NCBI RefSeq assembly: GCF_900198195.1
Contig: NZ_LT899436.1
Coordinates: 1,653,501-1,717,500 of the forward strand
Direction: 5' to 3'
Source of the DNA: Tenacibaculum jejuense
GTDB taxonomy: Bacteria > Bacteroidota > Bacteroidia > Flavobacteriales > Flavobacteriaceae
Length of the DNA: 64,000 bases
In this document: positions 1 through 64,000 of the stretch, piece by piece
Layout: the number at the start of each line of letters is the position of its first letter
Numbering within the stretch: the first letter of the stretch is position 1
Position numbers and translations under genes: made by a program
The notes under the pieces: generated by a model
Database searches by the model: none
What the model was told of the DNA's origin: nothing
The model's input: only the letters and a program-made list of their open reading frames with translations

Positions 1-87
1 TTTGTATTGCGATATTAAATTACGAAATGCAGCTTCTTTAGTAGCTACATTTCGTAATTGTGATACTAATGTAATTTCGTCAGTCAA
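1..87 (-). CDS. ECF RNA polymerase sigma factor, N-terminal fragment (runs off the window)
   Basis: The minus strand is open from base 87 to the window edge and reads LTDEITLVSQLRNVATKEAA, followed by FRNLISQYK. This is typical of the first 30 residues of flavobacterial ECF sigma-70 factors, just before the region 2 helix. No in-frame ATG exists: upstream codons read back through P-K-E-N-H-S to a stop. A TTG at 87-85 is the only ordinary alternative start. An ATG at 104-102 would be in frame only if the A5 run at 101-97 (minus strand) had one more A, which would give an M-K-K-P-I-H-L start. So either the start is TTG or a one-base deletion is present. Family assignment rests on this short stretch only. 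Confidence 0.55.
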   Translation of the reverse strand, partial: MTDEITLVSQLRNVATKEAAFRNLISQYK

Positions 88-146
88 ATGAATTGGTTTT
101 TCATTATGACTTTAAAATTAGTAAAAGGTTTAATTTAAAAAAAGAA

Positions 147-377
147 TTATTTTCTTCTAGAGCATCCAAACAAGCGTTTTTCTTCGATCATCTCAGAAAT
201 TCCTGATGGTAATAATTCTTGCCAACCATCTTGTCCTTCTTGAATCTTTTTTAATACTTCTCTAGAGAAAATAGATAATATTTCAGGATCAAAATCCTCA
301 ATGTCTACAAGTCTACCATTAATTTTAAAGAATTTGTATAATTCTTTAATTCTCGGATGTACTTTTAATGTATTCAT
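147..377 (-). pseudogene. Detached C-terminal part of the 346-1572 gene (apparent frameshift)
   Basis: This reading frame encodes about 76 residues starting M-N-T-L-K-V-H-P-R-I-K-E-L-Y and ending near E-K-R-L-F-G-C. From memory of the family, this is the usual C-terminal end of the conserved Bacteroidetes protein whose first 400 residues lie at 346-1572. The two frames overlap at 346-377. The last residues of the upstream frame (I-K-S-T-S-E-N) are an out-of-frame reading of the T-L-K-V-H-P-R-I codons. Joining them needs a +1 shift, meaning one base gained or two lost in the gene. An ATG at 377 could allow re-initiation so that both pieces are made. A sequencing indel is an equally good explanation. 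Confidence 0.65.
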
Positions 378-1572
378 TTGTTTCTTTGTCCTTGTACGGA
401 TAAAGATATATTTTAAGATCTTTATAGAATAATTTCCCAAAAGCTTCTAAAATACCACCACTTATATTGCGGTAATATTTCTCATCAAAGATTTGAACTA
501 GGTTATTAACCCCCATAGCAAGTCCCATTCTTTCTTTGGTAAATTCGCTAAAGTATTCTACTAATCTGTAGTATTCTTGATAATTTGTAATCATTACATT
601 CTGACCTAATGAACATAATAATTCTGCACGGTCTAAGAAGTCACGTTCGTTAATTTCACCTTCAGCTCTTAAATTACTTAGCGTGATTTCGAAAATAATT
701 TGTGTTTTTTCTGGGTTTACTTTTTTCTCGTTTAAGAATTGAATTTTAGACTTTTCGAACATATCCATGTTAACTTTAGTTACTGGTCTAAAGCTTCCAC
801 GTAGGGCAAGAATATTCTTTTTGTATAAAACTTGAGCAGGTAATAAATTGTTTCCATCAGGACCAAACATTACAGCGTTTGTCATACCATTTTTAACAAG
901 TTGTAAACTCATCAAACGATTATCTACATACATAAAACGAGGACCAGAGAAATTAATCATATCAATTTCTAGTTTATCCTTGTCTATATTGTCATAAAAA
1001 GATTTTAAAAGTTCTTTAGGATTGTCGTTTAAATAAAAAGCACCATAAATTAAGTTCACTCCTAAGATACCTAAAGTTTCTTGTTGAAGTTTTGCTTCTG
1101 TTTCTTTAAAACGTAAGTGTAGTACTATTTCATTATAATCTTCTAACGGATCTAATTGAAAACGGATTCCAACCCAACCATGTCCTTTAAATTTTTTAGC
1201 AAAATCAATTGTTGTTACAGTATTTGCGTAGCTAAAAAATAATTTTTCAGGATGTTTTTTACGATCTAAACGGTCTTCAATTAAATTAATTTCATGCCTA
1301 AGCATTTTCTTAAGTCGAGATTCTGTGACATAACGCCTATCATCTTCAATACCATAAATAGCATCAGAGAAATCTTTATCATAAGCACTCATTGCTTTTG
1401 CAATGGTTCCTGAGGCTCCTCCAGCTCTAAAGAAATTTCTTGCAGTCTCTTGTCCAGCACCAATTTCAGCAAATGTCCCGTAGATATTAGAATTTAAGTT
1501 AATTCTAAGAGCCTTCATTTTAGAAGTTGGGACACTGCTTATTTTTTGATCCCCTTTTAAGATTATAGCCAT
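346..1572 (-). CDS. Conserved Bacteroidetes protein of unknown function, 5' part of a split gene
   Basis: The 408-residue product starts MAIILKGDQKISSVPTSKMK and belongs to a strongly conserved soluble family of about 480 residues seen across Flavobacteriia. There is no signal peptide or membrane segment. Conserved-looking blocks are AEIGAGQETARNFFRAGGAS near residue 36, GHGWVGIRFQLDP near 130, and NGMTNAVMFGPDGNN near 230. I do not know a demonstrated function and do not assign one. The frame stops about 75 residues early, and the missing end is present at 147-377 in another frame. A promoter with TACATTTG and TTG lies at 1597-1628, about 25 bases upstream. The gene is divergent from the metallo-hydrolase at 1654. 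Confidence 0.8.
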   Translation of the reverse strand: MAIILKGDQKISSVPTSKMKALRINLNSNIYGTFAEIGAGQETARNFFRAGGASGTIAKAMSAYDKDFSDAIYGIEDDRRYVTESRLKKMLRHEINLIEDRLDRKKHPEKLFFSYANTVTTIDFAKKFKGHGWVGIRFQLDPLEDYNEIVLHLRFKETEAKLQQETLGILGVNLIYGAFYLNDNPKELLKSFYDNIDKDKLEIDMINFSGPRFMYVDNRLMSLQLVKNGMTNAVMFGPDGNNLLPAQVLYKKNILALRGSFRPVTKVNMDMFEKSKIQFLNEKKVNPEKTQIIFEITLSNLRAEGEINERDFLDRAELLCSLGQNVMITNYQEYYRLVEYFSEFTKERMGLAMGVNNLVQIFDEKYYRNISGGILEAFGKLFYKDLKIYLYPYKDKETNEYIKSTSEN

Positions 1573-1596
1573 TTTAGTTGTTTTTGTTTACGTTGA

Positions 1597-1628
1597 CAAA
1601 TGTACTGAAAATAGAAAGTATCAGTCAA
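1597..1628 (-). promoter_or_regulatory. Bacteroidetes-type promoter for the 346-1572 gene
   Basis: On the minus strand, TTG at 1628-1626 is followed after 21 bases by TACATTTG at 1604-1597. This matches the Bacteroidetes -33/-7 pattern (TTG, 19-21 bases, TAnnTTTG). The ATG lies 24 bases downstream of the -7 box. On the plus strand TATTTTTG at 1638-1645 could be the -7 box of the divergent gene at 1654, but no TTG is correctly placed for it. Confidence 0.5.
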
Positions 1629-1653
1629 TTTTTATCTTATTTTTGTAGAGACA

Positions 1654-2451
1654 ATGAATGATAAAAAAGAGTTAAAAGTAACATTTTTAGGAACAGGTAC
1701 ATCCACAGGTGTACCAATGATTACAAGTAAAAGTCCTGTAAGATTTTCTGAGAACCCAAAAGATAAGAGATTAAGATCATCTGTTATTTTTTCTTGGGAA
1801 GATAAAGGTGAAGAAATCAATTATGTGATTGATTGTGGTCCAGATTTTCGTCAGCAAATGATTAAAGCTGATGTAGATAGTATCAAAGGTATTTTATTTA
1901 CTCATGAACATGCAGATCATATTGCTGGTTTTGATGAAATTAGACCATATTATTACAAAATGGGTCCAGTTCCTATATATAGTGATGCAAGAGTTTTAAA
2001 ATCATTAGAAAAAAGATACGAATATATTTTTACCACTGAAAATAGATATCCTTCAGCTCCAGAAGTAAAATCACATGTAATTTCTAAGGATGATGTTTTT
2101 GAATTTCATGGAGTAAAAATAACTCCCATTAGAGTAATGCATGGAGATTTACCTATTCTAGGTTATCGTTTTGGAAATATTGCTTATTTAACAGATGTAA
2201 AATGGATACCTGAAGAGGAGAAAGAGAAATTAAGAGATTTAGATATTTTAATTACTACAGCTTTACGTTTAGACTCTCATAAAACACATGCTACTTTAGA
2301 AGAGGCATTGACTCTAGTGGAAGAACTAAAGCCAAAACAAGCTTATTTTAGTCATATTAGTGAGTTACTTGGTTTTCATGCAGAAATTGAAAAGGATTTA
2401 CCAGAAAATGTATTTTTAGCTTATGACACCTTAGAAGTGAGTGGAACATAA
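1654..2451 (+). CDS. MBL-fold metallo-hydrolase, PhnP-like
   Basis: This is a 265-residue cytoplasmic metallo-beta-lactamase-fold hydrolase of the PhnP / tRNase Z-like group. The N-terminal FLGTGTSTGVP strand-turn (residues 10-20) and the zinc-binding T-H-E-H-A-D-H motif near residue 88 are intact. Further metal ligands are likely H in VMHGD (about 162), D in YLTDVKW (about 178) and the H of YFSHI (about 232). PhnP-type enzymes are phosphodiesterases, but many Bacteroidetes homologues sit outside phn operons as here, so the substrate is unknown. The ATG at 1654 follows a possible -7 box by only 8 bases, suggesting a very short leader. The gene ends at a bidirectional terminator. Confidence 0.88.
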   Translation: MNDKKELKVTFLGTGTSTGVPMITSKSPVRFSENPKDKRLRSSVIFSWEDKGEEINYVIDCGPDFRQQMIKADVDSIKGILFTHEHADHIAGFDEIRPYYYKMGPVPIYSDARVLKSLEKRYEYIFTTENRYPSAPEVKSHVISKDDVFEFHGVKITPIRVMHGDLPILGYRFGNIAYLTDVKWIPEEEKEKLRDLDILITTALRLDSHKTHATLEEALTLVEELKPKQAYFSHISELLGFHAEIEKDLPENVFLAYDTLEVSGT

Positions 2452-2530
2452 ATTTTTTAGCTTTTCGTTACGCTATAAGATTGAAATGATTTCTATATTA
2501 ATATTTTAGATAGGAACCATTTAAAAAATA

Positions 2531-2559
2531 AAAACCATCAATTCATAATTGATGGTTTT
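2531..2559. terminator. Bidirectional terminator between convergent genes
   Basis: A perfect 13-base inverted repeat (AAAACCATCAATT / AATTGATGGTTTT) with a 3-base loop lies between the metallo-hydrolase stop (2451) and the convergent tonB-like stop (2581). The A-start and T-end give a U-tract in both directions. Confidence 0.85.
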
Positions 2560-2580
2560 CTTAATATATATGTTTTGATA

Positions 2581-3291
2581 TTAATTATCTTCTAAAGAAA
2601 AATTAATAGGGAACCCATATTTTACAGAAACAGGTTTTCCGTCTTTTGTTGCTGGTTTAAACTTTGGTAAATTAGAAACTACACGAACCGCTTCATCATT
2701 TAAAATTTTACCTCCTTTAGGTCCTAAAGTTTTAATGTTAGTAACATTTCCGTTCTTATCGATGATAAAACGCACCCAAACTTCACCTTCTTGTTTGTTT
2801 AATAAAGCTTCGTTAGGATAAATGAAATATTCTTGTATATGTTTGATCATTTCTGAATTGAAACATTCTAATTGATCACCATTACTTTCACAATTTGGAA
2901 ATGCAGGAATAGCATCTACTGTACCAAACTTTTGTGCAGCTCTTAGTTCTTCTCTTGATAAACTATTTTTTAAAGCAGCTAAGTTTGTTTTAATTTTTAA
3001 AGACTTTAAGTTTGAAGATCCTTCAATAGTAGATACACCAGAACTATTTAATTGATTAGCCTCAGTAGCTGCATGTTTTTTTCTTCTTTTCAAGAAACGT
3101 TTCTTAGAAGCAGATACTCTAACACTAATTTGTCTTGACTTTTTATCCTTTTTATTTTTTGTTTGTTTAACTGTACATTTTGTAATACTGTTTAAATCTT
3201 CAATTAACTTTTCATCAGTATCACAAGTTTCCTTTTGACCCCATGCGATGGTGGTCGCTATTAAAAATGATAAGTATATTATTTTTCTCAT
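2581..3291 (-). CDS. Energy transducer TonB-family protein
   Basis: This 236-residue protein has an N-terminal export signal (MRKIIYLSFLIATTIAWGQ). A basic, low-complexity middle follows (K/R-rich near residues 45-75), and a C-terminal TonB domain covers about residues 150-235. The TonB core is visible as GEVWVRFIIDKNGNVTNIKT followed by LPKFKPATKDGKPVSVKYGFPINFSLE. In this family the C-terminal domain contacts the TonB box of outer-membrane receptors. The N-terminus ends in W-G-Q, so it may be a cleaved signal rather than the inner-membrane anchor of classical TonB. If so, the protein is periplasmic and may not transduce energy itself. It is transcribed alone, away from meaB. Confidence 0.82.
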   Translation of the reverse strand: MRKIIYLSFLIATTIAWGQKETCDTDEKLIEDLNSITKCTVKQTKNKKDKKSRQISVRVSASKKRFLKRRKKHAATEANQLNSSGVSTIEGSSNLKSLKIKTNLAALKNSLSREELRAAQKFGTVDAIPAFPNCESNGDQLECFNSEMIKHIQEYFIYPNEALLNKQEGEVWVRFIIDKNGNVTNIKTLGPKGGKILNDEAVRVVSNLPKFKPATKDGKPVSVKYGFPINFSLEDN

Positions 3292-3446
3292 AAGTTGGGG
3301 ATTAATTATTTACACACTATTATGACACATTTTATCCCGAAAGTCACAATGTTTAACGAATTAGACTTTAAAATGTTTCATTTCTTACATCAAAATAAAG
3401 AAAAAAATCAGTTAAAAAGTGTTAAACATCGATAAACGGTTCGTTT

Positions 3447-4529
3447 TTAACTTTTATTGAGCAATTTTAATAGTTTATCGGCACTAAAAAAAGGTGTAGT
3501 TTTTCCATTGTTTAACTCATGGATTTCTTTTTTTAATTGATCATTCACGTCAGTGTTATCGTAGAAACGTCTTTTTAATTCTTGTTCTATAGTTGAAAAT
3601 AACCAATGTTTATTTTGGTTATTTCGTCTTTTTTCAAAATAACCAGAAGTTCTAGCAGAATCAATGTAAGATAATATCATTTCATATATAGCATCAATTC
3701 CAGAATTTTTAAGTGCGCTTGCTGTGAGTACTTTTGGTTGCCAACCATTTTCTTTTGGAGGATATAAATGCAAAGCTCTATTAAATTCAACTTTTGCGAT
3801 TTTGGCATTTTTTACATTATCGCCATCTGCCTTATTAATTACAATGGCATCAGCCATTTCTATAATTCCACGTTTAATTCCTTGTAATTCATCACCAGCA
3901 CCAGATAATTTTAATAACAAGAAAAAATCTACCATAGAATGTACAGCAGTTTCACTTTGACCAACACCAACGGTTTCAATAATAATAGTATCAAAACCAG
4001 CAGCTTCACATAAAATTATACTTTCTCTAGTTTTTTGTGCAACACCACCAAGTGATGTACCAGAAGGAGAAGGACGAATAAATGCATCTTTATCAACAAC
4101 AAGTTGTTCCATTCTAGTTTTATCACCTAAAATACTTCCTCTATTCACTGAACTACTAGGATCTACAGCTAAAACAGCTACTTTTTTTCCTATAGAAGTT
4201 AAATGTTTTCCAAAACTTTCAATGAAAGTACTTTTTCCAACACCGGGTACACCCGTAATTCCAATTCTAATAGATTTATTTGCGTAAGGCAGGCATGCAT
4301 TTAAAATTTCATTAGCTTTTTGTTGATGTCGTTTGTTTGTACTTTCAACCAATGTAATAGCCCTACTTAGAAATGTAATATCTCCGTCAAGGATTTTAGC
4401 CACAAATTCTTTGGTATCAATTTTTTTCCTTCTATTCAGTTTTATCTTTTCTGCAGAAGTTTTACTGGTAGTTTCTGGTTGTAAAACTCCATCTTTTTCC
4501 GATAAATTTGATTTTGAATTAGTTGCCAT
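3447..4529 (-). CDS. meaB: Methylmalonyl-CoA mutase-associated GTPase MeaB
   Basis: This is a 360-residue G3E-family P-loop GTPase. Walker A is GVPGVGKST at residues 93-101, followed by the family signature AVDPSSSVNRGSILGDKTRM (about 120-140). The T-V-G-V-G-Q-S-E switch is near 186 and the N-K-A-D guanine-specificity motif near 230. MeaB (ArgK) chaperones methylmalonyl-CoA mutase, protecting its adenosylcobalamin and gating cofactor loading. The mutase subunits are not in this window. The first ~35 residues are polar and probably disordered. The gene is divergent from the sigma factor at 4633, sharing a 103-base intergenic region. Confidence 0.93.
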   Translation of the reverse strand: MATNSKSNLSEKDGVLQPETTSKTSAEKIKLNRRKKIDTKEFVAKILDGDITFLSRAITLVESTNKRHQQKANEILNACLPYANKSIRIGITGVPGVGKSTFIESFGKHLTSIGKKVAVLAVDPSSSVNRGSILGDKTRMEQLVVDKDAFIRPSPSGTSLGGVAQKTRESIILCEAAGFDTIIIETVGVGQSETAVHSMVDFFLLLKLSGAGDELQGIKRGIIEMADAIVINKADGDNVKNAKIAKVEFNRALHLYPPKENGWQPKVLTASALKNSGIDAIYEMILSYIDSARTSGYFEKRRNNQNKHWLFSTIEQELKRRFYDNTDVNDQLKKEIHELNNGKTTPFFSADKLLKLLNKS

Positions 4530-4632
4530 AAATCAAGGTATACATCATACTATTTGTAAATTTAGAAATAAAAAATTATTCAAAATGCAACGCGTTAAAA
4601 AATGTGTCGTCTTTAAGACAAGAAATCAATAA

Positions 4633-5193
4633 ATGAAATCAACTAAACAATTTCATCAAAAATTAATTCGGGCCTGTCAAAAGAATGACAAGAAAGCACA
4701 ATTACAGCTTTACAAAAGTTATAGTAAAGCAATGTTTTTAGTTGCTTACAGATATGTAAAGGATCAATTTTTGGCGGAAGATATTATGCAAGAAGCTTTT
4801 ATAAAAGCATTTAAAAATATAACCAGTTATAAAGGAGAAGTAAGTTTTGGAGCTTGGTTAAAAAAAATTGTTATAAATCAGAGTATTGATGAGCTTAAAA
4901 AGAAAAAGTTAGTAATGGTTTCTATCAATTCTGAAATTCATAAAGTACAAGAAGAGAACAGTACTTGGGAAATAGATAATTCAGTAACATCACAAATGAT
5001 TATTGAAGCTATTAATAAACAAAAAGAAAAATATAGGTTAGTACTAACACTGTATTTACTGGAAGGATATGATCATAAAGAAATTTCAGAAATACTAGGA
5101 ATTACAGAAGTTACCTCTAGAACTCATTTAATGAGAGGAAAAAAGTTAATAAAAGAACATTTAAAATTTACAAACCATGCCGAAGGATATTAG
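4633..5193 (+). CDS. ECF-family RNA polymerase sigma factor
   Basis: This 186-residue protein contains sigma region 2 (about residues 25-95: AYRYVKDQFLAEDIMQEAFI, then KAFKNI) and region 4 (about 133-178: EISEILGITEVTSRTHLMRG) with a helix-turn-helix, the two-domain layout of ECF sigma factors. It recruits RNA polymerase to stress or envelope regulons. The stop codon overlaps the next gene by 17 bases (5177-5193), so sigma and putative anti-sigma are translationally coupled. Upstream, GTCTTTAAGAC at about 4610-4620 is a short palindrome that could be an operator, though this is speculative. Confidence 0.92.
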   Translation: MKSTKQFHQKLIRACQKNDKKAQLQLYKSYSKAMFLVAYRYVKDQFLAEDIMQEAFIKAFKNITSYKGEVSFGAWLKKIVINQSIDELKKKKLVMVSINSEIHKVQEENSTWEIDNSVTSQMIIEAINKQKEKYRLVLTLYLLEGYDHKEISEILGITEVTSRTHLMRGKKLIKEHLKFTNHAEGY

Positions 5194-5725
5194 AAACGTA
5201 GTAAGAGATTTTGAAATGGAAAATATTGAGCTATCTCAAAATCATGAAGCAAGATTCTTAAACAAATTAGAAGAGGCATTTCCTGAAAAAAAGAAATCAT
5301 TTCAATGGTTATATGCTGTAGCATCTATAGTTGTTTTATTGGGCTTAGGTATTAAATTTTATCCTAATCATATAGAATCAACCAAAGAAAATGTAGAAAC
5401 CGAACAAGTTAATTTAGGAGAGATATCTCCTGAAATGAAGAAAATAGAAGATTATTATTTAACAGCTATAAATTATGAAATAGCAAGTTTAAATGAGACT
5501 CAAAATAATAAGGCCTTATTAGATGAGTATTTTGAGAAGATTAGTAAGCTAGATACAGATTATAAAAGGTTAAATCAGAAATTAAAAAAAGAAGGTATAA
5601 CCAATAAAACAATCAATTCTTTAATTACAAATCTTCAATTACGTTTACAACTTTTAATTCATTTGAAAGATCAATTAAATGATCTGCAAACTAAAGAAAA
5701 CAACAATGAGAGTATCGTTATATAA
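5177..5725 (+). CDS. Putative membrane-anchored anti-sigma factor
   Basis: This 182-residue protein has an N-terminal cytoplasmic part (residues 1-43) with the L-N-K-L-E-E-A-F pattern common in Bacteroidetes anti-sigma factors. One membrane helix follows at about 44-61 (WLYAVASIVVLLGLGIKFYP), then a helical, charged extracytoplasmic part. It overlaps the sigma gene by 17 bases and the next gene by 20 bases. The anti-sigma role is inferred from topology and position; no zinc-binding HxxxCxxC motif is present. Confidence 0.7.
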   Translation: MPKDIRNVVRDFEMENIELSQNHEARFLNKLEEAFPEKKKSFQWLYAVASIVVLLGLGIKFYPNHIESTKENVETEQVNLGEISPEMKKIEDYYLTAINYEIASLNETQNNKALLDEYFEKISKLDTDYKRLNQKLKKEGITNKTINSLITNLQLRLQLLIHLKDQLNDLQTKENNNESIVI

Positions 5726-6719
5726 AACAACAGCATTCGTATTATTACTAAGTACATTTCATGTGTTTAGTCAGAAAAAAGACAAGAATTTTAAGGAAGA
5801 GTTTAAAGTAAAATCTGATGTGGTTATTGATATTAATACAAGACATTCAGATATTCAAATAGAAACTTGGAATAAGGATAAGGTTACAGTAGAAGCATAC
5901 ATGATGGTCGAAGGAGAAGAGGTAACACAAGAAATGAAAGATCATTTCTATGAGAAATGGGATTTTGATGTTACAGGAAACAGCAAAAAAATAAATGTTA
6001 AATCTAGAACGAATCCAAGTTTTAACTTTCATTCATTCAATTTTGATGATCCCGATTATAGTTTTATAGTTAATGATTTATCAGATTACTCTATTGGTAG
6101 TTTAGACGTTTTAGATTCCATAGATTTTATAATGCCGCCATTACCACCAGAACCACCAGCAATATCAGGTATTATGGCGCCTCCTACACCACCAATGCCA
6201 CCTTTTACAACATTCAAAATGTTTACAGAGTTCGATTTTGAGAAATATAAAAAGGACAAAGATTATTTAAAACGTTGGAAAGAAGAGAATAAAGAAGCAC
6301 TTGGGGAAAATGCAAAAGTAAAAATAGGAGATAAGTCAATTTCTATAGCTACAGATGATTCTAATATTACAATGTCGGGTTCTTTACATGGAAACCAGGA
6401 TTTAATGATCTTTCTTAAAGACAGAGAAAAGAATAAAAAAGAGCGAGAAAAGAAAATAAAAGCTTATCAGAAAGAGTGGAAAGAAGAATCAAAAAAGTTG
6501 ATGGAAAAAGCTAAAAAACAATTAAAGGAGAATCAAGAAAAATTAAAGAAACAACTCAAGAAATTAGAAAAACAAAAGAAGGAACGTAAGAAAATTCAGA
6601 TGGTTTTAAAGAATAGAAGCAAGTTGAAAGTCAAACGATTAATTTTTATAAGAGCTCCGAAGAATGCAAAGTTTAATATGAATGTAAAATATGGAGAATT
6701 AAGCTTTGGAAATGATTAA
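5706..6719 (+). CDS. Exported protein with N-terminal DUF4097-like strands and a Lys/Glu-rich coiled coil
   Basis: I chose the ATG at 5706 because it begins a clean signal peptide (MRVSLYKTTAFVLLLSTFHVFSQ), giving 337 residues and a 20-base overlap with the anti-sigma gene. After the signal, a beta-rich stretch (VVIDINTRHSDIQIETWNKD) resembles the repeated strands of DUF4097/adhesin-like beta-helix proteins. A proline-rich segment (PPLPPEPP and PPTPPMPPF, about residues 143-167) follows. Then comes a long Lys/Glu-rich helix (about 240-305), and the C-terminus returns to strands. It is probably the envelope output or sensing partner of the sigma/anti-sigma pair. A strong terminator follows. 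Confidence 0.7.
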   Translation: MRVSLYKTTAFVLLLSTFHVFSQKKDKNFKEEFKVKSDVVIDINTRHSDIQIETWNKDKVTVEAYMMVEGEEVTQEMKDHFYEKWDFDVTGNSKKINVKSRTNPSFNFHSFNFDDPDYSFIVNDLSDYSIGSLDVLDSIDFIMPPLPPEPPAISGIMAPPTPPMPPFTTFKMFTEFDFEKYKKDKDYLKRWKEENKEALGENAKVKIGDKSISIATDDSNITMSGSLHGNQDLMIFLKDREKNKKEREKKIKAYQKEWKEESKKLMEKAKKQLKENQEKLKKQLKKLEKQKKERKKIQMVLKNRSKLKVKRLIFIRAPKNAKFNMNVKYGELSFGND

Positions 6720-6748
6720 ACAATAAAAAAAACACTTATTTATATTTT

Positions 6749-6784
6749 AAGGTTAGTGACCGAATAGTCATTAACCTTTTTTGT
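6749..6784 (+). terminator. Rho-independent terminator after the sigma operon
   Basis: A 12-base stem (AAGGTTAGTGAC / GTCATTAACCTT, one G-U pair) with a 6-base loop is followed by TTTTTT, 30 bases after the stop at 6719. Confidence 0.88.
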
Positions 6785-6997
6785 AATCTTTGGAAGAGAG
6801 AAAAGACTTCAGAATATCCCCTGTTTAACCACATATAATAATCCAAAGATTAATCAGACTCACTACTAGAAATGTTTAATTTTAAACATTGTATACCTCA
6901 TAAATCCTCAAAATTTTCTAAAAGTACTTTTTTAAAAAAATTATGATTTCACTTTATTAAAAGTACCTATATTTACATTTCAAAATAGTGTAATTTA

Positions 6998-8479
6998 ATG
7001 GAGCTATACAAAGAAAATCAACTGAAAATTTATAATTCACTTTCTAAATCTAAAGAAGTATTTAAAACTGTAACAGAAGGAAGAGTAGGAATGTATGTTT
7101 GTGGACCAACAGTATATAGTAACGTACATTTAGGAAACTTAAGAACATTTATGTCATTCGATATGGTGTTTCGATATTTATTACATTTAGGTTATAAAGT
7201 TCGTTATGTAAGAAATATTACTGATGCAGGACACTTAGAAAGCGATGCTGAAGAAGGGGAAGATAAGATAGTCAAAAAAGCACGATTAGAACAGATAGAG
7301 CCTATGGAAGTTGTACAGCGTTATACTGTAGATTTTCATGAAATCACGGCAAAATATAACTTTTTACCTCCAAGTATAGAACCAACTGCAACAGGTCATA
7401 TTGTTGAACAAATTGAAATGATTAAAGAAATCATGGATAAAGGTTTAGCTTACGAAGTGAATGGATCTGTTTATTTTGATGTTGTTAAATATAATGAAGA
7501 AGGCAACAATTACGGAATTTTATCTGGTAGAAATATAGAGGATGCAATTCATAATACAAGAGCTTTAGACGGACAATCTGAAAAGAAAAATCCTCAAGAT
7601 TTTGCTCTTTGGAAACAAGCAAATGAATTTCATATTATGCGTTGGCCTTCACCTTGGGGAGATGGATTTCCTGGTTGGCATTTAGAATGTTCTGTAATGA
7701 GCTCTAAATATTTAGGGGATCAAATTGACATTCATGGTGGTGGAATGGATTTAAAATTCCCGCATCACGAATGTGAAATCGCACAATCTCATGCTTGTTC
7801 GGGAGTTCAGCCAGTTAATTATTGGATGCATGCTAATATGTTGTTGTTAAACGGGCAAAAAATGTCTAAATCAACTGGAAATAGTATTTTACCTGGTGAA
7901 ATTTTAACAGGTGAAAATTCAATTTTAAGTAAAGCTTTCGGGCCTGGCGTCGTACGTTTCTTCATCATGCAGGCAAATTACAGGAGTGTTTTAGATTTTT
8001 CTAATGATGGTTTATTAGCTTCTGAAAAAGGTTATAATCGTTTAATGGAGGCAGTTTCATTATTGAATACTTTAAAAACTAGTGGAAATTCTTCTTTTAA
8101 TGTTTCAAATTGGAGACAGGAGTGCTACGATGCTATGAATGATGATTTTAATTCACCAATAGCAATAGCAAAACTCTTTGATGCAGTTAAATTCATTAAT
8201 CAGATTAAAGATAATAAAGCAACAATAACTTCTGACGATTTAGAATTACTAAGAAAAACAATGAATGCTTTTGTATTTGATATTTTAGGGTTAGTAAATG
8301 ACACTAAAGATCAAGGATCAAATAAATTAGATGGAACAATTGAGTTATTAATTAAGTTAAGAAAAGAGGCTAGAGATAATAAAGACTGGGCATTATCAGA
8401 TCAAATTAGAGACGAATTATTAGCTTTAGGTATTCAACTAAAAGACGGTAGAGAAGGAACAACATTTTCTGTAAATTAA
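6998..8479 (+). CDS. cysS: Cysteine--tRNA ligase
   Basis: This is a 493-residue class I aminoacyl-tRNA synthetase that charges tRNA-Cys. The zinc/cysteine-binding C-G-P-T-V-Y-S starts at residue 35, the HIGH-type motif is HLGN (44-47), and KMSKS is near 288. [10 protein letters not shown] (about 225) and the [18 protein letters not shown] block (about 247-264) are the usual cysS signatures. Length is normal for the family. It heads a cysS - lipoprotein - yidD - lgt cluster, a recurring neighbourhood in Flavobacteriia. AAAAGTACTTTT at 6920-6931 is a perfect 12-base palindrome about 70 bases upstream. Confidence 0.98.
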
Positions 8480-8496
8480 ATAATGTTCAATTAAAT

Positions 8497-9315
8497 ATGA
8501 GAAAAGTATTATGGTTATTAAGCCTGTTGATAATTAGTTCTTGTAGCAGTGAAGATGAAACGGAAGAACTTTTACCTTCTTCACAGGTTAAATATCTTAA
8601 ATCGATAGATTATATTGACTCAAATCTTGAACATTTAAAAGAGTTGTTTTATTATGAAGATGGTTTTTTAACCAAATATCAAAATGGAGATGAAAATAAT
8701 TTCTTTTACAGCATTACTGAATACACATACAATTCTAAAGGAAAGTTAACGAAAGAAACTTCTTTGTTAGAAGGAAAAGTAATAGCTAACTATTCATATA
8801 ATGCTCAAGACAAATTAGAAAAGATAGAATTTCCTGAAGGTGGAGATGTAATCTTTTCATATAATGGGAATAAAGTAATTATTGAAAACTCGTCACAATC
8901 ATACAAATCAGAACTAACTTTAGATAATAAAGGAAGAGTTATTAAATTTAAAGCAATTGAATTTTCTGGAGATCTATATGTTAATCAAGAGTGTGAATAT
9001 GATGAAAGAGGAAATCTAATAAAATTGATTAGTAAAGATTATTCTTCTGGAAATTATGATGATATTGTAAAAGAGTATGTTTATGATGATAAACCAAACC
9101 CTTATTATCATGCTTATCAAAAACTTTACGATAGTACTCTTTATAATGAATTTACCAGTGGTGTGACTAATTTTTTCTTCAAAGGATATTGTCCAAATAA
9201 CATTATCAATTATGAAGAAGGTGTTATACGTTTTGAGTACGAATACGGAGAGAACGGTTTTCCAGTAAAAAGGATAAGAGATAATGAGCCAGATATAAAT
9301 ATAACGTATTACTAA
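8497..9315 (+). CDS. Putative lipoprotein with YD/RHS-like repeats
   Basis: This 272-residue protein has a lipoprotein signal peptide ending in I-I-S-S-C-S (Cys near residue 16). The rest is beta-rich with imperfect repeats of the form Y-N-x-x-G-K-L-x-K-x-x ([49 protein letters not shown]). These resemble YD/RHS or DUF4595-like hairpin repeats of Bacteroidetes surface lipoproteins. The function is unknown. It lies 17 bases after cysS and 1 base before yidD, so it is co-transcribed with both. Confidence 0.75.
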
Positions 9316-9316
9316 A

Positions 9317-9556
9317 TTGAAGAAAATACTTACATATCCGTTTATTTTATTAATCCGTTTTTACCAAACAGCTATTTCTCCATTCACACCTGCGACTTGT
9401 AGATATAACCCAACATGTTCTTCTTATGCACTAGAAGCATTAAAAAAACATGGCTTATTTTACGGAGGTTGGTTAGCAATAAAAAGAATTTCTAGTTGCC
9501 ATCCATGGGGAGGAAGTGGTTATGATCCTGTACCAGAGAAAAAAAACAAAAAATAA
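9317..9556 (+). CDS. yidD: Membrane protein insertion efficiency factor YidD
   Basis: The 79-residue product carries the full YidD signature: L-I-R-F-Y-Q, then [20 protein letters not shown], and [15 protein letters not shown] at the end. YidD is a small membrane-associated protein that helps YidC insert inner-membrane proteins. The start is TTG at 9317, since no in-frame ATG precedes the conserved region. It lies one base after the preceding stop codon and 23 bases before lgt. Confidence 0.95.
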
Positions 9557-9579
9557 AAAATCAAACTTATTTAAAATAG

Positions 9580-10437
9580 ATGAACTTTTTAGCAATTACT
9601 TGGGACTGGAATCCTGAAATATTTAACATTGGAGGTTTTAGTGTACGTTGGTATAGTTTAATGTTTGTTATAGCATTTATATTAGGAACACATTTAATGA
9701 AAAAAATCTTTACGCAAGATGGAATTTCTCATGAAAAAATGGATCCGTTATTTATGTATACATTTTTGTCTATGTTAATAGGTATGCGTTTAGGGGAAGT
9801 ATTTTTTTATAGTTGGCCAGATTATCAAGATAACCTATGGAAAATTATTTTACCATTTGAAAAGAAAGAAGGAGCTGAAGCGTTTTTTGGTTTATTAAAA
9901 GGATGGAAATTTACAGGTATTTCAGGTTTTGCAAGTCATGGAGCTGCAGTAGCCATACCAATTGCCTTATATTTTTATGCAAAAAAACATCTGCAAAAAT
10001 CATGGTTATTTATTCTTGATAGAATGGGGATTATGGTTGCTTTAGCAGGTTTCTTTATTAGAATGGGAAATTTTTTCAATTCAGAAATTTATGGAAAACT
10101 AACAGGTAGTAGTTTTGGTGTAATTTTTAAAAGAGCAGGGGAGAGATATCCAGCACACCCAACACAGTTATACGAAGCGTTCAGTTATTTAGCTTTATTC
10201 TTTATCCTTTGGAGATTATATTGGAAAACAGATAAAAAACTTAAAGAAGGCTATTTATTCGGAATATTCATGGTTGCTTTATGGTCTTTACGATTTACAA
10301 TTGAATTTTTAAAGAAACCTCAAGTTGATACTAGAGAAGATTGGATTTTAATGTTTAATACTGGTCAAGTATTAAGTATTCCTCTAATTTTAATAGGACT
10401 TTGGTTAATTTTTAGAAAAGCTAAAACTGAAAAATAA
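9580..10437 (+). CDS. lgt: Prolipoprotein diacylglyceryl transferase
   Basis: This is a 285-residue polytopic inner-membrane enzyme that transfers diacylglycerol from phosphatidylglycerol to the lipobox cysteine of prolipoproteins. It has about seven hydrophobic segments. The conserved I-S-G-F-A-S-H-G-A segment (about residue 113) and the Lgt signature R-M-G-N-F-F-N-S-E-I-Y-G (about 160-172) are present, as is the H-P-T-Q-L-Y-E motif (about 193-199). Its presence fits the many lipoproteins in the window. It is the last gene of the cysS cluster and is followed by a terminator. Confidence 0.96.
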   Translation: MNFLAITWDWNPEIFNIGGFSVRWYSLMFVIAFILGTHLMKKIFTQDGISHEKMDPLFMYTFLSMLIGMRLGEVFFYSWPDYQDNLWKIILPFEKKEGAEAFFGLLKGWKFTGISGFASHGAAVAIPIALYFYAKKHLQKSWLFILDRMGIMVALAGFFIRMGNFFNSEIYGKLTGSSFGVIFKRAGERYPAHPTQLYEAFSYLALFFILWRLYWKTDKKLKEGYLFGIFMVALWSLRFTIEFLKKPQVDTREDWILMFNTGQVLSIPLILIGLWLIFRKAKTEK

Positions 10438-10461
10438 AAAACAAAATAATAATCGATAATC

Positions 10462-10500
10462 AAAATGCAGAAATACTTTTTAAGTTCTGCATTTTTTTTT
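10462..10500 (+). terminator. Rho-independent terminator after lgt
   Basis: An 11-base stem (AAAATGCAGAA / TTCTGCATTTT) with a 12-base loop runs into a T10 tract. Confidence 0.88.
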
Positions 10501-10580
10501 GCTAAATTTCGACCGTCTAATTTTAATAGTTTATTTAAAGCTATTCTATTCATATTTATTAACTAATTACTACAAAATCA

Positions 10581-12443
10581 ATGATTAGAAGTGTGAGTTT
10601 TCTTATCTTGTTTTTTTTAGGTATTTCTATTTATGGTCAAAATAAAGCAGAAGAATTACTTAAGAAACTAGATGAAAGTACTAATGTTAACGATCGAATT
10701 GCCTATTTAGATACGTTAACTAATCTTATGGTACGTAAGAATCATCCCAAGAAATTACAATACTTACTTGATTATGTTAATTTAACAAGTAAACAAGGAG
10801 AATATGATTTAGCAGCGAATAAATCTCGATTTCTTATACAAGAATACATTAATGAAGGAGATTTTAAGGCAGCGTTTAAAGAGATTGAAACTCAATTAAA
10901 AAATGTAGATAAGTTTAAAAAGAAAAGTTCTGAAGCTCATGTTTTACTTAAAAAGGGAGCTTTATACTATCATAAAGAACAGTTAGATAGTGCAGCAATA
11001 GATTATGATAAGTCTGGAGAACTTTTTTTAAAGAGTAATGACTCTATTTTTGCAGCAGATGCACTTTTTTTTGCTGGGCAGGTATATTTTGATAAGAATG
11101 ATTTTTTAAATAGTGTGCAAAGATTTGAAAAAGCTTACCAGCTTTATATCAAATTAGGTGACGCGAGTTATGCTAACTACACACTAAATGAATTATCAAG
11201 TTTATATGGAAAAAATGGATTTCATGATAAGGCTATTTACGAACGAAAAAGAATTTTATCAGGTGCTAAGAAAATGAATGATCCTACAGGTATTTTCTAT
11301 GCCTACTCACATTTATTTACATCGTATGCTAAGAAAAACGAATTAAATATTGCAAAAAAGTATTTAGATTCTATGACGAGTTCGTATGCTGATGTTAAAA
11401 ATGAAATGATGAAAAGAGGATTTAGCATGCATTTGGCAAAAATTAAAACTAAATATTATTTAAAAGCTCAAAAATTAGATAGTGTTTATAAATATCTAAA
11501 AGAATTTGATAGCAAATTGAAATCAAGTAAACGAAAAGATCAATATCATAAGAATTCCTTTTTATTGTATTCAGGCCAATATCATAGTGCCAAATTAGAA
11601 TATCCTGTTGCAGAAAAGTTTTATAAAAAGCTATTGAATAAGAATAATAAATTGGGTGACGAACAACTGCGAATGGAGGCAAACAAGCAACTTTCAGACG
11701 TGTTATCAGCTCAAAGAAAAATAGCAGAATCGTACAAATATTTAAAGGCTTATACTAAAGCTAAAGACTCTATAGAAAGAAGAATTACAACAAATACTTT
11801 CTTATATTATCAATCGCAGTTCGAAACACAAAGAAAGGATAGTGAAATCTTTAAAAATGAAACTGAAATTACGCTATTAGAAAAAGACAAAGAGATTAGT
11901 GAAGCTAAAAGAAGAATATTATGGTTTATTTTATTCTCTGTAATAGTACTTTCAGCGTTTATTTCTTATTTTATCTGGTATAAAGGTAAAATGAAACGAA
12001 AGGTATTGGCACAAAAAATAGCAGAAAATAAACAAGAACTTACTTCATATACCAATCAGTTATTAGAGAAAAGTAAGATACAAGAGTCTTTAACTCAAGA
12101 ATTAGAAAAGTTAAAAGAAGAAATTGGAAATCAAAAATCTATTGAGAAAATTAATGATTTAACTACCACAAAAATTTTAACTTCTGATGATTGGTATATT
12201 TTTAAAGAAAAATTCACAAAAGTGCATCCTACTTTTTTCATGCGACTAAAAGATAAAGGATATAACCTTACTAAGTCTGAAGAACGCTTGTTAGCCATGG
12301 AAAAGTTATATTTAGATACTAAACAAATTGCTACTATGTTAGCGATTTCCAATGATAGTGTTGTTAGAAGTAGGTCTCGTCTTCGTAAAAAAGTAAATGC
12401 GCCAAAAGGAAGTTCAATTTTAGAATATTTGGAGGCTTCTTAA
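10581..12443 (+). CDS. Membrane-tethered TPR regulator with C-terminal helix-turn-helix (type A)
   Basis: This 620-residue protein has a signal peptide (MIRSVSFLILFFLGISIYGQ), then an array of tetratricopeptide repeats (about residues 30-420). One membrane helix lies at about 443-468 (RRILWFILFSVIVLSAFISY), with a cytoplasmic coiled coil (470-530). A C-terminal helix-turn-helix covers about 560-615 (L-T-K-S-E-E-R-L-L-A-M, then DTKQIATMLAISNDSVVRSR and SRLRKKV). The layout implies a periplasmic TPR sensor linked to a cytoplasmic LuxR-like DNA-binding domain without kinase or receiver domains. Its N-terminal 420 residues align with the protein at 31357-33240, but the helix-turn-helix differs. 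It converges with the B-type regulator at 12463, 19 bases away. Confidence 0.78.
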   Translation: MIRSVSFLILFFLGISIYGQNKAEELLKKLDESTNVNDRIAYLDTLTNLMVRKNHPKKLQYLLDYVNLTSKQGEYDLAANKSRFLIQEYINEGDFKAAFKEIETQLKNVDKFKKKSSEAHVLLKKGALYYHKEQLDSAAIDYDKSGELFLKSNDSIFAADALFFAGQVYFDKNDFLNSVQRFEKAYQLYIKLGDASYANYTLNELSSLYGKNGFHDKAIYERKRILSGAKKMNDPTGIFYAYSHLFTSYAKKNELNIAKKYLDSMTSSYADVKNEMMKRGFSMHLAKIKTKYYLKAQKLDSVYKYLKEFDSKLKSSKRKDQYHKNSFLLYSGQYHSAKLEYPVAEKFYKKLLNKNNKLGDEQLRMEANKQLSDVLSAQRKIAESYKYLKAYTKAKDSIERRITTNTFLYYQSQFETQRKDSEIFKNETEITLLEKDKEISEAKRRILWFILFSVIVLSAFISYFIWYKGKMKRKVLAQKIAENKQELTSYTNQLLEKSKIQESLTQELEKLKEEIGNQKSIEKINDLTTTKILTSDDWYIFKEKFTKVHPTFFMRLKDKGYNLTKSEERLLAMEKLYLDTKQIATMLAISNDSVVRSRSRLRKKVNAPKGSSILEYLEAS

Positions 12444-12462
12444 AAATAAGACTTTTATGAAC

Positions 12463-14019
12463 TTATAATTTTAAGAGATAATTATTTAATGAATGCTCAC
12501 TAGTAAGATTTAGTTTCTTTTTTAATCTAAATCGAGTAGATTTTACAGCTTCTAAACTGGTATTTCTTAAAAGCGCAATTTCCGACCTAGAGAGTCCAAT
12601 TTTAATAAAAGAACAAATTTCAATATCAGTTTTTGTTAGTTTTTGATGCTTTGTTTTTAATCTTTTTAAATATTCGTTATTAAGAGTGTGTATTTGTTTC
12701 TTTAAAACATTTATATCTTCTTTCGCTACTTGTTGATTACTTTTTAAAGAATGAATTATCAACTGCAATGATTGTTGTAATTCTTCTTGAAGTGACTTAT
12801 CGTATTTTTCTAGATTTGTTTTTTCATGCTTTGGGCTAATACCATTTTTTTTCTTCATGTATTTATAAGCATAAATCACCATAGATAATAAAATCAGCAA
12901 TAGAATAATTAAAACGATGCTATATAGTCTGTTCTGTAATTTTTTATTTTGTGATTGTATTTGTAGTAATTTTCTTTCTTTAGCTTTAACAATACTATCT
13001 CTTAATTGTTTTTTTTCATAAGTATTTAAAATCTCTAATGTCTTTAACTCTCTTATTTTTCTAATATCATTTATTTTTCTGTTTATTGAGTTATATTTTT
13101 TGACGTCATCAAAAGCTAATTCATATTTTTTCATGGCTTTATATATTTTACTTCTAATTAGATAAGCATTATATAAATACTGTTTGGTATCTTCAGAAAT
13201 AGCCATTTCTATACTGTTATTTATATGAACTAAAGCTTTATCATACGCTTCAGTTTTAAGGTAAATATTAGCAATATTTGAAAGTGTATTAATGATAGAA
13301 CGTTTTTTATTAATTTGTTGGGTATACTTCAAATACTCCAAATATATATGTAATGCTTTGTCGTATTCTTTTTGCATAGAATATAGTGAAGCCTTATTAG
13401 AAATAGCCTGTTGTTTTCCTTCTTCATAATTACTTAATTCAAAATAATAAATTGCTTTATCTAGTATATAAAAAGCAGAATCTATTTGCTTTGAATTTTT
13501 ATAGCATGCAGACATCATACTATAGTTATTAGCAAGATTTTTGTATCTTTTATTGAGGAAGTTTATAGCAATAGCTTTTTTAAATAATTGAATTGATTTC
13601 TGATATTCTTTTCTTTTTCTATATATAAAAGCTATGTTGTGGTAAATAGTAGAAAGTTGAACTGTATCGTTTATTTTGATATAAATTTTCTCTGCGGCAT
13701 GATAATCTTTCAAAGCTCCTGTATAGTCAGTTTTTCTTCTTTTATAAATACCAGAATGACCGTATGTTTTAGCTCTTTGCAATCGAGTATCATAGTTTAC
13801 TTGATCTAGAATTTTATGGATTTCTTTACAGTAAACAATTACTTTATTATAGTCTCTTTTCTTTTGATAAGCACATAAATTTAACAAAGCTTCAACTCGT
13901 AACGAATCGGTTTGTTTTTTTTGTAAATCACTTTCTAATCTTATTAAAGTTGTATCTCTATTTTGTGCTTGTATGACAATGGAAATGAACAGAAAAACAT
14001 GAGTAACAAGTTTTTTCAT
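12463..14019 (-). CDS. Membrane-tethered TPR regulator with C-terminal helix-turn-helix (type B)
   Basis: This 518-residue protein has a signal peptide (MKKLVTHVFLFISIVIQAQ), TPR repeats (about 25-330), a membrane helix (about 362-390, LYSIVLIILLLILLSMVIYA), a coiled coil, and a C-terminal LuxR/GerE-like helix-turn-helix (about 455-510: LTKTDIEICSFIKIGLSRSE, then L-R-N-T-S-L-E-A-V-K-S-T-R-F-R-L-K-K-K-L). The N-terminal half matches the protein at 29688-31343 (both have a G-V/I-Y-K-R-R then D-Y-S/T-G-A-L-K-D-Y motif). It lies 114 bases downstream of the small gene at 14134 with a terminator between, so it is probably transcribed separately from the surface operon. Confidence 0.78.
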   Translation of the reverse strand: MKKLVTHVFLFISIVIQAQNRDTTLIRLESDLQKKQTDSLRVEALLNLCAYQKKRDYNKVIVYCKEIHKILDQVNYDTRLQRAKTYGHSGIYKRRKTDYTGALKDYHAAEKIYIKINDTVQLSTIYHNIAFIYRKRKEYQKSIQLFKKAIAINFLNKRYKNLANNYSMMSACYKNSKQIDSAFYILDKAIYYFELSNYEEGKQQAISNKASLYSMQKEYDKALHIYLEYLKYTQQINKKRSIINTLSNIANIYLKTEAYDKALVHINNSIEMAISEDTKQYLYNAYLIRSKIYKAMKKYELAFDDVKKYNSINRKINDIRKIRELKTLEILNTYEKKQLRDSIVKAKERKLLQIQSQNKKLQNRLYSIVLIILLLILLSMVIYAYKYMKKKNGISPKHEKTNLEKYDKSLQEELQQSLQLIIHSLKSNQQVAKEDINVLKKQIHTLNNEYLKRLKTKHQKLTKTDIEICSFIKIGLSRSEIALLRNTSLEAVKSTRFRLKKKLNLTSEHSLNNYLLKL

Positions 14020-14069
14020 GTTATTATTAATGGTTGATTTTCTTAAATAGATGGTTATTCCTGTAAATT

Positions 14070-14109
14070 AAAAAATGAAGGCCAACAGTAGTAGTGTGGT
14101 CGACCTTCA
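14070..14109 (-). terminator. Terminator of the 19422-14134 surface operon
   Basis: Read on the minus strand, GAAGGTC...GGCCTTC (7 bases, one G-U pair) plus an internal CCA/TGG forms a hairpin. It is followed by ATTTTTTAA, 25 bases after the small gene's stop. The stem is imperfect. Confidence 0.55.
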
Positions 14110-14133
14110 CATAATTAATCCCCGATTTTAATT

Positions 14134-14292
14134 TTAGAATCCTTCACCAGGAGCCTCAGGAGAGGCAGCTTGTGCTTTTTTCGGACTCAAAATTAAATAT
14201 GTTCCTATGGCAGTTAATGCCGTATATTTCCCAAAATCACCAATCTTCTTTAAAGCCTCTTTACGGGTAATTTCTTTTTGATTACTTTTCAT
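14134..14292 (-). CDS. Small exported-peptide-like protein, 52 residues
   Basis: The ATG at 14292 lies 5 bases after the stop of the T9SS gene. The product starts MKSNQKEITRKEALKKIGDF, then has G-K-Y-T-A-L-T-A-I-G-T-Y-L-I-L-S-P-K-K-A-Q-A and ends ASPEAPGEGF. The basic head with T-R-K-E-A-L-K-K resembles a degenerate Tat or Sec signal. A hydrophobic stretch covers residues 24-36, and A-Q-A is a good signal-peptidase site at residue 42. Cleavage would release a 10-residue acidic peptide. Small proteins of this look occur beside flavobacterial T9SS genes, from memory. It is the last gene of a tight operon; function unknown. Confidence 0.72.
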   Translation of the reverse strand: MKSNQKEITRKEALKKIGDFGKYTALTAIGTYLILSPKKAQAASPEAPGEGF

Positions 14293-14297
14293 TTCTG

Positions 14298-16526
14298 TTA
14301 TTCTATTATTATTTTTTTACTTGAATTTGTTTGTTCTGATTGTAGCTTAACAATGTATACTCCAGGAGTAATAGCATTTAAATCAATCTTCGAAGAAGAA
14401 CTTGATGCTATTTGAGTACTAAATACTTCCTTACCAAGAATTGAGTATATTTTTACTTCTGAAGTTGAGGTGATTCCTGTAATTGTAATTTCTTTGTTAC
14501 CAGATTTAAAGATGTTGATGTTTTCAGAAACTAAACTCTCTTGTTCTGTACTTAATGTTTTAGCACTTGTGTGTAAATAAAATCTTCCAACTGTAGTAGC
14601 AGTTTCATCTATTTTTATTTTATGTGTAGTTTCATTATTAAGAATTACAAAGGTGTTATTTTGTTTATCTTCTAAATAAATTTCGGCAGTATCAGGTAAT
14701 TCAGTTGTATGAATAGAAAACTCAACTTCAGTATCTTTCTCAGCAACTAAACCAATAGGAATAATAATATCTTTAAGTTCACTAATTGGTAAAGATTGTA
14801 TTGTAAAATTAGTATTCGTGCTTTCATCGGCAAGTCGCGTGAAGATATCAAAACTAGCACCGCCAAAATTTCCAATATCATAGCCAGCATCTAATCCTTT
14901 TGTTGCTGTGTTTGTATATAATATTCGAGTTTTAACTTTTCTGTCATTTGTTTCAGCTAATAATTCGATTTCTACATTTTCGCTTCTATTTTGAAATCTC
15001 ATAGAAGGACCACTTGAAATATTAATTCCTCTCTGGTCTTTATTAAAATTTACTTCTGTTTCACCAGCTTTTGTTCTTATAAAGAAACCTTGCCCTGGTG
15101 CTAATTTACTTTCAGCATCAACTAAAGAAGTAGCTACATATTTATTTTGAGCAACATCCCATGTGTAAACAGCTACAAACGAAGGATCGAATTTATTAGA
15201 GTTATTAGCGATAAAGTTTTCACCAGAAAGATCATTAATTGGTAGGTAAGCAGTATAAGGATTTCCAATAGCATTCCACTCATTTTCAGTAACAGTTTCG
15301 GTTACATCGTTAGTTGCTATAGTTCCAGTAAAAGATACACTTCCGTTTGAAGCTCTAGATATGGCATAGCTTTTACCTAATTCAAAAGTTAATGAGTTTG
15401 TAGCTAAATCAGTAGTTGTGTAATACACCCATTTAGATCCATCTGTTTTACTGTCATCATAATATCCAATTGCATATCTATGAGGTGTTACAGTAGTATT
15501 TACACGAATATCATTTAAAGTATTTTCAGCAAATTCTTTAATACTTTGTCCGCTAACAGGAGCAGTTATAATGTTCCATTCATTAGCTACTAAACCATTT
15601 TGTTGAAAAGTAACTTGCCCAGAAGCACTTCCGTCTACGATAAAAACACTGCTATCGCTAGTATCTGCTGTAACTGTAATTGCACCATCATTATTTAAAT
15701 TTCCATTTACATTTAAAACACCATTTGAAATGGTTAAATCAGCTCCAGAATTAACAGTTAAATCATCAATTACATAACTTCCAGTATTTAAAATAGGATC
15801 GTTTGTAACATCTGGAATTATTACATTATTAGTAGCATTAGGAATTTCAGAAGTATTCCAATTTGAAGTTACTCCCCAAAATGCACTAGAAGCTCCTGTC
15901 CAATTTATATCTGTAGGAAGTGAAGCTCCTGTTGAATCATAACTATCTCCTGTAAGTTGAATTCCTGGCTCAGACGTACAATTAGCCGTTCCGAAAGCAA
16001 CTGCTGTTGTTGGTCCACAGGCTGTATAAAATTGATCTAAAAATACGCCACCAGTTTCAAAAGTAACATTAGGATCTTTACTTACATCTGTATATTTAAT
16101 TTTAATACTGTATAAATGTTGTGGTGTATCGGTAACAACAGGCATTCCTATAGTTCCACTACTTGCCAATTGTTGAAAAGAAGTAGATACTCTTGATGTT
16201 GTATTATCGTTCACTATAAAAGAATGGTAGGCAAAAACGGTCCCAGAAAAAAAGCTAGTTGCTAAAATAGAACCATCTGGTTGTAGCATCTCAAAATTGG
16301 TATTGGTGTCAACATTTTCGCCAAATGCTTCTGTATTATAATTGAAATAAATTTGACCAGACCCTACGATAAAATCTGTATCTGAAGCGATATAAATATC
16401 AGCTTCATAAAAATCATTAGTTCCGTCGTTTGTATTCCTTGCATTAACAAAAGAAAAACTTATGTTTTGTGAAAATAGTTGACTAGTAAAAGCAACTAGA
16501 ACAATAAATAGTAAATTTCTCATCAT
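14298..16526 (-). CDS. T9SS type A sorted protein with N-terminal cohesin-like domain
   Basis: This 742-residue protein has a signal peptide (MMRNLLFIVLVAFTSQLFSQ). Residues ~21-185 form a beta-sandwich whose pattern (G-S-G-Q-I-Y-F-N-Y-N-T-E-A-F-G, later HLYSIKIKYTDVSKDPNVTF) resembles cohesin domains. A W-T-G-x-x-S-x-x-W-G-x-x-x-N-W-N motif (about 207-224) and beta-helix-like strands follow. The last ~80 residues are a T9SS type A sorting domain ending N-S-S-K-K-I-I-I-E. Such proteins are exported through the T9SS and attached to the surface. Two proteins with dockerin-like tails are encoded at 16800 (same operon) and 20139, suggesting a docking partner. The cohesin call is by eye and uncertain; export and sorting are firm. 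Confidence 0.85.
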   Translation of the reverse strand: MMRNLLFIVLVAFTSQLFSQNISFSFVNARNTNDGTNDFYEADIYIASDTDFIVGSGQIYFNYNTEAFGENVDTNTNFEMLQPDGSILATSFFSGTVFAYHSFIVNDNTTSRVSTSFQQLASSGTIGMPVVTDTPQHLYSIKIKYTDVSKDPNVTFETGGVFLDQFYTACGPTTAVAFGTANCTSEPGIQLTGDSYDSTGASLPTDINWTGASSAFWGVTSNWNTSEIPNATNNVIIPDVTNDPILNTGSYVIDDLTVNSGADLTISNGVLNVNGNLNNDGAITVTADTSDSSVFIVDGSASGQVTFQQNGLVANEWNIITAPVSGQSIKEFAENTLNDIRVNTTVTPHRYAIGYYDDSKTDGSKWVYYTTTDLATNSLTFELGKSYAISRASNGSVSFTGTIATNDVTETVTENEWNAIGNPYTAYLPINDLSGENFIANNSNKFDPSFVAVYTWDVAQNKYVATSLVDAESKLAPGQGFFIRTKAGETEVNFNKDQRGINISSGPSMRFQNRSENVEIELLAETNDRKVKTRILYTNTATKGLDAGYDIGNFGGASFDIFTRLADESTNTNFTIQSLPISELKDIIIPIGLVAEKDTEVEFSIHTTELPDTAEIYLEDKQNNTFVILNNETTHKIKIDETATTVGRFYLHTSAKTLSTEQESLVSENINIFKSGNKEITITGITSTSEVKIYSILGKEVFSTQIASSSSSKIDLNAITPGVYIVKLQSEQTNSSKKIIIE

Positions 16527-16624
16527 GAATAATTGTTGTTTTTTGTATCTTTTTTATTGTAAAACCTTCTAGATTTTTTATGTTTAGTGAGGTTTTAAAA
16601 GAGATGTATATATTTTTTAAAAGA

Positions 16625-16789
16625 CTATACTCTTTGAACATTGATAATTCTCATCGACATTCCATTGAACGATTTTTCTATCTTAATTTTTGATAGCCAG
16701 AATAAACTTCCACGATAGATTATCGGTAAATAGGCAAATTTTTTAATCTCTATACGAACTTTAAATCTTTTATTTTTAGTTAGTTTCAT
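16625..16789 (-). CDS. Small basic protein, 54 residues (paralogue of 33560-33730)
   Basis: The ATG at 16789 is 10 bases after the stop of the gene at 16800, and the stop is TAG at 16625. The product has a basic head and a middle reading LPIIYRGSLFWLSKIKIEKS followed by F-N-G-M-S-M-R-I-I-N-V-Q-R-V. It aligns without gaps over about 47 residues with the 56-residue protein at 33560: K-R-(F/Y)-K-V-R, L-P-I-(I/V)-Y-(R/K)-G, W-L-S-(K/R)-(I/V)-K-(I/L)-E, F-N-G and a hydrophobic end are shared. No signal peptide or convincing membrane helix is present. The paralogy and the tight operon position argue that it is a real gene. Function unknown. Confidence 0.75.
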   Translation of the reverse strand: MKLTKNKRFKVRIEIKKFAYLPIIYRGSLFWLSKIKIEKSFNGMSMRIINVQRV

Positions 16790-16799
16790 GTAGTTTTAG

Positions 16800-17666
16800 T
16801 TAAAATTGTTCTCCTTTTCCAATGTTAGGATTCAAAAGATTGTTGATATCAGAATTTTGTACCTGACCATTCATATCTAAATCGGCTTTATTGTATGTTG
16901 AAATTCCTAATAATTGAATCACTGAATTGGTATCTATATTTTGAATTTGTCCGTTTTCATCAAAATCACCAGCGATCATCGCAAATATTCCGTTCCCCAT
17001 ATTTAAAACAGAGTTAGTTCCGCCAAATACGGCTGTAGTTGTATCACTAAGATTTATTGTAGTAGTAGAAGTTGTATTTAAAGTAACTGGATTTGTACTT
17101 ATAATTCCTAAATGATTTCTGTGGTTAATTCCTACAAAATAACTGTCTGAAGACAATGCTATTTGTACGGGAGAAATCCCGTTTGTATCAACAATATCTC
17201 CATCAGCTTGTAATAATGCAGATTGACTTGCAAGTACTATGGTTTTATCATTTTTGTCTCGTAAAGTGATCCAAATCCAATCGATAATTGCGTCGTTACC
17301 GGTATTATTAAATACTGAATTTTCACAGGTTAAGCCATCTGAATACGGACTTGTAGTTGGTAACAAACTATTACTTCGTAAACTATCGTCCATAGTTGTA
17401 GTTCCTGAAGTAGCCAAGGGTCCCTGTAAAAAAGCTATTGGAGAAAGTCTAATTTTAAGTATGATCGCTTCTTGTTGAAACCCTTGGTTTAATATTGCTG
17501 TACCATTAGAATTAGTTGTAACAACTAATTCTCCTACAGTAAAGTTTATGCTTCCGTTAGTATTACTTAATGTTTTTCCTGTTGATCCGATTACGGTACG
17601 TTCTAACGTTTGTGAAAACATTGTCACCGAAAAAAGTAAACCGATTATGAATATAAATTGTTTCAT
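16800..17666 (-). CDS. Exported protein with dockerin-like C-terminal module
   Basis: I use the ATG at 17666, which begins the signal peptide MKQFIFIIGLLFSVTMFSQ; longer starts would overlap the upstream gene. The 288-residue protein begins with a short domain (G-S-I-N-F-T-V-G-E-L-V-V, residues 20-65). The rest is a ~210-residue module shared with the end of the giant protein at 20139. Shared landmarks are S-P-Y-S-D, I-D-W-(I/V)-W-(I/V), DGDIV, HRNHL and M-G-N-G-I-F-A-M-I. Two dockerin-like calcium-loop repeats (GDFDENGQIQNIDTN and DLDMNGQVQNSDIN) and the tail NPNIGKGEQF complete it. There is no standard T9SS sorting domain. It lies 7 bases after the gene at 17674. Confidence 0.78.
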   Translation of the reverse strand: MKQFIFIIGLLFSVTMFSQTLERTVIGSTGKTLSNTNGSINFTVGELVVTTNSNGTAILNQGFQQEAIILKIRLSPIAFLQGPLATSGTTTMDDSLRSNSLLPTTSPYSDGLTCENSVFNNTGNDAIIDWIWITLRDKNDKTIVLASQSALLQADGDIVDTNGISPVQIALSSDSYFVGINHRNHLGIISTNPVTLNTTSTTTINLSDTTTAVFGGTNSVLNMGNGIFAMIAGDFDENGQIQNIDTNSVIQLLGISTYNKADLDMNGQVQNSDINNLLNPNIGKGEQF

Positions 17667-17673
17667 ACGCTTA

Positions 17674-19422
17674 TTATCTTTTTCCAATAATATGTAAAAC
17701 AGTTGCCGCATCAGTTTTGTTATCTCCACCAGAACTTCTTACCTGATACTCCACTTTACCTTGAGCCAATGAAGTAATCATAGCAGCTCTAGTTACAGAA
17801 GTAGATCCAATACAAGTGATCGTTACAGCAGGTAAATTTGAAAAGTGATTCGAGTAATTTACAGTATAGGTGTTTCCACTTCTAGAGGCTGTTATACCAG
17901 AAGAATTAGTAACATTAGTATTTAATGAACCATCTGCGTTTACGATTATAGAAATAATCTCTACATTATTAGATGCACCAGCTGCTCTAAGATCATCACC
18001 ATCTTGATCTATAACTACATTTCCATCAGTAGCAATGTTTTCTTCTACTTTTAATTCTCCGTTAACTTGTAAGTAATCATTATCAAATTCACCGTAAATT
18101 AAATTTCTAATATGTAATTGATTAGAGAATGAACCTCCAGCTCCTGCTGCTGTTCCGATTAATACATTAGAGTCTCCGTTTAAATTATATCCAGCAAAGT
18201 ATCCTATTACAACATTACTATCTCCTGATTGTGCGCCCTCTGCAGCTTGATATCCAATAATTACATTTCTTCTTTCTAGGTTTGAAAGATTACTTGTATC
18301 ATCATAAGAACCAAAAATTTGGTTTTCAAAAGAAGATGTTGTAAGAGCTCCATCAAGTTCAAAATTACCAGTTGATTTTATAGATCCAGAAACATTTAAT
18401 AAACCATCAGTAATTTCTACTTGAGAAGTTCCATTTGTTACAAAATGAATTTCATCAGCTTTTCCAAAATTATTATCTCCTCCAACAGCAATCATTGTTG
18501 GTGAACTGTCTCGTTCTCCTGGAGCTTGTATAGCCGATGTGTAAATCCATGGTGTAGTCATGTAACCTTCATCTTTTTGGTTAGAAGCATTCTGAGTTGT
18601 ACTTTGAGAACCAACAGCAATGTTTCCAATCACAGCATTATCGACAACATCTAAACTTGTCTGAGGATTAGATTCTCCAATACCAACACTACCATCAGCT
18701 TTAATAGCAATTCCTTCATCGTCTCCATCATTAGAAATCCAATTAGAATTAATTTGAATATTTCCTCCTAAAGAAATTTTAGCTGATGTAATTACATTAC
18801 CATTTGTATCAAACTGAATTCCGCTATCATTAGTTCCGTCTCCATTAATCCAGTGTGTATCTAAATTGATATTACTTCCTAAGAATAATTTGTGTGATGT
18901 AGTTACTCTTCCTCCAGAATTCACTAGTAAACCTTCATCGTCACCATCATTAGAAATCCATTTTCCATCTGTTTTTATGTTTTCAGTTAATGTGTGGTTT
19001 CCTAAATTATCTCCATTTTCTACATACTTAGCTTGTAATGCATAAGGAACGCTTAATAATTGTGTAGTTCCCATACTTACATAAGTTGTACCTCCAGCAA
19101 TATCAATACTAACTTCTAAAAAATGACTATTAGATGCCCAATCTATTGTAGAAAAAGTATCTACTGTAGCGCCTTGCCCAACAATTAAGCTAAATACTCC
19201 ATACCCATTTGTTGTTGTCGTATGTGTTTCTGTATAAATTACAGTCCCGTCTGCTGTTGCTTGGCGTAATTTTAACTCAACACCTACATTAGCATTTGCT
19301 AATATTTCTCCAGATGCGTTTCTAACTACAGATTGATAATTGAAACCTTCTGGAGTTTGTGAATATGCGATTAAAGAGAAAAGATATAAGAATAAAAAGA
19401 TGCTTAAATTTTTTGTGTACAT
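17674..19422 (-). CDS. Exported fibre-like protein (tail-fibre/trimeric type)
   Basis: I chose the ATG at 19422, directly before the signal peptide MYTKNLSIFLFLYLFSLIAY; an upstream in-frame ATG at 19461 would add 13 polar residues. The 582-residue product begins with the usual Bacteroidetes Q-T-P-E-G-F-N-Y-Q-S-V-V-R-N domain ending S-V-P-Y-A-L-Q-A-K. About three ~40-residue repeats follow, with W-I-S/N-x-D-G-D/T-D/N-(D/E)-G and S-x-K-I/L-x-L-G-x-N-I-x-x. Next come a V-G-I-G-E-S-N-P-Q-T-S-L-D-V motif and a hexapeptide-like stretch (N-V-V-I-G-Y). Such proteins resemble phage tail fibres and often trimerise. It is the first gene of the operon running to 14134. Confidence 0.75.
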   Translation of the reverse strand: MYTKNLSIFLFLYLFSLIAYSQTPEGFNYQSVVRNASGEILANANVGVELKLRQATADGTVIYTETHTTTTNGYGVFSLIVGQGATVDTFSTIDWASNSHFLEVSIDIAGGTTYVSMGTTQLLSVPYALQAKYVENGDNLGNHTLTENIKTDGKWISNDGDDEGLLVNSGGRVTTSHKLFLGSNINLDTHWINGDGTNDSGIQFDTNGNVITSAKISLGGNIQINSNWISNDGDDEGIAIKADGSVGIGESNPQTSLDVVDNAVIGNIAVGSQSTTQNASNQKDEGYMTTPWIYTSAIQAPGERDSSPTMIAVGGDNNFGKADEIHFVTNGTSQVEITDGLLNVSGSIKSTGNFELDGALTTSSFENQIFGSYDDTSNLSNLERRNVIIGYQAAEGAQSGDSNVVIGYFAGYNLNGDSNVLIGTAAGAGGSFSNQLHIRNLIYGEFDNDYLQVNGELKVEENIATDGNVVIDQDGDDLRAAGASNNVEIISIIVNADGSLNTNVTNSSGITASRSGNTYTVNYSNHFSNLPAVTITCIGSTSVTRAAMITSLAQGKVEYQVRSSGGDNKTDAATVLHIIGKR

Positions 19423-19625
19423 CGAATTGAAATTGTCATTTGGATCTTTTATGTATTTCATGTCTTAGTTATATTATTAGTAGCTTTTAAATTTTTATAA
19501 ATAAACAGGTGTTATTCTTTGTCTATTTTTTAATGTTTCTCAGTTCTATTTTTTTAAATTATTAATATGTTTTCTTAAACTTTATGAATTTTACTTTTTA
19601 CTAGATGTAGTAGTAAAACCATGGT

Positions 19626-19737
19626 GCAATACTATTTGGATTTGGGGTTAAAAAAAAGAAATCATGGGGTGCAAAACAGGGTGCAAACAATAAAAAGCAT
19701 TGTTTTACTGGGGTTTATCGTATTTTTTATTGAACCC
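19626..19737 (-). promoter_or_regulatory. Surface-operon promoter element with tandem TTTGCACCC boxes (copy 1)
   Basis: On the minus strand, two TTTGCACCC boxes (19687-19679 and 19675-19667, 12-base period) are followed by GATTTCTTTTTT and then TAGTATTG (19634-19627), a one-mismatch -7 box. The block aligns with 29533-29643 with the same spacing: 41 bases between the starts of GCAATACTATTT and the first GGGTGCAAA (plus strand) in both. It ends about 200 bases upstream of the fibre gene. Direct repeats upstream of a weak promoter suggest an activator site. Confidence 0.65.
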
Positions 19738-20030
19738 TTGTTGTATTAATGTTTCAAAAAAAGTATGTGAGAAATGGTACTTGTTATTTTCATCAGAATA
19801 ATTGGATACTTATTTTTTTTAAAGAGATGAATAAGTAGAATAGATATAATTATTTGAGACTTTTTATAAATGAATTTTAAAATATTTGAATTACAATTTC
19901 AATATCATTTAGCGTTAATTTTGAAGTTTCATACTGCCCGAAATTGTTTTTTTGCGAGTATTAGAAAAACCAAAATTGTTATTATTTAGTAGAGGAAAAT
20001 TCTGGTTAATTTATGATTAGTATAAAAATT

Positions 20031-20080
20031 GAATAAAAGAAAAAGAGATAATACTATTTGTATAAAGTATTATCTCTTTT
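20031..20080 (-). terminator. Terminator of the giant LRR gene
   Basis: A perfect 15-base inverted repeat (AAAAGAGATAATACT / AGTATTATCTCTTTT, loop 20056-20065) lies about 60 bases past the stop at 20139. On the minus strand it is followed by a T-rich tail. Confidence 0.85.
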
Positions 20081-20138
20081 GGTTGTAAGTAATATAATAA
20101 TTGATTGTATCTAATCTGTATTTATAATGAAATGAATC

Positions 20139-23100
20139 TTAAAATTGTTCACCTTTACCAATATTAGGATTCAATAAGTTATTAATGTCTACATTTTGTA
20201 CTTGTCCGTTCATATCTAAGTCTGCTTTATTGTAGCCAGAAACTCCTAATAATTGAATAACAGCATTGGTGTCAATATTCTGAATTTGTCCATTTTCATC
20301 AAAATCACCAGAAATCATAGCGAAAATTCCATTACCCATATCGATAACGGCATTGGTTCCTCCAGAAATAATATTACTACTTGATGTTAAATCAACAGCA
20401 GTTACAGCAGTTGTAGAAAAGCTCACTACAGATGAGGTTTTAATACTCAAGTGATTTCTGTGTTTAATTACCACGAAGTAATCACCAGGAGTTGCATCGA
20501 ATAGGAGAGGAGTACTACGGTCGTCAGTTGTTTCTACAATATCACCATCACGTTGTAATATTCCAGACTTTCCAGCGATTACAGTATCAGGGTTAGTTGA
20601 ATCTCTTAATTCAACCCAAACCCAGTCAACCATAGAATTTACTCCTGCATCATCTAGTTTTATAGCATCAGAAATAGTAGCAGCATCCGAATAAGGAGAA
20701 GTTGATCCGTAAGTTCCTCCGGCAATTCTTAAATCGTCACGCATTAAACTTTCTTCCCCAGAATTCGGATTTATATAAGCTCCTTGTAAGTAAGCATTTA
20801 TAGCTAATTGAATATAACCACAGTTAGTGTCGCTAAAACTAGCAGTATTATCAATATCAGACCATCTCGTAGTACTGTAATCAGCATCATCTACTAGTAT
20901 ACATTCTAGAGCAGCGTTGTTTTCAGCATTAAAAGATAGGACTAAATTATTTTTACCATTTTTTAGATTCAAATAAGACAGACTATTGTAGGAAACATTT
21001 ATAATTTCAATGCTGGTCGCAGTAGATAAATCTAAATTAGTAATACTGTTTGAATATGCTGATAATGTGAATAAACGAACAGCTCCGGTTACATCTAAAC
21101 TTGTTAGGTTGTTTTCACCAACATATAATTCGAATATACTAGCAATACTATTTGATAGATCTAAACTTGTAAGATTGTTGTTTGATAATCTTACTTCTTT
21201 TAAGTCGGTTGTGTTAATAGATGTTACTGAATTTAAGCCACAATTGGTTGCACTTAATTCTTGTAATATTGTGTTGTTTGCTAAATCAAGGCTTGTTAAA
21301 TTTGGATTATTACTCAGATTTAAACCTAATAGTTTGGTGTTTTTTGATACATCTATTGTCGTTAAATCATTTGAAGAAGCTCTTAGTTCATAAAGCAATG
21401 GGTTATTACTAACATCTACGCTTGTTAGACTATTATTACTTATGTGTATCGTTTCAAGTAAAGTATTTTTAGAAATGTCAATATTGGTCATTCCTGAATT
21501 ATATGAACAACGTAAATCAGTTAGAGCGGTGTTTTTTGATACATCTATTGAACTTAAAGACATAGCATCAAGTCTTACAAATTCCAATAAAACTAAATTT
21601 GAAATATCAATACTTCCTGCACTATTATTTCCTACATCTAAGGATGTTAAACTGGTAAAATCTTGAATTCCTGTGAAATCTGTGATAGATTGTTTGTTTA
21701 CAGTTAAAGAAGTAATACCTTCAATTAATTCCGTAGGAACTTGTCCGTCACCAGAGATATCATCGTAACCTAAAGCTTCTAATCGAGCTTCAAATTTGGC
21801 ATCTGGAATTGCAGTATAATTACAATAATTTGTATCTCTAAAGTTAGTTGTGTCGTCAATATTTGTCCAATTCGTTGTACTGTAATTTGCATCATCAACT
21901 AACACACAACTTAAAAGCGGATTACCCGTACTGTAAAATATCAACATATTAGTATTGTTGGCGTTCTTAAGATTTAAATAACTTAACTCATTATTTGATA
22001 AAATCAATTCTGTTAATGCTGTATTTTTTGATAAATCTACACTTGTTAGATTGTTATTAGACATTCTTAACTCATGCAACAATGTATTATTACTTAGATC
22101 GATATTTGTAAGACTATTATTACCAACATGCGCAGTTTCTAATAACGTATTATTTGAAACATCAATACTAGTTATTCCTGAATTAAATGAACAACGTAAA
22201 TCGACAAGTGCTGTATTTTTAGAAAGATCTATGGATGTTAACGACATCGCATCTAGTCTAACAAATTCTAGCAAAACTAAATTTGTAATATCAATACTTC
22301 CAGCGTTATTATTTCCTACATCTAAACTAGTTAATCCAACAAAATCTTCTATTCCTGTGAAATCTGTAATAGATAAATTCTTTACATCTAACGTAGTAAT
22401 TCCTTCAATTAATATTGTTGGTACCTGACCGTCACCAGAAATATCATCATAACCTAAATTTTCTAAAGCCGCTTCAAAATTTGCATCAGGAATGGCAGTA
22501 TAGCGACAATAAGTATCTGTAAAACTAGCAGTTCCATCAATATCTGTCCAATTTGTTGTACTATACGTAGCATTGTCAACAACAATACAAGTTAAGTTAG
22601 GGTTATTTTCAGCTCTAAACGTAGTAACATTTGTGTTGTTTCCGTTTTTCACATTTAAGTAACTTAAATTCGTTTCATGTGCATATAAGTTTTTCAAAAC
22701 TATTTGCTTACTTAAATCTAAAGAGGTTATACCTGTATCATTTACGTGTAATGTTTCAATATTCGGATTATTACTTAAATTCAATTCAGTAATATTTGTA
22801 TTATCAACACGCAATACTCGTAATTCAGGATTATTAGAGAAATCAACAGTACTAATTTGTGTACCATAACATTCTAAAGTTTCTAAATCAGGATGAACAC
22901 TAAAATCTAAAGCAGCAATATTAGTAGCATACGCTTTAAATTCTACCAGTTTAGTATTATTACTGATATCTAAACTGGTTAAACCTCCATTACCATTTAC
23001 CAATAACTTTCGTAATGAAGTATTATTTGTAAGATCTAATGAAGTTAAATTACTTCCAGCTAAATTTAGAATCTCTAAATCAGTGTTATTTGATAAATCA

Positions 23101-26100
23101 ATTGAAGTTAAAGAGTTACCATCTGAAGTTAATGTTTTTAGTAGTGTATTTTGAGTTACATTTAAAGAAGTAAGATTATTTACTCTACAGTTCAATGATG
23201 TTAATGCTACAAAATCTTCAATCCCTGTTAAATCGCTGATTCCTTTATTAGGCAGTGCTAAACTTGTTACGCCTTCAATTAAATATGTTGGAACTTGTCC
23301 GTCACCAGAAATATCATCATAACCTAAAGCTTCCAATTCAGCTTCAAAATTAGCATCTGGAATTTGTGTATAACGACAACCTGTATTATTAAAATATGCT
23401 GTGTCATCTATTCCTAACCAATTTGTAGTACTGTAAGCTGAATCGTCAACAGAAATACAGTAAAGATCTGAGTTATTTTGCGCCACAAAGTTCGTTACAT
23501 TCGTATTGTTTCCATTTTTTACATTTAAAGAGATTAAGTTATTGTCATTAACAGTAATTGAAACTAACGCTGTTTGGTTTGAAAAATCTAATTCGGTAAT
23601 TGAATTGTTCTGACACCAAATTGATGTTAGTAACGTATTTGTTGAAACATCTAAAGTATTCAAACTATTATCTCCGCAACGTAAATCTAATAAAGCCGTG
23701 TTTAAAGAAACATCTAAATTGGTAAGATTATTATTGTTACACTCTAAATAGGTTAATGCTGTATTTTTTGAAACATCTAATGTAGATAAATCATTAAAAG
23801 AACAAACTAATATATCTAAATTCGGACTGTCACTTACGTTTAACGAAGCAATAGGAGTGAACTTGGTAATTACTGAAGTTAAATTTGTATTGTTTGATAA
23901 ATCTAAACTAGTAAATGAATTACTAGCACAATTCAATGTTTTTAAAGCAGTAAAATCTTCAATTCCTGTAATATCAGTAATAGATTTTGCAACAATAGTT
24001 AAATCTTCAACAACTTCAATTAAAGCAGTTGGTACTTGTCCGTCACCAGAAATATCATCGTAACCTAAAGCTTCTAAAGCTGCTTCAAAGTTTGCATCTG
24101 GAATTGTAGTGTAATTACAATAGTTTTCTCTAAAGTTTGTGGTTGGATAAATATCAGTCCAGTTTGTTGTACTGTAGGCAACGTTATCTACAAAAATGCA
24201 AGATAAATTTGAGTTTCCTTCAGCATTGAATAAAGTAATGTTTGTATTTGTACCGTTTCTAACATCTAAATAATTTAGATTATTTTGATCTAAACGAATA
24301 AAAATTAATTCTGGATTTTTAGAAAGATCTAACGAAGTAATTTCGTTATTGAAAATAGAAATCTTTTTTAATTTAGGATTATTGGTAAAATCGAAATCAG
24401 TAAAGTCATTTCCAAAACCTACTAATTCTTCAAAATACTGTAAGTTTTCTAAATGTAACACATCCATATTATTATCATCACACTTTATATATTCTAATAA
24501 AGTGTTATTTCTCAAATCTAAATTTTGAATTGTGTTATCATTACAGGTCAAACGTGTTAATGCAGAGAAGTCTTCAATACCAGTTAAATCTGAAATTCCT
24601 TTATTTCCGATGCTTAAAACATCTACAACTTTTATTAAATCTGTAGGTACTTGTCCGTCTCCAGAAATATCATCATAGCCTAAAGCAGCTAGCTCAGCTT
24701 CAAATTTGGCATCAGGAATTGCCGTATAATCACAATACAAACTAAAATTAGCAGTATTATCAATATTAGTCCAATTTGTAGTACTCCAAGTAGGATTATC
24801 AACTTTAATACAAGTTAAATTATCGTTGTTTCTTACATCAAAATTGATGATGTTGGTATTATTCCCATTTTTAATATTGATATTTTCTAAAACACCTGTT
24901 TGTCCATAGAAATCTGTTAAAGCAACTTGATTTGTTAAATCTATAGTAGTAATATCAGAACCGTTTACTCTAACTTCTGTAAGTTTTGTATTGGTGGTTA
25001 AATCAATAGTTGAAATATCTGTATAATCAATACGTAGTTGTGTTAGTTCTGTATTTAAAGAAATATCTAATGAAGTTAATTTAGTTCTATACAAGATTAA
25101 CTTTCCTAAAACTAAGTTGTTACTTACATCAAGTGTTGCAATATCAGTTTGAAATAATTCTAAAAAAGTAAGCTGTGTTAAATTACTTACATCAATAGAG
25201 GTAATATCTGTAACAGGACATTCTAATCTTGTTAAAGAGGTGTTGTTAGAAACATCTAAAGATGTTAAAGGATTTGCACCAATATCTAAGGTAGTTAACT
25301 TTAAATTCTTTGAAAGATCTATACTTGTTAAATCATTTTCGCTTATACCTAAAGTTTCTAAGTCAGTATTATTAGTTAAGTTTATGGAAGTTAAGCTGTT
25401 GTTTTTAAGATTAAGTGATTTTAAAGCGATAAAATCCTCAATCCCTGTTAAATCGGAAATAGTTTTACTTCTTAAATCTAAATCTGTTACAGTTTCTATG
25501 TTTCTAGTTGGAACTTGTCCATCTCCATTAACATCATCATAACCTAAAGCTTCTAATTCAGCTTCAAAATTTGCATCTGGAATAGTTGTGTAACGACATC
25601 CCAAATCGTTAAAACTAGCTGTGTTGTCTATGTTAGTCCAGTTGTTCGTACTCCAAGTTGCATCATCTACGGTAATACAGATTAAAGATGGATTTCCTGT
25701 AGCAACAAAATTACCATTAGACATATTGGTATTGTTTCCGTTTTTAACATTTAAGTACGTTAGGTTATTATTTTCACATTCTAGTCGAACTAATGCCGGA
25801 TTGTTCGAAACATCTAAAGTTGTAAAACTATTATCAGCAATTCTAAGCTGTGTTAAAGCTGATAAATGAGATACATCAATTGAGTTGAAATTCACTCGTT
25901 CTATTACAATTACTTCTAACAGAGAATTATTCGAAACGTCTAATCCATTCAAAGGAGTATCTTGAAAAAATAGATTTTTAACATTTGTGTTATTACTAAT
26001 ATCAATGCTCGTTAAGTTTGCACAAGCTCTTAGGTTTATAGTTTCTAAAAGAGGATTGTTAGCAACGTTTATAGTAGTAAATAAATTATTTCTAAGATTT

Positions 26101-29100
26101 ATAAAAGTTAAATTAGGATTTTGACTTAAATCAATGGTTGATAATTGATTGTATCTTCCTTCTATACTTTCTAATTTTGATATTGTGCCTAAATTTAAAG
26201 TAGCAATAGTATTATTATCAAAATTTAAGTTTTGAAGATTACTATTTGAACTTAGATCTAAACTTGTTAATACATTTGTGTCTAAATTCAAGTCCGTCAA
26301 TGCTACAAAATCTTCAATTCCAGTTAAATCAGCAATGTTTTGATTACTCACATCTAACGTTGTGACAACTTCAATCAATTCAGTAGGTACTTGTCCGTCT
26401 CCAGAAATATCATCGTAACCCAAACTATTTAATGCAGCTTCAAAATTAGCGTCTGGAATAGTGGTATAATCGCAATAAGTAGCACTAAAACTTGTTGTTG
26501 CTTCAATATCTGTCCAGTTAGATGTACTATATGCTACATCATCAACTAAAACACAAGGTACAGGAGTACCAACTGTTTCAAAAGCTGAAATATTTGTGTT
26601 AGTTCCATTTTGAATGTTTAAACCTGTAAGTGTTGTAATATCTTCAGCATATAGATACTTTAACGCTGTGTTTTTAGATAAATCTAACTCAACTAAACTT
26701 GTTTTGTCAATTTCTAAACCAGTTAAATTAACATTTGCACTTAAATCTAATGATGTAATATCAGAACCTTCTAAATCTAAAGAAGTTAAGTTAGTATTAT
26801 TACTTGTATTTAATGTGGTAAGACTACAATCTGTACACATAAATTGAACTAATGCTGTGTTGTTAGAAATGTCTAGTGAAGTTCCAGAATATTGAATTCT
26901 AAAGTCTTCTAACGCTAAGTTTTCACTAACATCTATGGAAGAGAAATTGTTATTTCCTTGTCTGATCCAAAGTACTTTTAAAGCAGTATTATTAGTTAAG
27001 TCAATGCTTGTTAAATTATTTTGGTTTGCTTTTAATTCTTCAAGAGCAGTAAAATCTTCAATACCGGTTAAATCCGTTACTCCTTTGCTACTAATGTTTA
27101 ATACGGTAAGGGATTCAATTAAAAATGTTGGTACTTGTCCATCACCAGAAATATTATCATAACCCTGTGATTCTAATACTGCTTCAAAAGTAGCATCTGG
27201 AATAGCTGTATAGTTACAGTTTGTCTCACTAAACAGTGTAGCAGAGTCAATATCTGTCCAGTTTGTTGTACTGTAGGTTATATCATCTACAAGTACACAG
27301 AATACAGGAGTACCTATAATATCAAACGCGTTAATATTTGTATTGTTTCCGTTTTGGATATTTAACGTTGTTAGCGTTGTAATATCTTGTGCATACAAAT
27401 ATTTAAATGAAGTATTCTTTGATAAATCTAATGCTACTAAACTTGTATTTTCTAGTTCTAGAATTTCTAAGTTAGTATTTGTGCTTAGATCAAGTGCAGT
27501 AACTGGCGTATCCTCTAGGTCTAAATGTCGAAGGTTTGGATTGCCACTAGTATCTAAAATTGTAAATGTACAATCTACACAGGCGAAACGGTCTAAGGCA
27601 GTAAGATTGGAAATATCGATAGCACTAGATAAAGATCGAATTTGAAGATCTTCTAATACTGGATTATTACTTACGTCAATAGAGCCAAGAGAAGAACTAC
27701 TTGTCATTTGAAACAATTTTAAAGCAGTGTTATTAGATAAGTCAACCGTAGTAATATTATTTCCGTTTGCTTTTAACTCTTCCAATGCAGTAAAATCTTC
27801 TATACCTGTAAGATCTGTAATATTTTGACCTGCTAGTTGTAGTTCAGTAACGGTTTCAATTAAAGAAGTAGGTACTTGTCCATCACCAGAAATATCGTCG
27901 TATCCTAAAGCTTCCAGTCGAGCTTCAAAATTTGCATCTGGTATAGCTGTATAAGTCAATTGATTGATGGTTACTGTTCCTAAATCTAACTCACAAGAAC
28001 CATTATTAAATCTAGCTTTTAAATCATATGTTCCTACACCTAAATTGGTGATATCAGCTGTTCCTAAATCATCGTTAAATGTGTAGGGATAGGTTACTCC
28101 GCCATCTACACTAAATTGAATTTCTGATTTAGTAGCTTCATCAGAAAAATTAAGTGTTATTGTTGCATTATTTTGACCAATAGAAGCACCAGTAGAATCT
28201 GTAATTGAAGCCGTAGGTGTTACAGTACTTGCTAAAGGAACAAAGTGAATTGCTCCTGAATTTGAAGGTGAATCATCTTCGTTTTGACCTACAAGTAAAT
28301 ATGGATAAGAAACTGCTACTGCTCTATTTGAGAATTCATCCCATCCATTACCAGATGTTAATTTTGTTAATTGAGACCAATTATTGGTGCCATCATCTTT
28401 GAAAATATATACTGCGTCTCCGTTAGTTTTTCCGTCTCCCCAAGTTCCCACATATAAAAATCCATTTTCTATGGCTACATCTGTTCCAAGACGTTGATCA
28501 GCAAAACTATCTTTATCTGTATTTTGGATCATGACTCTATTTGAGTCTAAATAATCTCCATTTATGTCTGCTTTATAAACATATACTCTTCCTTCGTTAG
28601 CTGTAGAGGTAGAACTGGTTTCAAATTTCATAGCACCAATTGCTAAATAATCACCTTCTACATCAATACTCCATCCAAAAGTTTCATTAGTTAATGTCCC
28701 TCGTAAACGATGTGTACGTAACCAAGTTCCATCATTAGCTTGATCCCATACTTGAACAGATCCTGCTGAAGCATTCCCTACAGAAGAATAATCATAAGGA
28801 CCACTTACATAGGCACGACCGTTTTTAATTAGCACATCATGACCAAAACGAGCACCAGAATAATTAGATTGTACTTGAGGTTCTAGTTTGGTTTCTGTAT
28901 ATGTAAATGTTCCTGTTCCATCATTTTCATATAAATAGGCACAACCTCCCACAGAGCCATTTCTAGCGCCAATTAACACCATATTTCCTTCTATAGAAGC
29001 TGATACTCCAAAACGATCATCAGAACTTCCATCACTAGGTTCGAAAATAGCTACTTCAGTCCAAGTACTTGAACCGTCGTATTCAAATAAATAAGCGGCT

Positions 29101-29501
29101 CCAGTATCTACTGCAGAGGAGTTTGTTTGAGCACTAGCTCCAACAACTAAGTAATTTCCCTGTAAAGCGATACTTGATCCAAAATTATCACCTGCAAAAC
29201 TATCACTAGCTGTTAATATCGTTTGCTGTGACCAATTTCCTGAACCATCATTAGTATATACATATACTTTCCCTGCTGCTTCACCATTACTTCGAGATAC
29301 GGTAACAGCAATATTACCATCTATAACAACTCGCTCTCCAAATCTATGGTTTGAAGCAGCATCACTTGCTTTTATTTTTGTACCACCAACTGAGGTTGTG
29401 GTAAATGTCCCTGTTAATTTAGTTTCGTCTAGTGTACAAGAGTTTTGACTATACGCTAAAAACGAAAATATGGTAAGTACTAAAAGTATTTTTTTCTTCA
29501 T
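20139..29501 (-). CDS. Giant exported beta-propeller / leucine-rich-repeat protein with dockerin-like tail
   Basis: This 3120-residue protein has a signal peptide (MKKKILLVLTIFSFLAYSQ). Residues ~25-425 are FG-GAP-like propeller repeats (blades with F-G-x-S/D-V-x-I-x-x-x-x-x-V-G and V-Y-x-Y). A SprB-like beta-sandwich covers about 430-510. Nine modules of 200-330 residues follow (about 515-2895). Each starts Y-T-x-I-P-D-A-x-F-E-A and carries DDISGDGQVPT, then leucine-rich repeats of the form L-T-S-L-D-(L/V)-S-x-N-T-x-L. Each closes with G-N-N-T-N, a C-I-x-V-D-(D/N) and T-N-W-T-(D/N)-I-D. The final ~220 residues match the tail of the 288-residue protein at 16800, ending NPNIGKGEQF. It is probably a surface adhesin. 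It lies downstream of two TPR regulators, with its own promoter element at 29533. Confidence 0.87.
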   Translation of the reverse strand: MKKKILLVLTIFSFLAYSQNSCTLDETKLTGTFTTTSVGGTKIKASDAASNHRFGERVVIDGNIAVTVSRSNGEAAGKVYVYTNDGSGNWSQQTILTASDSFAGDNFGSSIALQGNYLVVGASAQTNSSAVDTGAAYLFEYDGSSTWTEVAIFEPSDGSSDDRFGVSASIEGNMVLIGARNGSVGGCAYLYENDGTGTFTYTETKLEPQVQSNYSGARFGHDVLIKNGRAYVSGPYDYSSVGNASAGSVQVWDQANDGTWLRTHRLRGTLTNETFGWSIDVEGDYLAIGAMKFETSSTSTANEGRVYVYKADINGDYLDSNRVMIQNTDKDSFADQRLGTDVAIENGFLYVGTWGDGKTNGDAVYIFKDDGTNNWSQLTKLTSGNGWDEFSNRAVAVSYPYLLVGQNEDDSPSNSGAIHFVPLASTVTPTASITDSTGASIGQNNATITLNFSDEATKSEIQFSVDGGVTYPYTFNDDLGTADITNLGVGTYDLKARFNNGSCELDLGTVTINQLTYTAIPDANFEARLEALGYDDISGDGQVPTSLIETVTELQLAGQNITDLTGIEDFTALEELKANGNNITTVDLSNNTALKLFQMTSSSSLGSIDVSNNPVLEDLQIRSLSSAIDISNLTALDRFACVDCTFTILDTSGNPNLRHLDLEDTPVTALDLSTNTNLEILELENTSLVALDLSKNTSFKYLYAQDITTLTTLNIQNGNNTNINAFDIIGTPVFCVLVDDITYSTTNWTDIDSATLFSETNCNYTAIPDATFEAVLESQGYDNISGDGQVPTFLIESLTVLNISSKGVTDLTGIEDFTALEELKANQNNLTSIDLTNNTALKVLWIRQGNNNFSSIDVSENLALEDFRIQYSGTSLDISNNTALVQFMCTDCSLTTLNTSNNTNLTSLDLEGSDITSLDLSANVNLTGLEIDKTSLVELDLSKNTALKYLYAEDITTLTGLNIQNGTNTNISAFETVGTPVPCVLVDDVAYSTSNWTDIEATTSFSATYCDYTTIPDANFEAALNSLGYDDISGDGQVPTELIEVVTTLDVSNQNIADLTGIEDFVALTDLNLDTNVLTSLDLSSNSNLQNLNFDNNTIATLNLGTISKLESIEGRYNQLSTIDLSQNPNLTFINLRNNLFTTINVANNPLLETINLRACANLTSIDISNNTNVKNLFFQDTPLNGLDVSNNSLLEVIVIERVNFNSIDVSHLSALTQLRIADNSFTTLDVSNNPALVRLECENNNLTYLNVKNGNNTNMSNGNFVATGNPSLICITVDDATWSTNNWTNIDNTASFNDLGCRYTTIPDANFEAELEALGYDDVNGDGQVPTRNIETVTDLDLRSKTISDLTGIEDFIALKSLNLKNNSLTSINLTNNTDLETLGISENDLTSIDLSKNLKLTTLDIGANPLTSLDVSNNTSLTRLECPVTDITSIDVSNLTQLTFLELFQTDIATLDVSNNLVLGKLILYRTKLTSLDISLNTELTQLRIDYTDISTIDLTTNTKLTEVRVNGSDITTIDLTNQVALTDFYGQTGVLENINIKNGNNTNIINFDVRNNDNLTCIKVDNPTWSTTNWTNIDNTANFSLYCDYTAIPDAKFEAELAALGYDDISGDGQVPTDLIKVVDVLSIGNKGISDLTGIEDFSALTRLTCNDNTIQNLDLRNNTLLEYIKCDDNNMDVLHLENLQYFEELVGFGNDFTDFDFTNNPKLKKISIFNNEITSLDLSKNPELIFIRLDQNNLNYLDVRNGTNTNITLFNAEGNSNLSCIFVDNVAYSTTNWTDIYPTTNFRENYCNYTTIPDANFEAALEALGYDDISGDGQVPTALIEVVEDLTIVAKSITDITGIEDFTALKTLNCASNSFTSLDLSNNTNLTSVITKFTPIASLNVSDSPNLDILVCSFNDLSTLDVSKNTALTYLECNNNNLTNLDVSLNTALLDLRCGDNSLNTLDVSTNTLLTSIWCQNNSITELDFSNQTALVSITVNDNNLISLNVKNGNNTNVTNFVAQNNSDLYCISVDDSAYSTTNWLGIDDTAYFNNTGCRYTQIPDANFEAELEALGYDDISGDGQVPTYLIEGVTSLALPNKGISDLTGIEDFVALTSLNCRVNNLTSLNVTQNTLLKTLTSDGNSLTSIDLSNNTDLEILNLAGSNLTSLDLTNNTSLRKLLVNGNGGLTSLDISNNTKLVEFKAYATNIAALDFSVHPDLETLECYGTQISTVDFSNNPELRVLRVDNTNITELNLSNNPNIETLHVNDTGITSLDLSKQIVLKNLYAHETNLSYLNVKNGNNTNVTTFRAENNPNLTCIVVDNATYSTTNWTDIDGTASFTDTYCRYTAIPDANFEAALENLGYDDISGDGQVPTILIEGITTLDVKNLSITDFTGIEDFVGLTSLDVGNNNAGSIDITNLVLLEFVRLDAMSLTSIDLSKNTALVDLRCSFNSGITSIDVSNNTLLETAHVGNNSLTNIDLSNNTLLHELRMSNNNLTSVDLSKNTALTELILSNNELSYLNLKNANNTNMLIFYSTGNPLLSCVLVDDANYSTTNWTNIDDTTNFRDTNYCNYTAIPDAKFEARLEALGYDDISGDGQVPTELIEGITSLTVNKQSITDFTGIQDFTSLTSLDVGNNSAGSIDISNLVLLEFVRLDAMSLSSIDVSKNTALTDLRCSYNSGMTNIDISKNTLLETIHISNNSLTSVDVSNNPLLYELRASSNDLTTIDVSKNTKLLGLNLSNNPNLTSLDLANNTILQELSATNCGLNSVTSINTTDLKEVRLSNNNLTSLDLSNSIASIFELYVGENNLTSLDVTGAVRLFTLSAYSNSITNLDLSTATSIEIINVSYNSLSYLNLKNGKNNLVLSFNAENNAALECILVDDADYSTTRWSDIDNTASFSDTNCGYIQLAINAYLQGAYINPNSGEESLMRDDLRIAGGTYGSTSPYSDAATISDAIKLDDAGVNSMVDWVWVELRDSTNPDTVIAGKSGILQRDGDIVETTDDRSTPLLFDATPGDYFVVIKHRNHLSIKTSSVVSFSTTAVTAVDLTSSSNIISGGTNAVIDMGNGIFAMISGDFDENGQIQNIDTNAVIQLLGVSGYNKADLDMNGQVQNVDINNLLNPNIGKGEQF
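20820..27960 (-). repeat. Nine tandem ~0.6-1 kb coding repeats (LRR modules)
   Basis: The start of each module (the codons for IPDA-x-FEA through GDGQVPT) recurs near 27945, 27205, 26450, 25590, 24720, 24110, 23370, 22500 and 21810. Modules 8 and 9 share long nearly identical blocks: ITDFTGI-(E/Q)-DF, then SLDVGNN followed by AGSIDI-(T/S)-NLVLLEFVRLD. This suggests recent duplication. Module length varies through the number of inner 20-23-residue leucine-rich repeats. Confidence 0.85.
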
Positions 29502-29532
29502 CCTTATTAAAGAGATTTATATTAAACACAAT

Positions 29533-29643
29533 GCAATACTATTTCAATTTTTAGTTTTCAAAAAGAAATCGCAGGGTGCAAATACGGGTGCAAAAATTAA
29601 CTTCTCTTATTTTATAAGGGCTAGAGCGTAGTTTTTTTGAAAC
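29533..29643 (-). promoter_or_regulatory. Surface-gene promoter element with tandem TTTGCACCC boxes (copy 2)
   Basis: On the minus strand, TTTGCACCC occurs at 29594-29586 and again at 29582-29574 (12-base period), followed by GATTTCTTTTT. A TTG at 29561-29559, a 17-base spacer and TAGTATTG (29541-29534) complete a promoter about 33 bases before the giant gene's ATG at 29501. The blocks GCAATACTATTT, AAAAAGAAATC, both GGGTGCAAA boxes and CGTA (all read on plus) are shared in order and spacing with 19626-19737. Confidence 0.68.
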
Positions 29644-29685
29644 CTCAAATACAGATGAAAATGTTAAAAAAGAAGAGTTTTTAAG

Positions 29686-30121
29686 AATTAAAGTGATCTT
29701 ATATATTCATCTAATGATTCTTCAGCAGTTAGTTTTAGTTTCTTTTTTAATCTAAATCGAGTTGATTTTATAGCGTCAAGACTTGTTTTTCTTAGGTTGG
29801 AAATCTCTTTCCGAGAAAGACCAATTTTAATGAAAGAACAAACCTCAATATCTGTTTTGGTAAGATTAGGATGTAGGTTTTTTAAATTCTTCAAAAATTC
29901 ATAATTCAAAGATTCGATATTTTGTTTTAGAACTACAATTTTAGCATCTTCTAGTTTGTCTGCTTTTAAATCTGCAATAATACTTTTTAAAGAAACACCT
30001 TCTTCTTCATGGGAAAGCTTTGATAAATTTTCAGCAAGTTTCTCTTTAGATCGAAGGTGAATAATTGTTTCGGTTAACAATTCATTTACTTCTTCTTTCT
30101 TGGTGGTTACTTCTGTATTTA
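29686..30121 (-). repeat. Duplicated regulator 3' segment (copy 1 of 2)
   Basis: These 436 bases align without gaps, at high identity by eye, with 31355-31790 (offset 1669). They encode the coiled coil and helix-turn-helix of the two adjacent regulators. Identity is strongest near the upstream junction and falls away sharply beyond it. Confidence 0.85.
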
Positions 30122-31343
30122 GTTCATCGATTTGGTTAGAGAGAAGGTCTTGTTTGATTTTATTTTTCCTTTTAATTTTTAAGTATAGCAAATAGCCTAG
30201 ATATAAAACTAGCAAACCAATTATTAATGTAATAACTAAACTAGCTAAATACAATTGTTTTTGTATTTCTTCTTTTTCTAGTTGTAATTCTATTCTTCTC
30301 CTTTCTTCTGCATTAACGATACTATCTGTTATTCGTGCTTTTTCAAAAGAATGCGTCATTTCAATTTCTTTAAATTTTTTCGCATTGTTTACAACATTAA
30401 TATCTTTTTGGATTTTATTGTAAGTCTTTAAATCGTTAAAAGCTAAGTCTAATTTACCTGCAGATTTGTATATTTCTCCTCTTATCTTGTACACATCATA
30501 AATACGACTAATCATATTTATTTTGTTTCCTAGTTTTATGGCTTCATTTGCGTAAAACAGAGCTTTATCATTGTTTTTTAATTGGAAATACGTTTCTGCA
30601 AGATTTCTATTCGTAATCGTTTGAGATAAATACTTGTTGACACTTTTCGTATATTTTAAAAAATTGAGTTGTAAAGGAAGTGCTTCTTCATATCTTTTTT
30701 GATCCAATAATAAACTTGCTTTATTACCATATACGCCTTGTAAAACATCATAAGCTTCAGCTAATTTTGAATGATAAATCCCTTTATCAAAAGCATAAAA
30801 AGCAGAATCTATCTTGTCCATCTCTGCATAACATTTTGCGATGTTACTATAATTAATACCTAATAATCGGTGATTTTTATTATTAGTATTTGTTTTAATA
30901 GCCTTTTTAAAGTTAACAATTGCTTTGTCACATTCATTTTTAAACTTGTATAGCATAGCAATGTTTCCATAATTTACACCTAGATATATGGAGTCATTTG
31001 TTTCAATAATAATTTTTTGAGCAGCCAAATAATCTTTCAATGCACCTGAATAATCTAATGATCTTCGTTTATACACTCCAGATTGAATTAGTAATGTTTT
31101 GTGGTGTTTTATATTATCATAACTGTTTTTTTTAAGAATCTCTCTAACCTGTTGATGATATGTTGGAAGTTTATCGGTGTTTCTACTCTTTTGATATGTA
31201 CCTAAATCTAAAAGATGCTGCACTTTTAGAGAATCATTAGGTGCATTATCAATTTTATTGAGAAAGTTTACAACAATAGAATCTTTTTCCTGAGAAAAGG
31301 AACTCAGAATAAAAAAGAAAAATATTACGCTTAGGTGACGCAT
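29688..31343 (-). CDS. Membrane-tethered TPR regulator with C-terminal helix-turn-helix (type B)
   Basis: This 551-residue protein has a signal peptide (MRHLSVIFFFFILSSFSQ), TPR repeats (about 25-330), a membrane helix near 365-390 (LYLASLVITLIIGLLVLYLG), a coiled coil rich in E and K (400-480), and a LuxR-like helix-turn-helix (about 490-545: LTKTDIEVCSFIKIGLSRKE). Its N-terminal part aligns with the 12463-14019 protein. Its last ~140 residues are nearly identical to those of the upstream neighbour at 31357. It starts 13 bases after that gene and ends 187 bases before the giant gene's start. This makes it a candidate regulator of the giant gene through the element at 29533. Confidence 0.78.
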   Translation of the reverse strand: MRHLSVIFFFFILSSFSQEKDSIVVNFLNKIDNAPNDSLKVQHLLDLGTYQKSRNTDKLPTYHQQVREILKKNSYDNIKHHKTLLIQSGVYKRRSLDYSGALKDYLAAQKIIIETNDSIYLGVNYGNIAMLYKFKNECDKAIVNFKKAIKTNTNNKNHRLLGINYSNIAKCYAEMDKIDSAFYAFDKGIYHSKLAEAYDVLQGVYGNKASLLLDQKRYEEALPLQLNFLKYTKSVNKYLSQTITNRNLAETYFQLKNNDKALFYANEAIKLGNKINMISRIYDVYKIRGEIYKSAGKLDLAFNDLKTYNKIQKDINVVNNAKKFKEIEMTHSFEKARITDSIVNAEERRRIELQLEKEEIQKQLYLASLVITLIIGLLVLYLGYLLYLKIKRKNKIKQDLLSNQIDELNTEVTTKKEEVNELLTETIIHLRSKEKLAENLSKLSHEEEGVSLKSIIADLKADKLEDAKIVVLKQNIESLNYEFLKNLKNLHPNLTKTDIEVCSFIKIGLSRKEISNLRKTSLDAIKSTRFRLKKKLKLTAEESLDEYIRSL

Positions 31344-31354
31344 TTAATTTAAAA

Positions 31355-31790
31355 GATTAAAGTGATCTGATATAATCATCAAGAGAATCTTCAGATGTAA
31401 GGTTTAGTTTCTTTTTTAATCTAAATCTTGTTGATTTTATAGCATCAAGACTCGTTTTTCTTAAGTTAGAAATTTCTTTTCGAGAAAGTCCAATTTTTAT
31501 GAAAGAACAAACCTCAATATCTGTTTTTGTAAGATTAGGATGTAGATTTTTTAAGTTCTTTAAAAATTCATAATTCAAAGATTCGATATTTTGTTTTAGA
31601 ACGACAATTTTAGCATCTTCTAACTTGTCTGCTTTTAAATCAGCAATAATACTTTTTAAAGAAATACCCTCTTCTTCATGAGAAAGTTTTGATAAATTTT
31701 CGGCAAGTTTTTCTTTAGATCGAAGATGAATTATAGTTTCGGTTAACAATTCATTTACTTCTTCTTTCTTGGTGGTTACTTCTGTATTTA
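31355..31790 (-). repeat. Duplicated regulator 3' segment (copy 2 of 2)
   Basis: This is the partner of 29686-30121. The two copies differ mainly at third codon positions over the helix-turn-helix and are almost identical over the coiled coil (V-T-T-K-K-E-E-V-N-E-L-L-T-E-T-I-I-H-L-R-S). Confidence 0.85.
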
Positions 31791-33240
31791 AATCAACTAT
31801 TTCTCTAGCTAATGCTCTACGTTTACGTTTGGCTTTTCTCCAAAGGACATAAAAAATCATGAAGGCTATTAAAAGTGCAATTAGTAAAAGTGCTACAGTT
31901 ACACGTCTTTTATATTTTTCAATTTCTTGATCCTTTTCTAAAAGTTCAATTTCAGTTTTCTTTTTAAAAATCTCTTGATCTTTTCGTTCTGTTTCAAATT
32001 TAGATTGATAATATAAAAAAGTATTGTCTTTAATTAACGTATTGTCTGTTTCCTCTAATTCTAAATAGGTGTTTAAATGCTCAAAAGCTTTTTTGTATTG
32101 ACCTGTAGCTCCGTATACTTTAGCAATTTCTTTTTCTGCCTTTTTTATAGTTTCTTGCTGTCCTTCTTGTCCTTTAAGTGCTAAAACTTTTTTGAATGCA
32201 TTTTCTGCTTTTGTGTAGTCTTTTTTTTGAACGTAAACTTTACCTTGATACTCATAATTCATCCTCTGAAAGAAATCAGGAGCACTTGTTTTTTTAACCC
32301 AATCTTTCGCCTCTTCTAAATATTGTTCAGCCAGAGTTACATTTCCTAAGTCTAAATTATAATCGATATTTAAGTTCGCTAGAAATAACTTAGATAAAAC
32401 TTTTTGTTGTTTGTTTTGTATACTATCAATAAAAAAGTATGTTGAATCAATATACTTTTTTACGTTGTCAAAGTTTTTAACTTTTTGATTAATCTTTGCT
32501 AAATTTCCATAAGCATAACATAATGAGATATAATCTTTTGTTTCTTTTGCATTAGCTAAAACTCGTTTACGTTCAGTAATTGATTTTTCATGGAATCCAT
32601 TTTTAGAATAAATACCTGCTAAGTCTGCAAGAGTTAAGTTTTTATAAAAATTATCATTAAGTTGATCATACAATTTATAAGCTTCTTCATAATTGGTAAC
32701 TGCATCCAAAAAATCGTTTAGATCATTATAAACTTGTGCTGCGAAGAAACGCGCATCTGCAGCATTAATTAAGCCTTTGTTTGCTTTAATAAAAATATCA
32801 CCAGAGCGATTATAATCTTTTATTGCTTTTTCATATTGATCTGTATTATAATAATAACTAGCTCTTTTCAGTAATAAGTGAGCTTCGGTAGTTGGATCTT
32901 TGTAAAGAGGTAAATATCCCAACATTTGATCTACATAATACTTTGTAGAATCTAGTAGAGAAATACTAGTAAAGTGTTCTATTAAAAAACGAGATTTGTT
33001 TCCTAATTTATCATATTCCTTAAGCTCTTTAGCCAGAGCTATATATTCTTTTAAAAACTTTATTTTCCTATCAGAATTTTCATGAATTGTTTTTTTAGTA
33101 ATCTCATGTAAAATTTCAAGACGTTCTTTTTTATCAGTAGTATTTTCTAATTTTTTAGATAATTCTTCTACAGTGTTCTGAGAGAAAATTTGAGTGGTAA
33201 AAACTAAAAAGAAGATTGATAGTAAAACTTGTTTGATCAT
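31357..33240 (-). CDS. Membrane-tethered TPR regulator, type A body with a type B helix-turn-helix (chimeric)
   Basis: This 627-residue protein has a signal peptide (MIKQVLLSIFFLVFTTQIFS), TPR repeats (about 30-430), a membrane helix near 448-470 (RVTVALLLIALLIAFMIFYV), a coiled coil and a helix-turn-helix. Residues 1-~480 follow the 10581-12443 protein (shared E-L-x-K-K-L-(E/D), N-K-S-R-F-L-I-(E/Q), D-A-(R/L)-F-F-A-(A/G)-Q-V-Y, F-L-Y-Y-Q-S-(K/Q)-F-E-T). From V-T-T-K-K-E-E onward it is nearly identical to the gene at 29688. It is the first gene of the pair; TAAATTTG at 33338-33331 (minus) is a possible -7 box. Confidence 0.78.
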   Translation of the reverse strand: MIKQVLLSIFFLVFTTQIFSQNTVEELSKKLENTTDKKERLEILHEITKKTIHENSDRKIKFLKEYIALAKELKEYDKLGNKSRFLIEHFTSISLLDSTKYYVDQMLGYLPLYKDPTTEAHLLLKRASYYYNTDQYEKAIKDYNRSGDIFIKANKGLINAADARFFAAQVYNDLNDFLDAVTNYEEAYKLYDQLNDNFYKNLTLADLAGIYSKNGFHEKSITERKRVLANAKETKDYISLCYAYGNLAKINQKVKNFDNVKKYIDSTYFFIDSIQNKQQKVLSKLFLANLNIDYNLDLGNVTLAEQYLEEAKDWVKKTSAPDFFQRMNYEYQGKVYVQKKDYTKAENAFKKVLALKGQEGQQETIKKAEKEIAKVYGATGQYKKAFEHLNTYLELEETDNTLIKDNTFLYYQSKFETERKDQEIFKKKTEIELLEKDQEIEKYKRRVTVALLLIALLIAFMIFYVLWRKAKRKRRALAREIVDLNTEVTTKKEEVNELLTETIIHLRSKEKLAENLSKLSHEEEGISLKSIIADLKADKLEDAKIVVLKQNIESLNYEFLKNLKNLHPNLTKTDIEVCSFIKIGLSRKEISNLRKTSLDAIKSTRFRLKKKLNLTSEDSLDDYIRSL

Positions 33241-33559
33241 TCGATATGCTTAAAATTAAAATGATTTTCTCTGTTTTATTTCATAACAATATTAATACAA
33301 TTATAACCTATATTCTAAAAAGTGTATCTGCAAATTTATTTTAATATATCACAAAATGAAAATTTATACAACTATTTATAGTTGACAAATGAATATTTAT
33401 TCTAGTTAAGTGTTTGTTAGTTAGATGTTTGTTTTGTCCGTTTTTTGTCCGGGGTTATTTTTATGGTGAAAAAGAATTTCTTGATTTCTTTGTATCAAAC
33501 AAAGTTTTGTTGCAACAAACTTTTAAGGGAAAACATAAACTACTATTAAATTATCAAAA
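33241..33559. other. Divergent intergenic region with a perfect palindrome
   Basis: The region separates the type A regulator (minus) from the small gene at 33560 (plus). It contains the 14-base perfect palindrome TTTGTTGCAACAAA at 33506-33519, 41 bases before the small gene, and a -7-like TAAATTTG (minus) at 33338-33331. A 61-codon open frame at 33414-33599 overlaps the small gene and is not credible. Confidence 0.5.
33506..33519. promoter_or_regulatory. Perfect 14-base palindrome, candidate operator
   Basis: TTTGTTGCAACAAA is a perfect palindrome in a divergent intergenic region, preceded by a related AACAAAGTTTTGTT. A dimeric regulator site is plausible but unproven. Confidence 0.35.
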
Positions 33560-33730
33560 ATGTTATTTGCTACTAAAAAACAGAAGAGATACAAAGTAAG
33601 AAGAACTAAAATTAAATTTTTAATGTTACCAATCGTATACAAGGGAAAGTTTTTGTGGTTATCAAGAGTGAAACTAGAAACAGCTTTTAATGGATACAAA
33701 ATGATGATTATTGGAATAGAAAGAATTTAA
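33560..33730 (+). CDS. Small basic protein, 56 residues (paralogue of 16625-16789)
   Basis: The ATG is at 33560 and the TAA ends at 33730. The product starts MLFATKKQKRYKVRRTKIKF, then L-M-L-P-I-V-Y-K-G-K-F-L-W-L-S-R-V-K-L-E, then T-A-F-N-G-Y-K-M-M-I-I-G-I-E-R-I. It aligns without gaps with the 54-residue product at 16625 and conserves L-P-I-x-Y-x-G, W-L-S and F-N-G. It is strongly basic, with two short hydrophobic strands rather than a membrane helix. It stands alone, divergent from the regulator pair and followed by hairpins at 33741-33767 and 33773-33812. Function unknown; conservation between the two copies supports it as a gene. Confidence 0.72.
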   Translation: MLFATKKQKRYKVRRTKIKFLMLPIVYKGKFLWLSRVKLETAFNGYKMMIIGIERI

Positions 33731-33772
33731 GCATACTTACAAATTTAGGAAAGGGGATTACCTAAATTAAAT

Positions 33773-33824
33773 GTGCCAAATAAGCTTTATAGTATTAAAA
33801 CTTATTTGGCACTATTATTTTCTT
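33773..33824. terminator. Terminator between convergent genes
   Basis: A perfect 12-base stem (GTGCCAAATAAG / CTTATTTGGCAC) with a 16-base loop is followed by a T-rich run. A second hairpin (AATTTAGG / CCTAAATT, 33741-33767) precedes it. It ends the small gene and may also serve the convergent gene at 33905. Confidence 0.7.
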
Positions 33825-33904
33825 GACCTAATAATCGACTAAATATTAAGATAATTAAATATTAGTTATAGGTAGAAATTTAGTTATGTTTTTTAATTCC
33901 TTTA

Positions 33905-34726
33905 TTATTGAATCGTATAATTCGTTCTTTCAAACTGACTTAAACGAAAATAACCTAAGACTTCTTCACTAGGGTCATTAACATTAACACAATTTCCTTT
34001 CAATTGCGCAGGAGTAGTTTGAAATGGTCCACCACCACCTTGAGTTCCTGATAATTGGATTAATTGTTCAATGTAAAAGTAGAAATCTTCTGAAATACCA
34101 AATACTTTAATGTCGATTTCTGTTCCCGAAACATTTTTTTCATCAAAATGTAAAACAAAAGCCTCATTACCATTTACAAATTCATCTCGCACAGAAGCTA
34201 AAGAAGGAACAGCTAAGTTTTCTTGTACAAACTCTCCTAAATAATAGTTTACTTCATCCGCAGGATCGTCAAAAAGTACACGAACTCTAAATTCATCTTC
34301 ATTAAAACCGTCTTCTTGAGTAACACTATTGATTTCTGTAAAACCAACTAATGTTTCCGAAGCAGTATAAGTTTCTCCATTATAAACTATATTTAAATTA
34401 TAAACAGCGCCAATTTCAGGAACAAAGTTTGTAGTTGAGTATTCTCCATTATTTTGATCTGCAAAAGTAAATTGAGTACCATCATTTTCTTTAGTAACTG
34501 TTACTGTAGCTCCAATTACTGGGACGTTAGGATTACTATCAAAAAATGCAGTAGAAGTACTTAATTTAATAGTTTGTTCATTTCCTGGAGTTCCTTTTTC
34601 CCAATTAATAGAAGCCTCAACAACTAAACGTGGTCCACCGTTAGGAACATCAACATCAACAACATCAGTACAAGATGAAAAAATAGTACTGATTGTTATA
34701 AACAAGATATAAATTGATTTTTTCAT
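33905..34726 (-). CDS. DUF4249 domain-containing lipoprotein
   Basis: This 273-residue outer-membrane lipoprotein has a signal ending in I-F-S-S-C (Cys at 19). The characteristic DUF4249 start (VVDVDVPNGGPRLVVEASIN) and the G-A-T-V-T-V and N-G-E-Y-S-T-T-N-F strands follow. DUF4249 proteins are usually encoded next to a TonB receptor and probably act as its surface partner, as SusD does for SusC; the ligand is unknown. It begins 4 bases after the receptor gene's stop, so the two are co-transcribed. Confidence 0.88.
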   Translation of the reverse strand: MKKSIYILFITISTIFSSCTDVVDVDVPNGGPRLVVEASINWEKGTPGNEQTIKLSTSTAFFDSNPNVPVIGATVTVTKENDGTQFTFADQNNGEYSTTNFVPEIGAVYNLNIVYNGETYTASETLVGFTEINSVTQEDGFNEDEFRVRVLFDDPADEVNYYLGEFVQENLAVPSLASVRDEFVNGNEAFVLHFDEKNVSGTEIDIKVFGISEDFYFYIEQLIQLSGTQGGGGPFQTTPAQLKGNCVNVNDPSEEVLGYFRLSQFERTNYTIQ

Positions 34727-34730
34727 TTTT

Positions 34731-37100
34731 TTAGAATTTAAAATTATAAGTTACTGAAGGTGTAATTCCGAAGATAGAAGTGCGTTCAGCTTCATTTAAT
34801 CCAGATTGATTATTTACACCAAAACTAATAGAAGCCGCATTTCTTCTAGAGTACAAGTTGTAAATACCAAATACCCATTCGGCTTGCCATTTTCTATTTT
34901 TATTTTTTCTAGGAGTTAATGTTGCCGAGACATCTAAACGGTTGTACGCAGGTAATCTATCGGCATTTCTGGTAGAATATGTAGGAATTGATAATCCATT
35001 ATATTGAAATTGTCCGTTTGGATATGTAACAGGGCGACCTGTTTGGAAAACAAAGTTGGCATTGAAAGTCCAATTATCACTTAATTTATAATTTCCTGTT
35101 ACAGATAAATCGTGAGTTCTATCGAAAGGTGTATTGTACCAATCACCATTGTTTAAACCAGGTCCACCTGCACGGCCACCTAAAGTTCTTTGTTCAGATT
35201 TCGAAAGCGTATATGCAATCCAACCCGTTAAATCTCCTTTGTTTTTACGTAATAAAAACTCTAATCCGTAAGCTCTAGCATCACCATTTAAAATTTCTCT
35301 TTCAATAGTATTTTGAGCAATTAATTCTGCTCCGTTTATGTAATCTACACGATTTTTTACAGTTTTATAATACGTTTCTGCTTCGATCGAATATGTATTG
35401 TTTTTAAAGTTTCTAAAATAACCAATAGCATATTGATCGGCAATTTGAGGTTTTAAAAACTCTCCACTTGGAGCCCAAATATCTAATGGAGTTGCAGAGG
35501 TTGTGTTTGAAATTAAGTGTAAATATTGTGCCATTCTATTATAACTAGTTTTAATAGATGACTTTTCATTTAGTTGATACGATAAAGCAAATCTTGGTTC
35601 AAAATTTCCGAAGCTAGCGATACTTTCTTTATCTCCGTAAGTTATTTGACCTGTTGGATTAGCACGCTCATAAATACCAAACGAAGGATTATAAATTACA
35701 GGCAAATCGTTAGCGTAAGTATTTAAAACTTGACTTCCAAATCTATTAAAATAACTGTAACGTAAACCATACATTGCAGTTAAATTGTTTGATATTTTGT
35801 GTTCTAAACTTGCGTAAATACCAGTTTCTACTGCAAACTTTTTGTCTAAGAAATCTTCGTTGATAGCAGATTCTGGAGTGAGTTTACGAATTTCACCAGG
35901 GTTAAATTTGTAGTATATTCCACTAACTCCGAAATCGAATTTTAGTTTATCATTTAAATAATAATCAATATCATATTTTAAATTGTAATTATCGATACGC
36001 GATAACCAATCTAAATCAACAAATTCAAGTTGTAAATCGTAATTGTATCGACTATAAATAGCAGATAAATTAGAGAATAACTTATCACTAAAAATATGAT
36101 TCCATCTTAAGTTTGCTGATAAATTACCATAAGAATTAAAGAAAGAATTTTGAAATGTTACATCGTCATTTCCGAAGTAAGCCGAGAAAAATAAACGATT
36201 TTTATCATTGAGTTGATAGTTTGTTTTTAAGTTTAAATCGTAAAACCCAACTCTATTTTCATTGTTTGCTAGAGCAAGAAAAATATTAGCGTATGAAGCT
36301 CGACCAGCAACTAAGAAAGAACCTTTATCTCCAAACAATGGAGCTTCTGCAGTTAATCGACTTGATATTAATCCGATTCCACCAGTAAGTTTAAATTCTT
36401 TGTTGTTTCCGTCTTTTTGACGCACATCTAAAACCGAAGAAACTCGTCCACCAAACTTAGCAGGAATTCCTCCTTTATATAATTTTACATCTTTAATAGC
36501 GTCATTATTAAAAACAGAAAAGAAACCAAATAGGTGAGAGGCATTATAAATAATAGCTTCATCTAACAAAATTAAATTTTGGTCTTCAGCACCACCACGA
36601 ACATTAAATCCAGAAGCTCCTTCACCAGCATTTGTTACACCTGGTAATAACTGAATCGATTTAATTACATCTACTTCACCTAATACAACAGGAATCTGTT
36701 TAATGGTTTGCGAACTAATTTTAGTAGTACTCATTTGAGGACTACGAAGATTTACTTTTTTACTTTCCTCAGCACTAATTACAACTTCATCTAATACATT
36801 AGCATCCTCACTTAAGTCGGTATTGAACTTTATATTTTTAGTCAATTCAATTTCCTTTTCAATAGGTTTATATCCAATGTAAGATACACTTAATGTGTAA
36901 TTTCCTTTCGGAGCAGTGAGTGAATAAAAACCATATTCGTTGGTAGTTGTTCCTAAACTTGTTCCTTTTAAAAAAACGGTTGCTCCAAATAAGGTTTCAC
37001 CATTAGCTTTGTCTTTTAATGTACCACTAATTGTAAATTTATCTTGAGAAAAACTTATTAGAGGAATTAGAAATAATATGATGATTGTATAAATTCTCAT
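34731..37100 (-). CDS. TonB-dependent receptor with carboxypeptidase-like N-terminal domain
   Basis: This 789-residue outer-membrane receptor has a signal peptide (MRIYTIIILFLIPLISFSQ). A CarboxypepD-reg-like domain covers about 22-105 (ISGTLKDKANGETLFGATVF and NEYGFYSLTAPKGNYTLSVS). A plug domain at about 120-225 carries G-F-N-V-R-G-G-A-E-D-Q-N-L-I-L-L-D-E, and a 22-strand barrel ends S-V-T-Y-N-F-K-F. It imports an unknown substrate using TonB energy. A good promoter lies at 37239-37268, with a 138-base leader. No sugar-degrading enzymes flank the pair. Confidence 0.92.
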   Translation of the reverse strand: MRIYTIIILFLIPLISFSQDKFTISGTLKDKANGETLFGATVFLKGTSLGTTTNEYGFYSLTAPKGNYTLSVSYIGYKPIEKEIELTKNIKFNTDLSEDANVLDEVVISAEESKKVNLRSPQMSTTKISSQTIKQIPVVLGEVDVIKSIQLLPGVTNAGEGASGFNVRGGAEDQNLILLDEAIIYNASHLFGFFSVFNNDAIKDVKLYKGGIPAKFGGRVSSVLDVRQKDGNNKEFKLTGGIGLISSRLTAEAPLFGDKGSFLVAGRASYANIFLALANNENRVGFYDLNLKTNYQLNDKNRLFFSAYFGNDDVTFQNSFFNSYGNLSANLRWNHIFSDKLFSNLSAIYSRYNYDLQLEFVDLDWLSRIDNYNLKYDIDYYLNDKLKFDFGVSGIYYKFNPGEIRKLTPESAINEDFLDKKFAVETGIYASLEHKISNNLTAMYGLRYSYFNRFGSQVLNTYANDLPVIYNPSFGIYERANPTGQITYGDKESIASFGNFEPRFALSYQLNEKSSIKTSYNRMAQYLHLISNTTSATPLDIWAPSGEFLKPQIADQYAIGYFRNFKNNTYSIEAETYYKTVKNRVDYINGAELIAQNTIEREILNGDARAYGLEFLLRKNKGDLTGWIAYTLSKSEQRTLGGRAGGPGLNNGDWYNTPFDRTHDLSVTGNYKLSDNWTFNANFVFQTGRPVTYPNGQFQYNGLSIPTYSTRNADRLPAYNRLDVSATLTPRKNKNRKWQAEWVFGIYNLYSRRNAASISFGVNNQSGLNEAERTSIFGITPSVTYNFKF

Positions 37101-37638
37101 AGTTGATTACTGCTTTTTAAATGTATTATGTTTAACTTTTTTAGTTAAAACCTGAATAAATATTTTCTTAAAAAATCAGTAAAACAGTTTATAATGAAAT
37201 GTTTAAGGTTGTTTAATGATTCTATAGAAAAACTTAAACAAAATTATGTTATTAGTTTCTACTATCAAAAATTGAAGGTTAATTTTTATATTAAAAAAAT
37301 GTGAAATATTACATTAGTCAAAACATGATTTGTGTTTTTTTATGAATGAATATTTTCACAATAAAACCAGTGTTTTTCGTAATAACAAACTCTATTTTCA
37401 GATACTGAGAGAACATTTATATGTTATAAAGTATGGCAATTTAATTTAAGAGAAATTTACACTACAACCTTAAACAATTTTAATAAGAAATATTTATGAA
37501 AATTCAATAAACAACTGTTGTTTATGTATAGTATTGCCTGAGCTAAATAATATCAATAATCTTTCGTTTTGGTTTCAAATAAAGGGTGTGTATTTTAGCA
37601 ACTATATTAATTAATTTAATCGAATATACGCCCCCACT
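37101..37638. other. AT-rich divergent intergenic region
   Basis: The region separates the TonB receptor (minus) from the locus 3 regulator (plus). It holds the promoter at 37239-37268 on the minus strand. On the plus side no good TAnnTTTG box was found before 37639. A 35-codon frame at 37342-37449 has no supporting feature. Confidence 0.5.
37239..37268 (-). promoter_or_regulatory. Bacteroidetes-type promoter for the TonB receptor / DUF4249 operon
   Basis: On the minus strand, TTG (37268-37266), 19 bases, then TAATTTTG (37246-37239) is an exact match to the family consensus. Confidence 0.6.
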
Positions 37639-39273
37639 GTGAAAACTAAATTAACCTACCTCATCCTATTATTTCACTTAACGACAATTATAGCACAAAA
37701 TAACGATGGCTTATTACAAATATTAAAAGATAATGTAACAAATTCTACAACAGATTCTGCGAGTGTACATCATAAAATAATTTTAATAAAAAAGATGTAT
37801 ACATTTAATGTTGATACTTCAAGGATTTTACTCAAAGAGGTTTTTAAAACTATAGACAAGTATCCAGAAAGAGAATATTATTTTCAAAAACATAAAGCTG
37901 TAGCTTTAAATTATTTAGCAATTTTAGATAAGAAGGAAGATAAAATGGAAGCTGCATTATCTAATTATCTAAATGCATTAGATCTTAGTAAAAAGATTTA
38001 CGATTCTATTACTATGGGGTTGTCTTTTCACAATCTAGGAATGTTTTACAGAAAGCAAAAAGAATTTAAAAAATCTAAAGACTATTTTAGGAAAGCTATT
38101 TCAATTAAGAAAAAGATAGGTGATGTAGAAGAGTTAGCTTTGTCATACCATATGTTCTCAGTGACTCATTATCAGGATGAAAACATTGATTCTGCATTGT
38201 TTTATGTTAAAAAAACGAAAGCTTTACCATGTTCTAATCTTCGTAAAGCTAAAGTGAATACTAATTTGGCTGCTATATATTATTCTCAAAAGAAATATGA
38301 TAAATCTAAAGCTATTTATAAAGAAAATATAAAAATGTTGAAAGCAACTAATGATCAAAGTTGGTTATCTACAAGTTATTTAAATTTAGCTGTCTTACAT
38401 AATGCATTAAAAGAGTATGATAAAGCAGTTCCATACTTAGATACTGCAATTGTTTTAGCAAGAAAAATGAAGCGTAAAGATTTGCTACTAAAACAATACT
38501 TTAGTAGGAGTAGTGTACAAGAAACAAGAAAAAAATATAAAAAGGCGCTCGTTGACTATAAAATAGCAATGGCGTATTTTGATACGATAAACGATACTAA
38601 AAAAGTAAAACGCATAACAGAACTAGAGTTAAATCACAAATTTGAAAAAGAAAAGTTGGCAAACCGACTACAGTTAGATAATGAAAGTTCTAAGAAGAAA
38701 TTATATCTCTTAATTTCAATTTGTATTGTACTACTTAGTAGTATTATATTATGGTTATATAGAAAAAATACAAAACAGCAAATTCGTTTATCTGAAACTC
38801 GTTTGCAACAACAAGAATTAGAAAAGCTAAAAACAGAACTAGCTTTAGTCACTAGAGAAAAAGAATTAAAAAATGCAGTTGTTGAAAACTCAATAAAACA
38901 AGAAGTTTTTAAACAAACTCTAAAAGAGATCAAAGCGATATTAAAGTTGGATAATGAACAAGATCGAAAAAAGTCATTACAATCCATAACGGCATCTTTA
39001 TTATCTGAAACAGTAACCTCAAACAGTGATTTAAAATCTTATTTAGATAAAGTTAGTTTTGATTTCAAGGTGATATTAGATAATAAACTTCCTCAACTTA
39101 ATGAAAGAGAAAAGGAGATTCTGTGTTTAATGACATTGGGACTTAATGCAACTGAAATTAGTAAACTACAAAACTCTTCTGTTTCAGCAATAAAATCTTC
39201 ACGTTCACGCATTCGAAAAAAGATAGGAGTAAACTCAAAAGAAGATATCATAACATATATAAAAAACTTATAA
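37639..39273 (+). CDS. Membrane-tethered TPR regulator with C-terminal helix-turn-helix (locus 3)
   Basis: The start is GTG at 37639, immediately before a signal peptide (MKTKLTYLILLFHLTTIIAQ). The 544-residue product has TPR repeats (about 50-320; e.g. H-N-L-G-M-F-Y-R-K-Q-K-E-F-K-K-S-K-D-Y-F). One membrane helix lies at about 353-375 (LYLLISICIVLLSSIILWLY), with a long coiled coil (378-460). A LuxR-like helix-turn-helix covers about 482-540 (LNEREKEILCLMTLGLNATE, then I-S-K-L-Q-N-S-S-V-S-A-I-K-S-S-R). It resembles the type B regulators in length and layout. It precedes the locus 3 surface genes in the same direction by 711 bases. Confidence 0.78.
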   Translation: MKTKLTYLILLFHLTTIIAQNNDGLLQILKDNVTNSTTDSASVHHKIILIKKMYTFNVDTSRILLKEVFKTIDKYPEREYYFQKHKAVALNYLAILDKKEDKMEAALSNYLNALDLSKKIYDSITMGLSFHNLGMFYRKQKEFKKSKDYFRKAISIKKKIGDVEELALSYHMFSVTHYQDENIDSALFYVKKTKALPCSNLRKAKVNTNLAAIYYSQKKYDKSKAIYKENIKMLKATNDQSWLSTSYLNLAVLHNALKEYDKAVPYLDTAIVLARKMKRKDLLLKQYFSRSSVQETRKKYKKALVDYKIAMAYFDTINDTKKVKRITELELNHKFEKEKLANRLQLDNESSKKKLYLLISICIVLLSSIILWLYRKNTKQQIRLSETRLQQQELEKLKTELALVTREKELKNAVVENSIKQEVFKQTLKEIKAILKLDNEQDRKKSLQSITASLLSETVTSNSDLKSYLDKVSFDFKVILDNKLPQLNEREKEILCLMTLGLNATEISKLQNSSVSAIKSSRSRIRKKIGVNSKEDIITYIKNL

Positions 39274-39984
39274 TTTGACTTGTATAAATATGAAGATTGA
39301 AAACTATGAAGTTCTCAGATCTAAAAAGTAGAACAAGTAATTTTGTAACTAATTAAGAATAGATTTTAATCATACTTTTTACACTACCTATATAATTTTA
39401 CAGTAATTTTTTAGCGGACAAATAACGGACAAAATATCTCTACAAGTATTGAATACACTGGTGTGACACCCTTTTGTAACCCCCGTATCGCTTGTTTTAA
39501 TCAAAAAAAATAAAGAGGTTTGTACAAGAATTAAAAACTAAACTTTAATAACGTCCTCCTATTTTAATTATGAAACCTACCTATTCAAATTCTTTGTCAT
39601 TTAATTTTTACAAGTATGTAAAAGAAGAAAACTCTTGCAAAACTTATACAAGAGTGAAAATTATTAATAAACAAGTACACCTAACTTATTTTTTGATTTA
39701 AAATAATCTAACAAGCTTTTTAAAGATTTAAAATCGTTTGTTCAGACCCAAAAAGTACACTTAACTTATACTATTAGGATAAGAAAAGAAATAAAACTGT
39801 ATTGATAATTCAATATTAGAAACTTCTTATTCTAAACATAAAAATACCTAACGCGATAACTGGTTGGGGTGAACAACTATTGTCTAAACTTAAAGATTTC
39901 TACAATTAGAAACACACACTGAATTGTATTCTTAATTACAGTTCTATTAACAATTAAAAACATTTAACCTTGAAAATTAAAATC
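39274..39984. other. Long intergenic region before the locus 3 surface operon
   Basis: The region contains a degenerate copy of the tandem-box promoter element (39461-39522). It also has an inverted repeat ACTCTTG / CAAGAGT (39631-39655) and a direct repeat AAGTACAC(C/T)TAACTTAT at 39673-39689 and 39753-39769 (80 bases apart). If transcription starts near 39530, the leader would be about 450 bases, unusually long. A 43-codon frame at 39570-39701 has no supporting evidence. Confidence 0.5.
39461..39522 (+). promoter_or_regulatory. Possible locus 3 copy of the tandem-box promoter element
   Basis: GTGACACCC and TTTTGTAACCC form a tandem pair (ACCC cores 11 bases apart). A TTG at 39492-39494, a 20-base spacer and GAGGTTTG (39515-39522) follow. 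The distance from the last core C to the -7 box is 33 bases, the same as in the 19.6 kb copy. The match is degenerate (5 of 8 with TAGTATTG). Confidence 0.35.
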
Positions 39985-41364
39985 ATGAAAAAAAGAGATT
40001 ACATTTTAACAGCAACTTTAATAATATTAAGTGCTTACACAACTATTGCTCAATCTGTAGGAAGCGATTGGGGAGACAAAAAAGATCTTCTTGTAGTGAA
40101 CAGAGATCGATCTAATCATTGGGGACAACTTAGACTTCAAACTTCTAATAGAGGTGTTACATTATCCAATTATAAAGATAGATTTGCAGTTCAATTTGTT
40201 ACCAGTAATGATTATAAAAATTTTGGAACAGAACGTTTTACTGTTAGAAATAGCGGTAATGTTGGTTTAAATGGTGTTACTAACCCTTTAGGAGAATTAC
40301 AATTTAAAAACACCATTAACAATAGAAAACTAGTACTTTGGCACAGCAGCAATAATAATGCTCATCAATTCTATGGACTAGGAATAAATTCAAATACTTT
40401 AAGATATCAATCTGAAGCAAATCATGTTTTCTATTCTACTATAAACAGTAGCAGTTCTAGAGAAAATCTACGTATTAACAAAGACGGTAAAGTTGGTCTA
40501 GGAGTATCTAATCCAGAACAAAACTTACACGTAAAAGATAATGCGCTTATTAGTAATACTTTTCTTGGTAAAGTAGGTGATAGTAATAGTTGGGCTGGTT
40601 TAGCTCATAAAGATCAAGTAGGTACAGATACTTATGCTATGATTACTCAAAATAACGGGAAACATACACTTATCAATAAAAAGAATACAGGTGATGGATA
40701 TATCGGTTTTAGAGTTGGTAACGCAAATAAAATGGTTATTGATAATTCTGGTAGGGTAGGAATAGGAACACATGAACCTAAAGGAGAATTGCACTTAAGT
40801 AAATCTACAAAAAACAGAAAAATAGTACTTTATGAAGCTTCTAATAACGATCATAATTTTTATGGTTTTGGTGTAAATAGTGCTACTTTAAGATATCAAT
40901 CAGGTCAAAATCATGTGTTTTACAGTTATGTAAGTCCAACTTCATCTAAAGAAGTTTTTAGAATTAACAAAAATGGTACGGTTAAAATAGGAAATACCAA
41001 TTTAGCTCCGGACACTGTAGACACTTCATTACTTTCTGTTAGCGGTGGATTGAGAACAAATAAAGTGGTATTAAACATTGGAACATTTCCTGATTATGTT
41101 TTTGATAAAAACTACGATTTAATGCCTCTTGAAAAAGTTGCTGAATATATTAATGAGAACAAGCACTTACCAAATATTCCTTCTGAAAAGGAAATCGTAG
41201 CTTCTGGTCTTGACATGAACATGATTACTACTAAACTTGTTGAAAAAGTAGAAGAATTAACACTATACACTATAGACCAAGAAGATAAAATTAAAGCACA
41301 AAATAAGCTTATTGAATCTTTAGTAAAGCGTTTAGAGCGTCTTGAAAATAAAGAACAAAAGTAA
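39985..41364 (+). CDS. Exported tail-fibre-like protein with C-terminal coiled coil
   Basis: The ATG at 39985 (not the TTG at 39970) starts the signal peptide MKKRDYILTATLIILSAYTT. The 459-residue product has two copies of a ~75-residue unit: G-E-L-(Q/H)-x-x-x-(S/T)-x-x-N-R-K-(L/I)-V-L, then N-x-x-T-L-R-Y-Q-S-x-x-N-H-V-F-Y-S. Between them are fibre motifs ending G-K-V-G-L-G-V-S-N-P and G-R-V-G-I-G-T-H-E-P. The C-terminal part (P-D-Y-V-F, P-L-E-K-V-A-E-Y-I-x-E-N-K-H-L-P-N-I-P-S) ends in a coiled coil (430-459), as in many Bacteroidetes phage-fibre-like proteins. It probably trimerises and is surface exposed. It opens a three-gene unit. Confidence 0.75.
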   Translation: MKKRDYILTATLIILSAYTTIAQSVGSDWGDKKDLLVVNRDRSNHWGQLRLQTSNRGVTLSNYKDRFAVQFVTSNDYKNFGTERFTVRNSGNVGLNGVTNPLGELQFKNTINNRKLVLWHSSNNNAHQFYGLGINSNTLRYQSEANHVFYSTINSSSSRENLRINKDGKVGLGVSNPEQNLHVKDNALISNTFLGKVGDSNSWAGLAHKDQVGTDTYAMITQNNGKHTLINKKNTGDGYIGFRVGNANKMVIDNSGRVGIGTHEPKGELHLSKSTKNRKIVLYEASNNDHNFYGFGVNSATLRYQSGQNHVFYSYVSPTSSKEVFRINKNGTVKIGNTNLAPDTVDTSLLSVSGGLRTNKVVLNIGTFPDYVFDKNYDLMPLEKVAEYINENKHLPNIPSEKEIVASGLDMNMITTKLVEKVEELTLYTIDQEDKIKAQNKLIESLVKRLERLENKEQK

Positions 41365-41378
41365 AAATTAGCACTCGT

Positions 41379-41903
41379 ATGAAAGTATTTAATTTTTTAC
41401 TAATAGTGTTGTGCTGGTATCAAGGAATAACTGCACAAAACACAGAGCTTATCGTATTTTATGCCGATGAAGGAGCTCAGAAAAAGGTCTTAAACTTAGA
41501 TAAAGAAACCAATTCTTTGGTATTAACAGAAAAAAGTAATACGACCCCAGATACTTATTTTGATGCTTTTATTATAAAGCAATCAGAAGATAATCCAGCT
41601 ACTGTTTTTTTAATTTCTGCTCAAGAAAATAATTTGTTTTTAAAAAGAGATGGAAACAATTTAGTTTTTAGAGAAATACAGGAAGAAACAAATATTAAAG
41701 ACTACCAATGGGAAATTCAATATTTCGGATATCCTTATATCGCTCTATGTGATCCTACCAAAGACAAAAGTGTAATGTACATGCAAAATGGTGTTCTTTC
41801 AATGAAGAATGTTCCTAATGCTAGTTGGAATTTGTCGAGTAATGACGACGATAAGGGTAATTCCTATCGATATAAAATCGGCAAAATTGTAAAAACATTC
41901 TAA
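41379..41903 (+). CDS. Exported protein of unknown function, 174 residues
   Basis: The signal peptide is MKVFNFLLIVLCWYQGITAQ. The mature part is beta-rich with repeated L-x-L/F-x-x-x-x-N-x-L-V-x-x hairpins (S-L-V-L-T-E-K, N-N-L-F-L-K-R-D-G-N-N-L-V-F-R-E), which could be a beta-trefoil. I do not recognise a family. It lies 14 bases after the fibre gene and 27 bases before the giant laminin-G gene, so the three are likely one operon. Confidence 0.65.
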   Translation: MKVFNFLLIVLCWYQGITAQNTELIVFYADEGAQKKVLNLDKETNSLVLTEKSNTTPDTYFDAFIIKQSEDNPATVFLISAQENNLFLKRDGNNLVFREIQEETNIKDYQWEIQYFGYPYIALCDPTKDKSVMYMQNGVLSMKNVPNASWNLSSNDDDKGNSYRYKIGKIVKTF

Positions 41904-41930
41904 AATTTTAATACACATTTAAAATCATAA

Positions 41931-44900
41931 ATGATGAAAAAACTATTAATTACAGCGCAAAGTTGTTGCTGGATTATACTACTTTGCTTTTTTCTGAATA
42001 CGCATTTGATAGCACAAACTGCAAATGAAAATATATCGGTACTAAAAATGCCAAGTAGTTCGGGTCATATTTCTAATTTTGACACTAATGTAGGTTTAAA
42101 ATCTATGTTATTGGATAAAGGAAATTTAGGCGAAGCAACCATCGAATTTTGGACAAAATTCAAAAACGATTCTGAGTCGTTATTATTTACCACAGATGCC
42201 TTAAACAACAAAGGATTTACATTTAAAATTCACCGTAACAACGTAATTTTAAACAGTGATTATTTAAATGATCAACAGCCTATTGATATTCCTGCTACAA
42301 TTACAGGTACTTTTTGGCAACACTATGCTTTTACGTTTTATCAATTAGGTCCTAATTCATTTAATATCGATTTACATGTAGATGGTTATAAAGTGAAAAC
42401 GTTTAGTGCTATTGAAATAGCTGATAATTACGACTTATATTTTACAAAAGGAGGAGCTAATCAAGAAATCTTTTTAGCTGAAGTAAAAGCTTGGAATGTA
42501 AAAAGACAAGAAGAGCAAATATTTAATAATAGATATACTTCTTTTTATAACTACACAGGTAATATCATAAACGATCAAATAAATAAAGGACTTGTAGCTA
42601 ATTTCTCTGGAGATGCTGAAGAACAACCTACAAATCAATATATGCCTGAGCTTACCTCAACGCATTGGTTAAACACAATTCAGCAAGATGGTTATCCTGC
42701 TTACGGAAAAATTGCATCAAAGCTAACAAGCAATAGCAGTAATAAAACATTGGCTTTCATTAATAGTGAAATAGAAAATCCAATTAGCCAATTAGATCAA
42801 ATCATTGTTAGTGCTTCTAAAGGTGCTTTTTCTGATAAAGTGGAACTTAAATGGTTTCATGTTGCTGATTTAACCTATTATAATATTTACAGAGATGGAA
42901 GTAAAATAGGTACTGAAGATAATATCACAAAAAATAGTGGAGAACAGTTATTTTTTACAGATAAAGGAGCCTTACCTGGAACAATATATACATATACAAT
43001 AGTAGGTGACAATACAGATGCACCAAACCCTAAAAGTGGTAGTAATACTGGATTCATTTTTCCGAATGGTACCCTTACAGGAGTTGTAAAAACACAATCA
43101 GAAGTATATGTTAAAGATGTAGCTATTGAAATTAATTTAAACGAACCTGATCCAAGTAATACAGATGCTGTTAATGCATATACAGCAGCGAATGGTAGTG
43201 CCTTAGAGTTTGCTGCAAATTCACCTAAAATTAGTTTTGTCGAAAGTAAATTAATTACTGATAATAATAATATTACTATAGAATTTTGGTATAAGAACGG
43301 AACCACTACCGGAAGAGGAACTAACAAAGTATTTCAATCAGGTAATACTTCAATTGCAATAAATACTTCTAGTAATACAGATGTATCAACTAGTATTCAG
43401 TTTAATAATAATATTGTTAAGACTTTTCCATTAGGCGCTAACGATACAGAGTGGCATCACTATGTATATGCTTTTGGAAACGATGGTATTAATGTGTACA
43501 AAGATGAAGTACTTGTTGGTACTGATACTACTGCTTTTGACTGGAGCTCTACCTCTAACGATTATAATTTTTATATCAATCAAGCTGCTGCACATACATA
43601 TTTAGTAGATGAATTTAGAGTATGGAAGGGTAAGAAAAATCTTGACGAAATTGAAAAATATGCTACTTATATAGCTGATTCAGATGAAGAAAATTTATTA
43701 TTAGCCTATTCTATGGACCTTAATGATACTAAAGCAATTTATAATCGTGCTTCTGTTTCACAAGGTAGTTATGTAGGAAAAATAGAACAAACATCTAATT
43801 TAGTTTACAAAGAGCAACCTAAAGCTTTAAAATATGTAGCGTATACAGATGCTAATGGTAGTTACGAATTCAGTGCTATTTACAGTACACACGATAAATA
43901 TACCTATACTTCTAGAGCTACTAAACCTATACATGAGTTTAAACCATCTACGGTTGGTGCAATTATAAAACAATCTTCTTTACCTAGTGACTACAGTAAA
44001 GTAGCTAACTTCACTGATATTTCTAATTTACCTGTTGCAGGTAGAATCTTTTATGTTGAAGGTGAAAACAAGTATCCTGTTCCTGCTGGAAGAAGATTAG
44101 CGATTGATGGGCAACCATTATTAGGTTCTGCTGATGGTTTATTAAGTAATAAAGATGGTGTATACAGTGTTTCATCTTCTTTAGGTTTACATACTTTTGA
44201 AGTTTTTAATCCTGAATTAACAAATAACAATAGCTTAAACAGTTTAGATTTTTCACCTGTAGAAGCAGATAATACAATTACAAGTGGTGGTTATGCTGTT
44301 ACTAAAAACACTATCAATTACAAAGATAATGGTATTACGATCTCTGGATTTGTGAAACCTTTTGTGTCTGTTACCTACCCTAGTTTTGTTCCTGAAAAAC
44401 AAACATTACTACAATGGAACCAATTAGAAGTAGTTTTAAAAAACAATACTTTAATTCAAGTATTCTATAATGATCAATTACAAAAAGAAGCTGCTTTAAA
44501 CAATCCTAGCTCTTTCTCTTTTTTCGCTGTAAGTATTGCTGATACGGGTGAATTAGGTTTATTAGTAAATGGTACTTATAAATCAGGAATGATAAGCGCT
44601 CCTACTTTTAATAATGATTGGTTGTATATAGGAGCAAGCACAGATAATGGAGGCACTGCAACTGCATCTAACTTATCTCCTATGACTTTGGTAGAATTTA
44701 GAAATACTTCATATACTGAAGCTGAATTGAAAGCTATCAAAAGTGGTGATATTATTGATGGAGATGCTGATCACTTAGAATTATCTTTCGATTTTGCTCA
44801 AGAAAAAGGAAACAGAGCTTTATCTAAAACTGTAGCTGGTAAAGACAACTATTTAGTGTTAAATGATGCTGCAACTATCAGCAATTCAGAAATCATAACC

Positions 44901-47900
44901 TATTCAAAAAAATACAAGTATGAATATGTAGCTACTACAGCTCGATACAATCCTCAAGCAGGTAGTCATTTGTATTCTTTAAATGTTATTGATCCAATGA
45001 CTGAGGTAGATTTTGAAATGAAAGATCGATTTGGTTTTGTAGGAAATATAGTTATTCCTTGCGAAAATACAATTGGAGCATGGACAGGAACAATTACAAG
45101 AACTGATAGTGATGCAACTCCTGCTTTCTCAAAAGAAATTACAGCTAGTAATTTTGATAATGAGAACAAAGTATTTATGATAGATGGTCTTATTCCTGGA
45201 AAATATGAAGTGATTATTACCAATGTAAATGATACAACTATTACTAGAAGTATCTCAAACATAGATATCACTAAAGGTTGGGCTACTTATGATTTTGAAT
45301 ATAGAGCTCCTTTATCTATTGAATTGAATGCATATCAAGTAAAAGAAGATAAAATTACCACTCCTTTAGAAGATTTAGTTGAAAGTGATTTCGACCTTTT
45401 AGAAAAAGCTTGTGGTAAAGATTTCTATGTATTTAGCGAAGGTGCACCTGTATTGCTTCAAGCAACTGTATTTGAACAATATGGAGATCAAAAATGTATG
45501 ATCGAAGAGGCTACAGTTAATTTTACAGGTGGATTATTCAAACTAGCTGATGGTGCTACTTCTGCACAAGGAAAAACAGATGCAAATGGACATGCAGTAT
45601 TAGCTTCTTTTGCAGCTACTCCTAATTTTATGGCTCCACATACAAAAGGTTTTACGATTCAGGCTATGAAAAATGAGAGCAGTAAAATTGAAACTTTAAA
45701 AGGGTTAATTACTGGAGCAAGAATGAACAATAGTGATTTTACTATTGCTGATCCTGTTATTAATTATGTCTTACACGATCCTCCTGGTGATGGAAGTAGC
45801 GCAACTCTTAAAAAAGGAACTAAATCAGTTACTACTGGTAAATGGAATGCTGCTTTAGGATATACAGGTACACTTAGTAATCAATTAGGTTTAGAACACA
45901 GACAAAACTTAGTGGCTACCGTATTAGGGTTTGGTACTTCTATTACTGCCTTTAAAGCTGAGGTTTCAACAGGCGTAGATGTACAATTTAGTGCTTTAGG
46001 AACGTATAATGGTAGTACCGTTACAGAAACTGAAAATACTGAAGAGTTTTCTACATCAAGCTCTGAAAGCATTGTCGGTAAAGAAGCGGATTTATTTATT
46101 GGAACTGGGTATTTAATAACTGTTGGTTCTGGTGAAACATTGGCGTACGATAGTGATGCTTGTGAAGTTCAATACAGTTCTAATGCTCAGGTTTTAAATA
46201 ATAAAATAGATAATTCTTTTTCACATACCTATTATGATATTAAAAAAGATATGATTCCTAATTTATTAGAAGCTATAGCGAATGAAACTGATGATAAAAA
46301 AATTAAGTCGTATGAAAATTCTGTTATAAAATGGAGTGCTGCTTTAATTAACAACGACTTTGCTTTAAACTTATATAAAAGATCAGACTATGCATATTTG
46401 AAAGATCACGCATTTCTTTCTGAACTTGATCAAAAGTTAGATGAATATGACGAAAGTAAATATGATTGGAATGATTATAAACAATTTAAAAACTTTGATA
46501 AAAACAGAAGTTTTGATGGTGGTGGTTCTGTATACACTAGAAATATTACCACTGCTGATACTGATACCAATGGTGCAGATTTTCAGTCTACCTTTGATTT
46601 TGGATATAAAACACAAGTAGATGGAACTGTAGCTGGTGTAAGTTCTAAATTTGAATATACCAATACTGTAAACACTGCATTGGGTGGTGGTTTCGAAATT
46701 ACTGATGAAACAAACACCTTGGTGCAGTACACCTTAACGGATGGTGATGCTGGTGATCGTTTTGCTTTAGAAATAAGACGTGATCCAAATTATGGAGTGC
46801 CTATTTTTAAAACTTTAGCAGGAAAAAGTTCTTGTCCGGCAGAGCGTGGTACACAAATTAGAACAGGTGTAGAAATTTCTTCAGAAAAAACCATTGCTAA
46901 TGGCTTAGCGGGACAAACATTAGAATACCAAGTAAAACTGAGAAATACCCAAACAGCTGGAAATGCAGATTCTCCTAAAACCTACGAGCTTTCTCTTTCA
47001 ACAGAAACCAATCCACTTGGTGCTATTGTTACAGTTGGTGGTAAAAAGTTAAATGGTAACACTATTTCTTATTGGTTTGGTCCAGACGATACCTCTCCTA
47101 CTGGTATTAAACAAGAATATGATGTTACTGTACAAGTAACAATGCCAGACAACGAAACAGATTCGTATGTTGAATACAAAGATTTGGAGTTGTTATTTGC
47201 GGTACCTTGTGAAGGACATACTGATTTAGATTATGATCACAACATTAGTGTATACGAAGATGCAGGAGTTAAAAGTATTGATGCTTTATATCTGACTGCT
47301 CAGTTCCATGGACCTTGTATTAAAGAAACGATTATGAATAGTCCTCAAGAAAATTGGGTGATTAATCAATCGAACAATAATATTCAAGATTTTATTTTCA
47401 CGCTTTCTGGTGTATCAATAGAAAATGATGAAGTAGTACTGCCTGGTAGTTTAACTGCTGTAGAAATAGAATATGCTTTGGCTGACAACAATACGCCTAT
47501 TTTGTTAAAAACAATTACAGCTGAAGAGTTAAAGAATATGTATAGCGATACTCACAATGCTTTTAAAGCTTCTGTTGATGTATCTGGATTGGTAAATGGT
47601 GGTTATGGTTTTAGAATTGTACCTGTATGTGGATTAGGAACTGAAGTTTGGAGGCGAAATACACCTACCCCATATGTGTATGGAAACGTGTCTAGAACTG
47701 CTCCATTATTATTAGAAACGAGTCCTATTGAAGGAGGAATATTAACTGATGGAGCTATTACTGCTGTTTACAACAAGCCTTTAGATCCTACTACACTTAC
47801 TTCTTTAAATATTTCGTTAAGAGGTACATTAGGAGGTTTACCTAAAAAATTAATATCAGCTGAATTTAATGGACCTACAGATATTATTACCGTTCCACAC

Positions 47901-50615
47901 GGAGATTTCTTAAATCTTTCTGGTGCATTCACTACAGAGTTTTGGATAAATCCAACTGCATATCCAGTTAACGGAATAGTGAATCTATTTGAAAAGGGTA
48001 ACAACTATAGTTTAGGATTAAATGCAAATGGAAAATTAGTATATAAAGAAGGACTAGGTGGAAATACTACTGCAAGCTTACCTCTTCATGAATGGACTCA
48101 CGTAGCCATGGTATATGATGGATACAATAACATAAACTTCTATTTCAATGGTGTTTTGGTGTATTCTGATGTTGGATATAATGTATCTAATGAAAATATT
48201 CAATTAAATACTGATGATTTAATTATTGGTGGATCTAACGATCAAAATGAAGGATATTTAGGTTTAATAGATGAATTACGAATTTGGAATAAAGCACGTT
48301 CACACGGACAAATTGTTTCTTTTAAAGATAAACAGTTATTAGGTAACGAAGATCAATTAATGGCATATTATGTATTTGATAATATCGCTTTAGAAGTAGA
48401 TGGTTTCCAAGAAGGTGTTAGAGATTTCACTGGTAATACTAGTGGTAGTACTCAAAATGGTATTTCTTGGATTGAAGGTGATTTTGCAGCTCCTTTATCT
48501 ATTGAACAATTAATACAAGACATTCCTATTGAAGTAAACACAAATGTTGACAATAATGAAATTATTATCACGCCTTTAAACTTTCAAGAGTATTTCTTAG
48601 AAGGAGCTAAATTAACTGCTATACTTAGTAATAACTCTATCAAAGGTGTAGACGGTAATATTACTGAAGGTCATAGTTGGTCGTTTACCATCAATAAGAA
48701 TAATACTAGCTGGAACAAAGCCAATATTAATGCTTCTCAACAAGTTGGAAATACTACAAGTTTTTCTGCAACACTTACCAACAATGGAGGTACTGATACA
48801 ACTTTTGAACTACAATCTTTACCCGATTGGTTAAAGTGTACAAATGTTACGGTTGGTGATGAAATAACTATTGAAGCTGGTTTTGAAAAAACATTAAACT
48901 TTAGCACTTCGGCTTACTTAAACAAAGGTGTTTTTTACGATAACATTGGTGTAATTACTTATAGTGAAACTGGAACTAGAACTGGTTACGAATACTTTAA
49001 ACTTACATTAGATGTTAATTGTGAAACCCCAGATTATGAATTTAATGCCTCTAATTTCCCTTTTAAAAAGGAATTTACAGGAACATTAAACATTGCTGGT
49101 GAAATTTCAGAAGATACTAACGATGTGATAGTTGCTTATTTTAACAATGAAGTAAGAGGAAAAGGTAGCGTTTCTATGATCAATAATAAGCCAACTGTTT
49201 TATTAGATGTCTTTTATAATGTCGGTGAGTCTGGTGATTTATATTTCCATGTTTGGGATGATTCTCATTGTAAAGAATACATTGGTTTACAACAAACTTA
49301 TGCTATTGGAGATACTCCTTCTGAAGGAAATATTATTACACCTGTATTATTTGAAACTGGTGATACTATTGTAAAAAGAATTCCTTTATTACAAGGTTAC
49401 CAATGGGTTAGTTTCAACTCGATCAATAATCCTCAAACTTCTATTTTAGATGTTAATCGTATTAAAGGTATGGAAGAAGGTGATCAAATCATGGAACTAT
49501 CTGGAAATGAAATCACTTCATTCTCGGCTACTGGAGAAGCTAGTGGTACGCTTCAACAATTAGATTATACCAAAGGATATCAAGTGAAATCTGCAAGTGA
49601 TAAACTAATGCTTATTCAAGGTACTGATGCTCCTATGAATACTAATATTTCTGTAAATGGTGGATATGCAACCAACTATGTAGGATATATTCCTAATGTA
49701 ATGTTTAACACCTCGTATGCTTTACGTTCTTTATCTAATAAATTTTCTATTGGAGATAAAGTTTCAGGACGAGAAGGTTTTTCAGAATTTACTGCAGAAG
49801 GATGGAAAGGTACTTTAACACATTTAATACCAAACAAGTCTTATAGTATTAAAATGTTGAACCCTGGTACTTTAAATTATTCTGGTGTTGTTACTACTTC
49901 AAATAATGTAGCTTCAAGAACAATGTCTTTTGATGATGTAACATCAGAAAATACTGATAAAAATGCGTTAGATACTAAATACTTAAAAGATGCTAAAGCG
50001 AAAGGTATTGAGGTAGATGGAACAAAATATCCTTTTATTATGTCTGTTACTGCAAAAATTGTTGCTGATAATATAGATACTGATAAAGAATATATGGTTG
50101 TTGCAGAATCAAACGGTGAATATAGAGGGATAGCAAAAGCTGTGAAACAAGAAGATGACTTTGCTTACTTTATGACTGTTTATGGAACCAATAAAGAAAC
50201 CATAAATTTCAAGGTTATTACAGATGATGAAACTTTTGCTATTAAAAACACGTTGTCTTTTTCTAAAAATCAATTTGTTGGTAACATAGAAAACAGATAT
50301 CCTTTACGTGTATCCAATTCAAGTCAATCTGGTATTAATGGAAGTATATTGACTATCGACAACAATCCTGTTGGTGAAATAGCAACTATTCATATGCAAC
50401 CAATAACTACAGATAACTATGTGTTAAACTTAGTAAGTCTTAATGGTACTGAAATTGCAACATTATTTTCTGGAAAATTACAAGAAAATGAACGCACATC
50501 AGTAATTTTAGATAGATCTAACGATTCGCGATTAAATAAAATACCAAACGGAATTTATTTATGTCATCTTAAAAATTCAAACAGTAGCACTGTATTAAAA
50601 TTGATTTTTAAGTAA
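41931..50615 (+). CDS. Giant laminin-G-domain surface protein with T9SS sorting domain
   Basis: This is a 2894-residue exported protein. The N-terminal signal ends near residue 30 (I-A-Q-T). Four laminin-G/concanavalin-like domains are visible by the E-F-W-(T/Y/I), W-x-H-(Y/V) and E-(V/F/L)-R/K-x-W-N/K-x-K/A motifs: about 60-210, 435-590, 790-960 and 1990-2155. A fibronectin-III-like segment lies near 285-365 (K-L-K-W-F-H-V-A-D-L-T-Y-Y-N-I-Y-R-D-G). Beta-sandwich regions, a Cys-containing middle (1130-1900) and a C-terminal T9SS sorting domain (about 2800-2894) follow. Laminin-G domains often bind sugars or proteins, so adhesion is likely. A strong terminator follows. Confidence 0.85.
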   Translation: MMKKLLITAQSCCWIILLCFFLNTHLIAQTANENISVLKMPSSSGHISNFDTNVGLKSMLLDKGNLGEATIEFWTKFKNDSESLLFTTDALNNKGFTFKIHRNNVILNSDYLNDQQPIDIPATITGTFWQHYAFTFYQLGPNSFNIDLHVDGYKVKTFSAIEIADNYDLYFTKGGANQEIFLAEVKAWNVKRQEEQIFNNRYTSFYNYTGNIINDQINKGLVANFSGDAEEQPTNQYMPELTSTHWLNTIQQDGYPAYGKIASKLTSNSSNKTLAFINSEIENPISQLDQIIVSASKGAFSDKVELKWFHVADLTYYNIYRDGSKIGTEDNITKNSGEQLFFTDKGALPGTIYTYTIVGDNTDAPNPKSGSNTGFIFPNGTLTGVVKTQSEVYVKDVAIEINLNEPDPSNTDAVNAYTAANGSALEFAANSPKISFVESKLITDNNNITIEFWYKNGTTTGRGTNKVFQSGNTSIAINTSSNTDVSTSIQFNNNIVKTFPLGANDTEWHHYVYAFGNDGINVYKDEVLVGTDTTAFDWSSTSNDYNFYINQAAAHTYLVDEFRVWKGKKNLDEIEKYATYIADSDEENLLLAYSMDLNDTKAIYNRASVSQGSYVGKIEQTSNLVYKEQPKALKYVAYTDANGSYEFSAIYSTHDKYTYTSRATKPIHEFKPSTVGAIIKQSSLPSDYSKVANFTDISNLPVAGRIFYVEGENKYPVPAGRRLAIDGQPLLGSADGLLSNKDGVYSVSSSLGLHTFEVFNPELTNNNSLNSLDFSPVEADNTITSGGYAVTKNTINYKDNGITISGFVKPFVSVTYPSFVPEKQTLLQWNQLEVVLKNNTLIQVFYNDQLQKEAALNNPSSFSFFAVSIADTGELGLLVNGTYKSGMISAPTFNNDWLYIGASTDNGGTATASNLSPMTLVEFRNTSYTEAELKAIKSGDIIDGDADHLELSFDFAQEKGNRALSKTVAGKDNYLVLNDAATISNSEIITYSKKYKYEYVATTARYNPQAGSHLYSLNVIDPMTEVDFEMKDRFGFVGNIVIPCENTIGAWTGTITRTDSDATPAFSKEITASNFDNENKVFMIDGLIPGKYEVIITNVNDTTITRSISNIDITKGWATYDFEYRAPLSIELNAYQVKEDKITTPLEDLVESDFDLLEKACGKDFYVFSEGAPVLLQATVFEQYGDQKCMIEEATVNFTGGLFKLADGATSAQGKTDANGHAVLASFAATPNFMAPHTKGFTIQAMKNESSKIETLKGLITGARMNNSDFTIADPVINYVLHDPPGDGSSATLKKGTKSVTTGKWNAALGYTGTLSNQLGLEHRQNLVATVLGFGTSITAFKAEVSTGVDVQFSALGTYNGSTVTETENTEEFSTSSSESIVGKEADLFIGTGYLITVGSGETLAYDSDACEVQYSSNAQVLNNKIDNSFSHTYYDIKKDMIPNLLEAIANETDDKKIKSYENSVIKWSAALINNDFALNLYKRSDYAYLKDHAFLSELDQKLDEYDESKYDWNDYKQFKNFDKNRSFDGGGSVYTRNITTADTDTNGADFQSTFDFGYKTQVDGTVAGVSSKFEYTNTVNTALGGGFEITDETNTLVQYTLTDGDAGDRFALEIRRDPNYGVPIFKTLAGKSSCPAERGTQIRTGVEISSEKTIANGLAGQTLEYQVKLRNTQTAGNADSPKTYELSLSTETNPLGAIVTVGGKKLNGNTISYWFGPDDTSPTGIKQEYDVTVQVTMPDNETDSYVEYKDLELLFAVPCEGHTDLDYDHNISVYEDAGVKSIDALYLTAQFHGPCIKETIMNSPQENWVINQSNNNIQDFIFTLSGVSIENDEVVLPGSLTAVEIEYALADNNTPILLKTITAEELKNMYSDTHNAFKASVDVSGLVNGGYGFRIVPVCGLGTEVWRRNTPTPYVYGNVSRTAPLLLETSPIEGGILTDGAITAVYNKPLDPTTLTSLNISLRGTLGGLPKKLISAEFNGPTDIITVPHGDFLNLSGAFTTEFWINPTAYPVNGIVNLFEKGNNYSLGLNANGKLVYKEGLGGNTTASLPLHEWTHVAMVYDGYNNINFYFNGVLVYSDVGYNVSNENIQLNTDDLIIGGSNDQNEGYLGLIDELRIWNKARSHGQIVSFKDKQLLGNEDQLMAYYVFDNIALEVDGFQEGVRDFTGNTSGSTQNGISWIEGDFAAPLSIEQLIQDIPIEVNTNVDNNEIIITPLNFQEYFLEGAKLTAILSNNSIKGVDGNITEGHSWSFTINKNNTSWNKANINASQQVGNTTSFSATLTNNGGTDTTFELQSLPDWLKCTNVTVGDEITIEAGFEKTLNFSTSAYLNKGVFYDNIGVITYSETGTRTGYEYFKLTLDVNCETPDYEFNASNFPFKKEFTGTLNIAGEISEDTNDVIVAYFNNEVRGKGSVSMINNKPTVLLDVFYNVGESGDLYFHVWDDSHCKEYIGLQQTYAIGDTPSEGNIITPVLFETGDTIVKRIPLLQGYQWVSFNSINNPQTSILDVNRIKGMEEGDQIMELSGNEITSFSATGEASGTLQQLDYTKGYQVKSASDKLMLIQGTDAPMNTNISVNGGYATNYVGYIPNVMFNTSYALRSLSNKFSIGDKVSGREGFSEFTAEGWKGTLTHLIPNKSYSIKMLNPGTLNYSGVVTTSNNVASRTMSFDDVTSENTDKNALDTKYLKDAKAKGIEVDGTKYPFIMSVTAKIVADNIDTDKEYMVVAESNGEYRGIAKAVKQEDDFAYFMTVYGTNKETINFKVITDDETFAIKNTLSFSKNQFVGNIENRYPLRVSNSSQSGINGSILTIDNNPVGEIATIHMQPITTDNYVLNLVSLNGTEIATLFSGKLQENERTSVILDRSNDSRLNKIPNGIYLCHLKNSNSSTVLKLIFK

Positions 50616-50642
50616 TTTTTTAAAAGTAAAAAACTTTATAAG

Positions 50643-50676
50643 CTGTCTGAAAAATATTTTCAGACAGTTTTTTTTT
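50643..50676 (+). terminator. Rho-independent terminator of the laminin-G gene
   Basis: A perfect 11-base stem (CTGTCTGAAAA / TTTTCAGACAG), a 3-base loop and T9 lie 27 bases after the stop. Confidence 0.9.
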
Positions 50677-50798
50677 ATGAAATAATTATTCAGTTACTTC
50701 TTAACTAAGTCTTAGCTTATGTTTATTTGTAGTTAGTTATTTCAAATTAATTTATATCAAATAATATTAAATATTTGAATCACATCTTAATACAAAAA

Positions 50799-50833
50799 TT
50801 CTCTTTTAATATTAAAGGAGAGTTTTTCTTTTT
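50799..50833 (+). terminator. Orphan terminator-like hairpin
   Basis: TTCTCTTTTAAT pairs with ATTAAAGGAGAG (one G-U pair) and is followed by TTTTTCTTTTT. No gene lies between this and the preceding terminator. Confidence 0.5.
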
Positions 50834-51143
50834 ACAAGAGCATATTTTTTCAAAACAAAAACGTATATTTATGTAGTAAATGAATCATAATCTTAATGAT
50901 TGAAATACATTAAGTACAGACTTAATAATATGCCTCCTTTCGTATGTAGTTTTATGTAAAAACACATCGTTTACTTACTATTCGTCTATACTTATTTGCA
51001 TTTGGTCTAAAAATATATGCTTAGTCATAATGTGTCAGCTTAATTGTTCGTAAGAAGCAGTATTTTTAGGTTACGCCTAAATCCAACCAAACAAAAAATT
51101 CCCATGAATTTAATGTTTACAATTGTTCTGTATACTAACTAAT

Positions 51144-52283
51144 ATGAAAACGCTACAACTACAAAGAAGTAAAAATTCTGATTGGAAATACCTAAAAGAA
51201 GAGATAACATTGAAATCTCCTTTAGTCCTAGTTTTTGGAAAAAGAGAATTATTAGAAGATGAAGGAATTTATGACGAAATTAAAAGTATATTTAATGATG
51301 GTCATATAGTTTTTGGCTCTACATCAGGAGATATAACAGCCGATAAAGTTGATAGTGATAGTATTACAATTACAGCAATAGAATTTGAAAAAAGTACATT
51401 TCAGGTAAAACGATTCAATATTTTAGATTCAGTACATAAAACAAGTAGTTTTGAAACAGGAAAAGAGCTAATTAAATCTTTTCCAAAGAATGGTTTAAAA
51501 CATATTTTTATAGTTTCTGAAGGCAGTTTTGTAAACGGAAGTCATCTAACTCAAGGAATGAATGAAGCGACAAATAATGAAGTTCTAATTACAGGTGCTC
51601 TTTGTGGGGATGCAGCTAAATTTGAAAAAACATTAGCTTCATATAACGAAAATCCTAAAGTTGGAGAAGTAGTTGCTATAGGACTATACGGAGATTCACT
51701 TGAAGTTTCGTGTGCTATAAATGGGGGTTGGACACCTTTTGGTCCTGAACGAATTGTAACTAAGTCAGAAGATAATATTTTATATGAGTTAGATGGAAAG
51801 CCTGCATTAGATTTATATAAAAATTACTTGGGTGAAAAAGCAAAAGAACTTCCTGGAGCGGCCTTATTATATCCTTTAAAAGTAAAATCTGAAAATGAAA
51901 ATTATCCTATAGTAAGAACCATTTTAAATATTAATGAAGAAGAACAATCTATGATTCTTGCAGGAAATATTTTAGAAGGAGAACGAGTTCAACTTATGAT
52001 GACCCATGTGGATAATATTGTGAATGCATCAGAATCAGCAGCATTGAGTGCTAATGAAAGTAGAACAAAAGAAGCAGAACTCGCGATTTTAGTGAGTTGT
52101 ATAGGAAGAAAATTGGTGTTAGATCAAAGAGTAGAAGATGAAGTTGAAGAGGTTATGGAAATTATAGGGAAAGAAGCTACAGTATGCGGAATGTATTCTT
52201 ATGGAGAAATTGCACCATTTAATGGCGAAAAAAAGTGCCAACTACACAACCAAACAATGACTATAACTTTAATAAGTGAATAA
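51144..52283 (+). CDS. FIST-domain sensory protein
   Basis: I prefer the ATG at 51144 (379 residues); a TTG at 51123 would add seven residues. The protein has a FIST N-terminal part (about 20-215: S-P-L-V-L-V-F-G-K-R-E-L, I-V-F-G-S-T-S-G-D-I, I-T-G-A-L-C-G-D-A) and a FIST C-terminal part (about 215-375: L-Y-E-L-D-G-K-P-A-L-D-L-Y, then C-G-M-Y-S-Y-G-E-I-A-P). FIST domains are thought to sense small ligands, possibly amino acids. It is cytoplasmic. The histidine kinase gene begins 3 bases after its stop, so the two probably form one sensor. Confidence 0.9.
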   Translation: MKTLQLQRSKNSDWKYLKEEITLKSPLVLVFGKRELLEDEGIYDEIKSIFNDGHIVFGSTSGDITADKVDSDSITITAIEFEKSTFQVKRFNILDSVHKTSSFETGKELIKSFPKNGLKHIFIVSEGSFVNGSHLTQGMNEATNNEVLITGALCGDAAKFEKTLASYNENPKVGEVVAIGLYGDSLEVSCAINGGWTPFGPERIVTKSEDNILYELDGKPALDLYKNYLGEKAKELPGAALLYPLKVKSENENYPIVRTILNINEEEQSMILAGNILEGERVQLMMTHVDNIVNASESAALSANESRTKEAELAILVSCIGRKLVLDQRVEDEVEEVMEIIGKEATVCGMYSYGEIAPFNGEKKCQLHNQTMTITLISE

Positions 52284-52286
52284 AGA

Positions 52287-53333
52287 ATGAATTCTCTTTT
52301 AAAAAGGCAGATTAGAAAATATTTACCTGAGAATTTGCAAAATAATCCTGAACTTGAAGCTTTCTTAGATGCTGTAAATAAGTCATACACGAACTCAGAC
52401 GAACAGTTTTCTATGTTGCAGAGAGCAACAATGATTAGTTCCGAAGAACTCTCGGATGCCAGTGAGAAATTAAAAAAAGAAACAGATAAGCAGAGAGAAA
52501 TAATTGCTAAACTTAAAAATGTAATAACTACACTAAATGTTTACGAGTTAGAAAAAGATGATTCTCTAGAAGACAGTTCTACATTAAAGCTAGTGGATTT
52601 TATTGACCATCAAACCAAAGAAATTTTAAAAGTCAATCAATTAAAAGATAAGCTTTTAATTAGTTTAGAAAAACAAAATGAAGAATTGAATGAATATGCA
52701 CATATGGTTTCTCATGATTTAGTTTCTCCATTAAGAAATATAGAAACTCTAGTACATATGCTTTCAGAAGATTATGAAGGATTGATAGAGAAGGATGGTT
52801 TAGATAAGCTAAAACTAATTAGTGAAAATGTAGAAAGAATAGATATACTAGCTGGAGCAATAAGAAATTATTCTTCCATAAAAGTACAAGCAAAAAAATT
52901 AACAAATCTGAATATGCATCATTTGTTAGATGATGTTATTAATGAGCTTAAACTTTGCAAAAGAAGTCATATACATATAGCTAACGAACTTCCAGAAATT
53001 AAAGTCGAAGCAGACAGTATGTCGCTATTATTCAGTCACCTAATTAAAAATGCAGTAAAGTTTAATGATAAAGAATTAAAAGTAATTGAAATTGGATGTA
53101 AAGAAGAAGAATTTTTTTGGGAATTTTATGTGAAAGATAACGGAAATGGAATTCAAGAATCCTATCTCAAAAATATTTTTATGGCTTTTTATAAATTAGA
53201 AAACGATTACCAATCTGCCGGAATGGGATTGTCTACAGTAAAGAAAATTGTAGATATGTATGAAGGTAGAGTTTGGGTGGAGTCTAAACCAGATTTGGGT
53301 TCAACTTTCTATTTTACAATCAAAAAACAATAG
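52287..53333 (+). CDS. Soluble sensor histidine kinase
   Basis: This 348-residue protein has an N-terminal coiled coil (about 60-140), a HisKA-type phosphoacceptor H-box (H-M-V-S-H-D-L-V-S-P-L-R-N, about 139-151) and a HATPase domain. The N box is L-I-K-N-A-V-K-F-N (about 252), G1 is D-N-G-N-G-I-Q (about 284) and G2 is G-M-G-L-S-T-V-K-K-I (about 312). There is no membrane segment, so input must come from a partner, almost certainly the FIST protein encoded immediately upstream. No response regulator is nearby. Kinases of this form (HDL-SPLRN) resemble phytochrome-like kinases of Bacteroidetes. Confidence 0.92.
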   Translation: MNSLLKRQIRKYLPENLQNNPELEAFLDAVNKSYTNSDEQFSMLQRATMISSEELSDASEKLKKETDKQREIIAKLKNVITTLNVYELEKDDSLEDSSTLKLVDFIDHQTKEILKVNQLKDKLLISLEKQNEELNEYAHMVSHDLVSPLRNIETLVHMLSEDYEGLIEKDGLDKLKLISENVERIDILAGAIRNYSSIKVQAKKLTNLNMHHLLDDVINELKLCKRSHIHIANELPEIKVEADSMSLLFSHLIKNAVKFNDKELKVIEIGCKEEEFFWEFYVKDNGNGIQESYLKNIFMAFYKLENDYQSAGMGLSTVKKIVDMYEGRVWVESKPDLGSTFYFTIKKQ

Positions 53334-53758
53334 CGGAAAATAAAATTTATAGAACACGATACTTAATTAATTTGAGTTTGATGTAACTAAAGGTTGTTAG
53401 TTCGATATAGAATTCTGAAAGAGTTTTATGTTGAAAACCTATTGTGCATTTGGAGTGAAATTCTGTCAATTCGAGTGATTTTTCGAAATGAAATGACGAA
53501 AAATTGTATCGAGAATAAGAATTTTAACTTAGAAATAGTTCTCGATACACTTTTTTAGCTTCGCTAGGTGTCTTCAATTAAAATATATTTTGATTTCGCC
53601 AATCTCAAAAGCACTCGAACTGACAATTTGGGATTATGTATGTTTCTAAATGCACAACGGGTGTTAAAAATAAATTTTTAATGGTCAAAAATTACACCAA
53701 TTAACAATCCTAAACTCTTAATATAAACGAACTCATATTAATTAAAAACTATTTTTAT
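53334..53758. other. Intergenic region holding a palindromic repeat element
   Basis: This region lies between the converging histidine kinase and beta-mannosidase genes. It contains the inverted-repeat element at 53463-53625; no short gene was found. Confidence 0.6.
53463..53625. repeat. Intergenic palindromic element (REP/MITE-like)
   Basis: Terminal inverted repeats TGTCAATTCGAGTG (53464-53477) and CACTCGAACTGACA (53612-53625) match with one mismatch. They enclose an inner perfect inverted repeat GTATCGAGAA (53506-53515) / TTCTCGATAC (53539-53548). Sequences built from TCGAGTGA, GTATCGAGA and CTTCG blocks recur between convergent genes in Flavobacteriaceae, from memory. No coding capacity. 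Confidence 0.7.
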
Positions 53759-56353
53759 TTAGTATGAAACTTCAGGATTGTAGGTATCGACTAAACTAGA
53801 TACTTTTAATTCTTTTTTGAAATCTGCTAAAGTTTTGAAGTTTCCTTTTTGAATAGTTATTGTTTTTTCTGTATTAGGTTCCATGGTAAAATAATTATCA
53901 GAGAAATTTTCATCAAAGTTTCCAGAAGCAAAAACACCGATAGCTAGTTTTTTAGTTTTTAAACTAACAATATATTCTGTGTCATTTTCAGAAACATTAA
54001 AAGTAATTTCTGGTTCAGGCAAATCTAAAGTCTTAAAAGGAACTAAATAATGTTGTTTTTTAGCAATAGTAGTTCCACCAACTTTTAAAGAAGCACTTAA
54101 GTAAGCTGTTTTCCATTGTGATGAGAATTCTTCTAATTTTTCTTTTAATATAGAAAGATAACTCTTAGAAGCATTAGCTTTTATTTCAACACTTTCATTC
54201 CATGATGTGATCACTTCTCCATCAAAACTTAATAAATCTACCTTTAATTCACCTTTTTGATTTGCTAAATCATCAGTAGCGATAAAAACGTTTACTCCAT
54301 TTTCTTTTTTATCAAAACTAACAATCGTTTTTTCAAAAGACTTTTTTACACCATAATGTAAAGCTTTCCATTTTCCGTAATAATCAATACTAGACCAAGA
54401 AGCAACTGGCCAACAATCGTTAATTTGCCAATATAACGATCCCATACAACGGTATCTATTTTTTCGATGTGCTTCAATTCCAGTTGTAATTCCGTAAGCT
54501 TGTAATAAATGACTAACATGTAAAAAGCTAGCAAAATCTTTAGGCTTTTTATAATGTCTAAGCATATATTCTTCAATAGTACCATTTCCAATACTAGAAC
54601 GCTGATGTGATTTCATTACTTCTGAAAAAATATCATGATCTTCTGGAATTGTATATTTATTTACAGTAGCCAATTCTGGAAAAGATTGAAAACCGAATTC
54701 CGACATAAATCTAGGAATCTTAACATTATAGTTTTCAAATGGTTCTTTTCCCCACCAAACGCCCCAATAATGTGCGTCTCCATCGGTGTGAGATTCTGGA
54801 ACTCCTAATTCACTACTTGGCGAAGAAGCCCAATATTCTCTATCTGAATCATAACCTTTTACAGCTTCTGGTAAAACTTTATGAAAAATATCTGTATAAG
54901 CTTTCCATATCGTATTTGCAGCTTTTTCTGATTGTTCTTTAGTTACTTGTTGTTTCCAACCCCAACGTTCCCAAGCAGATAAAACTTCATTATTTCCACA
55001 CCATAAAGCAATAGAAGTATGGTTACGTAATCTTTTGATATTATCAATGGCTTCTTGTTTTACACTTTCAAGAAAATCATCATCGCCAGGATACATTGCA
55101 CAAGCAAACATAAAATCTTGCCAAACCAATAATCCTTTCTTATCACATAAATCATAAAAGGTTTTATTTTCGTAAACACCACCTCCCCAAACACGAATCA
55201 TATTCATATTAGCGTCTTTTGCTGAATTCAAAATATGCTCGTAGTTTGATTGTTTTACTCGAGGTAAAAAGATATCCTGAGGAATATAATTTGCTCCTTT
55301 CATAAAAGTTGGTTTCCCATTTACAGTGAAGTAAAAAGAGCTTCCAATACTATCTTTTTCACGAATTAATTCTATTGTTCGTATACCGATTTGATGTGAT
55401 TTAGCATCTGAATGATTTTTATGGCTTATTTTAACTTTTACGTCATATAAATGTTGTTTTCCCATACCATTTGGCCACCAAAGTTTCGGATTCTTAATTT
55501 CAAATGGAATGGTAAATGTATTCTTATTTATTACTAAAGATTTTTCTTCTGTTTTTACTAACGTGTCATTTACAAAAATTTCAAAAACGCTTTTTTCAAT
55601 TTCTTTGGAACTATTGATTTCTATTTCTGCTGAAAGTTGTGCAGTTTCCCCTATGTTTTTTTGACGGATAAACACATCGTCAACTTTAAAGTTATCCCAA
55701 CTTCTTAAAATCACAGATCTCCAGATTCCTGAAGAAACTAATCTTGGTCCCCAATCCCAACCGAAATGATATCCAGCTTTTCTAGAAAATATACTTACTT
55801 TTTTCTCTCCTTCAACTTTCCCAATCTTGGCTAAATCGTTATCAGAAACTGTAATTTCATAATCGATGGCATCATATTTTTCAATTCCTTTTTTAATTGG
55901 AGATTCTAATATTACACGTAATTCGTTTTTACCTTCTTTTACATAAGGTTTACAATTGATCGTATATCTTCTGAACATATTATCAGAAGTCATAATTTCT
56001 TGATTGTTCAGAAATACTTTTGAGTAGGTGTCAATTCCTAAAAATTCTAACTCAATGTTTTCTTTAGAAAAATCTTCTTTAGAAACTTCGAAACTCGTTT
56101 TATATTCCCAATCACTTTTGTCGATCCATTGCACATCATGTTCGTTTAATCGATAAAAAGGATTTTCAATGTCTTTGTTGGCTAGTAAATCGGTATGAAC
56201 TGTTCCTGGAACTGTAGCATTTTTCCATAAAGTATCGTTAGTTTTTTTGAACGTCCAATTTTGATCAAGTTTCATTTCTTTTACGATTGATTCTTTACAT
56301 CCAGTGAGTAACATTAGTATAGCAGAAATAAAGAAGAACTGAGTTAATTTCAT
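53759..56353 (-). CDS. Beta-mannosidase, glycoside hydrolase family 2 (lipoprotein)
   Basis: This 864-residue enzyme has a lipoprotein signal ending L-L-T-G-C (Cys at 19), so it is likely tethered in the envelope. The GH2 layout is complete: jelly-roll sugar-binding domain (25-200, W-x-x-A-x-V-P-G-T-V-H-T-D-L), immunoglobulin-like domain (210-320), TIM barrel (330-680) and C-terminal beta domains. The acid/base is the Glu of W-C-G-N-N-E-V (about 455) and the nucleophile the Glu of M-S-E-F-G-F-Q (about 551). It removes terminal beta-mannose from mannan or N-glycan fragments. It is transcribed alone, not within an evident polysaccharide locus. Confidence 0.93.
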   Translation of the reverse strand: MKLTQFFFISAILMLLTGCKESIVKEMKLDQNWTFKKTNDTLWKNATVPGTVHTDLLANKDIENPFYRLNEHDVQWIDKSDWEYKTSFEVSKEDFSKENIELEFLGIDTYSKVFLNNQEIMTSDNMFRRYTINCKPYVKEGKNELRVILESPIKKGIEKYDAIDYEITVSDNDLAKIGKVEGEKKVSIFSRKAGYHFGWDWGPRLVSSGIWRSVILRSWDNFKVDDVFIRQKNIGETAQLSAEIEINSSKEIEKSVFEIFVNDTLVKTEEKSLVINKNTFTIPFEIKNPKLWWPNGMGKQHLYDVKVKISHKNHSDAKSHQIGIRTIELIREKDSIGSSFYFTVNGKPTFMKGANYIPQDIFLPRVKQSNYEHILNSAKDANMNMIRVWGGGVYENKTFYDLCDKKGLLVWQDFMFACAMYPGDDDFLESVKQEAIDNIKRLRNHTSIALWCGNNEVLSAWERWGWKQQVTKEQSEKAANTIWKAYTDIFHKVLPEAVKGYDSDREYWASSPSSELGVPESHTDGDAHYWGVWWGKEPFENYNVKIPRFMSEFGFQSFPELATVNKYTIPEDHDIFSEVMKSHQRSSIGNGTIEEYMLRHYKKPKDFASFLHVSHLLQAYGITTGIEAHRKNRYRCMGSLYWQINDCWPVASWSSIDYYGKWKALHYGVKKSFEKTIVSFDKKENGVNVFIATDDLANQKGELKVDLLSFDGEVITSWNESVEIKANASKSYLSILKEKLEEFSSQWKTAYLSASLKVGGTTIAKKQHYLVPFKTLDLPEPEITFNVSENDTEYIVSLKTKKLAIGVFASGNFDENFSDNYFTMEPNTEKTITIQKGNFKTLADFKKELKVSSLVDTYNPEVSY

Positions 56354-56461
56354 TATTTGGTGGTTTGTTGTTTGGTTGAGCTAATAAATATATATAAAAC
56401 CAGTTACTTAAGTTTTTAATATTCTCGCATTATTTGAACAAAAATTAACTCAGTAAAAAGA

Positions 56462-56494
56462 AAAACCTTATCCAAATAGTATGAATAAGGTTTT
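56462..56494 (-). terminator. Terminator of the YHS / membrane protein / NTF2 operon
   Basis: A 10-base stem (AAAACCTTAT / ATAAGGTTTT) with a 13-base loop lies about 25 bases beyond the YHS stop (minus strand), followed by a T tract. Confidence 0.78.
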
Positions 56495-56519
56495 CAATTT
56501 AAAACAAAGAAGTATCGAC

Positions 56520-56990
56520 TTAATTATAAGTACCCTTTAACTTTTTCCAATTTTTATTGGCAACTTTCACAAGTTTCTTGTCATCGTTTTCTTTTAACCA
56601 TAGTTGTTTAGCATCTAACTCTACATTATTAAGAAACAGATAGTATTTACCGTTATAAACTAGAAATTTATTCGGATCTACTCTAAATTTAGCTCCTGCA
56701 TAAGTACCAAAAGCACAATATCCCCCGTACTGTGGAAGGTACTTCGCAGGATTCTTATCAAAAGTAGTTTTTTGTTGAGCTGATGTGAAATAATACACAA
56801 CACCTTCGTGAGTAGATTTATAATTTTTATTTCCTCTTTGCGCTAAATTTAAATCTAAGTAAGAAACAGGACTGTAACCTTGCAAAGCGATATTACTATT
56901 GTCGATATTATTAGCTTTTTTGTCTTGACTGAATGCTGAAATACTTAAAAGAAATAATCCAGCGATTGTTAATGATTTTAAAATTTTCAT
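56520..56990 (-). CDS. Exported YHS domain-containing protein
   Basis: This 156-residue protein has a signal peptide (MKILKSLTIAGLFLLSISAF, S-Q). A YHS domain follows (G-Y-S-P-V-S-Y-L, then G-V-V-Y-Y-F-T-S-A-Q-Q-K-T-T-F-D-K-N-P-A-K-Y-L-P-Q-Y-G-G-Y-C-A-F-G). YHS domains bind metals, probably copper or heme-linked metals; the conserved Cys of G-G-Y-C is present. It is the last gene of a unit with two small genes upstream (57024, 57389), with gaps of 33 and 11 bases. Confidence 0.87.
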   Translation of the reverse strand: MKILKSLTIAGLFLLSISAFSQDKKANNIDNSNIALQGYSPVSYLDLNLAQRGNKNYKSTHEGVVYYFTSAQQKTTFDKNPAKYLPQYGGYCAFGTYAGAKFRVDPNKFLVYNGKYYLFLNNVELDAKQLWLKENDDKKLVKVANKNWKKLKGTYN

Positions 56991-57023
56991 AATGTTATAA
57001 TTTTGAGTTTGTGATTTGAGTTA

Positions 57024-57377
57024 TTAAATATTTGTTTGGGGTTTGTGTGCACTTACAACTAGTAAAACAGCAGCTCCGTTAATCCAGTAGAAGTAAGCAT
57101 CAATTCCTTTAAATGAGAATAAAAAAGGAACGAGTACAAATGTTAATCCGACTAAAAAATCTACTGTTAAATGGAATTTATAGGATAGTACTTTTAAAAT
57201 TCCTAAGTGATGATCGGTAAGAACAGTTAAAACAAAAGCAGCTATACCAGTAATTACTGAAATCCAAAGTGCTAAAGGATTTGTTTTTCCTAATTCTAAT
57301 AAAAAAGGCAATGCAATTAGTGCTATTGCTACAGGATAATCTAAAAATGCGTGAATTCTTTTAGTAACAAATTTCAT
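57024..57377 (-). CDS. Small inner-membrane protein, SPW-like
   Basis: This 117-residue protein has four hydrophobic segments (about 14-31, 37-54, 71-90, 94-112). It starts H-A-F-L-D-Y-P-V-A, and the helix 1/helix 3 pair looks like the duplicated SPW repeat (W-I-S-V-I-T-G and W-I-N-G-A). SPW proteins are uncharacterised, often stress-related membrane proteins. It lies in an operon with the NTF2-like gene 11 bases upstream and the YHS gene downstream. Confidence 0.72.
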   Translation of the reverse strand: MKFVTKRIHAFLDYPVAIALIALPFLLELGKTNPLALWISVITGIAAFVLTVLTDHHLGILKVLSYKFHLTVDFLVGLTFVLVPFLFSFKGIDAYFYWINGAAVLLVVSAHKPQTNI

Positions 57378-57388
57378 AGTATTTACTT

Positions 57389-57742
57389 TTAATTAGCGTT
57401 AAAATATGCTTCACGAATTACCTGTCCTTCAGCATTCCATTCTCTTTGAATGATTTCATGCCAATAGATTTTCGATCCGTCTTTCATGTCAAAATCAAAA
57501 GTGAATTCAGATGCCGAGTTGTTACCATCAACTATAGAATTATGATGTGTAATTCCATTTACGTTAGCTATTGCTCCTAAAAATCCTTCCATTTTTTCAA
57601 CCATTTGTAATTTTGTGTTTGTGGTTGAATTTGAATAATCTGAAGTTGCAGCATTGTCTGCGAAAAATGTTTTAACTGCGTTTACTATATCTCCTTGAGA
57701 TACCATATTATCTATGCGTTGTACTTGATCTTTAATATTCAT
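57389..57742 (-). CDS. NTF2-like / SnoaL-like protein
   Basis: This 117-residue cytoplasmic protein has an alpha+beta cone-fold pattern: an N-terminal helix with A-V-K-T-F-F-A-D-N-A, then strands S-E-F-T-F-D-F-D-M-K-D-G-S and V-I-R-E-A-Y-F-N-A-N. It matches the nuclear transport factor 2-like superfamily (SnoaL/limonene-epoxide hydrolase type). The substrate is unknown; many act in stress or as small enzymes. It is the first gene of the unit and lies 78 bases downstream of the AraC regulator. Confidence 0.75.
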   Translation of the reverse strand: MNIKDQVQRIDNMVSQGDIVNAVKTFFADNAATSDYSNSTTNTKLQMVEKMEGFLGAIANVNGITHHNSIVDGNNSASEFTFDFDMKDGSKIYWHEIIQREWNAEGQVIREAYFNAN

Positions 57743-57820
57743 TTTAAATAATTTTAAATGGGTTATTAATCTGATACAAAGATCAATCAGAAGTAGGAGG
57801 AAGGAGGTACAAAAAAGGAG

Positions 57821-58867
57821 CTACCTATTGTACTTTTTTAAAAAGTCGGTTGGTGTAAGTTTAGTATGAAGTTTAAAAAATGAAGAAAAATGATTGGCTT
57901 CTTCAAAGCCTAAGAAGTAAGCAATGTTTTTAATTTTATCGCCTTGTAAAAGTAATTCTTTTGAAGTTCGAATAATTTCTTGACGAATTAATTGTCCCAT
58001 AGAAGCATTTAAATTCTGACGAACTTTTTTAGCTAATGTCTTTTCAGAAATATGCATTTGATCTGCATAAAAAGAGAGTTTTTTTTCTGAAGTGTGAAAT
58101 TCTTGTATAAGTTTGAATAAATCATTTTCGAAATGATCATCTAATTGATATCCTATTTCATCTCGAAATTCACTAGGAGTAATTCCAGTATTTTTCTTGA
58201 AGTTTTTATTGAAGTAAGCAACGTCTTTATAACCTTGTTCATAAGCAATTTCTTTAATAGAACTATCTGTAAAAGCAATTAGTTTTTGGTCTTCGATTAG
58301 ACGTTTTTTAGTTTGTAATTTTTTTACAGTAACTCCAATTTTATTCTTTAATAAGTAATTTATATTCTGATTATTCTTACTTATTTTTTGAACGAGTTCG
58401 CTTACAGAAAGATGGTTTTTAAATTCTTGATCGATAACTTCCTTTACATCAAAAATAACTTGATATTCTTTTTTGTCAGCATTAAAAGGATTTTGCCAAT
58501 ACCACTGATTTATGGAGATATCAATAATATCTTTTGGAGATGAAAAAATAGTGTTTTGTAAGTATTCCTGACAATCTTTACATTCTAAATAATCAATATA
58601 TCCAAGAGAAATTAAATGCTTGAATAGAATTCGTACATCTTGACTTTCGAATAAAACCTGATTGTCAAATTCTATTTTTCTAACCGTAAAAGAATCTGAT
58701 GAGAATTTAATGTATTGCCCTTTTTCTAAAAAGATAAGTTTATCATCCCAATTCAAATAGTTTTTAAAATCAACCTGAATAGTTCCTTGTCCTTCTATGA
58801 TATGAAAGAGTGTATAGGATTCAATAAAATAAATCTTATTGATTTCGGGATTAAACTTAGAAACCAT
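57821..58867 (-). CDS. AraC-family regulator with two tandem AraC-type DNA-binding domains
   Basis: This 348-residue protein starts with a short sensory region (1-~130). Two AraC/XylS helix-turn-helix domains follow. The first (about 150-235) contains I-K-E-I-A-Y-E-Q-G-Y-K-D-V-A-Y-F-N-K-N-F-K-K-N-T-G-I-T-P-S-E-F-R. The second (about 255-345) contains I-K-N-I-A-Y-F-L-G-F-E-E-A-N-H-F-S-S-F-F-K-L-H-T-K-L-T-P-T-D-F-L. Two complete AraC domains in one chain are unusual. It is upstream of and co-directional with the NTF2/SPW/YHS unit, which it may control. Confidence 0.85.
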   Translation of the reverse strand: MVSKFNPEINKIYFIESYTLFHIIEGQGTIQVDFKNYLNWDDKLIFLEKGQYIKFSSDSFTVRKIEFDNQVLFESQDVRILFKHLISLGYIDYLECKDCQEYLQNTIFSSPKDIIDISINQWYWQNPFNADKKEYQVIFDVKEVIDQEFKNHLSVSELVQKISKNNQNINYLLKNKIGVTVKKLQTKKRLIEDQKLIAFTDSSIKEIAYEQGYKDVAYFNKNFKKNTGITPSEFRDEIGYQLDDHFENDLFKLIQEFHTSEKKLSFYADQMHISEKTLAKKVRQNLNASMGQLIRQEIIRTSKELLLQGDKIKNIAYFLGFEEANHFSSFFKLHTKLTPTDFLKKYNR

Positions 58868-58914
58868 AAATTCTTTTTTACAACAGTAAAGATATATTAT
58901 TTCAAATAATCGGA

Positions 58915-59571
58915 TTAAAATACACCTAAACCGAAAGTTTGTTCATAATGCCACTTTTCCTCTTTCTTTGAGAAGAATATAAGTGCATTAAAACCACAAG
59001 TTCCTCTTCCTATATAAGTGTACTTAAAAAATCCATAGTTATGTTTTGGAGAATAATAAACTCTGGAAAAATACATAAAACCTACATTTAATATGGAATC
59101 TTGTTTACCAAATCTAGAAGTATTTATGTTTCTGAGTTCTGCCTGTTTTTTAGTCAAAAATTCAACTCTTTTTTGTTTTAGAAGTTCGGGGTTAAATTGT
59201 AAAGAAACCAGCTTTTCAGAGTTTTTTATAACTTCATAAGCTTTAGAAGTTTCTCCTAATTTTCGTTTAACATAGCTTTTAGTTTCTTCCTCTAAAAATA
59301 ATTCATCAAGATAATTATCTTTTAAAAGTACTATTTTCTGAATGGTATCTCTTTCTTCTATAGAAGACAATCTGTGTTTATTGACTTTATATTTCTTATT
59401 GTTTTTATTTGATAAGCGATAGTCAGGATAGCATAGTTCTATAGTATATATACTATCTAAAAGACTATTAATAATTTGTGTTTCACTAGAAACTTGAATC
59501 TGTTGATTGTATTTTGTAGTGGAACAACTAACTAAAACAATAAAATTTAAAAGAAGAAATATAGTTTTCAA
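58915..59571 (-). CDS. Putative lipoprotein of unknown function
   Basis: This 218-residue protein has a lipoprotein signal (N-F-I-V-L-V-S-C, Cys near 16). The mature part is mixed helical and strand, with a Gly/Cys-containing end (Y-I-G-R-G-T-C-G-F-N-A-L-I-F-F-S-K-K-E-E-K-W). I recognise no family. It follows the TonB receptor gene by 6 bases, so it may be a receptor-associated lipoprotein. Confidence 0.65.
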   Translation of the reverse strand: MKTIFLLLNFIVLVSCSTTKYNQQIQVSSETQIINSLLDSIYTIELCYPDYRLSNKNNKKYKVNKHRLSSIEERDTIQKIVLLKDNYLDELFLEEETKSYVKRKLGETSKAYEVIKNSEKLVSLQFNPELLKQKRVEFLTKKQAELRNINTSRFGKQDSILNVGFMYFSRVYYSPKHNYGFFKYTYIGRGTCGFNALIFFSKKEEKWHYEQTFGLGVF

Positions 59572-59577
59572 AACACT

Positions 59578-62025
59578 TTAAAACTTCATTTTCAGTTTAA
59601 CATTTAGTACACGACCTGTCATAAAATTAGGAATACCAAATTGACGTTTACTAAAAACATCTCTTACCCAAGTATTGGTAATAGAGTTTTGAATATCAAA
59701 CATATTGAATAACTCAATACCAGCAGTTAGTTCTTTAAAATTAGTTAAGAATCCGTTTGTAGCTTTCTTATTAGCGTCAACAAAAATATAAGAAACTCCT
59801 AAATCTGCACGTCGGTAATCACGAAGTCTATTTTGAAAATCATAAGGATCAGCATAAGCTGGTGCACCGCCAGGAACTCCTGTATTGTAGACTAAATTTA
59901 AGTAAGCTTTTAAATCTGGTAAGTTTGGTACATAATCTTGAAATAAGACACCAAGCTTTATTCTTTGATCTGTAGGACGAGCAATATATCCTCGATTATT
60001 AATATTTTCTTCTGTTTTTAAGAAACCAAAGCTTACCCAACTATCGCTACCAGGAATAAACTCTCCGTTTAATCGCATATCTAAACCGTATGCATAAGCA
60101 TCAGTAACATTATCGGCTCTGTAGCGAATACGAACATTATCGATAGAATAAGCGTTAACATCACTTAAATCTTTATAATATAATTCAGTGGTAAGCTTAA
60201 AAGGTCTGTCCCAAAGTTTAAAACTATAATCATTACCCAATACCATATGAATTGCCTTTTGAGCTTTAGTATTCGGATTTACTTGACCATCAAAACCTCT
60301 TAATTCTCTATAAAATGGAGGTTGCGCATACAAACCACCAGAAAGTCGGAATAACATATCACTTTCCCAGTCTGGTTTAATAGCAAATTGAGCTCTAGGA
60401 CTAACTATAATTTGACTTTTTGAATTTAATCCAACTGGATTTACAGACCAATGTTGAGCTCTTACTCCAACATTAAACCAAATGTCATGATCATTCCAAG
60501 AAGTTTTTCTGCTGAATTGAACAAAGCCAGAAAAACGATGTGTATCAACTTCATTATCTGCTCTTACACTTTGAAAAGGTGTTATAGGACCAGTAAAAGG
60601 AACATAAGGCTGTTCGTTGATGAAGTTTGTAGCAGGAGGTCTTACAGAAAAACCAACACTATCTATTACTTCCCATTCACGAATACGATCTTTAATATTT
60701 TCTGTTTGATATTTTACACCTGCTCTCCATTCGTTATCTCCATCTTTTAAAACAGCACGAACTTGTGCACTTGTAATCAAAGCATCTAAATCGTTTCTTG
60801 CATGGTTTATTTGCGATCCTATTCCTTGTGTAAAATCTGCTTCTCCAAAATTTTCATCTCCAATATTTGTATTTACTTCTCCTAAACGATAAGCAGCAGC
60901 AATATCAAAATGCTCTTCTTCTTGTGTGTTGAAAGAAGAAAGTGTTCCTGTTAAATTAAAATCTTCAGAAACTTTATAATCTAAAGAAAGAGCACCGAAT
61001 AAAGTTTGAAATGTATCTTCTTCTTGTCCTTGATAAAATACAGTAAGCTCGATAGGATCGGCAACAGTACCAAAACGAGTACTTCTACGTAATGGTTTAT
61101 AATCATAATTATTCAATGAAAAATTCCCTAAGAAATTAATATCGATTTTATCGTTTAAAGTATAAGTTACTAGAGTTTGAATATCTGTAAAATTCGGATT
61201 GAAATCTGCTTCTATTTGTTTAGAGTTTACGAGTAAACTATTATCTCTGTAGCGTGCACTTACAACAGCGCTTAGTTTTTTATCTAAAAACACATCTTCA
61301 ACAGTAATACTTCCACCTAGTAAACTTAAGTCAACTTGAGTTTGAAATTCTTTAGGCTTCCTGTAAGTAATATCTAAAACAGAAGAAAGTTTATCACCAT
61401 ATTTGGCTTGAAAACCTCCAGCAGAGAAGTTAATATTTTGAACTAAATGGGTATTAATAAAACTCAAACCTTCTTGCTGACCAGAACGAATTAAAAACGG
61501 ACGATAAATTTCTATACCATTTACATACACCAAGTTTTCATCGAAATTACCACCTCTAACGTTATATTGAGTACTTAATTCATTGTTATTGTTTACACCA
61601 GGTAATGTCATTAAAACATTTTCTATTCCAGAATTTGCACCAACACTAGTTTCTACAGTTTTAATATTAATATCGGTAATTCCTTGAACCTCTTTCTTTC
61701 TATTCTTAATAATAATTTCCTCTAAATCCTGATTCTTAATTTCTAGAGTGGGAGAGAAGTTTATAGTTCTTACTCCTCTAGTTGTAAACTTTTTAGTAAA
61801 TGTTTTATAAGAAACATGAGAAAAGGTAACCGCTACAGTTTTTCGAACAGGTATTTTAAATTCAAAAAATCCATTTTTATCAGTGGTAGTTCCTTGTCCT
61901 AAATAAGAAATAGCAACACCTTCAATTGGGTCTTTGAATTTATTAGTAATCTTTCCTTTTACAGTTGACATTTTTTGTGCAAATATCAATGCAGGAAATA
62001 GAAGGGCAAATAGAAGTTTTTTCAA
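59578..62025 (-). CDS. TonB-dependent receptor with carboxypeptidase-like N-terminal domain
   Basis: This 815-residue outer-membrane receptor has a signal peptide (MKKLLFALLFPALIFAQK), a CarboxypepD-reg-like domain (about 20-100: V-K-G-K-I-T-N-K-F-K-D-P-I-E-G-V-A-I), a plug (about 115-225: L-P-G-V-N-N-N-N-E-L-S-T-Q-Y-N-V-R-G-G-N-F-D-E-N) and a barrel ending N-V-K-L-K-M-K-F. The ligand is unknown. It lies 6 bases after the M23 peptidase gene and 6 bases before the lipoprotein gene. The three-gene unit suggests a link between envelope processing and uptake, but this is inference. Confidence 0.9.
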   Translation of the reverse strand: MKKLLFALLFPALIFAQKMSTVKGKITNKFKDPIEGVAISYLGQGTTTDKNGFFEFKIPVRKTVAVTFSHVSYKTFTKKFTTRGVRTINFSPTLEIKNQDLEEIIIKNRKKEVQGITDINIKTVETSVGANSGIENVLMTLPGVNNNNELSTQYNVRGGNFDENLVYVNGIEIYRPFLIRSGQQEGLSFINTHLVQNINFSAGGFQAKYGDKLSSVLDITYRKPKEFQTQVDLSLLGGSITVEDVFLDKKLSAVVSARYRDNSLLVNSKQIEADFNPNFTDIQTLVTYTLNDKIDINFLGNFSLNNYDYKPLRRSTRFGTVADPIELTVFYQGQEEDTFQTLFGALSLDYKVSEDFNLTGTLSSFNTQEEEHFDIAAAYRLGEVNTNIGDENFGEADFTQGIGSQINHARNDLDALITSAQVRAVLKDGDNEWRAGVKYQTENIKDRIREWEVIDSVGFSVRPPATNFINEQPYVPFTGPITPFQSVRADNEVDTHRFSGFVQFSRKTSWNDHDIWFNVGVRAQHWSVNPVGLNSKSQIIVSPRAQFAIKPDWESDMLFRLSGGLYAQPPFYRELRGFDGQVNPNTKAQKAIHMVLGNDYSFKLWDRPFKLTTELYYKDLSDVNAYSIDNVRIRYRADNVTDAYAYGLDMRLNGEFIPGSDSWVSFGFLKTEENINNRGYIARPTDQRIKLGVLFQDYVPNLPDLKAYLNLVYNTGVPGGAPAYADPYDFQNRLRDYRRADLGVSYIFVDANKKATNGFLTNFKELTAGIELFNMFDIQNSITNTWVRDVFSKRQFGIPNFMTGRVLNVKLKMKF

Positions 62026-62031
62026 AATGAT

Positions 62032-63744
62032 TTATGGTTTACGATAAAACGTTGTAGAAATGGTTTCAGTATTTCCAACTTTATCTGAAACTACAATTTT
62101 AAAGATATGTTTGCTACCAACCAATTTTTTGTCGGAAAAATCATATGTTAAAATTCCTTTTTTATGATTATACTCCATTAAAATCCATTGACCATCAATA
62201 GAACCACGAAAACCATTAATACCAGAATCTTCGTCTTTGATCTTAACTTTCAGGGTTTTATTTTTTGAAATCCATTGGTTATCAGCAAAATTTATCAAAG
62301 TAATTTTAGGAGATATCGAATCTAATTTTAAAGCATAACTTCCTAATGTCTTTTGATTAGTGTAAACTTTATTTTTTTTCTTCTTTGTAGCTACGTATTT
62401 AGGGTATTTTGATTTAGTAACATTTGCAATGTACACTTGTTGTTTTTCAACAGTATTTAAATGTGAAGTATCAAAAGTTAGTGTAAAACGTTTATCCAGA
62501 GGAATTGTAGGTTCGTGTATTTTTGCAATACCATTATTAACATCAAAATCTAAATAGCAATCATGATAAAAAGAGTTCTTTGGAAATGCTATTGTTACAC
62601 CATCTTTTTGAAATTTATGAAAATTTACAGCAGTTATTTTATAAGCTGTGGTGTCTTTTTTAATCTCTAAATCATTTTTTGAAACTCCTTTTATTGGAAT
62701 TCTTAAGGTAGATGCATTTCCCTTAAAATCTTTGGCAATAATTTCTACATTGTAACTAGCCAAAGGTTCAATATTTAATTTACCTTCATTAATCAAGTTT
62801 TCATAAAGACTTAATTTATTTTTTGAAACACGATGTGTTTTTTGGAATTTCTTCTTGAATTTTCCATAATGATCATAGTCAATTAAAAGATTAATGTATT
62901 TACTTTCTGCAAAAGAGAAAGTTTCTACATCATGGTAATACACACGTTCACCATTCACATGCATTTCTAAACTATAAATACCATTTCTATTCATCGCTTC
63001 ATCTTGCCTATCAAAAGTAACAACGCCTAAACCAATAGTTCCATTAGCTTCTATTCTTTGCGAAACATATTTACCACGCTCTATTTTTTTAATAGGAATA
63101 ATAGATTTAACATTAGCATTATTTACTCTAGCATTAGTATCTAAAGGGAAAACCATTAGCTTTTCAATAATGGGGTTTCTAGTATCTTTAACAGCCAGAC
63201 CAAAATGTAATGGATTTATAATTTTATCTGTCCTTGAATCTCTTATTTCATAATGTAAGTGTGGGCCTCCTGAACTTCCAGTATCACCAGAATATCCAAT
63301 AATCTCTCCTTTTTTTACAGGAAATTTATCTTCTTCAGGAAATAAATTACCAGTGTAGTAACTTTTCTTTTTGTATTGCACACTTTTAACAAACTTCTGA
63401 ATTTTTGGAGCAAACCTTTGTAAATGCGCAAAAACAGTAGTAAAACCACTTGGGTGTTTTACATATAAAACTTTACCAAAGCCGTATTGAGCAACTTTAA
63501 TTCGATATATATAACCATTTGCAGGTGCTAAAATTGGGATACCTTCTTTTTGTTGTGTCTTTAAATCAATTCCAGAATGAAAATGATTACTTCTTAATTC
63601 TCCAAAAGTACCAGCGACTACGACAGGAATATCCATTGGATTAGAAAAATAACTTTTAGAGTATTTTTTTTGAGAAAAACTCACACTAACCGAGCAAAGT
63701 AAAAATAGGATATATAAATGTTTCAAAGCATATCTGTTTATCAA
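62032..63744 (-). CDS. Exported M23-family metallopeptidase
   Basis: This 570-residue protein has an export signal (LYILFLLCSVSVSFSQ, ending near residue 25). An LytM/M23 domain covers about 35-190: zinc ligands are H-x-x-x-D (H56, D60 in N-H-F-H-S-G-I-D) and H-x-H (H162, H164 in G-G-P-H-L-H-Y-E). A long beta-rich C-terminal part (200-570) has an immunoglobulin-like end. M23 enzymes cut peptidoglycan cross-links. There is no ATG start: TTG at 63744 or TTG at 63726 (giving M-K-H-L-Y-I-L-F) must be used. It is divergent from the coiled-coil gene at 63875. Confidence 0.9.
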   Translation of the reverse strand: MINRYALKHLYILFLLCSVSVSFSQKKYSKSYFSNPMDIPVVVAGTFGELRSNHFHSGIDLKTQQKEGIPILAPANGYIYRIKVAQYGFGKVLYVKHPSGFTTVFAHLQRFAPKIQKFVKSVQYKKKSYYTGNLFPEEDKFPVKKGEIIGYSGDTGSSGGPHLHYEIRDSRTDKIINPLHFGLAVKDTRNPIIEKLMVFPLDTNARVNNANVKSIIPIKKIERGKYVSQRIEANGTIGLGVVTFDRQDEAMNRNGIYSLEMHVNGERVYYHDVETFSFAESKYINLLIDYDHYGKFKKKFQKTHRVSKNKLSLYENLINEGKLNIEPLASYNVEIIAKDFKGNASTLRIPIKGVSKNDLEIKKDTTAYKITAVNFHKFQKDGVTIAFPKNSFYHDCYLDFDVNNGIAKIHEPTIPLDKRFTLTFDTSHLNTVEKQQVYIANVTKSKYPKYVATKKKKNKVYTNQKTLGSYALKLDSISPKITLINFADNQWISKNKTLKVKIKDEDSGINGFRGSIDGQWILMEYNHKKGILTYDFSDKKLVGSKHIFKIVVSDKVGNTETISTTFYRKP

Positions 63745-63817
63745 CGAAAGTACTAAAATTATACCAAAAACGTATTGGGTTAATAATCAGTGATATTTAT
63801 AAAAAAAGTATAAAGAG

Positions 63818-63848
63818 TTGTGATTGTTAAAAGAGATTGTTAATTTTG
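63818..63848 (+). promoter_or_regulatory. Bacteroidetes-type promoter for the gene at 63875
   Basis: TTG at 63818-63820, 20 bases, then TAATTTTG at 63841-63848 is an exact consensus match. The ATG is 26 bases downstream of the -7 box. Confidence 0.65.
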
Positions 63849-63874
63849 TTGAAATAGTTTATTTTCACTTATAA

Positions 63875-64000
63875 ATGAATAATACATTAGAAGCAATTCA
63901 TTTACTGGAAGTTAAGTTGAAAGATTTATTAATCAGATACGAATTTCTTTTAGAAGAGAATGAGGTTTTGCTGAAGCAAAATGGAGAGTTGCAAATTTTA
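63875..64000 (+). CDS. Small coiled-coil protein, 5' part (runs off the window)
   Basis: Forty-two residues are visible, starting M-N-N-T-L-E-A-I-H-L-L-E-V-K-L-K-D-L-L and continuing in a heptad pattern (L-L-E-E-N-E-V-L-L-K-Q-N-G-E-L-Q). In Flavobacteriia a short coiled-coil protein of this look usually precedes zapA and rny, opposite an M23 peptidase gene. That arrangement fits here but the rest lies outside the window. No function is assigned. Confidence 0.7.
   Translation, partial: MNNTLEAIHLLEVKLKDLLIRYEFLLEENEVLLKQNGELQIL

Follow-up and report, generated by a model that had tools for sequence, protein, structure and literature searches.

A T9SS-sorted protein with a predicted type II-like cohesin as a probable surface anchor for X-dockerin proteins in Bacteroidota

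The 64 000-nucleotide stretch of DNA analysed here (the window), part of a one-contig 4.6-Mb genome whose closest named protein relatives are from Tenacibaculum, encodes a T9SS-sorted protein with a type II-like cohesin that would hold X-dockerin-bearing client proteins at the cell surface by a non-covalent bond. The probability of this reading, in which the two proteins would bind each other in a calcium-dependent manner at the surface, is put at about 80 %. Read along the minus strand, the genes follow in the order 3120-aa protein, 595-aa protein, 288-aa protein and 742-aa protein, and an earlier sequence-only reading had placed them correctly. The features are as follows.

14298..16526, minus strand, 742-aa putative anchor protein with a signal-peptide-like start, cohesin module, middle region and T9SS type A sorting domain (start judged by eye)
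15912..16472, minus strand, predicted cohesin module, residues 19-205 of the 742-aa protein (AlphaFold2 and Foldseek)
14301..14489, minus strand, T9SS type A sorting domain, residues 680-742 of the 742-aa protein (TIGR04183, PF18962)
16800..17666, minus strand, 288-aa X-dockerin protein with a signal-peptide-like start (judged by eye), sorting domain not found
16803..17459, minus strand, predicted X-module and dockerin module, residues 70-288 of the 288-aa protein (fold by way of a homologue, 52 % identical)
16932..16967, minus strand, predicted calcium-binding F-hand loop 1, residues 234-245 (ligand positions 1, 3, 5 and 12 conserved, 105 modules)
16848..16883, minus strand, predicted calcium-binding F-hand loop 2, residues 262-273 (ligand positions conserved, 105 modules)
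20139..29501, minus strand, 3120-aa X-dockerin protein with FG-GAP and leucine-rich repeats, sorting domain not found
20142..20813, minus strand, X-dockerin module ending the 3120-aa protein (55 % identity to residues 72-288 of the 288-aa protein)
17674..19461, minus strand, 595-aa fibre-like protein between both X-dockerin genes (sub-threshold NF053851 match)
10581-12443, 12463-14019, 29688-31343, 31357-33240 and 37639-39273, five TPR proteins flanking the locus

The N-terminal domain of the 742-aa protein had been called cohesin-like over residues 21-185. An AlphaFold2 model of the slightly wider span 19-205 (pLDDT 93.8, pTM 0.89) agrees, with a predicted cohesin beta-sandwich fold. Foldseek returned cohesin entries throughout ranks 1-27 for this model and, after re-alignment, all 50 of the matches listed were cohesin entries. 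A sequence search of solved structures found a cohesin neither with the single protein nor with a profile, and the curated Cohesin model was absent among the Pfam matches listed for 15 relatives (E up to 10). The model points to a type II-like cohesin, found once in the genome, that would bind a dockerin. The T9SS sorting domain proposed for the same protein was recovered at its C-terminus, where TIGR04183 (38.7 bits, cut-off 23) and PF18962 (36.9 bits, cut-off 27) both exceed their curated cut-offs. SprA and PorU are likewise above cut-off in the genome; with this machinery present, the 742-aa protein classes as a T9SS type A substrate.

The two dockerin-like loops described at the ends of the 288-aa and 3120-aa proteins are in frame, reading DFDENGQIQNID (loop 1) and DLDMNGQVQNSD (loop 2) in the 288-aa protein. 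Q-N-T/S-D is present in both loops alike, a near repeat, and known dockerins also have a near repeat of their two loops. The 3120-aa protein ends in the same module (~217 residues), and these two proteins hold the only copies in the genome at E≤0.001. Likeness to PF00404 is weak by sequence (E=0.097, 13.3 bits against a cut-off of 22.9), and of 17 modules scanned 13 gave weak matches; a dockerin was absent from the sequence search of solved structures. In a set of 105 distinct modules the calcium ligands are conserved by position: position 1 is D in 102 (loop 1) and 105 (loop 2), position 12 is D in 103 for either loop, and D or N occupies positions 3 and 5 in 99 and 103 modules for loop 1, compared with 104 and 105 for loop 2. 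A chance origin of the loops was rejected on this conservation and, with both folds predicted as well, the dockerin likeness is more than chance. Two F-hand loops with conserved ligands, as in type II X-dockerins, are thus present, and modelling of the homologue predicts an X-module fold joined to the dockerin. The client tail is predicted to be an X-dockerin dyad, beyond the dockerin alone that had been proposed.

Profile scans gave no T9SS sorting domain match in the 288-aa or 3120-aa protein, as the sequence-only reading had held. Its suggestion that the layout does not serve cellulose also stands, since no enzyme family was above cut-off in these two clients, in which repeats were found; the leucine-rich repeat region of the 3120-aa protein scored 606 bits against NF033187 (cut-off 1700). 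The intervening 595-aa protein was without a Pfam match at E up to 1 and without a sorting domain or dockerin.

The homologue that is 52 % identical to the window module occurs inside a natural X-dockerin–cohesin fusion, so that one natural chain is predicted to combine the X-dockerin fold of the client module with the cohesin fold of the partner. The X-dockerin part of the model matches the dyads 4wi0_B, 3kcp_A, 4fl4_C, 5m0y_B, 4u3s_B and 2b59_B. Structure prediction and fold search, the check proposed with the original claim, recovered both the cohesin and the dockerin folds, the tail by way of this homologue, so that the unrelated folds named as a refuting outcome did not appear. The whole-chain pTM of the fusion was 0.79, compared with 0.50-0.56 by arithmetic for two independently placed domains; judged by pTM alone, this suggests contact between cohesin and X-dockerin in the fused chain, and a fusion could tether two domains without mutual binding. 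Two of the five fusion models had lower pLDDT (83.1 and 82.5). X-dockerin and cohesin share an ORF in seven loci; there the X-dockerin lies inside the chain, which continues to a T9SS-type tail.

Two loci held further arrangements. A 2622-aa ORF at L088:6321-14186 (minus strand) has four cohesin modules, three of which score equally, DADGDG-type repeats as spacers and a T9SS-type tail, forming a multi-cohesin scaffold that adjoins a fused X-dockerin–cohesin ORF. The front of an X-dockerin ORF at L043:7328-9907 resembles, by eye, a second and more classical cohesin-type sequence.

Gene neighbourhoods were compared in 78 loci from a cohesin-profile scan of named genomes (best 80 of 83 relatives), which are not fully independent because some overlap or share one genome. 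By title, these loci were mostly from Flavobacteriaceae, with five from Saprospiraceae, two from Bacteroidia and two from Chlorobiota. In 69 of the 78 an X-dockerin lay no more than 1.34 kb upstream of the cohesin, on the same strand, and in one it lay 3.1 kb away, while none was on the opposite strand; no upstream X-dockerin was found in the other eight, two of which are less than 0.5 kb from a contig end. Sorting signals were divided in the same way as in the window. Of 87 cohesin ORF ends, 85 match TIGR04183 (E up to 0.01). Unfused X-dockerin ORFs, a few of which are fragments, end 0-42 residues past the module in all 100 scored cases and so leave no room for a sorting domain, and PF18962 was found in two of 33 upstream ORFs (a set that includes two fused ORFs). 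By a simple rule, 79 of 89 X-dockerin ORFs have a signal-peptide-like start and three have a lipobox. The 33 upstream client ORFs carry leucine-rich, FG-GAP, fibronectin III, laminin-G-like and peptidase (M60, M4, S8) domains, and no glycoside hydrolase was seen in them among the matches listed (25 of 32 families). PF12256, a family that takes its name from a Tc-type protein region, is also matched by one of the 33 (E 2.3e-10), with no function implied.

Co-occurrence was examined in 397 genomes of the family, with up to seven X-dockerin and up to eight cohesin candidates scored per genome, so that copy numbers per genome are lower limits. A cohesin was detected in 16 genomes and an X-dockerin profile match in 42. 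The match was full-length, dockerin end included, in 14 genomes, all of which have a cohesin, and stopped short in 28, none of which has one (Fisher test, 5e-24 over all 397 genomes and 2e-11 within the 42). In four of the 28 the tails were inspected, and their calcium-loop regions were longer. A full X-dockerin was lacking in two cohesin genomes, G070, with none nearby, and G337, where the cohesin is at a contig edge. Nineteen of the 30 cohesin matches in this set have an X-dockerin within 1 kb upstream; of the remaining 11, four are tandem copies within a single ORF and some lie at contig edges. In a second set of 198 genomes across the phylum, the X-dockerin profile was found in 27 and the window-type cohesin in two, both from the genus of the window.

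These distributions bear on a reading without any pairing, in which calcium binding by the loops serves only the stability of a C-terminal beta domain, the cohesin-like sandwich is an ordinary beta module and adjacency reflects operon ancestry. Sequence profiles are indeed under threshold for both modules, beta-sandwiches are common, and a few beta proteins with no relation to either module, such as an integrin and ClfB, also stand in the structure lists for the fusion model. However, the top structural matches are cohesins and X-dockerins, each other's partners, and the cohesin is missing from every one of the 28 genomes in which the X-module match falls short of the dockerin end, which leaves this reading very improbable.

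The evidence on copy number favours an anchor that serves several clients. Genome G320 has at least five full X-dockerin matches, one partial match and one cohesin, which suggests a shared anchor; as the window pairs two clients with one cohesin, sharing is likely there too. For the surface scaffold of the sequence-only reading this means that the anchor layout is supported by gene order, fusions, co-occurrence and sorting tails, whereas a multi-cohesin scaffold is not, since one cohesin and two X-dockerin proteins in the window indicate an anchor. Divergence of X-dockerins and cohesins among within-genome paralogues was weakly matched (rho 0.38, reached by 286 of 5000 shuffles), and strict one-to-one co-evolution of paired modules is unsupported.

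A different T9SS-tailed protein, in most cases encoded by a frame of 260-320 aa, comes after X-dockerin genes of a second kind, which have longer loop regions (class 2; for example L094:7565-8341, directly after an X-dockerin gene). This partner was found in 24 of the 397 genomes (E≤0.001), with a same-strand X-dockerin within 1 kb upstream in 38 of 46 matches and one downstream or opposite within 1 kb in none of the 46. Twenty-three of the 24 genomes have an X-dockerin match that stops short, counting G096, which has both kinds, and the 24th, G060, is a weak match. In P0235 the class 2 domain is fused ahead of a long-loop X-dockerin, and a T9SS tail was not seen. Among 20 more distant X-dockerin loci from 17 genomes, ten have a T9SS-type-tailed protein of ~370-440 aa immediately downstream (class 3) and ten do not, the tail being scored with a profile built for this analysis. 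The class 3 neighbours (L096, L098, L099, L101, L102 at 2582-3697, L104, L105, L108, L109 and L115) combine a front domain that varies among them with a middle region of PLPV type. Profile comparison detected no homology of class 2 to the window cohesin (probability 0.1 % and 0.5 %). For class 3, a 43-column match was obtained with four hand-picked sequences of the ten (P 3.7e-4, probability 36 %), compared with 2.5 % with all ten and 0.2 % with another three. Apart from this weak match, sequence comparison detected no homology of either class to the cohesin.

The distribution of partners also weighs on a reading in which the X-dockerin acts as an outer-membrane sorting signal of a kind not yet recognised, and the cohesin protein, an independent surface protein, merely shares the operon. 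The extreme C-terminal position of the module, the usual site of T9SS signals, and its profile matches in 27 of the 198 phylum genomes would fit this reading. It is nevertheless unlikely: the module is internal and followed by a T9SS-type tail in the seven fusion loci, its predicted fold is that of an X-dockerin, and partner type follows module type across genomes.

In the mechanism proposed for the window, the cohesin of the 742-aa protein would reach the surface on its T9SS type A tail, while the 288-aa and 3120-aa clients, which carry no recognised T9SS signal, would enter the periplasm by Sec. The calcium-stabilised X-module–dockerin dyad of a client would bind the cohesin without a covalent bond, and the T9SS tail of the partner would thus display unsorted cargo outside, adhesion-like repeats here and lectin-like and peptidase domains in relatives. 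As client domains are diverse, the X-dockerin tail may be a general adaptor. Client and anchor may pair in the periplasm and exit jointly via the T9SS translocon, a more speculative step with roughly even odds, attractive because no exit signal was seen on the clients. Alternatively, the pair binds and the clients exit otherwise, docking from outside on the exposed anchor as in a classical cellulosome. Known cohesin–dockerin systems attach in this way (attachment is described in passages of PMC5141474), but inspection of the clients revealed no other exit signal (T9SS tails absent, few lipoboxes) and client genes usually adjoin the anchor gene; outside docking is a serious candidate at a little under even odds. 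Joint exit would extend further if Bacteroidota have a two-part secretion tag, in which an X-dockerin protein lacking a T9SS signal binds a dedicated cohesin-like carrier in the periplasm and passes the T9SS translocon by means of the signal of that carrier, with varied dockerin tails paired to varied carrier families across the phylum. This extension is tentative and rather doubtful; if true, many surface proteins at present listed without an export signal would be T9SS clients by proxy.

Non-cellulosomal cohesins, reportedly treated together with dockerins in an early survey, include those of Archaeoglobus (2xdh) and Clostridium perfringens (2jh2, 2vo8 and 2w1n). Like the module predicted here, they have the fold without belonging to a cellulosome; the present cohesin differs in that a neighbouring gene encodes a likely partner and in that a T9SS substrate carries it. 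T9SS type A substrates (TIGR04183/PF18962) have a C-terminal sorting domain as the anchor does, whereas the clients lack one and apparently depend on that of their partner. The repeat region of the 3120-aa client is similar, below cut-off, to that of internalin-J-like surface proteins (NF033187). Internalin J is cell-wall anchored; the 3120-aa client instead ends in an X-dockerin. The clostridial type II cohesin and X-dockerin (PDB 2b59, 5m0y, 4u3s, 4wi0 and 3kcp) are alike in the predicted cohesin fold and in the X-module beside a two-loop dockerin, at identities of 10-15 % for X-dockerin matches and 9-15 % for the first 27 cohesin matches. In clostridial cellulosome attachment the cohesin protein has the anchoring role, according to passages of PMC5141474, that is proposed here. 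In contrast to those systems, the single cohesin of the window comes from a member of the Bacteroidota and shares its chain with a T9SS sorting domain, and its clients bear leucine-rich and FG-GAP repeats, with no cellulase-bearing scaffoldin. The label of cellulosome was rejected, as no carbohydrate-active enzyme clients were found in the window or, among the matches listed, in the 33 ORFs of relatives.

Passages of PMC5831590 describe its genome, like other Bacteroidetes genomes, as without cohesins and dockerins, and parts of PMC6247017 report two cellulolytic species without dockerin and scaffoldin proteins. According to excerpts of PMC10266427, PF00404 matches occur in a few cockroach-gut Bacteroidota and a cohesin in a Firmicute only, and a section of the review PMC9251779 states that the T9SS moves folded proteins. 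No description of a cohesin–dockerin pair with the T9SS was found in the titles, opening parts of abstracts and passages covered in the open-access literature. If the anchor reading is true, Bacteroidota cohesin–dockerin pairs would have been overlooked because sequence models do not reach them, and a known cellulosome connector would have a different job, holding large adhesion-like proteins in a phylum said to be without it. It would also offer new binding pairs, a testable exit route for large surface proteins without a recognised signal and a way to find partners from neighbouring genes. As the same type of pair occurs with adhesion-like proteins, it would bear on the origin of cellulosome anchoring.

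Two minor observations concern the surroundings of the pair. A 54-codon ORF (window 16625-16789, minus strand) lies between the X-dockerin and cohesin genes, with look-alikes at the equivalent place in nine of 12 related loci checked (e.g. L010, L011, L012 and L016). Three of the five flanking TPR proteins have weak or clear LuxR-type helix-turn-helix matches.
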